Source: a virus. Taken from it: a stretch of 36,455 bases of DNA. Below the pieces are notes generated by a model, which saw only the letters and a program-made list of their open reading frames with translations, had not been told where the DNA came from and made no database searches. Positions 1-36,455 of the stretch are shown here, piece by piece. How positions within the stretch are numbered: the first letter of the stretch is position 1; every line of letters begins with the position of its first letter. Location: the IMG/VR virus record IMGVR_UViG_3300042691_023891, positions 1 through 36,455 of that record. One strand, 5' to 3'. The translations under genes were made by a program, and so were the position numbers.

Positions 1-504
1 GGCAGGTCGCCAGTCTCCAAGATATCCGACAACGAAGACGCGGCGGCGGCGCTGTGGAACTCCAAAGTACTGAGCGTCAAGCACTCGGTAGGCGAACCCA
101 TACCCGAGTTGCCCCAGCCCTCCGAGAAAGGAACCAAAATCCCGTCCTTTAGACGACGACAGGACGCCGGGCACGTTCTCCCAAACCAACCAGCGGGGGC
201 GTAGGCGGTCAGCCAAACGGAGATATTCAAGGGCCAGGTTGCCGCGCTCGTCGGCCATTCCCTTTCGGAGGCCCGCGACGCTGAACGATTGGCAGGGCGT
301 TCCGCCAACAAGAAGGTTAATTGCGTCATACTGTCCCGCCTCGATCGTGGTGAAATCGCCATGCACCGGCACGCCGGGGAAGTGATGCGCCAGCACCGCG
401 CGCGGGAATGCCTCGATTTCGGACGCGAATGCGAAGCGCCAACCGAGGCCGCGCCACGCGCACTCAGGCGCACCGATGCCGCTGCACACGCTGCCGACGA
501 TCAT
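1..504 (-). CDS. DNA (cytosine-5-)-methyltransferase, C-terminus cut by window edge
   Basis: The 168 visible codons read as the N-terminal catalytic part of a C5 cytosine methyltransferase, which moves a methyl group from S-adenosylmethionine to cytosine in DNA. Visible motifs are the SAM-binding motif I (SVCSGIGAPECA, residues 5-16), the catalytic PCQSFSVAG with Cys71, the motif VI ENV (residues 109-111) and motif VIII QRRRRVF (residues 151-157). The target-recognition domain and motifs IX-X lie beyond the window, so the recognised site cannot be read. The ATG overlaps the stop of the 44-aa gene upstream (ATGA), so it is translated as part of the cro operon. In phages such enzymes usually protect the genome from host restriction. 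No partner endonuclease is seen beside it. Confidence 0.95.
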   Translation of the reverse strand, partial: MIVGSVCSGIGAPECAWRGLGWRFAFASEIEAFPRAVLAHHFPGVPVHGDFTTIEAGQYDAINLLVGGTPCQSFSVAGLRKGMADERGNLALEYLRLADRLRPRWLVWENVPGVLSSSKGRDFGSFLGGLGQLGYGFAYRVLDAQYFGVPQRRRRVFVVGYLGDWRPA

Positions 505-635
505 CCCCGCACCTCGTCACCGCCCGGCTCGCGCTTCGGCGGCTGCATGCGTTCAATCGCGCGGGCCAGGCGCTCCATGGCCTCGGTAAGCCGCGCGATG
601 TCGGCGCGCAGGATGGCTAGCTCCGTGGATGTCAT
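501..635 (-). CDS. Small helical protein of 44 aa, function unknown
   Basis: This short ORF is linked by 4-bp ATGA overlaps to the genes on both sides, so it is very probably translated. The first 30 residues alternate hydrophobic and charged positions (TELAILRADIARLTEAM) and should form one amphipathic helix or short coiled coil. The rest is a basic and proline-rich tail. I recognise no family. Its place directly before the methyltransferase suggests only co-expression, not a shared function. Confidence 0.6.
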   Translation of the reverse strand: MTSTELAILRADIARLTEAMERLARAIERMQPPKREPGGDEVRG

Positions 636-1249
636 GACGAAAAATCCGAGACAGCGCCGGCCGCACTGCTCAGTTGACCAGTTGGGGAGGAGCCGACTGC
701 CCTAGTATCGGCAGAAGAACCGGAACCGCCGGCCGCGGATGCCGACGCCACGCGGTGCGGATGCACAGCCGGGCGGGCGTCGGAATTGCGCTTGCGTTGC
801 AAGTAGTAGCGCCCCAACTCGTGGAGCTTGGCGTATTCGGCGCTGTCCACCGAAAAACGCGCCATCAGCTCGGCCTTGTTTGAGCCGTCGCAGAACGCGG
901 CGAACAGTTGCAACGCAAGGTCGCGCCGCTTCTCGCGCGCAGACGACAGCCGCGACCGCCACGAAGTGAAGCGCGTAATGCAGCCCCCGCGCGCCTTCGC
1001 GATCTGCGCTAGCGCCTTGCGGCGCGTCCACGCCTGATCAATGCCGGCCGCGTCGCACCACGTCTGCCGCGCGTCAGCCCAATCGCCGGCTGCGTCAGCC
1101 CAGAAGGCGCACGCCTCGGCAATCTGCTTGTTCGATATGCTGCTTCCGCCGCGCTCGTTGTCCATCCTCTTCGCGCGCCACTCCGTGCTTGCGTCCGCAA
1201 TCGCCTGATGCAGCACAGCCAGCGCCAGCGTTCGCTCGTCTTCGTTCAT
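632..1249 (-). CDS. Conserved-type early phage protein of 205 aa, function unknown
   Basis: The start is placed at the ATG of MNEDERTLALAV because it overlaps the stop of the preceding gene in an ATGA. The open frame extends further upstream, but only into that gene. The protein is rich in Trp, Ala and Arg in its first 130 residues, with likely helices around ADAAGDWADARQTW and the ITRFTSWRSRL segment. It ends in a low-complexity Ser/Ala/Gly tail. No enzyme motif, membrane segment or signal peptide is visible. It sits mid-operon between the small HTH proteins and the methyltransferase. I cannot assign a role. Confidence 0.75.
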   Translation of the reverse strand: MNEDERTLALAVLHQAIADASTEWRAKRMDNERGGSSISNKQIAEACAFWADAAGDWADARQTWCDAAGIDQAWTRRKALAQIAKARGGCITRFTSWRSRLSSAREKRRDLALQLFAAFCDGSNKAELMARFSVDSAEYAKLHELGRYYLQRKRNSDARPAVHPHRVASASAAGGSGSSADTRAVGSSPTGQLSSAAGAVSDFSS

Positions 1250-1470
1250 GAGCGTGCCGGCAGGCCGTTGATGAGGCCCGGCAAGCGCACGCCGAACACG
1301 GGGTCTGCTCGCACCGTCTTGGGCGTCACCTGCACGATTTGCGTCTCGACATTCACGCCGCACCGCGCCCATGCGTCGCGGATCTTCTGCGCCAGCCGCT
1401 GCGCGCCTTCTTCGTCAAGGCACTCACGCACCGTGACCTGCCGGCGCGAAACAAGGGGCGGATGCTTCAT
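1246..1470 (-). CDS. Small early protein of 74 aa (VRLPGLINGLP C-terminus)
   Basis: The start chosen is the ATG of MKHPPLVSRRQ, because AAGGAA lies seven bases upstream. An upstream in-frame ATG (MKKERT) would itself destroy that ribosome site. The fold looks like alternating helix and strand: a helix through EEGAQRLAQKIRDAWARCG, then strands TQIVQV and PVFGVR, then the conserved-looking ending LINGLP. The ending resembles a small protein often seen in proteobacterial prophages near the immunity region, from memory, with no known function. Its stop overlaps the next start. Confidence 0.7.
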   Translation of the reverse strand: MKHPPLVSRRQVTVRECLDEEGAQRLAQKIRDAWARCGVNVETQIVQVTPKTVRADPVFGVRLPGLINGLPARS

Positions 1471-1484
1471 GGTGCGTTCCTTCT

Positions 1485-1772
1485 TCACAGCGTCACCGCA
1501 TCAGCAGTCGCGCCAGCGCGCGGGCCAGCTTCGCGCGCACGGTTAGCGCGCATATCATCAAGGCGACGCCCCAGCGCCGCAGCCATCGCTTCATCCCGGG
1601 CAGCCATTCTCAGGAGGGTTTCAGCAAGGGGGCGCGCGCGGCCGCGCAGCCAGTTCCTTGCGGTTTCGGGCGATACGTCCGCAGCGCGCGCGGCGCGCTT
1701 TGCGGTATGGTTCCGCCATGCGTCGCGCAACAAAGCGGGCACGTCATGCCCGTTCCGCGTTGTGGCGCTCAC
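1485..1772 (-). CDS. Small HTH DNA-binding protein, second gene of the cro operon
   Basis: The core reads HTAKRAARAADVSPETARNW, a helix-turn-helix of the kind found in short phage regulators, followed by a basic RGRARP turn and a helix LAETLLRMAARDEAMAAAL. I place the start at a GTG (position 1772) preceded by GAGG at seven bases. A TTG at 1826, adding 18 residues, is possible but has no convincing ribosome site. Its place directly behind Cro is the position of cII-type or similar early regulators, but the sequence does not show cII identity. The Ala-rich C-terminus is unstructured-looking. Confidence 0.7.
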   Translation of the reverse strand: MSATTRNGHDVPALLRDAWRNHTAKRAARAADVSPETARNWLRGRARPLAETLLRMAARDEAMAAALGRRLDDMRANRAREAGPRAGATADAVTL

Positions 1773-1832
1773 GACGCGCCCTCGGCATGCTGCGGGGCAT
1801 GAGCAACCCGCCGACAGGCCCACCAAGATGCG

Positions 1833-2027
1833 TCACTCATCCGACGCTTCCGCCAGCATGCCGAGCGAGCGCAGATGCTCGCGCAAGGCTTCCTCAACAT
1901 CCGCCGTCCTGCCCGATGGAATGCCGCGCTCGCGCCACTGCGAGACGGCGGCCTGTGAAATGCCGAGGCGGGCGGCGACGGCCGTAACCGCGCCCCGCGT
2001 GGCGAAAAGCTGCGTCGCTACATCCAT
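1833..2027 (-). CDS. cro: Cro-like repressor (YdaS-type HTH), 64 aa
   Basis: First gene of the leftward early operon, divergent from the repressor gene. Residues 10-35 (TRGAVTAVAARLGISQAAVSQW) form a classic Cro/YdaS-type helix-turn-helix, and the protein contains little else. The ATG at 2027 is the only sensible start for a 64-residue product. It lies about eight bases beyond the predicted -10 box, so the transcript may begin at or next to the start codon. By analogy with lambda, the protein should bind the operators at 2036-2084 and turn down the lysogenic repressor. That role is inferred from position. Confidence 0.88.
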   Translation of the reverse strand: MDVATQLFATRGAVTAVAARLGISQAAVSQWRERGIPSGRTADVEEALREHLRSLGMLAEASDE

Positions 2028-2034
2028 GGGCCAA

Positions 2035-2063
2035 ACCTTAAGCGGCCTAATCGCCACTTGCAA
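2035..2063 (-). promoter_or_regulatory. pR-like promoter for the cro operon
   Basis: On the minus strand, TTGCAA (2063-2058) is followed after 17 bases by TAAGGT (2040-2035). The 19-bp operator fills the spacer and the -10 box, so repressor binding would block polymerase. The expected transcription start falls at 2028-2027, on or beside the cro ATG. The -10 is weak (3 of 6 consensus bases), but the same box occurs in the rightward promoter at 2549-2554. Confidence 0.55.
2036..2054. promoter_or_regulatory. Operator 1 (cro side)
   Basis: On the minus strand this reads GCGATTAGGCCGCTTAAGG. It matches the site at 2535-2553 at 16 of 19 positions, with both 7-bp outer ends identical (GCGATTA and CTTAAGG). 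It lies within the cro promoter. CTTAAG is itself palindromic, as expected for dimeric HTH binding. Confidence 0.65.
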
Positions 2064-2065
2064 TC

Positions 2066-2084
2066 CCTTAAGCGTGACCCCCGC
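2066..2084. promoter_or_regulatory. Operator 2 (between cro and repressor)
   Basis: CCTTAAGCG at 2066-2074 repeats the same nine bases at 2036-2044, exactly 30 bp apart. Thirty bp is close to three helical turns, which would put two bound dimers on one face of the DNA. The 19-bp site keeps the CGCTTAAGG end and the GCG end of operator 1, with a diverged middle. Confidence 0.5.
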
Positions 2085-2095
2085 TGGGATACAAG
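2068..2095 (+). promoter_or_regulatory. Candidate repressor (PRM-like) promoter
   Basis: TTAAGC (2068-2073), 16 bases, then TACAAG (2090-2095). The -35 box lies in operator 2, so the repressor would control its own synthesis. Both boxes are weak matches, as is usual for promoters of this kind. The predicted start near 2102 leaves a leader of about 26 bases carrying GGAGG at 2116-2120. Confidence 0.35.
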
Positions 2096-2127
2096 GAAAA
2101 TGCCGCTCCGGTAGCGGAGGCCGCCCA

Positions 2128-2493
2128 ATGTCAAAAAATCGTGACCTAACCAACCGGGAACGTCAGGTTATGGATCGGCTGGAAAGCGTCCTTAAAACTA
2201 GGGGTGTATCTTGGGCCGAATCCGCGCAACTGGCGGGTAAATCCAAGAACCTCGGGGCGCAGTGGTCAGGCAGGCGATCATTCCCCCGTGAAGAGGCGCT
2301 TTATCAAATTGCGCAGGCGTTGGGGGTCGCAATGGGTTGGCTGCTCACTGGTGACGAGCCTTCGGCCGAAACGCTGGCGATGACGGAAACTGAGCGCGCC
2401 TTGCTCAAGGCAGTGCGCGAACTGTCGCCGGACATGCAGCGGGCGGCGCTGGCGCAGGTTAACGCACTGGTGACGTCTATCGCGAAGAAATAA
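2128..2493 (+). CDS. Phage repressor, cI-like HTH without a peptidase domain, 121 aa
   Basis: GGAGG at 2116-2120 fixes the ATG at 2128; the longer open frame to the left runs through cro. Residues 8-75 form an XRE-type HTH domain (RERQVMDRLESVLKTRGVSWAE, then the LAGKSKNLGAQWSGRR recognition part and EEALYQIAQALGV). It continues with the GWLLTGDEP linker typical of phage repressors. The C-terminus is a 40-residue helix (TETERALLKAVRELSPDMQRAALAQV), probably for dimerisation. There is no S24 (LexA-like) peptidase domain and no Ala-Gly cleavage site, so RecA-stimulated self-cleavage is not expected. Induction would need an antirepressor or another signal. Operators flank it on both sides. Confidence 0.88.
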   Translation: MSKNRDLTNRERQVMDRLESVLKTRGVSWAESAQLAGKSKNLGAQWSGRRSFPREEALYQIAQALGVAMGWLLTGDEPSAETLAMTETERALLKAVRELSPDMQRAALAQVNALVTSIAKK

Positions 2494-2500
2494 CCGCCCC

Positions 2501-2515
2501 GCGTTAAGCGGCTAA
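2501..2515. promoter_or_regulatory. Operator-like half site downstream of the repressor gene
   Basis: GCGTTAAGCGGCTAA. Its complement TTAGCCGCTTAACGC follows operator 1 (TTAGGCCGCTTAAGG) with one base missing. It lies eight bases after the repressor stop and just upstream of the -35 box of the rightward promoter. Confidence 0.4.
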
Positions 2516-2524
2516 AGATACCTG

Positions 2525-2554
2525 TTGACGGGTAGCGATTAAGGGGCTTAAGGT
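2525..2554 (+). promoter_or_regulatory. pL-like promoter for the rightward early genes
   Basis: TTGACG (2525-2530), 18 bases, then TAAGGT (2549-2554), the same -10 as the cro promoter. The operator at 2535-2553 fills the spacer and -10 box. The transcript would begin near 2561 and reach the first gene, at 2617, after a leader of about 55 bases with AGGAG before the ATG. Confidence 0.6.
2535..2553. promoter_or_regulatory. Operator 3 (rightward side)
   Basis: GCGATTAAGGGGCTTAAGG, 16 of 19 bases identical to the complement of operator 1. It has the same orientation and nearly the same offset relative to its promoter (four bases after the -35 here, three on the cro side). Confidence 0.65.
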
Positions 2555-2616
2555 CTGCGGCATCCGCAACGGAGAGCCGCATAGGGCGGCGTCGTAGTGC
2601 GGATCAGGAGCCGCAC

Positions 2617-2985
2617 ATGCCCAATTCTTCCATTGATGCGCTGATGCCAGCCCTTCGCGCCGAGCTTGAACGCGCTTACGAGCACGGCCGCGCCGACGCT
2701 CGGCAGGAACTGGCCCGCGCACTTGGCGTGGCTTCCGTGCCCCCCGCCGCGCCCGTTGTTGCTTTGCGGCCGAAGCGGGCGGCGCGGGGCACGCAGATTG
2801 CAGCCGTTCAGCGCGCGCTGTCCAAGCAGCCCCGCCGGTTTAGCGAGATACAGCGCGTTGCCGGCGTCAAGAAGGACGGGGCGCTCCACAGCATCCTTTG
2901 CGCGCTTGTCGCGCGCGGTGTTGCGGTGAAGGTGGCGCGCGGCCTGTATGCGCTTCGGCAGACCAACGGCCACGCGGCGTCGTAG
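2617..2985 (+). CDS. First rightward early protein, winged-helix-like C-terminus, 122 aa
   Basis: AGGAG eight bases upstream supports the ATG. Residues 1-40 are a helical N-terminus (ALMPALRAELERAYEHGRAD), followed by a Pro/Ala linker. Residues 60-115 read like a small winged helix: TQIAAVQRALSKQP, RFSEIQRVAGVKK, LHSILCALVARGVAVKVARG, ending in LYALR. Such domains occur in DNA-binding phage proteins. As first product of the repressor-controlled rightward operon it could be a regulator. No exact family is recognised. Confidence 0.72.
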   Translation: MPNSSIDALMPALRAELERAYEHGRADARQELARALGVASVPPAAPVVALRPKRAARGTQIAAVQRALSKQPRRFSEIQRVAGVKKDGALHSILCALVARGVAVKVARGLYALRQTNGHAAS

Positions 2986-2989
2986 TGCC

Positions 2990-3241
2990 ATGATCGCAGC
3001 ATACCGCGACGACTGCGGTTTCGTAGGCGAGCCGCGCCGCCCCGACGCCGCCGTCGAGCGCGCCGAAGCCGCCGACCTGGCGGGCCGCCGAGCCTACATG
3101 GCCGCCGACGATCTGGCCGGCGTGCTGGATCGCGCCGCGCTCGACTACGGCACCGACGCCGACGCGCTTGACGAGATCGCCGTGCGTATCCGTGCGATCA
3201 CAGCCGAGGTCGCGGCGCTGCTCGGGGAGGCCGCGCGATGA
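2990..3241 (+). CDS. Small acidic helical protein, 83 aa, unknown
   Basis: I start this at the ATG of MIAAYRDDCGF, four bases after the preceding stop. A start 14 codons earlier would overlap that gene. The product is rich in Ala, Asp and Arg and appears all-helical (AVERAEAADLAGRRAYMAADDLAGVLDRAAL, shown here only as a type). It has no motif I recognise. Its stop overlaps the ATG of the pentapeptide gene (ATGA), so the two are translationally coupled. Confidence 0.65.
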   Translation: MIAAYRDDCGFVGEPRRPDAAVERAEAADLAGRRAYMAADDLAGVLDRAALDYGTDADALDEIAVRIRAITAEVAALLGEAAR

Positions 3242-3885
3242 GCCTATTTCAGATCAAGCGCCAGTTTACCGGCGCGATGCTTTTTGAAGGCGAGTTTGGC
3301 TCACTGCGCTTGTGCGTTGAAGCGGCGGTAAATGCGTGCGCCAACCTCACGGGCGCCAACCTCGTGGGCGCCAACCTCGCGGGCGCCAACCTCGCGCGCG
3401 CCAACCTCGGGGGCACCAACCTCGCGGGCGCCTACCTCGCGGGCGCCAACCTCGCGCGCGCCAACCTCGCGGACGCCTACCTCGCGGGCGTCAACCTCGT
3501 GGGCGCCAACCTCGCGGGCGCCAACCTCGTGGGCACCAACCTCACGGGCACCTACCTCGCGGGCGCCAACCTCGCGCACGCCGACCTCGCGCGCGCCAAC
3601 CTCGCGGGCGCCGACCTCGCGTGCGCGCTTATCCGCGAAGGCGTGAAACTGCGTGAGCGCGGCGTCGCCAAGGAATGCACACGTAGCGACGGCTACCGCT
3701 TCTTACTGCTGGATACGCAGGCGGATTGGCGCTGGCGCGTTATGGCGGGATGCAGGTTTTTCACGCTGCCGGAAGCGTGGGCGCATTGGGAGCGCACGCG
3801 CGCCGGCATGCCGCTTGGCGAAGAGACGTTCGACATCCTCGTGGTGTTCGAACATCACGCCGAGCGCGTGGAGGCCGCGCGATGA
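3238..3885 (+). CDS. Pentapeptide-repeat protein, 215 aa
   Basis: After an N-terminal segment (IKRQFTGAMLFEGEFGSL, residues 6-23), residues 34-131 hold about twenty pentapeptides of the form A(N/D/Y)LxG. Known proteins of this kind fold as a right-handed square beta-helix. Some (MfpA, Qnr) mimic DNA and act on gyrase, but most phage members have no known target. The C-terminal 85 residues form a separate domain with the conserved-looking stretch WRWRVMAGCRFFTLPEAWAHW broken by one extra turn. I recall this arrangement from phage pentapeptide proteins that lack a defined role. The repeat is nearly perfect at DNA level too. It overlaps both neighbours by 4 bp. Confidence 0.88.
   Translation: MSLFQIKRQFTGAMLFEGEFGSLRLCVEAAVNACANLTGANLVGANLAGANLARANLGGTNLAGAYLAGANLARANLADAYLAGVNLVGANLAGANLVGTNLTGTYLAGANLAHADLARANLAGADLACALIREGVKLRERGVAKECTRSDGYRFLLLDTQADWRWRVMAGCRFFTLPEAWAHWERTRAGMPLGEETFDILVVFEHHAERVEAAR
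3343..3620. repeat. 15-bp tandem repeat array inside the pentapeptide gene
   Basis: About eighteen near-perfect copies of a 15-bp unit (CTCGCGGGCGCCAAC and close variants). Changes fall mostly at the two variable codon positions. The unit is in frame, so copy changes add or remove whole pentapeptides. Its repeat nature opens long reading frames in every frame of both strands here, and these are artefacts. Confidence 0.9.
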
Positions 3886-4082
3886 GCCCCGCAGACACCA
3901 TCCGCGCTGCGGTGGACGCCATTGAAGCCGCGCAGCTCGCGCTTGCCAGCGTGCCGCGTGATGCGCGCTACGACCTTGAAGACGAAGACCGCCTCGACCT
4001 GGAGATGTTCGAGGCGTGGTTGCGCTATCCGCCGATCCGGCTGGATGCGGCGGCGCGCATTGTGAAGGAGATCGCGGCATGA
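3882..4082 (+). CDS. Small protein of 66 aa, unknown
   Basis: ATGA-coupled at both ends. The sequence begins MSPADTIRAAVDAIEAAQLAL, a helix. It continues with an acidic stretch (DLEDEDRLDLEMFEAWL) and ends in a helix ARIVKEIAA. It is highly acidic in the middle and has no cysteine or membrane segment. No family is recognised. Its place among coupled small genes of the rightward operon suggests an accessory early protein. Confidence 0.6.
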   Translation: MSPADTIRAAVDAIEAAQLALASVPRDARYDLEDEDRLDLEMFEAWLRYPPIRLDAAARIVKEIAA

Positions 4083-4405
4083 GCGACGTGGACACCAGCG
4101 CCGAGGCCGTGGAGCGGCTTTCCTATACCCTCACCGACGCCGCCAGCGTCACCGGCCTAAGCGTCGCCACGCTCTACAGGCACGCGAAGGCGCAACGCCT
4201 TCGTCTCTTCAAGGTCGGCGGCAGGACACTGGTTTGCGCCGCCAGCCTGCGCGCGCTGCTGACCGAGCGCGACGCGGCGCGGGCTGTGGAGGAGCGCGCG
4301 ATTGATGTTGGGCGTGCGGAATGCTGCGGCGATCCCGATTACTGGCTTCCGGTATGGCGCGCAGCCGCAGCCATCCGCGCGCGCGGGGAGGCGAGCGATG
4401 AGTGA
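4079..4405 (+). CDS. MerR/excisionase-type HTH protein, 108 aa
   Basis: Residues 15-70 read YTLTDAASVTGLSVATLYRH, then KAQRLRLFKVGGRTLV and an LRALL helix. This is the layout of the small winged-HTH domain (HTH_17) found in excisionases and MerR-like regulators: recognition helix SVATLYRHAK and a wing LFKVGGRT. A C-terminal 40 residues follow, with DPDYWLPVWRAAAAIRAR. It lies in the integrase operon, so excisionase or directionality factor is a fair guess. Two other small HTH genes in the same operon compete for that role. The start is the ATG overlapping the previous stop. Confidence 0.75.
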   Translation: MSDVDTSAEAVERLSYTLTDAASVTGLSVATLYRHAKAQRLRLFKVGGRTLVCAASLRALLTERDAARAVEERAIDVGRAECCGDPDYWLPVWRAAAAIRARGEASDE

Positions 4406-4670
4406 TGCGCAGTGGGTTGAGGTTGCGATGGACAGCGACGTGCGCGGCGACCCCATTGAATACGGCGTCCGGTTCCTCGCGGACGGGTCGGTCGAAGTGT
4501 GCCGTATCATCAACCGTTCACCGGTCAGTCGCAGCGGCAATTATCAGATTGATCGCGTGTGGCGCCGTATCAAAGCAACAGGTCCGGTCGGATTGCGCGC
4601 CGTCGCGGCAGCGGCGCGCATCTTGGATAACCGCGCCGCCATCGCCAAGGCCGAAGGCACCGCGCCATGA
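4398..4670 (+). CDS. Small phage protein of 90 aa, unknown
   Basis: The ATG at 4398 overlaps the preceding gene by eight bases (ATGAGTGA). The first half is strand-rich (QWVEVAMDSDVR, YGVRFLADGSVEVCRI). The second half is helical (LRAVAAAARILDNRAAIAKAEG). No catalytic motif or signal is visible. Coupled to the tiny membrane protein downstream by an ATGA. Confidence 0.6.
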   Translation: MSDAQWVEVAMDSDVRGDPIEYGVRFLADGSVEVCRIINRSPVSRSGNYQIDRVWRRIKATGPVGLRAVAAAARILDNRAAIAKAEGTAP

Positions 4671-4819
4671 ACCGCCCCCGCGTGAACGCTTGGCCGCTGA
4701 TCGGCATGTTTTGCGTCGGCATCTCCGGCGCGCTGGTGATCCATGCTGTGGCGCGCTTTGACGAATTGGTGCGCGCGGTGCTGTGGCCGGTCGTGGTGCT
4801 GGCGGAGTATGCGCGATGA
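4667..4819 (+). CDS. Tiny membrane protein, 50 aa
   Basis: ATGA-coupled to genes on both sides. It has two hydrophobic stretches: residues 9-29 (WPLIGMFCVGISGALVIHAV) and residues 37-48 (AVLWPVVVLAEY). It should be an inner-membrane peptide with one or two passes. The N-terminus carries two arginines (MNRPRVN), favouring a cytoplasmic N-terminus. It is not in the lysis region, so a holin role is unlikely. Exclusion or another membrane function is possible but not shown. Confidence 0.55.
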   Translation: MNRPRVNAWPLIGMFCVGISGALVIHAVARFDELVRAVLWPVVVLAEYAR

Positions 4820-5061
4820 ACACCATCCGCCTGATCGAGGCATGGCGCGAACACATGCTTTGCGTCGCCGCAGACCGCCGCGCCGCCGCGTATCGCTACC
4901 GCGACGCGGGCGACACCGAGCGCGCCGAGATGGCCTTAGACGAGGCGGGCGACGCGCTGGCGAAGGCAAACGCACTGCGGGATCTGCTGGCCGAGCGCGA
5001 TGATGTGCAGGTCAACGACCCGCGCCAACTGGCGCTGATGAACATTGGAGAGGAAGCATGA
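4816..5061 (+). CDS. Small helical protein of 81 aa, unknown
   Basis: Start at the ATG overlapping the previous stop. The product is almost entirely helical: a Trp/Arg N-terminal helix (IRLIEAWREHMLCVAADRRA) and a long charged segment (DTERAEMALDEAGDALAKAN) compatible with a coiled coil. It ends in DVQVNDPRQLALMNIGEEA. No domain recognised. The next gene begins in its last codons. Confidence 0.6.
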   Translation: MNTIRLIEAWREHMLCVAADRRAAAYRYRDAGDTERAEMALDEAGDALAKANALRDLLAERDDVQVNDPRQLALMNIGEEA

Positions 5062-5285
5062 GCAACTGGTTGCTGCTAAACATGACCAATGAAGGCGGCG
5101 AGTTGCCGCTAGGCGTGGTCGTGGTGCGGGTAGATGCGATTGCATACATCCAGCACCGCACGAACGGGCGGACCATTATTCAGTTTGTTGGCAGCGAAGA
5201 CAATTACATCCACGTTCAGGAAACCGCCGCCGAAATCGACGCGGCGCTGCTGACAGAGATGCGCATCCCGGAAGGAGGCCGCTGA
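5058..5285 (+). CDS. Small beta-rich protein of 75 aa
   Basis: A GAGAGGAAG ribosome site precedes the ATG, which also overlaps the stop upstream. The body is strand-rich (LLNMTNEGG, LGVVVVRVDAIAYIQH, RTIIQFVGSEDNYIHVQET) and ends in a short helix AEIDAALLTEM. This looks like a compact beta-barrel or sheet domain such as small phage proteins that bind a partner protein. I know no match. The next start is one base after its stop. Confidence 0.62.
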   Translation: MSNWLLLNMTNEGGELPLGVVVVRVDAIAYIQHRTNGRTIIQFVGSEDNYIHVQETAAEIDAALLTEMRIPEGGR

Positions 5286-5286
5286 C

Positions 5287-5712
5287 ATGAGCAACGGCTG
5301 GCCCGACAGCGCGCGCATGACCGGCGACGATATCGCGCGGCTGCGCGCGCTAATCCAGCGCGTCGAAGCGGCGACGGGGCCGGATCGAGTGCTTGATGCC
5401 GAGATAGCATGCGCCATGTGCCGGCTTCGGCTTCGCGAACATGGCGCGCGTCCTGACCCGATGGCACCGGGCTGCGTGCGCGATATTGCTGGCTCTTGGT
5501 CAGCGCCCGAATTCACAGACAGCCTTGACGCCGCTGTGTTGCTGGTGCCGGCGGGGCGTGACTGGATGACAGGCACGCACCAAAGCGCGGCAACTGCCGT
5601 TGTGACGCGCGCCGCCGACGAAGGGGCTTGGCTTACAGCCGCCACGCCTGCGCTTGCGCTTGTTGCCGCCGCCCTTCTCGCGCGGCTCGCGGAGGTTCGC
5701 GATGACTGCTGA
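5287..5712 (+). CDS. Early phage protein with possible ABA-sandwich-type domain, 141 aa
   Basis: After a helix (DDIARLRALIQRVEAATGPDR) the protein reads LDAEIACAMCRL, SLDAAVLLVPAG, WMTGTH, then AAVVTRAADEGAWLTAATPALALVAAALLARL. The order of these blocks is like the small domain named Phage ABA sandwich in proteobacterial prophages, whose function is not known. The match is from memory and needs a profile search. No membrane role is expected for the Ala/Leu-rich end, which is a cytosolic-looking amphipathic helix. Confidence 0.65.
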   Translation: MSNGWPDSARMTGDDIARLRALIQRVEAATGPDRVLDAEIACAMCRLRLREHGARPDPMAPGCVRDIAGSWSAPEFTDSLDAAVLLVPAGRDWMTGTHQSAATAVVTRAADEGAWLTAATPALALVAAALLARLAEVRDDC

Positions 5713-5941
5713 CGCACCATCCGAGATCGTCGCCGCGCTGGAAGCGGCCGGCGCTGCGGTTGCCGCAAAACATGAGGAAAACGGTTGCCACCTCGGGTTC
5801 CCGTGCGGCTTGACTTGTTCTTGCGCCGACGACGCAGCCGCCGCCGTCGCCGCGTTCCATCGGCGCATGGCCGAGGGCGGCAACCACATGCAGATGTATC
5901 ACGCGGTAATCGCCGCAGCAGTCGAGAGGACCGCGCGATGA
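5702..5941 (+). CDS. Small Cys/His-containing protein of 79 aa
   Basis: It overlaps the preceding gene by 11 bases; the start is the ATG of MTADAPSEIVAAL. Two helical arms (EIVAALEAAGAAVAAKHEE and AAAAVAAFHRRMAEGGNH) flank a short loop NGCHLGFPCGLTCSC with four cysteines and a histidine. The loop may bind a metal ion or form disulphides. The C-terminal helix carries HMQMYHAVIAAAVE. No family recognised. ATGA-coupled to the HTH gene that follows. Confidence 0.6.
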   Translation: MTADAPSEIVAALEAAGAAVAAKHEENGCHLGFPCGLTCSCADDAAAAVAAFHRRMAEGGNHMQMYHAVIAAAVERTAR

Positions 5942-6153
5942 CGCAACGCGCCCTAAGCGAATGGGAACTCGTCAACAACGTCCTGGCCGATGCGTGCGTG
6001 GTCGCCGGGTCGCAACAGGCATGGGCGCGCGAGAACGGGATCAGCCCGCAATTCGTCTGCGACGTGCTGCAAGGCCGGCGCGCGCCGAGCGACCGCCTGG
6101 CCCGCGCGCTCGGCTATCGGCGTGTTGTGTCGTTCGAAAGGATCAAGCGATGA
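5938..6153 (+). CDS. Small XRE/Cro-type HTH protein, 71 aa
   Basis: The whole product is one helix-turn-helix: residues 20-50 read CVVAGSQQAWARENGISPQF, continuing VCDVLQGRRAPSDRLARALGY. The VLQGRRAPS turn followed by RLARALGYRRV is characteristic of small phage regulators related to Nil2/Cro. It ends in a basic tail. ATGA-coupled upstream. It could regulate the integrase region or late switching, but no operator resembling its target can be named from the sequence. Confidence 0.75.
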   Translation: MTQRALSEWELVNNVLADACVVAGSQQAWARENGISPQFVCDVLQGRRAPSDRLARALGYRRVVSFERIKR

Positions 6154-6174
6154 CGGCGCAGGAAGGCGCGCGGG

Positions 6175-6315
6175 ATGAGTGAGGCGATGCTCTGGCCGTG
6201 GATCGCGCTCGGCGCATGGTGCTTCGGCTTCTGCGCCGGAATCGCGTGGTGTGCGCAATGGCGCCCGACGCGCATCGAGATCAACATGAAGCAGGAGCCG
6301 CCGCGCGATGCCTGA
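6175..6315 (+). CDS. Single-pass membrane peptide, 46 aa
   Basis: AGGAAGG sits ten bases before the ATG at 6175. A hydrophobic helix spans residues 5-27 (MLWPWIALGAWCFGFCAGIA), unusually rich in Trp and Cys, followed by a polar tail RPTRIEINMKQEPPRDA. The gene overlaps the next by eight bases. A 10-codon ORF (6150-6182) links it by ATGA overlaps to the HTH gene upstream and may serve only to carry ribosomes across. Function unknown. Confidence 0.55.
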   Translation: MSEAMLWPWIALGAWCFGFCAGIAWCAQWRPTRIEINMKQEPPRDA

Positions 6316-6562
6316 CGCGCCGGGCCGTTGGATAACGCGCGCCGAAGCCGCAAAGTATGTCGGGCTGTCCGTGGTGGCGTTCTCCCGCCGCGTGGCAGCC
6401 GGCGACCTGCCCGCCCCCTCCGACGCACTCGGGCCGCGCTGCCTGCGCTGGGATCGCCTCGCGCTAGACAGCGCCATGGGCGGCGGCATAGCCTCGCCGG
6501 TCGGAGCATCAACCCTTGCCGCAGCCATCATCGAAGAAGCGCGCCGGCCGAACCGTCCGTAA
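6308..6562 (+). CDS. AlpA/excisionase-like HTH protein, 84 aa
   Basis: Residues 7-50 read RWITRAEAAKYVGLSVVAFS, then RRVAAGDLPAPS and an LRWDRLALD end. This is the compact winged HTH seen in AlpA-type regulators and excisionases (helix EAAKYVGLS, recognition VVAFSRRV). It overlaps the integrase gene by 47 bases, and this direct coupling makes it the best excisionase or directionality candidate in the window. The basis for that role is position plus fold. No binding site is identified. Confidence 0.75.
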   Translation: MPDAPGRWITRAEAAKYVGLSVVAFSRRVAAGDLPAPSDALGPRCLRWDRLALDSAMGGGIASPVGASTLAAAIIEEARRPNRP

Positions 6563-7472
6563 GACGCTCGCGGATGGTTCGGTCAAGGTCTACCGCTACC
6601 CCGTGCACAAGCCGCGCGCCGTCCCGGCCGCCGACACGATGCGGGCGCTACTCCGCGCTTACGAAGCCAGCCCGGACTTTGCCGCGCTCGCCAAGGCCAC
6701 GCGGGCGCAATACCTGATTTACCTGCGCCCGTGGTTGAAGGTGGCCGAGGCCCGACCGCGCGACGTAACCCGCCGCGATATCCTTGCCGCCCGCGACGCC
6801 ATCGCCACCACGCGCGGGCTTGGCGCGGCAACGGCTTTCGGGCGCGTCACGGGCGCACTGTTCGCTTGGGCGCTGGATCGGGAATGGGTGGACCACAACC
6901 CGGCCGCGCGACTGCGGGCGCTGCCAAACGGGGAGCTGCCTGCGTGGTCCGAGGCGCAGATATCAACGGCGCTGGATAGGTTGCCCGAGCCGTTGCGGCG
7001 CGTGGTGGTGCTGGCGCTGCACACTGGCCAGCGGCGCGGGGATCTCTGCGCTATGGCGTGGTCGCAATACGACGGGCGGGCCATCCGGCTACGGCAAGCC
7101 AAGACAGGCGCGGCGCTGGTCATCCCGTGCCACCCGGCGCTGCGCGATGAACTGGACGCATGGGCGCAGGCCAAGGCGGGGCCGTTGATCCTCGCCAGCC
7201 CGCGCACCGGGGCATGGCAGCCGGCGCACCTGTCGCGGGAGATGAAGCGGGCGCTAGCCGAGATCGGGTTGCCCGCGCGCCTGAACGTTCACGGCCTACG
7301 CAAGGCAGCAGCGCGCCGGCTGGCCGAGGCAGGATGCAGCGCGTTGGAGATCGCCGCCATTACTGGCCACCGGACGCTAGGCATGGTTGCGCACTACACG
7401 CGTAGCGCGGATCAGGAGCGAATGGCGGGCGCGGCGGTGTCGCGGCTAATCTTCAAGAAAGACAGTGCCTAG
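6516..7472 (+). CDS. int: Tyrosine integrase, 318 aa
   Basis: Site-specific recombinase that would insert the phage into the host chromosome. The catalytic set is complete: Arg173 (HTGQRRGD), Lys196 (RQAKTG), His259 and Arg262 (HGLR), His285 (TGHRTLG) and the nucleophile Tyr294 (VAHYTRS). Residues 44-130 are the SAM-like core-binding domain. The start is a TTG behind a GGAG. It is needed to include residues 12-28 (RTVRKTLADGSVKVYRY), which recur in the next protein. The following gene starts 38 bases on. No attachment core can be identified from this sequence alone. Confidence 0.95.
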   Translation: MPQPSSKKRAGRTVRKTLADGSVKVYRYPVHKPRAVPAADTMRALLRAYEASPDFAALAKATRAQYLIYLRPWLKVAEARPRDVTRRDILAARDAIATTRGLGAATAFGRVTGALFAWALDREWVDHNPAARLRALPNGELPAWSEAQISTALDRLPEPLRRVVVLALHTGQRRGDLCAMAWSQYDGRAIRLRQAKTGAALVIPCHPALRDELDAWAQAKAGPLILASPRTGAWQPAHLSREMKRALAEIGLPARLNVHGLRKAAARRLAEAGCSALEIAAITGHRTLGMVAHYTRSADQERMAGAAVSRLIFKKDSA

Positions 7473-7510
7473 CGGTTGTTTTTGTCGGCAGTTGTAACCA
7501 CATATCGGGC

Positions 7511-8047
7511 ATGGAAAACCGCACAAGCGCCCTAGTCGGAAAGGCCGCCCTTCATCTGGCGTGCTTCCATCTTGCTCGGCTCGGCTACGATTTCACCATC
7601 ACCCGCGAGAACAGCAAGACTGGCGATCTGTGGGTTGATTTTGGTGAGCGCCTAGAGGTCGTTGAAGTGAAAGGCATGACTGCTGGCGCTTGGCAGTTGA
7701 AGGCAGATCAACTCGCGCGGACAGATCGCTTCGTTTTTGTGGATGTTGACGATGGGGCTAGTTGGCTGGTGGCTTGCGCCGACATAGCCGCACATATGGG
7801 CGGGAAAATCCGGTCCTCCCTCACCGTGCGACAGATCAGCAAGATGCCGTCCGTCGCACTGCACACGCGCTTGGGGCGCGTTGTTCCTCGCCCCGTTGTG
7901 AGCAAAAGTGAGCCATACGACCCCGCCAAGAAGGGGAGCAGGACCGTAACCAAACGCCTCGCTGATGGGACTGTGAAAGTCTACAAATATGGTCCCTACA
8001 GGAGCCGTCGCGACAACCAATCGACAACCGCAACCGGCGCCTTTTAA
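7511..8047 (+). CDS. PD-(D/E)XK nuclease-like accessory protein with integrase-type peptide tail, 178 aa
   Basis: Residues 9-30 give a helix and strand (GKAALHLACFHLARLGYDF). Asp39 (TGDLWVDF) and Glu52-x-Lys54 (EVVEVKG) follow on adjacent strands, with a helix containing WQLKADQ afterwards. This is the D...E-x-K layout of PD-(D/E)XK nucleases or of their non-catalytic relatives. A linker then leads to residues 144-160, which match the integrase N-terminus at 13 of 17 positions. No good ribosome site precedes the ATG. The gene is visibly A/T-richer than its neighbours (for example 31 G/C in 60 bases at 7621-7680, against 46 of 60 at 7201-7260), suggesting later acquisition. A role in recombination or defence is possible but unproven. 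Confidence 0.7.
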   Translation: MENRTSALVGKAALHLACFHLARLGYDFTITRENSKTGDLWVDFGERLEVVEVKGMTAGAWQLKADQLARTDRFVFVDVDDGASWLVACADIAAHMGGKIRSSLTVRQISKMPSVALHTRLGRVVPRPVVSKSEPYDPAKKGSRTVTKRLADGTVKVYKYGPYRSRRDNQSTTATGAF

Positions 8048-8138
8048 CCCATTGAATGGATTAGCAAAAAATGCGTGCAATCTTCGTCATGAGGATATGC
8101 GCGCGTTGATTTTGTTAGCGAATTCCGGCGCCGGTTGC
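8030..8138. repeat. Perfect 12-bp inverted repeat flanking the convergent gap
   Basis: GCAACCGGCGCC at 8030-8041 and its complement GGCGCCGGTTGC at 8127-8138. The pairing continues outward for about eight more bases (CGACAACC against TGTTGTCG) if one base is looped. The 85 bases between are A/T-rich and lie between the plus-strand integrase block and the minus-strand late block. The arms are too far apart for a normal terminator. Candidates are integration-site architecture, the edge of an inserted segment, or a long-range RNA stem. Confidence 0.6.
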
Positions 8139-8167
8139 CTGTTGTCGTGCTGGCGTTCGGTTGGCGT

Positions 8168-8350
8168 TCACCCCGGCGGCACCGTCGCTAGCGCCTTCTG
8201 CCGCGCGACGTAGCTCCACACTGCGCCGGCCACGGCCAGCACGGCGCCGGTTACGGCTTCCCACAGCGCGGCATCGCCAATGCCGGCCTTCGCCATCACG
8301 GCGCCGAGCGCGACAAGCGCCATCCGCAGCGCCCATAGGGCGGTGTCCAT
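8168..8350 (-). CDS. Holin-like small membrane protein, 60 aa
   Basis: Two hydrophobic segments, residues 3-22 (TALWALRMALVALGAVMAKA) and 29-49 (LWEAVTGAVLAVAGAVWSYV), are joined by a short loop and followed by a short basic tail (ARQKALATVPPG). Size, two-pass layout and position at the end of the late operon fit a class II holin; I recall the Pam3 gp28 type as similar. Holins form the membrane lesions that time lysis. No endolysin gene is next to it, which weakens the call slightly. Confidence 0.65.
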   Translation of the reverse strand: MDTALWALRMALVALGAVMAKAGIGDAALWEAVTGAVLAVAGAVWSYVARQKALATVPPG

Positions 8351-8377
8351 GCTCTTTGTCCTATGTCCAGATCTGTA

Positions 8378-8611
8378 CTACATCTCCATCGGCTCTGTCG
8401 GCAGCGGATACGGCCCATCCTCGCCGCATCGGATAGCCGAGCGCCTGCCGCACTTGGGGCAAGGAAACCGCTCGCGCGGGACGGTGTATGTCGCGTCGAG
8501 CAGCGCGCCGCAGTTCACGCATTCCAAATCGCTGCGGAACGTCGGGCCGATGTTCGCCGCGCCCGCGCGCGCTAACTCGCGCACGGCATGCGAAATGCGC
8601 TTTCGGGCCAT
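8378..8611 (-). CDS. Zinc-ribbon protein, 77 aa
   Basis: AGGAG eight bases upstream supports the ATG at 8611. A basic helical N-terminus (ARKRISHAVRELARAGAAN) is followed by two CxxC pairs, CVNC (31-34) and CPKC (51-54), the pattern of a four-Cys zinc ribbon. A further Cys lies at residue 62. It is likely a small nucleic-acid- or protein-binding protein. It sits between a structured RNA candidate and the holin gene. No family named. Confidence 0.65.
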   Translation of the reverse strand: MARKRISHAVRELARAGAANIGPTFRSDLECVNCGALLDATYTVPRERFPCPKCGRRSAIRCGEDGPYPLPTEPMEM

Positions 8612-8635
8612 GCGGCGGGCTCCTATATTGTGCGG

Positions 8636-8724
8636 GCTGCGGAACCGTGTGAGACACGAACCTGCCCCGAGTTCGCGCGACGGGGACACCAGGCTCAGTC
8701 GGGATTGTCGACCTGACCCGCAGC
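8636..8724 (-). ncRNA. Candidate structured RNA: three hairpins closed by a 7-bp stem
   Basis: On the minus strand GCTGCGG at the 5' end pairs perfectly with CCGCAGC at the 3' end, 89 bases overall. Inside are three hairpins. (A) TCAG-G-TCG pairs with CGACTGA around the 7-base loop ACAATCC. (B) CCTG..CCCCG pairs with CGGGGCAGG, with a 4-base bulge and an 11-base loop. (C) CGTGT pairs with ACACG around CTC. Almost every base is used. It fills the otherwise empty gap between two late genes in a genome where genes normally touch. The shape is cloverleaf-like, but it lacks a T-loop (TTCRANY) and a 7-base anticodon loop, so it is not a standard tRNA on either strand. Function unknown. It could be an sRNA, a processing site or a regulator of the zinc-ribbon gene. 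Confidence 0.4.
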
Positions 8725-8726
8725 AT

Positions 8727-9677
8727 CTACCCCGCCAACGCCTCGCCCCTAAACCACGCCTTGCCGTCCACAACTTCGCAAAGCTCCGGCTGCAACAGCT
8801 TACCGCCGCGCACGGTCAGCACCGCCCAGCCCGGCGTCCACTGCCTCGGCGCCGCCTTGCCATACGCGAAGATCGGCCAATTCGGATCGGCCAGCATGCC
8901 GAGCTGCACCCCGTAGCGGCGTTCGCGGAGATCCCGGAACGGCCTGCATTCCAGCGCGTGCGTATCGCCCGTGATGATCGAGACGCCGCCCTTGACCACA
9001 TTATTCCAGCTTGCGTGGATGCCCCCATGCCAGCGGTGCATGCACTGGAACGCCCCGAAATCCAGCCGCCACGCCTGCCGCCAGTCCGGGAACGCCTCGG
9101 CCAGCGTGGTGCCCGGCATGCCCCGCATCGGGTCGGCATGGCGGGCCAGGAACGCTTCTAATCTGTCGTCATGGTTGCCGCGCGCCCAGAAGCACTTGGC
9201 GCCGGGTGCCAGGTCGCGCAGGTCGGAAAGATGCCGCTGCGCCGCCTCCACCTCTTGCCGGACTTTCGGCCGGTCTTCCCACATCACCGGGTCGTGCCGG
9301 CCGATGCCGGCAAAGTCCATCAAGTCTCCGGCGCTCAACAGGTAATCCGGCTTGATGTCCGGCACCGCCCGGAGCATCGCCTCATGCGCCACGCTGCGGG
9401 GCTGTTCGATCCGCGTCCAGTGCGCATCAGAGAACGCCAAGAACACGCCGCCCAGGACCGGGAATTCGATCGTCATGGGGCACAGCTCAGGCCCCTTGGA
9501 CGGCACGGCTAACGGCGTGTCTGGATTGATGCCGCGCCGCTCGGCTACGTCGAGCCGGTTCTTGAACGTCATGTAGGGCAGGCCCAGCGCCTTAGCGGCC
9601 TGACGGACGTTGCCATGCTGCGCCAGCGCGGCGGATGCCTGCCGCGCGAGCGCGTCGGGGAGCGGCGGGGCTGCCAT
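8727..9677 (-). CDS. Calcineurin-like metallophosphoesterase with N-terminal HTH, 316 aa
   Basis: Metal-binding motifs appear in the standard order: D84-x-H86 (SDAHW), GD (GDLMDF, 117-122), GNHD (167-170, RGNHDD), and GDTH (237-240). His214 and His217 in MHRWHGG are further candidates. The first 45 residues are a separate helical domain (ALAQHGNVRQAAKALGLPYM) resembling an HTH, which phage phosphoesterases of this type often carry. The enzyme should hydrolyse a phosphoester, perhaps in nucleic acid or nucleotides; the substrate is not evident. It lies in the lysis end of the late operon. Its start overlaps the stop of the membrane protein before it. Confidence 0.85.
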   Translation of the reverse strand: MAAPPLPDALARQASAALAQHGNVRQAAKALGLPYMTFKNRLDVAERRGINPDTPLAVPSKGPELCPMTIEFPVLGGVFLAFSDAHWTRIEQPRSVAHEAMLRAVPDIKPDYLLSAGDLMDFAGIGRHDPVMWEDRPKVRQEVEAAQRHLSDLRDLAPGAKCFWARGNHDDRLEAFLARHADPMRGMPGTTLAEAFPDWRQAWRLDFGAFQCMHRWHGGIHASWNNVVKGGVSIITGDTHALECRPFRDLRERRYGVQLGMLADPNWPIFAYGKAAPRQWTPGWAVLTVRGGKLLQPELCEVVDGKAWFRGEALAG

Positions 9678-9967
9678 CAGTTCCCCCGCGAGGGCTGAAT
9701 ACCACGCAGCAGGATGTCCTCAATCCGCCGCAGCCCCGCCCGCACTTCCGCGAACGCCTCCCGCTCGCGGATATCGTCGGCGGCACGCGCGCGCGTTATC
9801 TCAAGCTCAAACCGTTCACGCGCATGCACTTCGAGCGCGATGGACTGCTTGAGGTCGTAGTAAGCCGCCGCCAATGCCGAAAACATGGCAAGCGCGGTCA
9901 GCAGGTTGCCGGCCGTTATGGTCCCGTCCCACTTGAGACGGGCTCTCTGCATGTTTTCGTCGGTCAT
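9677..9967 (-). CDS. Single-pass membrane protein with coiled-coil tail, 96 aa
   Basis: A hydrophobic helix at residues 19-40 (GNLLTALAMFSALAAAYYDL) is followed by a long charged helix (ALEVHARERFELEITRARAA, then DDIREREAFAEVRAGLRRIED). The layout suits a pinholin/holin partner or a spanin-like membrane protein. No cleavable signal is seen. It follows the fibre-like gene by two bases and overlaps the phosphoesterase start by one, so all are in one late transcript. Confidence 0.62.
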   Translation of the reverse strand: MTDENMQRARLKWDGTITAGNLLTALAMFSALAAAYYDLKQSIALEVHARERFELEITRARAADDIREREAFAEVRAGLRRIEDILLRGIQPSRGN

Positions 9968-9969
9968 GG

Positions 9970-10416
9970 CTAAGCGACCCGCCAGCAGAACCCGAAGTTT
10001 TGCCAGCCGGCAACGCCGAGAAGGATGGTCGTCCCGCCGGGGTCAACGCCGGCCGTGACGCTGGTCGTCAGAGCGCCCGTCGCATCGATCTTCGCGAGCG
10101 CGAAATACGCCCATGTGCCGCCCGCCGGCAGCGCCAATGCGCCGCCGACAGTTGACGCGATAGCTTTCCATTCCCCCACAATCGCACCATCCACCGGCAC
10201 CGCCGGCACGCTAAGCGTTGTGCGCGCCGCCGATGCGCTGGCGTCGTCAAGCAACGTGCGCGTGTAGGCCGTCGTCTCGGTGGACCTGCAAATGCTGTCC
10301 GACATCTCGGTCGCGAGGTCGTTAAAATTGCCGTTCCACTTGCTGGCGGTTATGGTTTCGTTGCCGGCGGCGGGGGATTCCGGCAGGGTGTAGTTATTTG
10401 ATCCGTCGCGCGGCAC
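9970..10416 (-). CDS. Short tail-fibre-like virion protein, 148 aa
   Basis: I place the start at a GTG (10416) preceded by GGAG, giving MPRDGSNNYTLPESPAAGNE. This opening is typical of podovirus fibre or tail-appendage proteins (MPRDGS-x-YTLP). A TTG six codons upstream is less likely. Residues 20-45 (ETITASKWNGNFNDLATEM) form the usual short helix. The rest is Gly/Thr/Ala-rich beta structure with a repetitive feel, such as TGALTTSVTAGVDPGG. Too short for a complete receptor-binding fibre, it may be an adaptor or knob. Confidence 0.7.
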   Translation of the reverse strand: MPRDGSNNYTLPESPAAGNETITASKWNGNFNDLATEMSDSICRSTETTAYTRTLLDDASASAARTTLSVPAVPVDGAIVGEWKAIASTVGGALALPAGGTWAYFALAKIDATGALTTSVTAGVDPGGTTILLGVAGWQNFGFCWRVA

Positions 10417-10432
10417 AGTCTTTCTCCATGGC

Positions 10433-10465
10433 AAAAAGCCCGCGCATCCGGTAGGATGGCGGGCT
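10433..10465 (-). terminator. Rho-independent terminator after the large ejection gene
   Basis: On the minus strand AGCCCGCCATCC pairs with GGATGCGCGGGCT across the loop TACC, with one bulged base, and runs into TTTTT. It lies about 75 bases downstream of the 702-aa ejection gene and would separate that part of the late operon from the fibre/lysis genes. Confidence 0.82.
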
Positions 10466-10466
10466 C

Positions 10467-10544
10467 ATGTGGTCTGTGATCCTGTTGTTCGCCGCTGGGG
10501 CGTGCGCGGCCATTATCGCCGCGTGGCTAGACCAGCGTGGCTAG
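10467..10544 (+). CDS. Possible 25-aa membrane peptide on the opposite strand
   Basis: ATG to TAG encodes MWSVILLFAAGACAAIIAAW plus LDQRG, a single hydrophobic helix. It begins right after the terminator hairpin and its stop meets the stop of the late gene tail-to-tail by four bases. Only a weak AGGA lies 11 bases upstream, and no promoter is obvious. It could be chance. Confidence 0.25.
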   Translation: MWSVILLFAAGACAAIIAAWLDQRG

Positions 10545-12649
10545 TCCACGGTCGCGAGCGATGCCCCCGCGCCCAAGCCGCGCATAAGCTGCTGCGCCAA
10601 TCCAGAACGCGCCAAGGCGGTAAGGCGGTCCTGCTCACGCTGCGCAAGCAGGCGCTGCACCGTCGCTTGCTGCGCCTGCGGGTTGGGGTCCATCAAGCGC
10701 GACGCCAAGGCATCGGCGGTGCTGCTGTTGATGCCCTGCGTGGCGCGGTAAATGTTCCCAGCCATCATGCGGCCCGCCTCCATCGGGCGGCTCATCAGAA
10801 GCGCCGCCAGCGCCCCGCCCGGCGGGTCGCGCCCCATGTCTTCGCCGCTGGCCTGTAGTCGGCGAGTCTGCGCCCCCGCGCGCGGCGAAATGGCGCGTTC
10901 GACGGCCGCCATCTCCACTTCGCGCTGCATCGCAGACATGAACTGCGCCCGCTGCGCCGGGTCCGGGATGGCGGCACTCAACCGCGCCTGCATCTGCCGG
11001 CCCTCAAGCAAGCGCCGCGCGGCCGTCGCGGCCCGCGCCGGGTCGCTGGCGCTGTCCGTGATGGCGCGACCGACGCCGAGGCGGAAGAATTCAAGGTCGG
11101 AAGGCGAAAGCCGCTGCACGATCCCCCGAACGATGTCGGGGTCCGTGGTAAGCGCCTGCCGACCGCGCGCGACGGCATCAAGGGACTGAGACGGTCCAGC
11201 CCATGCGTCCAAAGCGCCGCCATAGCGAGGATACATCTCGCGCATGTTGCCCGTGTAGCCGGCGCGCACGTCATTCACCGCCTGGCCATACTGATCAAGG
11301 TTTAGCCGCCCCGATGTCGGGTCGCGAAAACCCTCAACAATTTCGTCATAGCCGCGCTTGATGGCATCCAGAAGGCGCAGGTTCCGATATCCGTTCTGCA
11401 CCACAAATTCGCCATTGTCGCCGCGCGTCACGCCGTATTCGGCGGGATTGAAAGGCGCGATGGATGGATCGCGCTGTCGGGCTGCGACGTTTTCCAGTTC
11501 CATCACTCGCAAGCCGCGCTGCAACGCCTGCTGCCCTATCGGGTCTTCGATGGCGGACAGAAGGCGCGCGACCTCCTGCTCCTCCGGCACGATCCGACTA
11601 AACGCAGCTTGGTAGCGAGGGCCTGCATTGGCCCTGCGCGCTTCTTGCAGCGCGGCGACTTCATCCGCCACCCGCGTCCCGCCGCCGCCGCCAAGGCCGT
11701 CGTCAACCGCCGCCGCAATACGCTCAGGGCGCCCGGCGCGCCGCGTCTGTACCAGCCTATCCGCAGCCTCCATGGCCGCGCCCGGCGTGTTGGCGGCGGT
11801 GCCGGCGAGCTGCACCACGTTGCGCCCGCCGAGCGCGTCCACAAGCGCCTGCCCTTCGGCCGGCGGCGCCATGCCGGGGCCGGGCGCGGGGCGCGACGCG
11901 CGCGCCAGCGCATCGGGCGCGCCGCCCGTCATGTCACGATTTACAGCGCGCAGGATCTGCCGGTCGGCTGCCAGGTTCGCGTTGCGAAGGCCGAGGTAGT
12001 CCATGACCCGCCCCGCGACTGGCGCAGCCGCAGAACCACCCGCGCCCAAGGCGCCGCCGAACGCGCCGCCGAGAAGCGCCCCCTGCGCCGCCCCCTCGGC
12101 GCGGCCTGCAACGCCCTCCCCTTCCCCGGCCCCGGCCAGCGCGCCGCCGGATGCGCCAGCCACAGACCCGCGCGTCAGACCGGAACGCAGGACACGTTGC
12201 GCTATCCCCGCCCCAACGGCGGCCGGCGCCATGGCGCCGACGCGCGCAAGCGGGCTCGCCACGGCGCCGACAACGTTGGCGACGCCGGACGCAATTGGGT
12301 TGTCCTGCCTAAACGCATCGTCGCGGGCGCGCTCCTGCGCCAGCGCCTCGCCGTAGTTGCCCCAAAGGCCGCCGCCCGTTCGGATGCCTGCCGCCGCTTC
12401 GTCCATCGTGCCGAAGGTGGCGCCCTGCGCAGCCTGCCGCGCAAGGCTGTCCACGTAGCCAAGCGGGCCGCTGTTGGCGTGTCGGGCCGCCTCCATCTGC
12501 GGCCCGCGCGACAGATGCTCCACAATGGCAGCGTCGGTATAGCCGGCCTGACGGGCGGCAGGCGCATCAAACCCGCGCTCTTGCGCAAGGTGGTTGGCAA
12601 TCTCGGAGTCGCTGTATCCGGCGCGGCGTGCGCCCTGCACATCGAACAT
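10541..12649 (-). CDS. Large ejection (internal virion) protein, 702 aa
   Basis: The N-terminus contains two copies of an AR(R/Q)AGY(S/T)D-x-x-I-x-x-HL motif (residues 6-21 and 31-46), seen in podovirus ejection proteins. Residues 120-220 are very rich in Gly and Ala with hydrophobic runs (GVANVVGAVASPLARVGAMA, LLGGAFGGALGAGG), compatible with insertion into the membrane during DNA entry. The C-terminal 450 residues are helical and charged. No enzyme motif stands out. It follows the transglycosylase ejection gene by three bases. Function by analogy: it forms part of the trans-envelope channel with that protein and the 351-aa protein. Confidence 0.72.
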   Translation of the reverse strand: MFDVQGARRAGYSDSEIANHLAQERGFDAPAARQAGYTDAAIVEHLSRGPQMEAARHANSGPLGYVDSLARQAAQGATFGTMDEAAAGIRTGGGLWGNYGEALAQERARDDAFRQDNPIASGVANVVGAVASPLARVGAMAPAAVGAGIAQRVLRSGLTRGSVAGASGGALAGAGEGEGVAGRAEGAAQGALLGGAFGGALGAGGSAAAPVAGRVMDYLGLRNANLAADRQILRAVNRDMTGGAPDALARASRPAPGPGMAPPAEGQALVDALGGRNVVQLAGTAANTPGAAMEAADRLVQTRRAGRPERIAAAVDDGLGGGGGTRVADEVAALQEARRANAGPRYQAAFSRIVPEEQEVARLLSAIEDPIGQQALQRGLRVMELENVAARQRDPSIAPFNPAEYGVTRGDNGEFVVQNGYRNLRLLDAIKRGYDEIVEGFRDPTSGRLNLDQYGQAVNDVRAGYTGNMREMYPRYGGALDAWAGPSQSLDAVARGRQALTTDPDIVRGIVQRLSPSDLEFFRLGVGRAITDSASDPARAATAARRLLEGRQMQARLSAAIPDPAQRAQFMSAMQREVEMAAVERAISPRAGAQTRRLQASGEDMGRDPPGGALAALLMSRPMEAGRMMAGNIYRATQGINSSTADALASRLMDPNPQAQQATVQRLLAQREQDRLTALARSGLAQQLMRGLGAGASLATVD

Positions 12650-12652
12650 GCG

Positions 12653-14251
12653 CTATTGCCTCTGGAAAGACGAAAGCGGGGGTCGGCCTGTGGCAGATGC
12701 CGGCGGGGCCGGGCGGACGTCGGGCGGCTGCGGCGGCTCAAAATTCTGATCAAACCGCCCGAAGTTCCCGCTGACGATTTCCTGCAAGCGCCGGGCTGCC
12801 TGCTGCTCGCGCACGGACACGGCATCAAGCGCGCGCCGGATCAACCGCTCACGGCTTTCCCGGCTCATGTTGGCGCTGGCCTGCATTTCAAGCAGGATCT
12901 GCCGCTCACCTTCCGTCGGATTGCCGCCGAATATCACGCGAAGCTGCGACAACGCCTGTTCCGTCATGATGCTATCAAATTCGCGCGTTGCGGCGCCGCT
13001 GCGGCTGTCAAAGCCGGTCATGGACGCCGCCGCCCCGCGCGTCTGAGCCATCGGGCCTGCATATGCCTGCGGGCTCAACTCAAGCGCGCGGGTAAGGGCG
13101 CCTTGCGCGGCGCGGGCGCCATTAAGTGCGTTCTCCGTCTCTTCCCGCAGGTTAACCTCGGTCGGCGTCATGCGGCGGCCCTCGCGCTGCTCACGGGCCG
13201 CCTGTTCCCTTGCTATGCGGGCTTCTTCGGCCTGCCGCTCACGCCATGCGCGATCCTCGGCCGCCTGGCGTTCCCGCCAAGTCTGATCATCGCGGCGCTG
13301 CTGCTGCGCCTGCTGTTGCGTGGCAAACTGCGCCGCTAGCGGGGCGATGCTCGCCATGGTCGGGTTGTTCTGCCCAAGCGCCGCCGACGCCAAGGCCAAC
13401 CCCTGCCAGTTCGGCACGTTGCCGGCCGAACCGGCCGCGCTGCCGCCCGGCATCCATCGCTCGACGTTCTGGGCGTAGTTTGGATCGCCGCCGCCGTTGT
13501 AGGTGCGCAGCGCGTTGGCCCGGAACGTCGGATCGTTCCAATCGCCTTGTCCTGCCCGCGCGCGGAGATACTGAGCGCCAAAGCGGATATTGGCGCCGGG
13601 ATCGCGCAGGGTCTCGGGGTCAACGCTCGGCAGCCCAAAGCCGGGCTGGCGCGCGGTGGACGGCTTGATCTGCATTACGCCGATCTCGCCGGCCGCCCCG
13701 ACTGCATCGGGCCGGAAGTTGCTTTCCTGCCGCGCCTGCGCGACCAGCACCGGCACCGGGATGCCCGTCTCTTCGGACGCGCGCTGGAAATGCGGCATCA
13801 GGTCCGGCGGCGGCAGGACTTCGGCCGTTACTGGCTCAGGGCGCGGCGCGGGACCTGATGGCGCGGCGTCGTTGGGCGCGGCAAGCATGGCAGGCGCAGT
13901 CCCGCCGGACGGCGCGCCCGGCAGGTTAATGCCCATGCCGGCCAGAAGCTGCCGCGTGCTTTCCTGCTGCTGCTGATCGCGCCGCGTTTGGTAGTCGCGG
14001 ATTTGGGCCAACCCTTCGGTGCGCCGCGTCTCGTCCTCCCGGTCTGCCTGATCCTGCATCCGGGCGCCGGTCCATGCGTCAAGGCCCTGCGACAGCGCAT
14101 AGGCCAGCGCCCCGGCGGTGTTGTTGAGCGGCCCGGCGGGCGGGCTGCCTGCCATGAGACGCGCTGCCACGGCGCGGCGGCCGTCCTGTCGCCCGCCGCG
14201 CTGGCCCAACTGGCCAAGCAGGGCTTGCGCCATCAAGTCAGAGGTGGCCAT
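12653..14251 (-). CDS. Ejection protein with lytic transglycosylase (SLT) domain, 532 aa
   Basis: Residues 150-260 carry a soluble-lytic-transglycosylase domain: HFQRASEETGIPVPVL, the catalytic Glu176 in ARQESNF, then GEIGVMQIKPSTAR and the closing TYNGGGDPNYA. Such domains cleave peptidoglycan between MurNAc and GlcNAc, in virions to open a path for DNA. The N-terminal 145 residues are Gln/Ala/Pro-rich. The C-terminal half has a long charged coiled coil (RERQAAEDRAWRERQAEEA). The size and domain order identify a virion-associated protein rather than a free endolysin. It is the only peptidoglycan-cutting domain I find in the window. Confidence 0.88.
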   Translation of the reverse strand: MATSDLMAQALLGQLGQRGGRQDGRRAVAARLMAGSPPAGPLNNTAGALAYALSQGLDAWTGARMQDQADREDETRRTEGLAQIRDYQTRRDQQQQESTRQLLAGMGINLPGAPSGGTAPAMLAAPNDAAPSGPAPRPEPVTAEVLPPPDLMPHFQRASEETGIPVPVLVAQARQESNFRPDAVGAAGEIGVMQIKPSTARQPGFGLPSVDPETLRDPGANIRFGAQYLRARAGQGDWNDPTFRANALRTYNGGGDPNYAQNVERWMPGGSAAGSAGNVPNWQGLALASAALGQNNPTMASIAPLAAQFATQQQAQQQRRDDQTWRERQAAEDRAWRERQAEEARIAREQAAREQREGRRMTPTEVNLREETENALNGARAAQGALTRALELSPQAYAGPMAQTRGAAASMTGFDSRSGAATREFDSIMTEQALSQLRVIFGGNPTEGERQILLEMQASANMSRESRERLIRRALDAVSVREQQAARRLQEIVSGNFGRFDQNFEPPQPPDVRPAPPASATGRPPLSSFQRQ

Positions 14252-14293
14252 TCAGGCGCCCCTTGCATTAGGGTGGAAGGATAGGAGGTCGGA

Positions 14294-14494
14294 ATGAGGA
14301 TTGTTGCGCTTCTGGCGCTAGCCATGCTCACGGGGTGCGCCCGGCAGCCCGCCGAGACTGCGGCTGCGGATATTTGCGCCAGCCAAGGCCATGCAGCCGG
14401 ATCGCCGGCTTTCCATTCGTGCTGGAATGCCGTGTATCCAGCCATCATGGCGGACCGTAGCCGCCGCGCCGCTGCTCTCGTCGCCGCGCCTTAG
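14294..14494 (+). CDS. Small lipoprotein on the strand opposite the late genes, 66 aa
   Basis: GGAGG lies five bases before the ATG. The product has a classic lipoprotein signal peptide (MRIVALLALAMLTGC) with lipobox LTGC, Cys15 being the lipidated residue. A short mature part follows with Cys28 and Cys43 fourteen residues apart in a C-x3-G-x3-GS-x2-F-x2-C pattern, probably one disulphide. It is transcribed against the late operon, between two ejection-protein genes. It ends stop-to-stop with the next gene, overlapping it by 4 bp. It looks like a lysogenic-conversion (moron) gene, or an outer-membrane lipoprotein that affects superinfection. This role is inferred. Confidence 0.7.
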   Translation: MRIVALLALAMLTGCARQPAETAAADICASQGHAAGSPAFHSCWNAVYPAIMADRSRRAAALVAAP

Positions 14495-15546
14495 CGCCCG
14501 CCGAAATAAGAACCGCCGGCACGGGCCGCGCTGCCGAGCAGGCTAGCCAACGCTTGGTTGTTGGCCTGCTGGTTCTGTAGCTTTGACTGGTAATTGCTGT
14601 TGATCATCCCAGCGAGGTCCGGCGCATTCACCCCCACCGGCTGCATCGGCACCGCCTGCGGCATCTGCATGCCCGGCCCAAGCTCGAACAGCGTGGCGAT
14701 TTCGTTGATCGGCTGCGCGCGCAACTGCATCCGCTCGGCAAGCTGCGCCTGCCGCGTCTGGTTCCCAAACGTCGCATCCTGCGCCCGCTGGCCGAAAATT
14801 TGCCCATGCGCGGCATTGGTGAACAGGCCGGCGTTGCGCGCCTCGCCTAGCAGCCGCGACTGCTCCGCGCCGCCCTGCGCCGTGATTGCCAGCCGCGCAT
14901 CGTTCAAGGAGCGATTGGCTTCGTCTGCCGCAGCACGATACGCTTCAGTGCCGGGCTGGAAGCCCTGCGACAAAAGACGCGCCTCCAACGCTTCGCGCTG
15001 CCGCTCGAACTGCGGGTTGAGCCGGTCAAACATGGCTTGCTCGACGCGTTGCCGATCCGCGCTAAAACCATCGGCCGGCGCGTAATTGCTCACCACGCCC
15101 TCGCCCGCGCCTGGCAGGCTGGTGCGCCAGTCTGCCATGCCGTCTGTCGTTAACGGCGTGTCGAGCATCGTTTGAACGCGCGGAATCTGCGACAGCGCGA
15201 GATCGTTAAATTGCGTGTCGAGCCTGACGCCCTGGTCGTAGAGGTTCCGCTGCTCCGGGCTCAGTTCAACGCGCGTTTCCCAACGGTCTTTGTGGGGATT
15301 GACCCGCTCGAAATACTGCCGCATGCCCTCCACGTCGAAGCCGTCCGGGTTGCTTGCGGCGTGCTGCGCCATCTGCTCGTCAACCCAGCGCGGGTTGATC
15401 TGCCGCTGCGTGACGTTGCCGAAGGGCGTGAGCGTGTCGCCACGGTTCAGGTTGGCCTGTAGCCGCGCCGTGTCGGCGTTGACTTGGCCTTGCGCCTGCG
15501 CCGTCGCGTAAGGGTCGGGCGCAGACGGCCCGCGCTTGCTGCCCAT
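14491..15546 (-). CDS. Probable ejection or internal virion protein, 351 aa
   Basis: The opening MGSKRGPSAPDPYATAQAQG followed by VNADTARLQANLNRGDTLTPFGNVTQRQ is of a kind I associate with podovirus virion proteins near the ejection genes. The middle is helical and Gln/Arg-rich (FERQREALEARLLSQGFQPG, AADEANRSLNDARL). The C-terminus turns to Gln/Asn/Gly with ANNQALASLLGSAARAGG, possibly a membrane-active tail. No enzymatic motif. It starts directly after the stop of the GNAT gene. Confidence 0.65.
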   Translation of the reverse strand: MGSKRGPSAPDPYATAQAQGQVNADTARLQANLNRGDTLTPFGNVTQRQINPRWVDEQMAQHAASNPDGFDVEGMRQYFERVNPHKDRWETRVELSPEQRNLYDQGVRLDTQFNDLALSQIPRVQTMLDTPLTTDGMADWRTSLPGAGEGVVSNYAPADGFSADRQRVEQAMFDRLNPQFERQREALEARLLSQGFQPGTEAYRAAADEANRSLNDARLAITAQGGAEQSRLLGEARNAGLFTNAAHGQIFGQRAQDATFGNQTRQAQLAERMQLRAQPINEIATLFELGPGMQMPQAVPMQPVGVNAPDLAGMINSNYQSKLQNQQANNQALASLLGSAARAGGSYFGGR

Positions 15547-16038
15547 CTAGTGGAGCCCTCCATACCTGCGCGCGTAGTCCCGCGCGAACATGCGATGCAC
15601 AACGGCGTGCTGCTTGCGGCCGAACTGGTGCGCCAGCACCGCTTCCTGCGTGAAGCCGGCGCGCACGACGAACCGGCACGCGTGCGGGTTGTCGCTCGCG
15701 CACACGGCTATCACCTTGCGGCACGGCGGCGCGCTCGGATCCAGCTTGCCGAGGAACGGCACGCCAAGCAGCGCGGCCAGCACCTGCCGCGATGCCCATC
15801 GCGGGGTGTCGGCGGCAATGGACATCTGCACCACGCCGTGATGCGGCTGCCAGTCGTGATAGACGCACACGGCCACAAGACCGATTTTTTTGTCGGAGAT
15901 CGGCCGCACCACGCCGACAGCCCAGCACGGGCCGAAGCCGCCGCCGGCCATCTGCGGGATACGCGCGGCAGCCCATGCGGCAAGGTGGTCTGTGCATTCC
16001 GGGCCGTGGATCAGCGGGAGCGACGGCGGGAAAATCAC
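15547..16038 (-). CDS. GNAT-like acetyltransferase, phage virion-region type, 163 aa
   Basis: The centre reads GLVAVCVYHDWQ, then MSIAADTPRWASRQVLAALL, the strand-loop-helix of the acetyl-CoA site. It continues to KVIAVCASDNPHACRFVVRAGF, the conserved ending of the GNAT fold (N-x-x-A-x-x-F-x-x-x-x-GF), and a final HRMFARDYARR. Proteins of this form are common among tail or ejection genes of podoviruses, and their acceptor is unknown. The pyrophosphate loop (R/Q-x-x-G-x-G/A) is not obvious, so catalytic activity is uncertain. ATGA-coupled to the ART-like fragment. Confidence 0.72.
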   Translation of the reverse strand: MIFPPSLPLIHGPECTDHLAAWAAARIPQMAGGGFGPCWAVGVVRPISDKKIGLVAVCVYHDWQPHHGVVQMSIAADTPRWASRQVLAALLGVPFLGKLDPSAPPCRKVIAVCASDNPHACRFVVRAGFTQEAVLAHQFGRKQHAVVHRMFARDYARRYGGLH

Positions 16039-16295
16039 TGCGTCGCCTCGGCTTGCGTAGCGCCCGCGCCAAGCGACAGGCCGAACCCTGCCCAGCCATA
16101 CTTGCGCAGGATCTCGATAAGGCTGTCGTCGAACATGACGTAATTGCGGGAGCCCTCGCCGGCTGCGCGGCTGCCTTGGTCAAGGTAGCGGATGCCGGGG
16201 ATGCCGGCGTCGCGAAGAAGCGCCGTGGCTTGCGCGCCAGTCCGGCCCGGCGCAAAGCCGCCAGCCGCCGCAAGCCTCTGCATCCTGTCGCTCAC
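16035..16295 (-). CDS. Stand-alone fragment resembling an ADP-ribosyltransferase-type phage domain, 86 aa
   Basis: The GTG at 16295 overlaps the stop of the gp10-like gene (GTGA). Residues 27-66 read DAGIPGIRYLDQGSRAAGEG, then SRNYVMFDDSLIEILRKYG. I recall this string as the C-terminal end of ART-like or large polyvalent domains in phage and prophage polyproteins, where the FDD segment closes the fold. Here only that end is present, as a free gene. It may be a relic, a cut-down partner for the GNAT protein beside it, or a small virion component. The final 15 residues are Gly/Ala-rich. Confidence 0.55.
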   Translation of the reverse strand: MSDRMQRLAAAGGFAPGRTGAQATALLRDAGIPGIRYLDQGSRAAGEGSRNYVMFDDSLIEILRKYGWAGFGLSLGAGATQAEATQ

Positions 16296-17890
16296 CGCGT
16301 CGGTCCGCCCGTCTGGTAAACCAGATTGCTTCCCAACCACGCCGGCCGCCCGTTGCCGCCGATACCGCGCATGCGCAACGCGAACGCCTGCCCGATGCCG
16401 GTTGCCCCGCGCCACGGCATCGTCACGCCGCCCTCGCCGCCGCCAAAGATCGAGACATCAAACGTGCCCACGTCGAACACGCCGATTGCCGAACCGCCCA
16501 CGTAGGCCGGCAGCGCGGGCGCCGTCGCCGTCGCGCCAAGCGCCACCATCTGCGCAGTCGGCACGGTCCAATCCGGCAGCGCCGCCACGCTGAATTCCGA
16601 GCCCTGCGCGTCGCGCAGGATCGGTTGCGCCTGCGTCGCCTGCTTCCACCGCCCCGGCCCGCGCAGCGCGTTGAAGGCGGTCATGGCCTCGAACCGCACG
16701 CCGCTACCGGCGTCGCTGTTGCTCTCGCCATACCGCATCACGCGGCCGGCGCTGGTGATGTCGCCGAAGTAGATCCCGCCGCCCAACGCCTCGCACCACA
16801 CGGCAGCCGGCGCGCCAGCCCAGCGCGAAACCGCGCCATTCTCGCTAATCACGATCTGCTGCGCCGCCGTCGCGCTCCATGGCGTGTTGATCGCCACAAG
16901 CCCATAGCGGGCCATTCCGCACATGCCCCAGCCGGAAGAACTGCGGCGCTCGGATGCCAGTGCGCGCCAGGTCGGTTCGATGTTCCGGGTTAGCGCGTAT
17001 TTCTCCATCGCATGATCGGTCGTCATGCCGGAGCGGAACGCCGAAAGCGGGATGACGCCCTGATCGCTCAGGTAGAGCGCATCGCCGCCCCATCGCATCA
17101 CGCAGCGGTGCGGCGCGCCAAGCGGGCGGGGCAGTTCCCACCGCCCGACAAGCGCCCATGTCGTCGCGCTTGACGGGTCGGTGCCGGCGTAAACGATGGC
17201 CTCGCCCTCGGACGTGATGAATACGGCCAGATCGTCCGGCCCGTCGCCGTTGTCGCCGGAAAGCGTCGCAAACGCGACCACGCTACCGCCGCGCCGGGCG
17301 ATGCCTTGAAACGGGAACTCCGTGAACGCGCCGGCAATCGCGCCAGCACCGCCGTAGTAGAACGACAGCCGCCCGGACGTGCCGGCGAACATGCGGCCCT
17401 TGAACGAACCGGCCCATATCGTGCGGCCGGTCAGGCCGGTTGCGCTCCACGTCGCCCATGTCGAGCCGTCGTAGGTGCGCTCCGTGTTGGTGCCGTTCCA
17501 TGCGAACAGGAAATTCCCGCCGCTGGCCGCAAAGTTGATGCTGTCCCAACGCGCGCTGGTCAACGTGCTCACCGCCGCAGCGCCAACAGCGCCCGCGCTC
17601 GTGCATTCGTAGATCGCCGTTCCCGCGCTCGCGAACAGTTTTTCGCTCGATCCTGCGCCAGTCCACGGCAACAGCCCGTCCACCCGCGCGCCGAGGCCGG
17701 TTGCGTGCGACGCCCACCCGCGCCGCTGCCGCGTGTCGCCGCCCTCGGTCACAACGTTGTCGTAGATCAGCGCATAGCCCGGCTTCATGCTGGCCACCGG
17801 CTCGCGCGTATTCCAGCCGAGCACGGGCGCAGGATACGCTGCCGGGATGCCGGTCCCCGGAGCGGCGGAGCGGCGGGGCAAGCCGATCAC
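16292..17890 (-). CDS. P22 gp10-like tail / packaged-DNA stabilisation protein, 532 aa
   Basis: The N-terminal LGWNTREPVASMKPGYALIY, followed by NVVTEGGDTRQRRGW, matches the opening of the gp10-like family. The body is rich in short aromatic beta repeats (FAWNGTNTERTYDGSTWATW, FKGRMFAGTSGRLSFYYG, RWGGDALYLSDQGVIPLS) expected for a beta-propeller or beta-barrel. In P22 gp10 sits under the connector and closes the tail after DNA packaging. The position directly after the connector gene agrees. The start is a GTG overlapping the previous stop. Confidence 0.8.
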   Translation of the reverse strand: MIGLPRRSAAPGTGIPAAYPAPVLGWNTREPVASMKPGYALIYDNVVTEGGDTRQRRGWASHATGLGARVDGLLPWTGAGSSEKLFASAGTAIYECTSAGAVGAAAVSTLTSARWDSINFAASGGNFLFAWNGTNTERTYDGSTWATWSATGLTGRTIWAGSFKGRMFAGTSGRLSFYYGGAGAIAGAFTEFPFQGIARRGGSVVAFATLSGDNGDGPDDLAVFITSEGEAIVYAGTDPSSATTWALVGRWELPRPLGAPHRCVMRWGGDALYLSDQGVIPLSAFRSGMTTDHAMEKYALTRNIEPTWRALASERRSSSGWGMCGMARYGLVAINTPWSATAAQQIVISENGAVSRWAGAPAAVWCEALGGGIYFGDITSAGRVMRYGESNSDAGSGVRFEAMTAFNALRGPGRWKQATQAQPILRDAQGSEFSVAALPDWTVPTAQMVALGATATAPALPAYVGGSAIGVFDVGTFDVSIFGGGEGGVTMPWRGATGIGQAFALRMRGIGGNGRPAWLGSNLVYQTGGPTR

Positions 17891-18600
17891 AGCGACCAGC
17901 TACCGTCCGCAATGCCGGGCACGCGCGGGTTAAGCCCGCGACGCGCGCCGCCCATGTTGATCGTCCGCTTGCCGCCATCACGCCCAAGCGCCGCCGCGAC
18001 CTGCTCGTTGTATTCCGCAAGCTCGTCCGCAAACGGCATCCGGCGCGACTTGAGCCAGCGCCAGATGATGCCCTTCGTGATCAGTTCCTCGTCAAGCACG
18101 GTGCTGTCGGTGTCGGTCGCCCATGCCGTGGCGTCGCCCGTGCCGTCGTTGTCCGCGTCCACCCAATAGGAGGACACGTATTCAAACTTCACCGTCTCGT
18201 CTGCCGGCGGGTTCGGGATGATCAGGAACGCGTTGCCCCGGATGCGGAAATGCAGGTCAGGCGGCCCGACCACGCTGGCGGAGAGCTGCTGCCATTCCTC
18301 GGCCGTCAGCGGGCCAACGATCTCTTCCCGCTGCGTGTAGTTCCACACCGTGCCGGGAAGCAGCCGGTCGAAGTCCGTCGGCACGCCGCCCGTCTGTTCG
18401 GTCTGCGCGACCGTCGTAAACGAGTGCTCCCGGACAAGCCGCTGCCATGCGCCGCGCTTGGCCAGTTCGCGCCCCTCCTGCGTGGCAAGCGCGCGCATGA
18501 CGGCAACGCTTGCGTCGCTGCTGGTCATCACCGCCGACGGGACGCTATCGCCCATGCCGAGCCGCGCCCATGCGTCGCGAACGATGGTCAGCAGCGACAT
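17887..18600 (-). CDS. Head-tail connector (gp4 / tail-tubular-A type), 237 aa
   Basis: Begins MSLLTIVRDAWARLGMG, the usual opening of podovirus connector proteins. It has a helical N-terminus (ATQEGRELAKRGAWQRLVRE) and a beta-rich middle (TVWNYTQREEIVGPL, DLHFRIRGNAFLIIPNPP, VKFEYVSSYWV). Two C-terminal helices (ELITKGIIWRWLKSRRMPF, ADELAEYNEQVAAAL) follow. Such proteins form the ring below the portal, to which the gp10-like protein binds. Gene order (connector, then gp10-like) supports it. The gene follows the 189-aa head protein after three bases. Confidence 0.75.
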   Translation of the reverse strand: MSLLTIVRDAWARLGMGDSVPSAVMTSSDASVAVMRALATQEGRELAKRGAWQRLVREHSFTTVAQTEQTGGVPTDFDRLLPGTVWNYTQREEIVGPLTAEEWQQLSASVVGPPDLHFRIRGNAFLIIPNPPADETVKFEYVSSYWVDADNDGTGDATAWATDTDSTVLDEELITKGIIWRWLKSRRMPFADELAEYNEQVAAALGRDGGKRTINMGGARRGLNPRVPGIADGSWSL

Positions 18601-18603
18601 GGC

Positions 18604-19173
18604 TTAGGCAGCCTCCCCCATCGCCTCGGCCTTCGTCCGGCGTCGCCGGCCAGCCTCAGACGCCATCGCGTCGGCGGTCGCCATCGCCTCGGCCTTCTCG
18701 GCCTGTAGCTGCTCAACAGCCGCGCGCAGCGCCGCCAGTTCCTCGGCAACCGGGGCCTGGTTCTTCTGCACGTCCACATACGCCCGCGCGCGCTGCTGCA
18801 AGCCGCGCAGGCCGGGAATGCCCGTCCGCGCGATCTGCGCATCTTCCATCGCGGCGAAGTCCTCGGCGCTCTGAATGCGCACGCCCTTCAGGGCCTCGAT
18901 AACCTCCGGCGTCATGAACGACAGCGCGGCGAGCGGCGTGCCGATGACCTCGGCGTCCTGCCCCTTCTTCCACGCCTCGTAATAGCGTTCCAGCACCTGC
19001 CAGACGCTCGCATCCTTCATCGCGCGCGACACCTTGTCGGCCGTGGTCGGCGCGTGGTGGTCGCCCTTCTTCACCCACTCCACCCACTCCTCGGCCGCAT
19101 GCTCGCCGTTCGGAAGCGGCTTGTATGCGATCCAGAACTTAGTCGGCCTGATGGGGGCAATCTGGTCGTCCAT
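18604..19173 (-). CDS. Head-region protein of 189 aa with coiled-coil end, unknown
   Basis: CAGGAG precedes the ATG. Residues 1-60 contain many Trp and Lys (KFWIAYKPLPNG, AAEEWVEWVKKGDHHAP). Residues 60-110 are helical (SVWQVLERYYEAWKKGQ). The last 60 are a predicted coiled coil with Ala/Glu repeats (EELAALRAAVEQLQAEKAEA) and a basic GRRRRTK near the end. It is the first gene after the UUCG terminator, so its expression depends on read-through or on its own start. Role unknown. Confidence 0.65.
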   Translation of the reverse strand: MDDQIAPIRPTKFWIAYKPLPNGEHAAEEWVEWVKKGDHHAPTTADKVSRAMKDASVWQVLERYYEAWKKGQDAEVIGTPLAALSFMTPEVIEALKGVRIQSAEDFAAMEDAQIARTGIPGLRGLQQRARAYVDVQKNQAPVAEELAALRAAVEQLQAEKAEAMATADAMASEAGRRRRTKAEAMGEAA

Positions 19174-19184
19174 GTGATCTCCTG

Positions 19185-19217
19185 AAAAAAGAAGGGCGAG
19201 GCCCGAAGGCCCCGCCC
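19185..19217 (-). terminator. Strong UUCG-loop terminator after the capsid/decoration genes
   Basis: On the minus strand GGGCGGGGCC, loop TTCG, GGCCTCGCCC (ten pairs, one of them G-T), then TTCTTTTTT. It lies 10 bases after the stop of the 163-aa gene and before the connector region. It would reduce transcription of tail genes relative to capsid genes. Confidence 0.92.
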
Positions 19218-19226
19218 CGTTGTGGC

Positions 19227-19718
19227 TTACGCCGCAAGCCCGTCGTCCATGAACGGCCGCGCGATCTCGAACTCAGCGAGACTGGCCGAAGGCGTGCCGA
19301 TAGCGGACGCGCCCTTGGCATTCTTCACGCGGTCGCCCGCAACCACCTGGTCGTCAACGCTGCCGGCGGTCCCCGTCGCGTAGACGTTCGCGTTGTCCGC
19401 GAAGCCGGACAGCACCGCGCCGACCGCCTTGCCCTGAATCTGATACCAGCCGTATTGGCTGGCCACGTTCGCGGACATGGCGACGGCCACGGGACCAATG
19501 GCGTTGGCCGCCAGAAGCGTCGTGCTGCCGTCGTCGCTGTTGTATGTCACCCACGAGCCGACCGCCGTCGAAGCGACGCCGGCCAGATAGATGAACTCGC
19601 CCGCGCCGTAGGTCGGGTCAGTGGCGCGGAGGATGGTGCCGAGCGGGTGCTGCTGCGCCGTCTCGGTGTTCTCAATCGGCTGCACGCCGATCTGCGCAAC
19701 GTCGATCACGTAAGGCAT
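19227..19718 (-). CDS. Capsid-associated (decoration-like) protein, 163 aa
   Basis: Placed directly after the major capsid gene and before a terminator, as decoration or head-fibre proteins often are. The sequence is beta-rich and has no charge clusters: GTILRATDPTYGAGEFIYLA, GSWVTYNSDDGSTTLL, ANAIGPVAVAMSANVASQYGW. It ends in AEFEIARPFMDDGLAA. Repeated short strands rich in Ala, Gly and Thr suggest a small barrel. I cannot name a family, but the context with the capsid is strong. Confidence 0.68.
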   Translation of the reverse strand: MPYVIDVAQIGVQPIENTETAQQHPLGTILRATDPTYGAGEFIYLAGVASTAVGSWVTYNSDDGSTTLLAANAIGPVAVAMSANVASQYGWYQIQGKAVGAVLSGFADNANVYATGTAGSVDDQVVAGDRVKNAKGASAIGTPSASLAEFEIARPFMDDGLAA

Positions 19719-19742
19719 TGTGTGTATCCCTTCTCCTGCGCC

Positions 19743-20708
19743 TTACGAGGCGTCGATCATGATGCCCTGGAGGGAGCGATTGCTGCATACAATCTGCCCC
19801 TGCCAGAGAACCGGGATGACCACCGCGTCCTGGTTCACGCTCATCTTCTCGTCAAGCGTCGTCCAGTTGGCGTCGCGATGCACGCACAGTTCCAGGTATT
19901 CGGTGTTCAGGAAGTATGCGCGTTCCGCCGTGGTGCTGAAGTTGGTGTTGCTGTCGAAGATCACGTCAGCGGTGACGTATTTAAGCGACTGGAAGCCAGC
20001 CGTTGCGCTGTCAGCCGACGCATACCGCTGGAGGTCCTGGAGGGACGCCCAGTAGGCGCTGAAAAAGTCGTGCGACATCACCACGAGGTCGGGCTTGTCC
20101 GAACCACGGTTCAGGCTGAGCCAGAGCGCGTTCATGTCGTCCTTGATCGTGCTCTTGGTCCAGGTGCCGGTGCCGCTCAGTTCGCGGAACTGGTTGCGCC
20201 AGAACGTGTAGGTGGCGCTGTTGATGCCGCCCACCGTGCCCTGGCCGTTGGTCTGGATGATGTGCGCCAGGCCGCCCATCTGGTTGGACAGCGCGCCGGA
20301 CGAATACAGGTCCACAGACATGTTGTTCGCCGCCGTGCGAAGCGCGTTGCGCGTCCGCTGCTCGGCCAGATCCATGATCTGGTTCGCGCCGGAGTTGTTG
20401 CGCAGTTCGCGACCGCTGGCGGTGATGTTCACGGCCGCCTGCACCCAGTCATACTTGGCAGCCGACAGCACGTCGGAAGCCGCGATGTTGAGGGGGTCGT
20501 AGCCGCTGAACCGCTGGTAGGTGCCGTTCTGCGCATAGTCGAGCGGGCGCACGATCTCGTAACCGCCGGAGATCTTCTTGATCTTCCCGCGCTTGACGAG
20601 GCGGTTGTAAAGCGCGTTGTGCGCCGAGACGTTATCCGCGACCTCGTTCGGATGCTCGCGGAGGGTGGTTGTTACCATCTCGGTGAAGACGGAGTTCGGG
20701 GAGGGCAT
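19743..20708 (-). CDS. Major capsid protein, 321 aa
   Basis: The ATG at 20708 has AAGGAGAG seven bases upstream; a GTG two codons earlier sits too close to that site. Features of HK97-fold capsid proteins are visible. There is an N-terminal helix (SVFTEMVTTTLREHPNEVAD) and the spine segment ALYNRLVKRGKIKKISGG. The P-domain pattern follows (YDWVQAAVNITASGRELRNN), with an A-domain ending VIPVLWQGQIVCSNRSLQG. Position between scaffold and decoration genes agrees. No delta domain is present upstream, so the separate 356-aa scaffold is needed. Confidence 0.88.
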   Translation of the reverse strand: MPSPNSVFTEMVTTTLREHPNEVADNVSAHNALYNRLVKRGKIKKISGGYEIVRPLDYAQNGTYQRFSGYDPLNIAASDVLSAAKYDWVQAAVNITASGRELRNNSGANQIMDLAEQRTRNALRTAANNMSVDLYSSGALSNQMGGLAHIIQTNGQGTVGGINSATYTFWRNQFRELSGTGTWTKSTIKDDMNALWLSLNRGSDKPDLVVMSHDFFSAYWASLQDLQRYASADSATAGFQSLKYVTADVIFDSNTNFSTTAERAYFLNTEYLELCVHRDANWTTLDEKMSVNQDAVVIPVLWQGQIVCSNRSLQGIMIDAS

Positions 20709-20735
20709 TGCCACTCTCCTTCGGTGCGGGGTTGG

Positions 20736-21806
20736 TTAGACCGCGCCGGCCCCGTAATACTTTTCTGCCACTGCTCGCATCGTATCGCGCATGTTCGCGG
20801 GCTTGGCCGGGCTGCCGCTTGGGCTGCCGGTGCTGCGCACGTTCACGCTCGCCGCCTTCCGCGCTTCGGCGGCGGCCTTCGCCGCCTCCTCGCGCCTCTT
20901 GGCTTCCGCCTCGGCTGCCGCCTTGGCTGCTGCCGCCGCCTTGTCCGCTTCGATCTTCGCGCGCACGTCCTTGTTGATCAGAACGGCTTGCTCGTAAGCG
21001 TCCTCTAGCGTGGTGGCGAGGCCCGCCCCGATGATGCGGCCCATCTGAGCGCGCACCGCTTCGAAGTGCGGGCGCAGCGGCGCACCGTCCGGCGCCTTGG
21101 CATCCGCAAAGCTGCGAATATCGGCGTCCATCGCGGCTTGCTGCTGCTGCGATACAGTCTGTTCAATGGCTCGAAGTCTACGATCCGTCGCGGGGTCCTG
21201 CGGGCCTTGCGGCTGCGCAGGCGCATTCGTCTGGCCGAAGTTCAAGCCGTGTTGCTGAGCGAACCACTGCGCAAAGCCGGCGGGATCGTTGGACGCGAAG
21301 TCAGACAGCGCGAAAAGCTGCTTGAGTGCAGCCGCCTCGCTTCCGAAACTCGCGGCCAACGCCTGACGGCGCGGCCCAAGGACTTCCTCTAGCTGTTCGG
21401 CAAACTTCGCCTTCTCGCCCATTCCCGTGATGGCTTTGTGAGCCTCGCTTTCCCGGTCAGCGATGACGCGCTGCACATCGGGTGGAAGCGTGGTCCATTT
21501 GGCCTTCGCCTCGGCCGACCATGACGCGGGAGGCTCGATGGACGGCGCTGCTGGCGCCGTTTCGGCCGGGGGCGTCTCGGGCTGGTCGGTAATCTCTGCC
21601 GCCGGGGCTTCCGCCGCCGGCTTGTCTGTCTCAGGAAACCGCGACTTGAACGTCCCATCCTCGTCGCGATCCGGGTATTTCGCGAGCACGCGCGCCATCG
21701 TGGCGCGGATGTCGGTCTCTGCCGGCTGCGCGGGCGCCTCTGCGGCGGGCGCAACGTCGCTTGCGGCGTCCGCGACAGGCGCGGCGCCGTTCACATCTTC
21801 CAGCAT
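20736..21806 (-). CDS. Scaffolding protein, 356 aa
   Basis: An acidic, Ala/Pro/Glu-rich N-terminus (residues 1-95) leads to a long helical centre (SWSAEAKAKWTTLPPDVQRV, EQLEEVLGPRRQALAASFGS, RRLRAIEQTVSQQQQAAMDA). A highly charged coiled coil follows (AKAAAEAEAKRREEAAKAAA), with a basic Ser/Gly C-terminus ending in NMRDTMRAVAEKYYGAGAV. This composition and position immediately before the capsid gene identify a scaffold that guides procapsid assembly. The C-terminal 40 residues would be the capsid-binding part by analogy with P22. Confidence 0.85.
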   Translation of the reverse strand: MLEDVNGAAPVADAASDVAPAAEAPAQPAETDIRATMARVLAKYPDRDEDGTFKSRFPETDKPAAEAPAAEITDQPETPPAETAPAAPSIEPPASWSAEAKAKWTTLPPDVQRVIADRESEAHKAITGMGEKAKFAEQLEEVLGPRRQALAASFGSEAAALKQLFALSDFASNDPAGFAQWFAQQHGLNFGQTNAPAQPQGPQDPATDRRLRAIEQTVSQQQQAAMDADIRSFADAKAPDGAPLRPHFEAVRAQMGRIIGAGLATTLEDAYEQAVLINKDVRAKIEADKAAAAAKAAAEAEAKRREEAAKAAAEARKAASVNVRSTGSPSGSPAKPANMRDTMRAVAEKYYGAGAV

Positions 21807-21818
21807 GTGATTCCTTGG

Positions 21819-22085
21819 TTAGTCTTCAGCCAACCGGAGGCCGCGCTTCGTCGCGAAGTGCGGGTTGCGGTAAGCGGGCTTGAACTCTGACGGGTCCACC
21901 TCGCGGCAGCCCGTGCGCTTCAGATCCTCGCGGCGCGCGGCGCGGCCTTCGATCCAACCCGTCCCGGCCGGCGACTTGTAGCCTGGCAGGTCGCGCATGA
22001 TCTGGAACGCGACAGCCGGCGGCGGCGCATCGGCGCTCAGTTCCACCAGCGTCTGCGCCTCGGCATCCCATACGTAGCGGGGCAT
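21819..22085 (-). CDS. Small conserved head-region protein, 88 aa
   Basis: The sequence MPRYVWDAEAQTLVELS, then FQIMRDLPGYKSPAGTGWIE and GRAARREDLKRTGCREVDPS, looks like a small protein often found before scaffold or capsid genes in podoviruses. It contains a strict-looking block GRAARREDLKRTGCREVDPS rich in charge. Function not known to me. Its ATG overlaps the preceding stop (TAATG), which implies tight coupling. Confidence 0.7.
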   Translation of the reverse strand: MPRYVWDAEAQTLVELSADAPPPAVAFQIMRDLPGYKSPAGTGWIEGRAARREDLKRTGCREVDPSEFKPAYRNPHFATKRGLRLAED

Positions 22086-22699
22086 TAGGCCAGCACCATC
22101 AGCAGCACGTCCTCATCATCATCTTCTGCCTCGCGGGCACGCTGCGCAGCCGCCGCGCCTTCCGCCAGGCGCCGCAACTGCTCCATCGTGTCGGGCCGCA
22201 CCGCATCGCGCAGCGTCGGGCGCTCAGGCTCGGCCGCGATGCCGACAGCCTCGCGCATCTGTGCCGCCACCTGCTTGGGCCGCGCGACACGCTCGATAGT
22301 CTCGCGGATGCGCTTGCGCTGCCGCTCCCGGCGCTCCGTGTCATCCGGCAGGAACCCGCCGCGCGCGAAGGCTTCGACCTCGGGCGGGGTGGCGTTCTCG
22401 CCAACCGCGTTGAAGGCCGCGACGCCCGCAAAGCTGGCATCCGCCTCGGCCGTCGCCGCGCCAGTGGCGTTGAAGGACGCAACGCCCGCAAATGACGCAA
22501 CGGAACCGCCGCCGCCCGAGCTGTCACCAACCGCGCTGAACGACGCGACGCCCGCAAAGCTGGCCGCCGCCTCGGCCGTCGCCGCGCCAACCGCCGAGAA
22601 ACTGGCCGAGCCGCTGAATGAAAACGTCGCGGCGCCCGATACCGCCTGATCCGCAAGGATCGCCGGGAGATAGCGGTAACTGTAGCCGCTACGGATCAT
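22085..22699 (-). CDS. Repeat-containing head/tail protein, 204 aa
   Basis: Residues 20-100 are a low-complexity block with repeated (S/A)SFAGVASF(S/N)A(V/T)G and GAATAEA strings. It is probably a beta-repeat spacer of the type seen in phage fibres. A basic helical region follows (RERQRKRIRETIERVARPKQ), and the end is acidic (AREAEDDDEDVLLMVLA). The two halves look like separate parts. The repeats are reflected in the DNA (20 identical bases 126 bp apart). It overlaps the fibre-like gene before it by 4 bp. Confidence 0.65.
   Translation of the reverse strand: MIRSGYSYRYLPAILADQAVSGAATFSFSGSASFSAVGAATAEAAASFAGVASFSAVGDSSGGGGSVASFAGVASFNATGAATAEADASFAGVAAFNAVGENATPPEVEAFARGGFLPDDTERRERQRKRIRETIERVARPKQVAAQMREAVGIAAEPERPTLRDAVRPDTMEQLRRLAEGAAAAQRAREAEDDDEDVLLMVLA
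22400..22642. repeat. Imperfect direct repeats encoding the ASFAGVA block
   Basis: The bases GCGACGCCCGCAAAGCTGGC occur at 22419-22438 and again at 22545-22564, exactly 126 bp (42 codons) apart, within longer similar stretches. In-frame copy-number change could alter spacer length. Confidence 0.7.
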
Positions 22700-23490
22700 A
22701 CGACGAGGCCGTGAACCGCAACGCCGATGCTGTCTGCCGACGCGCCAGTGCTAAGCACCGTATAGGACAGCCGCGTGCCGGCGCGGAATGAAAGCGGAAA
22801 CGGCCCTTCGGGTGCTCCCATCTGCTGGTTTGCCGCAGACGCACGCATGGAAGTCCAAACCGCGCGTTCGCTTCCCGCGCCGCCGGTCCACAGCCGAATA
22901 GTGCGCCGCCCCGCGTTGCGCGCCGTGTCGCCGCCTGCGGCCGGGGTCAAGTAGATCCCGGAAACGCGCTGCGAAAGGCTGCTGGTTATCTCTGTCGGCG
23001 GCGTTGTTTCCGTTGTGCCCGTGTCGGAAATGATGGTTCCGGGGTCCAACGTGCTCCACGAATTAATGCAAATCATTCGCCGCGCGCGCTGGTAGCCACG
23101 AAAGTCCGTCTGAAACCCCATCACGCTAGCGCGGAAGGTCTGCGATGCGATGCTGCACATCCCGCGCACTTTGATGTCCGTGCCGCTCGGGATCGGGATT
23201 GGAATGAACCAAGCCGATGCGCTCACGTTTGCGCCCGCACCACTCGCATCGAGATACAGGTCTTCGCAGATGACGGTGTTGCTCGCGCCGATCTCCACAT
23301 CGATCCTGTAACGCGAGTTGTTCAACGGCACGGCATAGAGCACGAAGCCGTGCCAGTTGTGGCCGGCGGCGCCGATGGTCGTCGGGCTCGCTGCCTTTGC
23401 GCCGTTGCCGCAGGTGTGCGAGACGCCATCGCCCGAACTGATGCCGACGTTTTCCGTTCGGCTGTCAAGGCTCAGCCCCCAATTAGTCAT
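22696..23490 (-). CDS. Virion surface-like protein, 264 aa
   Basis: The ATG at 23490 (MTNWGLSLDSRTENVGISSG) overlaps the stop of the 107-aa gene in an ATGA. The whole chain is beta-rich with a jelly-roll feel: AGHNWHGFVLYAVPLNNSRY, RIDVEIGASNTVICEDLYLD, ASAWFIPIPIPSGTDIKVRG, ASVMGFQTDFRGYQRARRM. I expect a tail or head accessory beta-sandwich, possibly carbohydrate binding. No family assigned. It lies between portal and scaffold in a row of four likely accessory structural genes. Confidence 0.65.
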   Translation of the reverse strand: MTNWGLSLDSRTENVGISSGDGVSHTCGNGAKAASPTTIGAAGHNWHGFVLYAVPLNNSRYRIDVEIGASNTVICEDLYLDASGAGANVSASAWFIPIPIPSGTDIKVRGMCSIASQTFRASVMGFQTDFRGYQRARRMICINSWSTLDPGTIISDTGTTETTPPTEITSSLSQRVSGIYLTPAAGGDTARNAGRRTIRLWTGGAGSERAVWTSMRASAANQQMGAPEGPFPLSFRAGTRLSYTVLSTGASADSIGVAVHGLVV

Positions 23491-23810
23491 GCGCCGTAAA
23501 CCGCCCACGGAAACGCGCGGCCGGTGCCTGCGGTCTGCTGCAACGTCGCCTTGAAGTGGTGCGGCGAAAGGACCGCTATGGACAGCTTCAGCGGGTCGGC
23601 CTGCACGTCCGAATAGGCGCTTTCGAACATCAGCCGCTCGGTGTCGCTCGACCGGGCCTTGCCGTAGATGCGCAGAATCGTCGTGTCGCCGGCCACCATC
23701 GCGTTCGCGTCCACCGCCAGCGTGTAAATGCCCGCGCCCGTCTGCGTCGAAAGCGTCTGCTCCGCGGCGCTGCCGGTCAGGCTGCCGCTGTCAATGACGG
23801 AGACGGCCAT
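23487..23810 (-). CDS. Small beta-rich virion protein, 107 aa
   Basis: Starts MAVSVIDSGSLTGSAAEQTL and continues with STQTGAGIYTLAVDANAMVA, TTILRIYGKARSSDTERLM and a beta end HHFKATLQQTAGTGRAFPW. The layout of alternating short strands and one charged helix suits a small trimeric or ring-forming virion protein. It is coupled at both ends (a one-base overlap upstream, ATGA downstream). No named family. Confidence 0.65.
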   Translation of the reverse strand: MAVSVIDSGSLTGSAAEQTLSTQTGAGIYTLAVDANAMVAGDTTILRIYGKARSSDTERLMFESAYSDVQADPLKLSIAVLSPHHFKATLQQTAGTGRAFPWAVYGA

Positions 23811-24214
23811 CAGGCAAGCACCTCGCCCGCGCGTTCCTCGGTCAGCAGGCCCTGCATGGTCAGGTAGCCAACGGCGTTGATGACCAGTTGATCGCGCAGG
23901 TTCACCTCGTCGGCACTGGCGAGCAGGTCAAGGAAGTCCTCAACGTAGGGGTCCGTCTGTGCCGCAGCGCGGATCGCGATGCGCTCGTCGGCGGTCAACC
24001 TCGCCTTAAACTGGTATTCGGTCACCCACGCGGCTTCCGGCGGGCGCGGGTCCCATCGCAGATCCGCCGGGTTCCAAACGCCGGACGGATCGCTGTCCAC
24101 AACCTCAACCACGCGCCAGCCCCGCGCCGCCTGCTCTTCCGCAGACGGCATGTTCTTGGCGTCGCGCGACCACCCGGCAAGCGCGCCCTCGGCCGTGACA
24201 AGCGCGTAAATCAT
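23810..24214 (-). CDS. Head-region protein, 134 aa, unknown
   Basis: Begins MIYALVTAEGALAGWSRDAK with strands GWRVVEVVDSDPSGVW. It then has helical stretches (YQFKARLTADERIAIRAAAQ, YVEDFLDLLASADEVNLRDQ) and ends in AVGYLTMQGLLTEERAGEVL. The C-terminal helices resemble short phage proteins that describe themselves only by position. It follows the 145-aa gene by four bases and shares one base with the next. Confidence 0.62.
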   Translation of the reverse strand: MIYALVTAEGALAGWSRDAKNMPSAEEQAARGWRVVEVVDSDPSGVWNPADLRWDPRPPEAAWVTEYQFKARLTADERIAIRAAAQTDPYVEDFLDLLASADEVNLRDQLVINAVGYLTMQGLLTEERAGEVLA

Positions 24215-24218
24215 TGCG

Positions 24219-24656
24219 TCAATCCTCAGTGCCCGCGCTGGCTGTGGTTAGGCTCGGCGTCACGCCAGACGACACGCTAATGGATGGCGACACTGCGCCC
24301 TTGTAGAGCAGCACGCCCGCTCCGGACGACGCGGTGCCGATGCCAAAGTGCGTGATCGTCGCCGTGCCGCCCGTGCAGGCGGGAAAGGTGATCGTCGCGG
24401 CCGGCGACACGCTATTTCCCGTCACAGCCCAGCCTGCGCCAGACCGCGCCACGGCCACGCGGGCATATGACGTATAGCTCGTCTCGTTCGTCGTCTGATC
24501 GCCGGCCTCGCCGGGGTCGGACGTGTGCAGCGACACATGCAGGCTGCCCGCCGTGCTGCTGCCGCGCAGGCCCGTGGCGTCGCCGATGTTCGCCGCGTTG
24601 GTGTTCTTAAACACCAGCTCCAGAAGCGCGTTTTCCCAGGCGTTCGTCTTGCTCAT
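24219..24656 (-). CDS. Tail-fibre/appendage-like virion protein, 145 aa
   Basis: MSKTNAWENALLELVFKNTN at the start, then LHVSLHTSDPGEAGDQTTNE, YARVAVARSGAGWAVTGN, ITFPACTGGTATITHFGIGT. This is a widespread phage type, usually named tail-fibre or hypothetical. A short N-terminal helix is followed by a beta domain with the ITHFGIGT block. The function is structural by association. The start overlaps the portal stop by four bases. Confidence 0.75.
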   Translation of the reverse strand: MSKTNAWENALLELVFKNTNAANIGDATGLRGSSTAGSLHVSLHTSDPGEAGDQTTNETSYTSYARVAVARSGAGWAVTGNSVSPAATITFPACTGGTATITHFGIGTASSGAGVLLYKGAVSPSISVSSGVTPSLTTASAGTED

Positions 24657-27010
24657 GCAAAGCCCTCCGCGCGCCCGTCAGCACCGCGCCGCACGTTCAT
24701 CGTCCGCCTGCCCTTCTTCACCTGCGCCACCCTGCCGTCAGGGCCGCGCACGATTTCCGGCACCGCCGCCACGTCTTCGGCAATCTCGCTCACCGCCGCC
24801 GACAGCGCGGCCACGTCCTGCGCCACCGCCTCGACGCCCTTGACCGCGACTTCAACCCCCATCGCGATTTCGCCCAGCGCCGCCGCTACGTTCTGAGCCG
24901 GCTCATTCTTGGCGCGCGCCGCTTCCGCCGATTGCCGCTCCTGCGCGCCCATCTTCTCGCGTTCCAGCACCGCAGCGCGTTCGCCCTCCGCCTGCCGCAT
25001 TTGCGCCTCAGCGCCGAACCGCTCGCGCTCGGCATAAAGCGTCTGCTCGTGCCGGAGGCGTTCTTCGTCCATGCGCTGACGCTCAAGCGCCGCCTGCGCA
25101 TCCAGTTCGGCCGCCTTCATGCGCTCGGTGCTCGCGATCTTCTCGCGCTCCAGTTCGCCGGCCTGCGCCAGCTTCGCGGCCTCAAGCTGCGCCGACTGCT
25201 GCGTCTCGGCCTGACGCATCTGCGCTTCCATCTGCGCCTGCCGCATCGCCGCCGCGTTCGGGTCGGGCTGCTGCGGCGCGGGCGTGGTGCCCCACTCTTC
25301 CAGCGCGCCCTCGGCCTCGCGGCCAAGCTTGAAGGACCGGCTGAACGCCTTGGCCAGCCTCACCGCAACCTCACGCGGGAACTGCCCGGATTGCACCGCC
25401 GGCCCCACGGCTTGGATGTAAGCGCCGAACCCTTCGACAAACCGCGCCGCATTCTCTTGCAAGCGCGCCACGTCGTTCTGAATGGTGCTGTCGGTCTCGA
25501 TATCCACACGGTAGCAGCGCATGGCGTCCGACCGCAGCACGGCCAGCACGTCATCCCACGTTACCGCCTCGGCCATCTTCACGGCTTCGGGCGGCGGTTC
25601 CTGCTGCGCCTGCTGCGCCAGCGCGATGGCCTGTTGCGCCTGCGCCTTCGCTTCAGCCGGCGGCAGGTCAATGCCGGTGATCGCCGCCAGCGTCTGCGGC
25701 TGGAATTTCTCGCACATGATTTCCGCCTGAATGCGGAACAGGTCACGCGCGAATCTCGCAACCTCGACCTGCCTGTCTTGAATGCGCAGGCTGCCCCACT
25801 GCGACTTGATCTGCTGCGCCGTGGCCGTTTCCGTGGCCTTGCTCGCCCCGCGCAGGATGTCCGACAGGCCGGTGATCTCATAGATCACCTGCTTGATCTG
25901 CTCGCGGTGCAGCAACAGCCCGTCCAACACGCTACGGATGGTCTCAATCGGCGCCACCCACAGCGCCTTGTCGAGCCCGCCGGCCATCATGATCTGCTGC
26001 ACGTTCTCGGCCGGCACGAACTCGCCGTCATCGGCATCGGCAAGGCGGGCAATCTCGGGAATGTCCGACGCCACCACGCCGCGATACCGCAGCATCTTGA
26101 CCAGCGCGGCAATGCGCCGCGTTACCTCGTCCAACTCGCGCGCCTGGTCGCGATACAGTTCGAACGGCACCAGCGGCACGAGGCTGCCGGGGTCCAGGAT
26201 CGAATACATCGGGCGCGGGCACGGGAAGAAGTCGCGCAGCCCGAGCGGGTCGTCTTCCGCCTTCAGAAACGCAGTCGGCAGCGTCGGCGCGATGAACAGC
26301 ACCCGGCGGGATTGCTTGTCCCACACACAATAGACCGTCGCGCGCTTGAACACGTCCGGGACCTCGCGCGGGTCCTTGCCCTTGTGCACGTCGTCCACAA
26401 TGTCCATCGGCAGCGTCGCGCCGTGCCTGGGCGACAGTTCCTTCAGTTCCTCGCGCGTTAGCCGATGGATGCGCCCCACCCACGGCACATCCTCCCAACG
26501 CCGGCCGGGGCCGCGCAGGAAGTCGTCCCACGGCACGAACTCGGCCGGCGCGGCTTCGGAGACAATCTCGTCACCCGACAGCACCGGCTCATACTTCACC
26601 CACGCGACGGCGCGGCCCGGAACCTCCATGTCCCACGCGCATGCGCGCATGAGGCCGTCAAAATCCTGCTCATCCGCGTTGTAGGCCAGGCCGCGCTCGA
26701 TCACCTGCGCCGCCACCTTGCCCACCGCGTCGGTATCTCTGTAGCGGCGCCGCACGTCCGGGATCGGCGTTGAGTTGTAGATCGCCGGCAGCGTGGTGGA
26801 GACGTTAGCGAATAGGATGTTGAATTGCGCGCCCTTGCCTGCGCGCTCCTGATCGTCGCGGTAACGCTCGATTGCCGCAGTCGCGCGCTTGCGCCACGCT
26901 TCTTCCGTCTTGCGGGACAGGTCTATGGCCTCAAGCCACAGACGCACCTCCCCCGCTTCCCCCTCGCCTGCATCGGCCGGGGTTTCGTAAGTCGCGGCGG
27001 TGTCGGACAT
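24653..27010 (-). CDS. Portal protein, 785 aa
   Basis: The ATG at 27010 is preferred over the TTG one codon before. Portal features: helical N-terminus (IERYRDDQERAGKGAQFN), the NILFANVSTTLPAIYNSTP segment, and the stem/wing pattern EFVPWDDFLRGPGRRWEDVP. The centre contains ELYRDQARELDEVTRRIAAL and the ETATAQQIKSQWGSLRIQDR block common to podovirus portals. The C-terminal 200 residues are a long Gln/Glu/Arg coiled coil (ALERQRMDEERLRHEQTLYA), the expected barrel-like extension. It forms the dodecameric DNA gate. It sits downstream of the terminases in the usual position. Confidence 0.92.
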   Translation of the reverse strand: MSDTAATYETPADAGEGEAGEVRLWLEAIDLSRKTEEAWRKRATAAIERYRDDQERAGKGAQFNILFANVSTTLPAIYNSTPIPDVRRRYRDTDAVGKVAAQVIERGLAYNADEQDFDGLMRACAWDMEVPGRAVAWVKYEPVLSGDEIVSEAAPAEFVPWDDFLRGPGRRWEDVPWVGRIHRLTREELKELSPRHGATLPMDIVDDVHKGKDPREVPDVFKRATVYCVWDKQSRRVLFIAPTLPTAFLKAEDDPLGLRDFFPCPRPMYSILDPGSLVPLVPFELYRDQARELDEVTRRIAALVKMLRYRGVVASDIPEIARLADADDGEFVPAENVQQIMMAGGLDKALWVAPIETIRSVLDGLLLHREQIKQVIYEITGLSDILRGASKATETATAQQIKSQWGSLRIQDRQVEVARFARDLFRIQAEIMCEKFQPQTLAAITGIDLPPAEAKAQAQQAIALAQQAQQEPPPEAVKMAEAVTWDDVLAVLRSDAMRCYRVDIETDSTIQNDVARLQENAARFVEGFGAYIQAVGPAVQSGQFPREVAVRLAKAFSRSFKLGREAEGALEEWGTTPAPQQPDPNAAAMRQAQMEAQMRQAETQQSAQLEAAKLAQAGELEREKIASTERMKAAELDAQAALERQRMDEERLRHEQTLYAERERFGAEAQMRQAEGERAAVLEREKMGAQERQSAEAARAKNEPAQNVAAALGEIAMGVEVAVKGVEAVAQDVAALSAAVSEIAEDVAAVPEIVRGPDGRVAQVKKGRRTMNVRRGADGRAEGFA

Positions 27011-27013
27011 CAA

Positions 27014-27268
27014 CTAGTCGCCGTAAAGAGCGTTGAAATACGACACGACCAAGGTATCGTTTTGCGTAACGCCCGTCAGGGCCGGCGGCTCGACGCCTTC
27101 ACGCAGCGCAATGACAAAGAACTTGATGGTCGAAAAGACGGTTAGAGACGGCTCGCCCCGAGGCGGCAACGCAGCGCCGACAAAGGACGGGTCCATTGCT
27201 TCCGCCTGCTGCTTTGCCGTGTCGGCAAAGGTCGTCCCCCAATACCCGCGCCAGACCCATTCCGACAT
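27014..27268 (-). CDS. Small virion-region protein, 84 aa, unknown
   Basis: MSEWVWRGYWGTTFADTAKQ at the start gives a tryptophan-rich opening. It is followed by VGAALPPRGEPSLTVFSTIK and FFVIALREGVEPPALTGVTQ, ending in LVVSYFNALYGD. The middle (TIKFFVIALRE) may be a buried strand or short hydrophobic helix. The start overlaps the stop of the 429-aa gene (TAATG). No family recognised. Confidence 0.55.
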   Translation of the reverse strand: MSEWVWRGYWGTTFADTAKQQAEAMDPSFVGAALPPRGEPSLTVFSTIKFFVIALREGVEPPALTGVTQNDTLVVSYFNALYGD

Positions 27269-28557
27269 TACGGCAGCCCCGTGGTAGAGGCCGCGAGGTC
27301 GGGCACGGCATAGGGCATCACGTCGAAATACACGATGCGCCCGAACAGCGCGTGACCACTCGTTGACGCGCCGATGCGCAACGTGGTCAGGCCGGCGATG
27401 CCGCCCGTGATGCTCTGCGTGGTGCCGCCGTTGAAGTTGCCGTAGATGTTCGTGCCATCGAAGCTCAAGCCAACCTTGAACGCGGTGCCGGCGGTCATGC
27501 TGCCGAGGCTGGTCGCGTCGGTCGGTGTGGTGCTCACCACCTTGCCGGCAACGATGGTCGCGCCAGCCGCCACGTTCCGCACGCGCACGCGGTTATCGGC
27601 GGTGCCGTCGTCAATCTGGAAAATCGTCTGGTCAAGCCCGGACGGCGCGTTCTGCGGGATCAGCACCTTCGCCAGCACCGTCCCGACGCCAGACGGGAAC
27701 AGCGTCGAGACAGCGCCCGTGAGGTTGTCCACCCCGCGCACGCTCGCCGCGTTGCTGGCGCTGACAGGGTTCAGGATGGGCGAGGAATTGAAGCTGATGC
27801 TCGTCGCAACCTGCGGCGCGGCAATCCGCAGCGTGAAGCTGATCGCCGTTCCGTCGAACACGGCGCGCAGGCCAGGCCGTGCCGCAGTCGTGCCGGCGCC
27901 CGCCGTGAATGTCGTTGTGTATCTCTGCCCGCCGATGGCCGAGCCAGTCGGCGTGAACGCGCCAGCGCCCGAGGTCGAGCCGCCAACGAACTGCATCATG
28001 TGCGATATCGTGCCGCCCGTGACGCCGGACAGCGTGCCCGCTTGCAACTTCACGAACTGCGCGACGTGCCAAACCTCGCCGCTTGCAGCAGGGACGCCAG
28101 TGTTGTTGTCGTAGAAGATCAGGTTATACGTTCCCGCCGTCGGCGTGCCGGAATAAGCCATGTCAATGCACGACAAGCCGCTTTCGGTTACGCCCGTCGT
28201 CAGCGTGACGGATGCCGTGCCGCCCAGCGCCGTTGTGATGGACATATTCGTGGGCGCCACGCCGCCCGAACCGACAACGCCGCTCGTGCCGCCGTTAAAA
28301 CGCGGGTTGCGCAGGCTGTTGGTCCGCTCGCCTTCGATCAGCAAACCCTGGTCGGCATCATGGAAGCGCGGCGCATCCGCCGCGACTTCGCTCCATGTCG
28401 TGCCGTTACCCGCCAATGCGGTGGCGCTGATGTTGCCCGCCTGCGCGCGCGTGAAGCTGGTGAGGCCCGAACCGACCAGCACGCCGGGCGACACGAGACG
28501 CGAGCCGCCGAAGCTTGCCGCGCCCGTCGTGCCGCTGCGCGCGCGAACCCTTCGCAT
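27268..28557 (-). CDS. Tail fibre/receptor-binding-type protein with lectin-like C-terminus, 429 aa
   Basis: The N-terminus contains ATTWSEVAADAPRF-like and LLIEGERTNSLRNPRFNGG strings, which introduce carbohydrate-binding or lectin-type domains in phage fibres. Middle and C-terminus are beta-sandwich-like: ASVTLTTGVTESGLSCIDMA, YNLIFYDNNTGVPAASGEVW, TIFQIDDGTADNRVRVRNVA, FKVGLSFDGTNIYGNFNGG. The end, TLRIGASTSGHALFGRIVYF, is a jelly-roll edge. Very low in charge and high in Thr, Ala and Gly. It probably contacts the host surface. The exact part of the tail is not determined. Confidence 0.75.
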   Translation of the reverse strand: MRRVRARSGTTGAASFGGSRLVSPGVLVGSGLTSFTRAQAGNISATALAGNGTTWSEVAADAPRFHDADQGLLIEGERTNSLRNPRFNGGTSGVVGSGGVAPTNMSITTALGGTASVTLTTGVTESGLSCIDMAYSGTPTAGTYNLIFYDNNTGVPAASGEVWHVAQFVKLQAGTLSGVTGGTISHMMQFVGGSTSGAGAFTPTGSAIGGQRYTTTFTAGAGTTAARPGLRAVFDGTAISFTLRIAAPQVATSISFNSSPILNPVSASNAASVRGVDNLTGAVSTLFPSGVGTVLAKVLIPQNAPSGLDQTIFQIDDGTADNRVRVRNVAAGATIVAGKVVSTTPTDATSLGSMTAGTAFKVGLSFDGTNIYGNFNGGTTQSITGGIAGLTTLRIGASTSGHALFGRIVYFDVMPYAVPDLAASTTGLP

Positions 28558-28560
28558 TGC

Positions 28561-28860
28561 TTAGAGCCCGTAGCCTAGGGTGACGTAGATCGCGGCGGTG
28601 GACGACGACGTGATGCCCGCCATATGCGTTGCGCTCGGCGGCAGGCTGAACGCCTCCACCGTGCCGGGTGCAATCGGCATGCCGGTAGCCGTGGCAGCGG
28701 CAACGGTGCTGTCCCCGAACTCCACGAAGACGACCACGCTGCCCGCGTTGTAGAGCCGCACGTCATACGGCCGCCCACTGTGCGACAGTGCAACGCGAGA
28801 CGACGAAGTGGTGGCCGTCAAACTGACAGTCGAAGCGCCCAGGGGCGCAAAGTTGTTCAT
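28561..28860 (-). CDS. Small beta-rich virion protein, 99 aa
   Basis: I choose the ATG at 28860 (MNNFAPLGASTVSLTATTSS), which has GAGAGGGG upstream, inside the end of the terminase gene. The TTG two codons earlier falls within the terminase stop. The chain is a row of strands (YDVRLYNAGSVVVFVEFGDS, TGMPIAPGTVEAFSLPPSAT, STAAIYVTLGYGL) typical of small capsid-fibre or decoration proteins. The two-base spacing to terminase shows co-transcription. Confidence 0.7.
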   Translation of the reverse strand: MNNFAPLGASTVSLTATTSSSRVALSHSGRPYDVRLYNAGSVVVFVEFGDSTVAAATATGMPIAPGTVEAFSLPPSATHMAGITSSSTAAIYVTLGYGL

Positions 28861-28862
28861 GC

Positions 28863-30206
28863 TCAACCCCTCTCGCGCGCGCGCTTTTTCAAGTGCGCCG
28901 CCACAATGTCGCCTATCCGAACCTGCATCTGGCCCGTGCCGATGCCGGTGATTTCATGGGCCGGATCGGGCGGCGGCGGCGCGGCTTTCATCTCGCGCCA
29001 GGCCATGGCCAGATACCGGAAGGCGTCCGCAGTATGGCTCGTCCAATCGTGCCGAGGCCGGTCCTTGAACGCCCGCGTCTTCTCGTCGTAGTCCGCGCGA
29101 TATTGCCGCAGGGCTTCAAGCCCATCCTTGCAGCGGATCGCGTCGAACCGGCACCGCGCCATGGTCACGCGCGCCGCGTTGATGCCGTCCATGACCTGCC
29201 CCGCCGGCAGCACCCGAGGCCAGCGCCCCGTCAACGTCTTCAGCGTCTCGATCCGCGTCCGGCCCGTGCCGAGATCCCGCGCCTGCGCATCGTGTGGCAC
29301 ATAGTGCGTGCCGTAGGTGTAGCCGCGCTCTGCCAGCACGGCCGCGTAATGCGGCAGGCCATGCCCGTGCGCCTCGTAGTGGTCCACCACATGGATCGAC
29401 GGCCCGACCACCTGGAAAAACCAGATCGCAGTGCTATCGCCAATGCCGAGGTCCCACGCCGTATGCACCGGCACCGCCGGGTCAACGGGAACCTCGCCCA
29501 CGCGGCCAGCGCGCTCGGCTTCCGCGATCTCCTTGCCGAAGTAAGCGCCGAGGATCGCGGCGTCGAAGCTGCATTCAAACTCTTGTGCGTATTGTTCGGG
29601 CGTCATCTCTGCCCGAGCGCCGTCTAGTTCCTCTTGCGGCAAAATGCCCGTCTCTGACGCGCGGTAGATAGCGTGAAACCAGCCATCAAACTGGCGCGCC
29701 CGCTCCATCGTGTCGAAGAAGGCGTTTCGCCCCTTGGGGGTGCCAATAAACGTTGCCCACCCCCGATAGTCCGCGAGCATCGGGCGGATTACCTCGCCCC
29801 ACACGCCGGGGCGCATGTCCGCAAACTCGTCTAGCACAACGCCGTCAAGGAACGCGCCGCGAAGCCGGTCCGGGTTATCGGCACCGTGAATGCGGATGCG
29901 AGCCCCGTTGACCAACTCCACCCACAACTCACCTTCGTTCTTGTCGCGCATAGCAGGCTTGGCGAAGCTCAGCAGATAGCCCCACGCCACTTCCTTCGCC
30001 TGCGCCAAGTAAGGCGCGACATAGGCGTATCGGGTCGGCGGCCCGGCGCGACGGGTCTCCAATGCCCGCTTGATCATATCGTTGACGCACGCGACCGTCT
30101 TGCCGCACCGCCGATGCGCAGCCATCGCGGCCCAACGCTCGGACCGCATGTGATACGGGACGAAGACCTTTCGCGGCCCGTATGGGATTACGACGGGGGC
30201 AGCCAA
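28863..30206 (-). CDS. Terminase large subunit, 447 aa
   Basis: Packaging motor: ATPase plus nuclease. Walker A HRRCGKT (31-37), Walker B VVLDE (123-127) with FADM after it, coupling motif FIGTPKGRNAFF (153-164). Nuclease acids: Asp252 (AWDLGIGDST) and Asp394 (TADAFRYLAM). It overlaps the small subunit by 19 bases and begins with a TTG; an in-frame ATG at codon 20 would lose the conserved VVIPYGPRKVFVPYH start. The motor docks on the portal encoded downstream and cuts the DNA at the end of each packaging round. Confidence 0.95.
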   Translation of the reverse strand: MAAPVVIPYGPRKVFVPYHMRSERWAAMAAHRRCGKTVACVNDMIKRALETRRAGPPTRYAYVAPYLAQAKEVAWGYLLSFAKPAMRDKNEGELWVELVNGARIRIHGADNPDRLRGAFLDGVVLDEFADMRPGVWGEVIRPMLADYRGWATFIGTPKGRNAFFDTMERARQFDGWFHAIYRASETGILPQEELDGARAEMTPEQYAQEFECSFDAAILGAYFGKEIAEAERAGRVGEVPVDPAVPVHTAWDLGIGDSTAIWFFQVVGPSIHVVDHYEAHGHGLPHYAAVLAERGYTYGTHYVPHDAQARDLGTGRTRIETLKTLTGRWPRVLPAGQVMDGINAARVTMARCRFDAIRCKDGLEALRQYRADYDEKTRAFKDRPRHDWTSHTADAFRYLAMAWREMKAAPPPPDPAHEITGIGTGQMQVRIGDIVAAHLKKRARERG

Positions 30207-30496
30207 GTGAACACCACCGCCCCGCCATCGGCGCCCTTGACAGTGTTATCCACCGCAGCCAGCGCCGGCTTTTCGTAGCGGATTGCCGCCTTCGCGGCGT
30301 CAACCCGAAGGTCAATCGGCCGCTCGGGGTCCTTGTAAACCGCCATCAGCAGCGCGTGCGCATCACCTTCAAAGGCGGCAGGGATGGCGCCCTCAATAGC
30401 CTCCGCGATCTCCTGCATGGCTTCCCGGCGCTCCGCCGTCAGCCTGTTCTTGGCACCCGGCGGCCTGCCGCGCGGGCGCCCCGTCCGAATGCCCAT
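30188..30496 (-). CDS. Terminase small subunit (AT-hook-like N-terminus), 102 aa
   Basis: The basic N-terminus MGIRTGRPRGRPPGAKNRL contains two GRP-type AT-hook elements, which would grip the minor groove near the packaging site. The next 60 residues are helical (AERREAMQEIAEAIEGAIPA, DLRVDAAKAAIRYEKPALAA), as in oligomeric small terminases. It ends beta-like (GADGGAVVFTWLPPS). It overlaps the large subunit. This short hooked type occurs in several podoviruses. No pac or cos site can be assigned from sequence alone. Confidence 0.85.
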   Translation of the reverse strand: MGIRTGRPRGRPPGAKNRLTAERREAMQEIAEAIEGAIPAAFEGDAHALLMAVYKDPERPIDLRVDAAKAAIRYEKPALAAVDNTVKGADGGAVVFTWLPPS

Positions 30497-30517
30497 TTTC
30501 CATTTTCCGCCAATAAA

Positions 30518-30985
30518 TTATTGGGCGCCGCGCCTCATGTATGCGGCGATGGCTTCGAAAACCTCTGGCGCAGCGCAGTCCGATTTGATGCGGTTAGCCA
30601 GCCACGAAATGACCGCGACATTTCCGCGCACATACCCCCTTGCCGGGTCTATGCGGTCAATAGTCGGCGTATCATCCGCCAATTTACCGCGCCCTTGGCG
30701 CAAAGGCGTCCCAAGAACTGGGCAAGTCGGCGGAACAACAATATCGCCGTCCACAAGATCAAACGGCAGCCCGCGCTTTTTTGCGCGCGCCCTACACTCG
30801 ATCAGCAAAGCGTGTCCGATATCGCTATTTCGCCGCTCTTTGCGGCGCTCTAGATACTCTGGCCTCGTGTAGACCGTCCGCATACAATCGCGGCACCAAT
30901 TGTTCCGGCCGGTCTTTCGGCCAGCGTTGCGAGAGAAGCCGTCTTCTGGCTTTTTAGATTTGCAACCTGAGCACCACAGCGTCAT
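30518..30985 (-). CDS. HNH endonuclease with N-terminal zinc ribbon, 155 aa
   Basis: Residues 5-34 form a four-Cys zinc knuckle (WCSGC and WCRDCMR). The catalytic core follows: RARAKKRGLPFDLVDGDI, CPVLGTPL, then PTIDRIDPARGYVRGNVAVI and SWLANRIKSD. The D-R-I-D, G-Y-x-x-G-N and N-x-x-K-S-D elements make the beta-beta-alpha HNH fold. HNH genes next to terminase are common and can assist packaging (as in HK97 gp74) or move as homing endonucleases. The gene is A/T-richer than its neighbours (35 G/C of 60 bases at 30541-30600), which favours later arrival. Confidence 0.85.
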   Translation of the reverse strand: MTLWCSGCKSKKPEDGFSRNAGRKTGRNNWCRDCMRTVYTRPEYLERRKERRNSDIGHALLIECRARAKKRGLPFDLVDGDIVVPPTCPVLGTPLRQGRGKLADDTPTIDRIDPARGYVRGNVAVISWLANRIKSDCAAPEVFEAIAAYMRRGAQ

Positions 30986-31015
30986 TTGACGAATGTGGGT
31001 ATTCGTCCAATCGTT

Positions 31016-31072
31016 TCAAGACCAGCAGCCCTTGCCGCCCTTACCTTTGCGCTTGTCGCGATGTCCGCTCAT
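31016..31072 (-). CDS. Very short basic peptide of 18 aa (or 44 aa from an earlier ATG)
   Basis: ATG at 31072 encodes MSGHRDKRKGKGGKGCWS, strongly basic, with GGAGG seven bases upstream. A second in-frame ATG at 31150 with TAGGAG seven bases upstream would give 44 residues. In that case the terminator hairpin at 31088-31121 lies inside the coding region. The gene follows the replication operon terminator and precedes HNH, so it may be the first late gene. Its size leaves function open (nucleic-acid binding is plausible from charge). Confidence 0.5.
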   Translation of the reverse strand: MSGHRDKRKGKGGKGCWS

Positions 31073-31087
31073 GGATGCCTCCGAACA

Positions 31088-31121
31088 CGAAAAAGCCCGC
31101 GCGGCGCGGGGCCGGCGGGCT
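31088..31121 (-). terminator. Terminator of the replication operon
   Basis: On the minus strand AGCCCGC pairs with GCGGGCT (7 bp perfect, with a possible inner CGGC/GCCG) and is followed by TTTTT. It lies about 70 bases after the last replication-operon gene. It is also inside the possible 44-codon reading frame starting at 31150, so translation could oppose it. Confidence 0.85.
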
Positions 31122-31194
31122 CTAAGCTCCGGGCGCAATTCGCCCGTCATGATCTGGCTCCTATCACGGCCCGTCGCCCAAGTCAAGCGGTATT

Positions 31195-31590
31195 TCAGCG
31201 CCAGAGTCGCTTGCCGATGGCGCCCAGCCCTTCCCGCCACAGCGGCACCGGATTGCGCCCATGCGGCCATTCCCCCATGCACAGCACGAGAATGGGCCAC
31301 TGGCTTTGCTTCGGCGCGAGCGCCATCAGGGCGTCAAACTCGGCCTTGGCGTCGGGACACGGCTCCTTGCTGCCGCCGTCGCCGCGCGTGTGCGGCATCT
31401 TGCCGCCGCCCTTGCCGTATAGCTCGGCCATGTAGCTGGCCGTGGCGCATTGGTCCGGCGTCAGAATGCCCAGATCCCGCAAATGGGCGATCAGGTATTC
31501 CGAGACCTCCAGCCGGAATTCGCCCGCCTCGTCGCCGGGCACGATGCGCGCCTGGCGGTTGCCGGGCAGGGTCACGGTGTCAGCCATCAT
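31195..31590 (-). CDS. Last gene of the replication operon, 131 aa, unknown
   Basis: Starts at the ATG overlapping the stop of the previous gene (ATGATG). Sequence MMADTVTLPGNRQARIVPGD leads to a beta-helical part EFRLEVSEYLIAHLRDLGIL and TPDQCATASYMAELYGKGGG. It ends in a Trp-rich segment (KQSQWPILVLCMGEWPHGR) and a basic helix GLGAIGKRLWR. No catalytic or membrane motif is certain. It is the last gene before the terminator. It could be an NTP-related or DNA-packaging accessory, but nothing visible decides this. Confidence 0.65.
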   Translation of the reverse strand: MMADTVTLPGNRQARIVPGDEAGEFRLEVSEYLIAHLRDLGILTPDQCATASYMAELYGKGGGKMPHTRGDGGSKEPCPDAKAEFDALMALAPKQSQWPILVLCMGEWPHGRNPVPLWREGLGAIGKRLWR

Positions 31591-31787
31591 CCCTTGCCCT
31601 CCGGCTCCGGTTCCATGCACGCGATGGCGTCGGCTGCGCGGATGAGCCAAGCCGCGCCGACCTCCCCCGCTTCCTTGGCCAGCGACACAAGCGCCGCGTA
31701 AGCGTCAATCTGCGCCGCCTCGTATCCCTCGAGCCAAGCCTCGGCCTCGGCCATGGTGCGCTCACGGCGGGATCGGCGGGCGGTCAT
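31587..31787 (-). CDS. Small protein of 66 aa, unknown
   Basis: ATGA-coupled to its neighbours. A basic start (MTARRSRRERTM) is followed by a helical body (AEAEAWLEGYEAAQIDAYAA, KEAGEVGAAWLIRAADAIA) and an acidic end MEPEPEGKG. No motif. One of a row of six small genes in the early leftward operon downstream of the primase. Confidence 0.55.
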   Translation of the reverse strand: MTARRSRRERTMAEAEAWLEGYEAAQIDAYAALVSLAKEAGEVGAAWLIRAADAIACMEPEPEGKG

Positions 31788-31993
31788 GCCCCGCGCTCCC
31801 CGTCGCGCGCGGACGCAAGCGCGGCGCGGGCGGCCGGCAACGCCTGCTCAACCTCGCAATGGTCGCCGGGCAGTTCGCACGCCATGACAAGCGCATCCAG
31901 CGCCGCCCGCAGCCGCTCGATCTCGGCGGCGGCCTCCTCCTTGCTGACAAGCCGGCCCGCGCCCCGCAGCCGCTCCACGATGTCCGCGCTCAC
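31784..31993 (-). CDS. Small coiled protein of 69 aa, unknown
   Basis: Starts with a GTG that overlaps the upstream stop. MSADIVERLRGAGRLVSKEE runs into AAAEIERLRAALDALVMACE, a heptad-like helix. The opening MSADIVERLR resembles early proteins related to the Ead/Ea22 group in phages (from memory). It ends in an Ala-rich helix. No further evidence of function. Confidence 0.6.
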   Translation of the reverse strand: MSADIVERLRGAGRLVSKEEAAAEIERLRAALDALVMACELPGDHCEVEQALPAARAALASARDGERGA

Positions 31994-32319
31994 GCCCGAT
32001 CTCCGTTGTCTGACGCGCCCGGCCGCGCGCGTGTTTGTTGCGAATGATTCGCAATTGCATCTGGCTCTCTCACCGCCCGCTCAAGCGTCGCGGCGGCGTT
32101 CGCGAACAAATCCAGCCGCAGATATTCGGCGGCCTGCGTGATGGCGTCGCGGAGCCGCGCAATATCCGCGTCCCGCTCGGCCACGGCGCGGAGTTGCCAG
32201 CGTCCGGGCGTGACCTCGGCCACGGGCCATAAATCCTGCGGGTTCGTGCCTGCGATGTTCGGGCTACCCCGCACCACATGCGCGCTGCGCTCGGCGGCGG
32301 CGTCGGATTGCTCAGGCAT
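31990..32319 (-). CDS. Early protein of 109 aa, unknown
   Basis: Start at ATG 32319 with GGGAG nine bases upstream, overlapping the zinc protein gene by eight bases. The middle contains VTPGRWQLRAVAERDADIAR, a stretch similar in style to Ea22-like phage proteins. A helix LRDAITQAAEYLRLDLFANA and TLERAVREPDAIANHSQQ follow, then a Arg/Asp-rich tail. No catalytic or Cys signature. Confidence 0.6.
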   Translation of the reverse strand: MPEQSDAAAERSAHVVRGSPNIAGTNPQDLWPVAEVTPGRWQLRAVAERDADIARLRDAITQAAEYLRLDLFANAAATLERAVREPDAIANHSQQTRARPGASDNGDRA

Positions 32320-32539
32320 AGAAGCTCCCCTTCTGCCCCGTGGCGTTCGACCGCGTGCATGCAAGCGTGTGGTCGCTATGGTGCGGGCACCGCTTGTTGC
32401 CGCAGATTTCGCAGGCGTAGCGCCAGCCCTTGCGGTGCGGGCCTGCTAGTCGTTCTTGCCAAGGCGTCTCGGCCGGCAGGCTTGCGGCCCATTCGGTTTG
32501 ACATTTCAGGCAGCCACACGGCGCGGGTTGTTCGCTCAC
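32312..32539 (-). CDS. Cys/His-rich zinc-binding phage protein, 75 aa
   Basis: Cysteines at 8, 10, 13, 43, 46, 51 and 60 together with His53, His54 and His57 form two metal-site groups: CGCLKC and CEICGNKRCPHHSDH. The second string, with LACTRSNATGQ after it, is very like a short protein found in many proteobacterial phages (CGNKRCPH-x-x-DH-x-LACT). Its role is unknown; nucleic-acid or host-protein binding is plausible. ATGA-coupled to the 73-aa gene. Confidence 0.75.
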   Translation of the reverse strand: MSEQPAPCGCLKCQTEWAASLPAETPWQERLAGPHRKGWRYACEICGNKRCPHHSDHTLACTRSNATGQKGSFYA

Positions 32540-32757
32540 GGCTTATCCCCCGGCTGCATTTTCGCTATTGCGTCCGCGGCGGCTTCGATGGCGCCAACGT
32601 TGCTAAACATGATCGCCCGCGTATCGCCGCTCACGCGCATCGCCTCGGCGCGCGTGGTGGCGGCGTAGTGGCGCAGGTAGTCCAGCACCTGCGCCCGGCA
32701 TGCGTGCCAGTCAGGCGGCGGCGCTGGCGGCGGGGTGCGGCGGAACCAAGACATCAT
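32536..32757 (-). CDS. Small protein of 73 aa, unknown
   Basis: Begins MMSWFRRTPPPAPPPDWHAC, a Pro-rich basic start, then a helix RAQVLDYLRHYAATTRAEA and SNVGAIEAAADAIAKMQPGD. The longer open frame to 33144 is not used: the ATG here overlaps the stop of the preceding gene (ATGATG). No family recognised. Confidence 0.58.
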   Translation of the reverse strand: MMSWFRRTPPPAPPPDWHACRAQVLDYLRHYAATTRAEAMRVSGDTRAIMFSNVGAIEAAADAIAKMQPGDKP

Positions 32758-32969
32758 GCGGCGGCTCCCTGCGCCTTCCGCCTGTAGGCGTCTGCGGCGC
32801 GCTGTGCTGCGTTGGCGAATGCGGTGAGGTATTCGCGCGATGCCGGGTCGAGATCCGGCACGCTGGCCACGACCTGGCGGCGTGTGTCGGCCTTCATCGC
32901 GAAGAAGGCGGCGGCATCGTCGGCAAGGTGGCGCTCCGCCGTTTGCTGCGGCGTCTCGTCTTCGGTCAT
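32754..32969 (-). CDS. Small helical protein of 71 aa, unknown
   Basis: ATGA-coupled at both ends. MTEDETPQQTAERHLADDAA is followed by AAFFAMKADTRRQVVASVPD and SREYLTAFANAAQRAADAYR. The chain is acidic at the start and basic at the end and wholly helical. It is likely a small accessory early protein. No motif to assign function. Confidence 0.58.
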   Translation of the reverse strand: MTEDETPQQTAERHLADDAAAFFAMKADTRRQVVASVPDLDPASREYLTAFANAAQRAADAYRRKAQGAAA

Positions 32970-33250
32970 CGCTTCCACCCCTGCCGGTGGCGCCCGTGGT
33001 TGAGGCACTGATCCAAACTGGCCGAGACGAGCCCGGCGGGGAGGTCGTCCAGACCGGCGCCGGACTTCTCCCATGCCTCCCATGCGGCACGCCTTGCCGC
33101 CTTGCTCGCCCATCGGGCGGCGGGGTCACCCTCTCGGGGGACACGAGGGGGACATGGGGACGTGTCTATAGACACACGTCCCCCTTGTCCCCCAAGGGAC
33201 GTCCCCTGGGGGACATCGTGTCCCCATACTTCAAACAGGGTTTTTTGCAT
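32966..33250 (-). CDS. Protein of 94 aa encoded across the GGGGACA repeat cluster
   Basis: The ATG at 33250 overlaps the end of the primase gene (the ATG lies 20 bases inside). The N-terminal 40 residues, MQKTLFEVWGHDVPQGTSLG then GQGGRVSIDTSPCPPRVPRE, are low complexity because they translate the repeat DNA. The C-terminal half is helical and basic: AARWASKAARRAAWEAWEKS, LDDLPAGLVSASLDQCLNHG. In similar phages the reading frame after the primase is often of this kind, so the repeats are probably the functional part. Protein role unknown. Confidence 0.6.
   Translation of the reverse strand: MQKTLFEVWGHDVPQGTSLGGQGGRVSIDTSPCPPRVPREGDPAARWASKAARRAAWEAWEKSGAGLDDLPAGLVSASLDQCLNHGRHRQGWKR
33136..33225. 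repeat. GGGGACA/TGTCCCC inverted-repeat cluster, candidate replication origin
   Basis: About 90 bases contain at least six copies of GGGGACA or its complement, arranged as nested inverted repeats around the centre GTGTCTATAGACAC (33162-33175). A perfect GGGACGTCCC palindrome lies at 33196-33205. Two further copies lie inside the primase gene (33423-33430 and 33440-33446). Clustered short repeats beside a primase-helicase gene suggest an origin or a site bound by that protein. Confidence 0.6.
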
Positions 33251-35201
33251 CTGCGATCCATGCCCAATCATCGAACACGCCGACAGCATCGGCTTGCCGC
33301 AACTCATTGATTGCGCGTTGAAAGGCCTTCTTCTTGGCTTGATAGTTGTCTAGATGACTGCGCTGGTAGAAGGCTTGCCGCCACGCATCCACGCGAACCG
33401 CACGCGCCCAATTAGGGACGTTGGGGGACACGAGTGGTTGTCCCCCTGCGATGACCGCCTCTTGCAGCGCAGCAAGCCCAAACTTCGCGCCTTGCGAGAG
33501 TTGTAGGCCCTTCCTTACAACCACCTCGGACGGCATCACGACGCAGGAAGTGACCGGCTTACCCCGGCGGTTTTTGCCCAGCTCGATCGCATGCAGGGTG
33601 AACGACCACTCGCCTTCGATCTCTAGCTCGCGCTGCTTCGTGACGCGGGCGGTGGATGGGCTGTCCTTGTTCTCGCGGCTGATCTCGATCTCGGTGTCGG
33701 TCGCGGCGCGTAGGAGGCTATGCCCGCGGGCACCCTGCGCCTGGTCCTTGCCGCAGTGGTGTATCCACGAGACGTGCGCCTGCGTGACCTGCTGGACGCG
33801 CGTCCCATTGGTGACGAGTGCGCCCATGTCCTCGGGGCTGTTCTCGTTGCCGCCGGCCATGGCGCGGGAAAGGGTGTCGAAGATCACCCACACAACAGGG
33901 CAACCCATGGCGCCAGCGGCTTCGCGGATGGCGTCTATGACCCGCTCGGTATCGGCGGCGGGGTCCAGCATGTTGACGGCTACAGGGATGACCGCAAACG
34001 GCACGCCTGCGCCTTCCAAGCCGTGGTGCTTCTTCCACGCCGCGACGCGGTTCTGGATGCCGTAGGAGCCTTCCAGGGCGCAGTAGATGACGCCGCCGCC
34101 TTCGATGTCCCGGCCGTTCCATGCGCGCCCCGTGGCGACGTGCATGGCGAGGTCGGACGCCCAGAACGTCTTGCCGCAGTTGCTCGGGCCATAGATGACG
34201 GACATGCCGCCCTTGATCAGCAGCCCTTCAACAAAATCGTCGGCGCCGAGGGATGGGCGGATGTCCGGCCAATAGACCAGCGGCAGCGTTCGCGGCTGCC
34301 CGCCGTCTGTCAGAGGCGCGGTCTCGCCGCGGAACTGCCCCGAACCGGGTGCGGGCGCACTCGGGGCCACATGCGGATGCGCGGCGGTGGAGGTATGCGC
34401 CGCCCGCTCCGGTATCTCGCGCGGGTGCTGCTTGCCGGCAGTCAATCCGCTTTCGATGGTGAGCGCCGTCTCGCGCGGCTCTAGGCCGGCATGTAGCGCG
34501 GCGCGGCGCAGTTCGTCGCGGGCCACGGCTTCGGACAGTGCGTTGACGGCTACCAGCGTGCCAAGGCTGAAAGCTGCGGTGTTGAGGCGGTCGTTGCGCG
34601 TGCCCTCGGCGGCGTTGGCGACGGCCCGGCATTCTTCGTCTAGCGCGGCCTCGGCGTAGCGCGTGAGGCGGTCATGGCGCGGGGGCTGGTATGGCTCGGC
34701 TGGCCGTGGTGGTGGCGCTGGCGGGTCTATCAGGTCCAGCAGCCACCCCGGCGCCGCGCAAGGCATCGCGTCGTCTTCGATGACGTAGCCGGCAGATGGC
34801 GGCATGATCGCGTAACCGCCTTCACCGCGAATATCCACGCCTGGCGCCCACTTGGACGCGCGGTTGCGGATCTGGCGGCCGGCTGGCCAGAGATAGAAGA
34901 AGTGCCAGCCGCCGGACATGCTGCGATGGGTGCGCGTGCGCGGCAGGCGGTGCGCGTTGGCCTGTAGCCATTCGTCGCCGCCGTGCCGCACGTCGATATC
35001 CAGCAGGAACAGCCCCGACCGCTTGCCCATAGGCACGCCGATGAGCGCCGCGCCCGGCTTCGCGAACATGGCGCGCACGGTCGGCACATCCTGCGATGCG
35101 TCGTAAAAGCCGTGCTCCGTGACGGGGCGCTTATTCGCCCCGCACGGGAAGACCGGCCATTGCTGCGCGAGGAAGGCGGCGGCGTCGGCAAGCGGCGTCA
35201 T
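33231..35201 (-). CDS. Primase-polymerase / helicase (Prim-Pol + RepA-like ATPase), 656 aa
   Basis: Residues 1-160 are a bifunctional primase-polymerase domain: PVFPCGANKRPVTEHGF, the metal pair Asp68 and Asp70 (LFLLDIDVR), SGGWHFFY (96-103) and VDIRGEGGYAIMPPS (122-136). Residues 325-570 form a RepA/RecA-type ATPase: Walker A YGPSNCGKT (337-345), Walker B VIFDTLSR (439-446) and an HHCGKDQAQGARGHS motif near the sensor position. The last 100 residues include a helical tail AVRVDAWRQAFYQRSHLDN, possibly winged helix. One protein can thus both prime and unwind at the phage origin. It lies 15 bases after the SSB-like gene. Confidence 0.93.
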   Translation of the reverse strand: MTPLADAAAFLAQQWPVFPCGANKRPVTEHGFYDASQDVPTVRAMFAKPGAALIGVPMGKRSGLFLLDIDVRHGGDEWLQANAHRLPRTRTHRSMSGGWHFFYLWPAGRQIRNRASKWAPGVDIRGEGGYAIMPPSAGYVIEDDAMPCAAPGWLLDLIDPPAPPPRPAEPYQPPRHDRLTRYAEAALDEECRAVANAAEGTRNDRLNTAAFSLGTLVAVNALSEAVARDELRRAALHAGLEPRETALTIESGLTAGKQHPREIPERAAHTSTAAHPHVAPSAPAPGSGQFRGETAPLTDGGQPRTLPLVYWPDIRPSLGADDFVEGLLIKGGMSVIYGPSNCGKTFWASDLAMHVATGRAWNGRDIEGGGVIYCALEGSYGIQNRVAAWKKHHGLEGAGVPFAVIPVAVNMLDPAADTERVIDAIREAAGAMGCPVVWVIFDTLSRAMAGGNENSPEDMGALVTNGTRVQQVTQAHVSWIHHCGKDQAQGARGHSLLRAATDTEIEISRENKDSPSTARVTKQRELEIEGEWSFTLHAIELGKNRRGKPVTSCVVMPSEVVVRKGLQLSQGAKFGLAALQEAVIAGGQPLVSPNVPNWARAVRVDAWRQAFYQRSHLDNYQAKKKAFQRAINELRQADAVGVFDDWAWIADAKNPV

Positions 35202-35216
35202 GCGTTGGCGCCGGCC

Positions 35217-35471
35217 CTAGAAAGGGATGGAGTCGGAATCGTCCAGCGCCGGCTTCTGGCGCTGCGCGGCCGGCTTCGGCGCCTCGGCGGGCGCGTCCTT
35301 CGGCTCGAACGCCAGCGAATACCACTTGCCGTTGTCGTTCTCCTTGAGCCAACCGGAGATCCAATAATCAACGCCGCCGACGGTGGCCTTGCCCTTGATG
35401 TCGGGGTGCGTCTCCTTCTCCTTGCGCTTGTTCGCGCTAATGCTGCCGCTGTTGTCGCGGGTGCCGCTCAT
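35217..35471 (-). CDS. SSB-like single-strand binding protein, 84 aa
   Basis: The ATG at 35471 overlaps the stop of the annealing-protein gene. The core VGGVDYWISGWLKENDNGKW, then YSLAFEPKDAPAE, is compatible with a short OB-like beta domain. The end DDSDSIPF is the acidic tip typical of SSB proteins, which recruits partner enzymes. It is much shorter than cellular SSB, so the OB fold may be reduced. Position between annealing protein and primase fits a replication role. Confidence 0.68.
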   Translation of the reverse strand: MSGTRDNSGSISANKRKEKETHPDIKGKATVGGVDYWISGWLKENDNGKWYSLAFEPKDAPAEAPKPAAQRQKPALDDSDSIPF

Positions 35472-36253
35472 GCTGCCGTCTCCTGGCTCTCGGGTTCTTC
35501 CTGCACATCGGCCAAGTCCGGCGCGACGCGCTGCATGTGTTCCTGCACAATCGCCGACCACTTCTCGCCGCGGCCGGCGTCCACCGCTCGCCAGTAAGCG
35601 GCCTTGACCTTGGGCTGTTCGAGGTAGCCCTTGATGTCGTCCAGGTGGCCGAACTGGCTCAGTTGGTCGTCAAGAAAGCGCAGCGTGAACGGCGTCTCGC
35701 GCGGCGCCGGCTCGATCACGTCAGGGATCACGACGTTGGGCACAGCGCGCGCCTCGGCCGGGATGCCTTCGATCTCGCTCTCGTCAAGGAAGCCGAGCCC
35801 GCAGATGGAAAGCGTCACGCGGCGCTTGGCCTTCGTGATCGCCTTCATCAGCGCATTCGCTCGCGCCTCACCCTGCGCCGGCAGCGGCACCGCGCCGAAA
35901 TCCTCGTCAAAGCGCCCGTCGGGCGTGGTGGCCCGCGCCGTGACCATCACCAGGCCGGCGTCCATGTCCTGCCGGATGACCTGCACAGACACGCGATGCA
36001 GCGCGCGAAGCTGGTCGGTGGCGTCCTTGCGGGCGTAGAGCACCAGCTTGCCGTTAAGGGTGATGTATTCGAACGGCCGGGTAAGCGGGTTCAGGCCGGC
36101 GCTGGCGCAAACCGCGTTGTAGTGCGTCACGCGCTCGCCGTCGGACAGCTTGGCGAGGTCGGCGCGCAGGATGACGTTCGCGAGCGCGGCGCCGGCCGCT
36201 GCGCGATCCACATCGGGCGCGATATCGCGCGCGTTCGTCGTTATTGCATTCAC
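35468..36253 (-). CDS. Probable phage single-strand annealing / recombination protein, 261 aa
   Basis: The start is a GTG with GGAGG eight bases upstream. The core reads YNAVCASAGLNPLTRPFEYI, TLNGKLVLYARKDATDQLRA and LHRVSVQVIRQDMDAGLVMV. It continues to MKAITKAKRRVTLSICGLGF, a conserved block of a widespread phage family placed with SSB and RuvC-like genes. I class it as an annealing protein by that context and by general RecT/ERF-like layout. I cannot confirm the superfamily by eye. The C-terminus is acidic (DVQEEPESQETAA), as in proteins that bind SSB-like partners. Confidence 0.72.
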   Translation of the reverse strand: MNAITTNARDIAPDVDRAAAGAALANVILRADLAKLSDGERVTHYNAVCASAGLNPLTRPFEYITLNGKLVLYARKDATDQLRALHRVSVQVIRQDMDAGLVMVTARATTPDGRFDEDFGAVPLPAQGEARANALMKAITKAKRRVTLSICGLGFLDESEIEGIPAEARAVPNVVIPDVIEPAPRETPFTLRFLDDQLSQFGHLDDIKGYLEQPKVKAAYWRAVDAGRGEKWSAIVQEHMQRVAPDLADVQEEPESQETAA

Positions 36254-36324
36254 TGTCTATCCTCCGTTGGGGTTGGTAGTCTCATGCGTGGCGCGCTCTC
36301 GCCGCCGCATTCCTGTGGGGGCGG

Positions 36325-36455
36325 TCACGCAGCCGCGCTCCCAAAACCCTGCATCGTGTTGGCGCCATACAGCCCGATAAGCGCAGCCTCGGCGCGCCCA
36401 TCGTCCTTGACGCGCGCGAAGGTGCCGGCGAGGCCCGGCCAGAGCTGCGCAGCGC
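36325..36455 (-). CDS. RuvC-like Holliday junction resolvase, C-terminal fragment
   Basis: Only 43 codons before the stop fall in the window. They read AAQLWPGLAGTFARVKDDGR, then AEAALIGLYGANTMQGFGSA. The KDDGRAEAALIGLYG block is the closing helix of phage RuvC-type endonucleases, where the acidic residue completes the metal site. It lies before the annealing protein gene in the same direction. The intervening 71 bases carry the GGAGG of that gene and no other feature I can support. Confidence 0.7.
   Translation of the reverse strand, partial: AAQLWPGLAGTFARVKDDGRAEAALIGLYGANTMQGFGSAAA

Follow-up and report, generated by a model that had tools for sequence, protein, structure and literature searches.

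Positions 8636–8724 of the window, that is, of the whole stretch of 36,455 nucleotides analysed here (IMG/VR virus record IMGVR_UViG_3300042691_023891), very probably encode an autonomous tRNA-like ncRNA. The fuller description, which is also considered probable, is that of the gene of a small stand-alone phage RNA on the + strand, tRNA-like but with the anticodon arm replaced, and transcribed from a promoter of its own. Its shape would be that of the upper half of a tRNA. Elements of the same family, which has no entry in Rfam, were found in no fewer than a dozen phages and prophages that are unrelated to each other, frequently next to tRNA genes of the phage, and the short and divergent copy of the window is a likely member of this family.

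The element (89 nt) was formed by a perfect 7-bp stem (GCTGCGG/CCGCAGC) around three hairpins, just as an earlier note on this DNA had described it, and the fold holds for either strand. On the + strand, the 5' strand of the acceptor-like stem P1 (GCTGCGG, 8636–8642), whose first base is the predicted transcription start, is followed by a 2-nt linker (8643–8644), a D-like arm CCGTG (TGAGA) CACGA (8645–8659) with 4 pairs, the outer pair being lost, a variable centre hairpin CCTG CCCCG ... CGGGG ACAC CAGG (8661–8693), which replaces the anticodon arm and is not conserved in relatives, and a T-like arm GTCGG (GATTGTCGAC) CTGAC (8698–8717), with one G-U pair on the + strand, abutting the 3' strand of P1 (CCGCAGC, 8718–8724). 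The base after the stem (8725) is an A, as in 11 of 15 members (p 1e-5), and resembles the tRNA discriminator base. The parts paired in the family structure are 8636–8642/8718–8724, 8646–8649/8655–8658 and 8698–8702/8713–8717, plus the centre hairpin; the description of almost no unpaired bases was overstated. The folding energy of the 89 nt (z −1.97 on the + strand and −1.27 on the − strand, about 0 with flanks) was weak by itself, slightly better than chance. The segment stands above chance because of the covariation observed in its relatives and because models trained without the window recovered the same coordinates.

The gene coordinates confirmed that the element occupies a gap between two minus-strand genes, the metallophosphoesterase and the zinc-ribbon gene. 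The metallophosphoesterase gene (8727–9677, −), on the strand opposite to the element, ends with a TAG stop at 8729–8727, and only 8725–8726 lie between the stop and the element. On the other side there is a 77-aa zinc-ribbon-like ORF (8378–8611, −; ATG at 8611), the downstream gene of the earlier note, for which Pfam and PHROG matches were not found. A tyrosine-type phage integrase gene (6516–7472, +), directed towards the late operon, lies about 1.2 kb from the element, and the window looks like a temperate phage. Minus-strand frames are open across 8636–8724 (a 121-aa ORF at 8361–8726, and the zinc-ribbon frame, open upstream to 8773), and the first differences between the window and the related phage L003 resembled third-position changes in the zinc-ribbon frame. 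Coding was not supported, because the equivalent frame of L003 has a stop directly before the element and the differences within the element follow the pairs; later members showed base-pair compensation. ARAGORN detected no tRNA at 8636–8724, and no tRNA gene was present near the window copy or near the L003 copy. With Rfam 15, no family reached the gathering cut-off for the window element; at permissive thresholds, c4-a1b1 (E 0.15) and sul1 (E 4.7) were sub-threshold chance matches.

Relatives were reached through the similarity of the phosphoesterase, which led to three IMG/VR phages, L003 among them. In L003 the phosphoesterase neighbour is 51% identical, and an element-like sequence occurs farther downstream in this operon, in a corresponding position between the phosphoesterase and holin-type genes. 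Read on the minus strand, L003 and the window agree over the initial 30 nt and the final 22 nt of the element and have an identical closing stem (blastn E 0.001 over 1.15 Mb; 0/5000 shuffles score as well). Among 66 other phosphoesterase relatives, the 35 inspected had no element directly after the gene, and therefore the element is not tied to the phosphoesterase gene. Patterns from both element ends retrieved more copies in viral contigs, and BLAST with these reached named records; the IMG/VR members were partly chosen by sequence patterns. In total, about 15 further members beyond L003 were found, in IMG/VR phages, named phages, a plasmid and a prophage. Copies without annotation are carried by Pseudanabaena phage Pan3, Caulobacter phage DMCA (25554–25686 of PQ480021.1), Komagataeibacter phages phiKX1 and phiKX2, and Alcaligenes phage QDWS595, and also by a Roseomonas mucosa plasmid, after a GH108 endolysin gene; another copy was located in a bacterial genome, within a prophage-like cluster of tRNA genes. 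The main T-arm pattern recovered one prophage copy among 398 Pseudomonadota genomes and no new copy among 385 genomes of the class of the prophage host.

Several candidates were discarded. The pattern matches in L087, L089, L091–L093 and most of L098–L181 were due to chance, as were the BLAST matches in Citromicrobium, Caulobacter rhizosphaerae, Azospirillum and Cupriavidus, which lie inside genes or lack the stem. In the genome contigs the protein scan gave no matches, and the pattern scan gave four chance matches, each without the partner strand. L106 carries a tRNA-like sequence that was not matched by the model CM R1 and was not accepted as a member; this sequence (7802–7891, reverse strand) has a normal tRNA T-arm (GTGGGTTCGAATCCCAC), no recognisable anticodon arm and an endolysin-like ORF nearby, and is possibly a decayed tRNA. 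Two viral contigs harbour both a main-subfamily and a divergent copy, L135 at 2980–3132 (−) and 86–214 (−), and L146 at 1034–1176 (+) and 808–912 (−), the latter two about 120 nt apart and in divergent orientation. In L111 (3742–3872, reverse strand), an 11-bp inverted repeat (gggtggatgaa/ttcatccaccc) flanks the element and extends the closing stem.

Every member has a closing stem of 7 bp, a linker of 2 nt and a D-like hairpin of 5 bp, then a variable centre (about 35–140 nt) and a T-like hairpin, also of 5 bp, which abuts the second strand of the closing stem. In the sense of the window + strand, the consensus of the closing stem is NNNGCGG/CCGCNNN and the linker is mostly CG; the D-like loop is GAnGGA in the main subfamily and of the GAGA type in the other subfamily, and the T-like loop of the main subfamily is UAUCAAGY. 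Covariation was assessed on a trimmed alignment of 11 rows and 17 pairs, in which 98.9% of the cells pair, 9 of the 17 pairs changed on both sides and all three helices covary, with a score of 0.298 against 0.096 in shuffled alignments (0/500) and ≤0.055 in slid controls. RNAalifold, unprompted, returned the same structure as the family model. Most of the paired changes were contributed by members that BLAST had picked up by way of a different part of the RNA. One example is QDWS595, which was detected from the T-arm only; all five of its D-stem pairs are different or compensated, and it differs, always with compensation, in most pairs of the D-stem and in the three outer pairs of the acceptor. 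A lack of compensatory change, an ordinary tRNA and coding were examined as grounds against the structure, and none of them refuted it.

The same changes bear on the possibility, raised by the earlier note, of a tRNA gene in decay, retained by chance alone. The tRNA-like outline, the absence of a normal anticodon arm and the relatives with nested or adjoining tRNAs are as expected from decay, but all three stems were kept by compensatory change across very different phages, the promoter spacing is common to the members, and the window copy keeps 16 of the 17 family pairs. Compensatory changes and common promoter spacing therefore indicate selection on the family, for which decay is largely refuted, and for the window element this origin is judged very improbable.

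The assignment of the window copy to the family was evaluated with a pair model and with two covariance models (CM R1 and CM R2). A pair model trained on 12 other members, with the window copy left out, gave 31.8 bits at exactly 8636–8724 (+), whereas no other site exceeded 22.8 bits in the window or 23.5 bits in 229 kb from other phages. The model CM R2, built from 13 other members trimmed to the length of the window copy and made after CM R1 had failed on this copy, had 8636–8724 (+) as its best match, with 24.5 bits against 15.0 for the next one in 250 kb (E 0.06); on positions 1–20000 of the window alone, the E value was 0.005. The centre of the window copy is much shorter than in the full-length copies from which CM R1 was built, and this model accordingly missed it (rank 7, 14.5 bits, E 0.4); it found other untrained copies in L086 (E 3e-6), L111 (E 8e-6) and L090 (E 2e-4). 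The window copy has the 7-bp stem, the 2-nt linker and the layout of D-like and T-like arms. It differs from the main subfamily in having no D-loop GG, no UAUCAAGY T-loop and no CG linker, and it is one D-stem pair short. Its divergent loops, its absence from the matches of CM R1 and the E value of 0.06 in 250 kb are what a chance look-alike of a real family would give. However, both models trained without it placed 8636–8724 first in the genome with exact coordinates, the similarity to L003 extends to both ends and to the gene neighbourhood, and the copy has a −10 box of its own, so that chance resemblance is unlikely.

Seven of the nine members that were found first have a −10-like box ending 5–6 nt upstream of the stem's first base, on the strand corresponding to the window + strand. 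The boxes are TATATT in the window, TACAAT in L003, TACTAT in L085, TACAAA with TGGACA in L088 and TATAGT in L135; the main copy of L135, found later with CM R1, has TTGCCT-17-TAGAAT and then 6 nt to the stem. In the window, TATATT (8624–8629, +) ends 6 nt before the element, touches on the other strand the AGGAG of the zinc-ribbon gene, and is equalled by 0.2% of random sites; a weak −35-like hexamer, TTCGGG (8602–8607, +; 2/6 matches), precedes it with a 16-nt spacer. The mean promoter score of the first 9 members on this strand was 6.96, against 4.44 ± 0.37 for random sites of the same sequences (0/20,000 simulations), in a test that was not blind, the boxes having been spotted by eye beforehand; on the opposite strand it was 4.30 (p 0.64). 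The 15-member set scored 6.33 against 4.50 ± 0.28. Taken by themselves, the seven members found later gave a weak signal (p 0.04); among them, the box is clear in DMCA and Roseomonas. About a third of the members have no −10 box. Strong terminators were observed downstream only in Pan3 and phiKX1, and none was seen after the window copy. Since the box is at a fixed place on one strand and the neighbouring genes of the members run in either orientation, the family looks like an autonomous RNA gene, with the window copy on the + strand and antisense to the late genes.

The strand of this signal is also what separates such a gene from a hairpin of the minus-strand late mRNA, upstream of the zinc-ribbon gene, that would act in processing, stability or the control of translation; the earlier note had likewise considered a processing or stability element or a regulator of the downstream gene. 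The site is bordered by late genes on both sides and immediately precedes a minus-strand SD, in L003 too a gene with AGGAG is the next one in that direction, and the stems pair on the minus strand as well. Nevertheless, the promoter signal was detected on the other strand only, relatives are found in either orientation to their neighbours, several of them in tRNA clusters, and the + strand is favoured by the G-U pairs within the stems of the window copy, L085, L135, DMCA and phiKX1; a role within the late mRNA is accordingly improbable. That the element works as folded DNA, in recombination, integration or packaging, and not as an RNA might be suspected from the inverted-repeat conserved ends around a variable centre, from the position in gaps in either orientation and from the integrase near the element in the window, DMCA and phiKX2. 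This explanation is considered highly unlikely, given a promoter whose position predicts a start at precisely the first base of the stem, the tRNA-like base that follows the stem, the G-U pairs tolerated on one strand and the location in tRNA clusters. Among the four options of the earlier note, the one favoured is a small RNA of no known family with a tRNA-like outline, with covarying stems and no Rfam match.

The connection with tRNA was also apparent in the genomic context. The copy of L197 is situated between tRNA-Trp and tRNA-Met, that of L135 directly before tRNA-Met and tRNA-Thr, that of phiKX1 about 120 nt after tRNA-Met, and that of QDWS595 near four tRNA-like genes; in this last phage, a tRNA-like gene with a 2-base anticodon call (L187, 415–487) lies about 1.4 kb upstream of the element. 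The Pan3 element encloses a sequence above the Rfam tRNA cut-off, and the L090 element one that ARAGORN reads as a tRNA whose anticodon loop is reduced in size; the enclosed tRNA-like sequences at L182 5060–5125 and L090 11964–12036 have abnormal anticodon arms. In Roseobacter phage DSS3P8 (L198, KT870145.1), an unannotated tRNA-Pro-like sequence at about 2455–2527, which occurs at the same place in L199 as well, has an 8-nt T-loop UAUCAAGC as in the family and receives no call from ARAGORN, which in the same phage predicts a permuted tmRNA at 2599–3020 with the tag ANINNAPMEMAIAA, unannotated in the region shown.

Compared with tRNA (RF00005), the family has a 7-bp acceptor-like stem, a 2-nt linker, a D-like arm, a T-arm abutting the acceptor and an A after the stem; in the main subfamily the D-loop carries GG and the T-loop is UAUCAAGY, which differs from UUCAAGY by a single additional A. 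The statement that no T-loop is present was therefore true of the window copy, but its relatives carry a tRNA T-loop with one extra A. In contrast to tRNA, the family has no anticodon arm, a centre of 35–140 nt and an 8-nt T-loop, and neither ARAGORN nor the Rfam tRNA model recognises it, the only exception being the enclosed sequence of Pan3. The window copy, with a variable centre, has no anticodon arm with a 7-nt loop, and its T-loop (GATTGTCGAC) and D-loop (TGAGA) differ from a 7-nt TTCRANY T-loop with a matching D-loop GG.

In kind, the closest precedent is a pair of stable RNAs of phage T4, C and D (also called species 1 and 2), which are likewise small and encoded in a tRNA cluster. A genuine tRNA T-arm forms the end of RNA C, but neither RNA fits the family descriptor or CM R2, and both lack the layout of 7-bp stem, linker and D-like arm. 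tmRNA has a tRNA-like domain with the anticodon arm replaced, whereas the family is far too small and lacks the G-U at acceptor pair 3, and ARAGORN found no tmRNA tag-coding or pseudoknot region in the window or at the loci of the relatives. Bacterial Y RNA (YrlA) is a small RNA with a tRNA-like module; compared by Rfam only, it differs from the family in layout. GOLLD and ROOL are also phage or prophage RNAs near tRNA islands, but they are ornate cages and far larger (GOLLD >800 nt in many members), and the family has no Rfam match to them. GOLLD linkers sometimes contain tRNAs (PMC12286853), a nesting similar to that in Pan3 and L090, which suggests that nested tRNA-like sequences are not limited to giant GOLLD RNAs. 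No description of the family was found in the open-access literature, to which the search was confined, so an earlier description is possible.

According to the proposed model, a sigma70-type promoter of the element would start transcription at the first base of the 7-bp stem, on the + strand and against the late operon; tRNA-type processing would give the same 5' end. The RNA would fold into an acceptor-like stem, a 2-nt linker, a D-like arm, the variable centre and a T-like arm stacked on the acceptor, usually followed by an A. With an acceptor/T half and a D-like arm but no decoding arm, it could not work as a normal tRNA. We infer its expression, three-dimensional shape and function, and only tentatively suggest that it acts as a decoy or scaffold for a tRNA-handling factor; the acceptor/elbow surface might be offered to a tRNA nuclease, a processing enzyme or a translation factor during infection or lysogeny. 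Antisense pairing with the late mRNA is possible in the window, but antisense regulation is not the general role of the family, because the orientation to the neighbours varies. More speculative, and rather doubtful, is the view of the family as a new class of phage tRNA mimic, an independent transcription unit that would use the acceptor/elbow half as a scaffold, carry an exchangeable domain (sometimes a whole tRNA-like sequence) instead of the anticodon arm, and act by binding or blocking a defence factor of the host that handles or cleaves tRNA.

Few phage small-RNA families have been defined by covariation, and the present one is unannotated; its hosts are phages of several proteobacterial groups and one with a cyanobacterial host, and it includes the cultured phages DMCA, phiKX1, phiKX2 and QDWS595. 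As the family keeps half of a tRNA and drops the decoding half, the binding partner in the host becomes a concrete question, and whether such RNAs may protect the phage against tRNA-targeting defences is a testable one.
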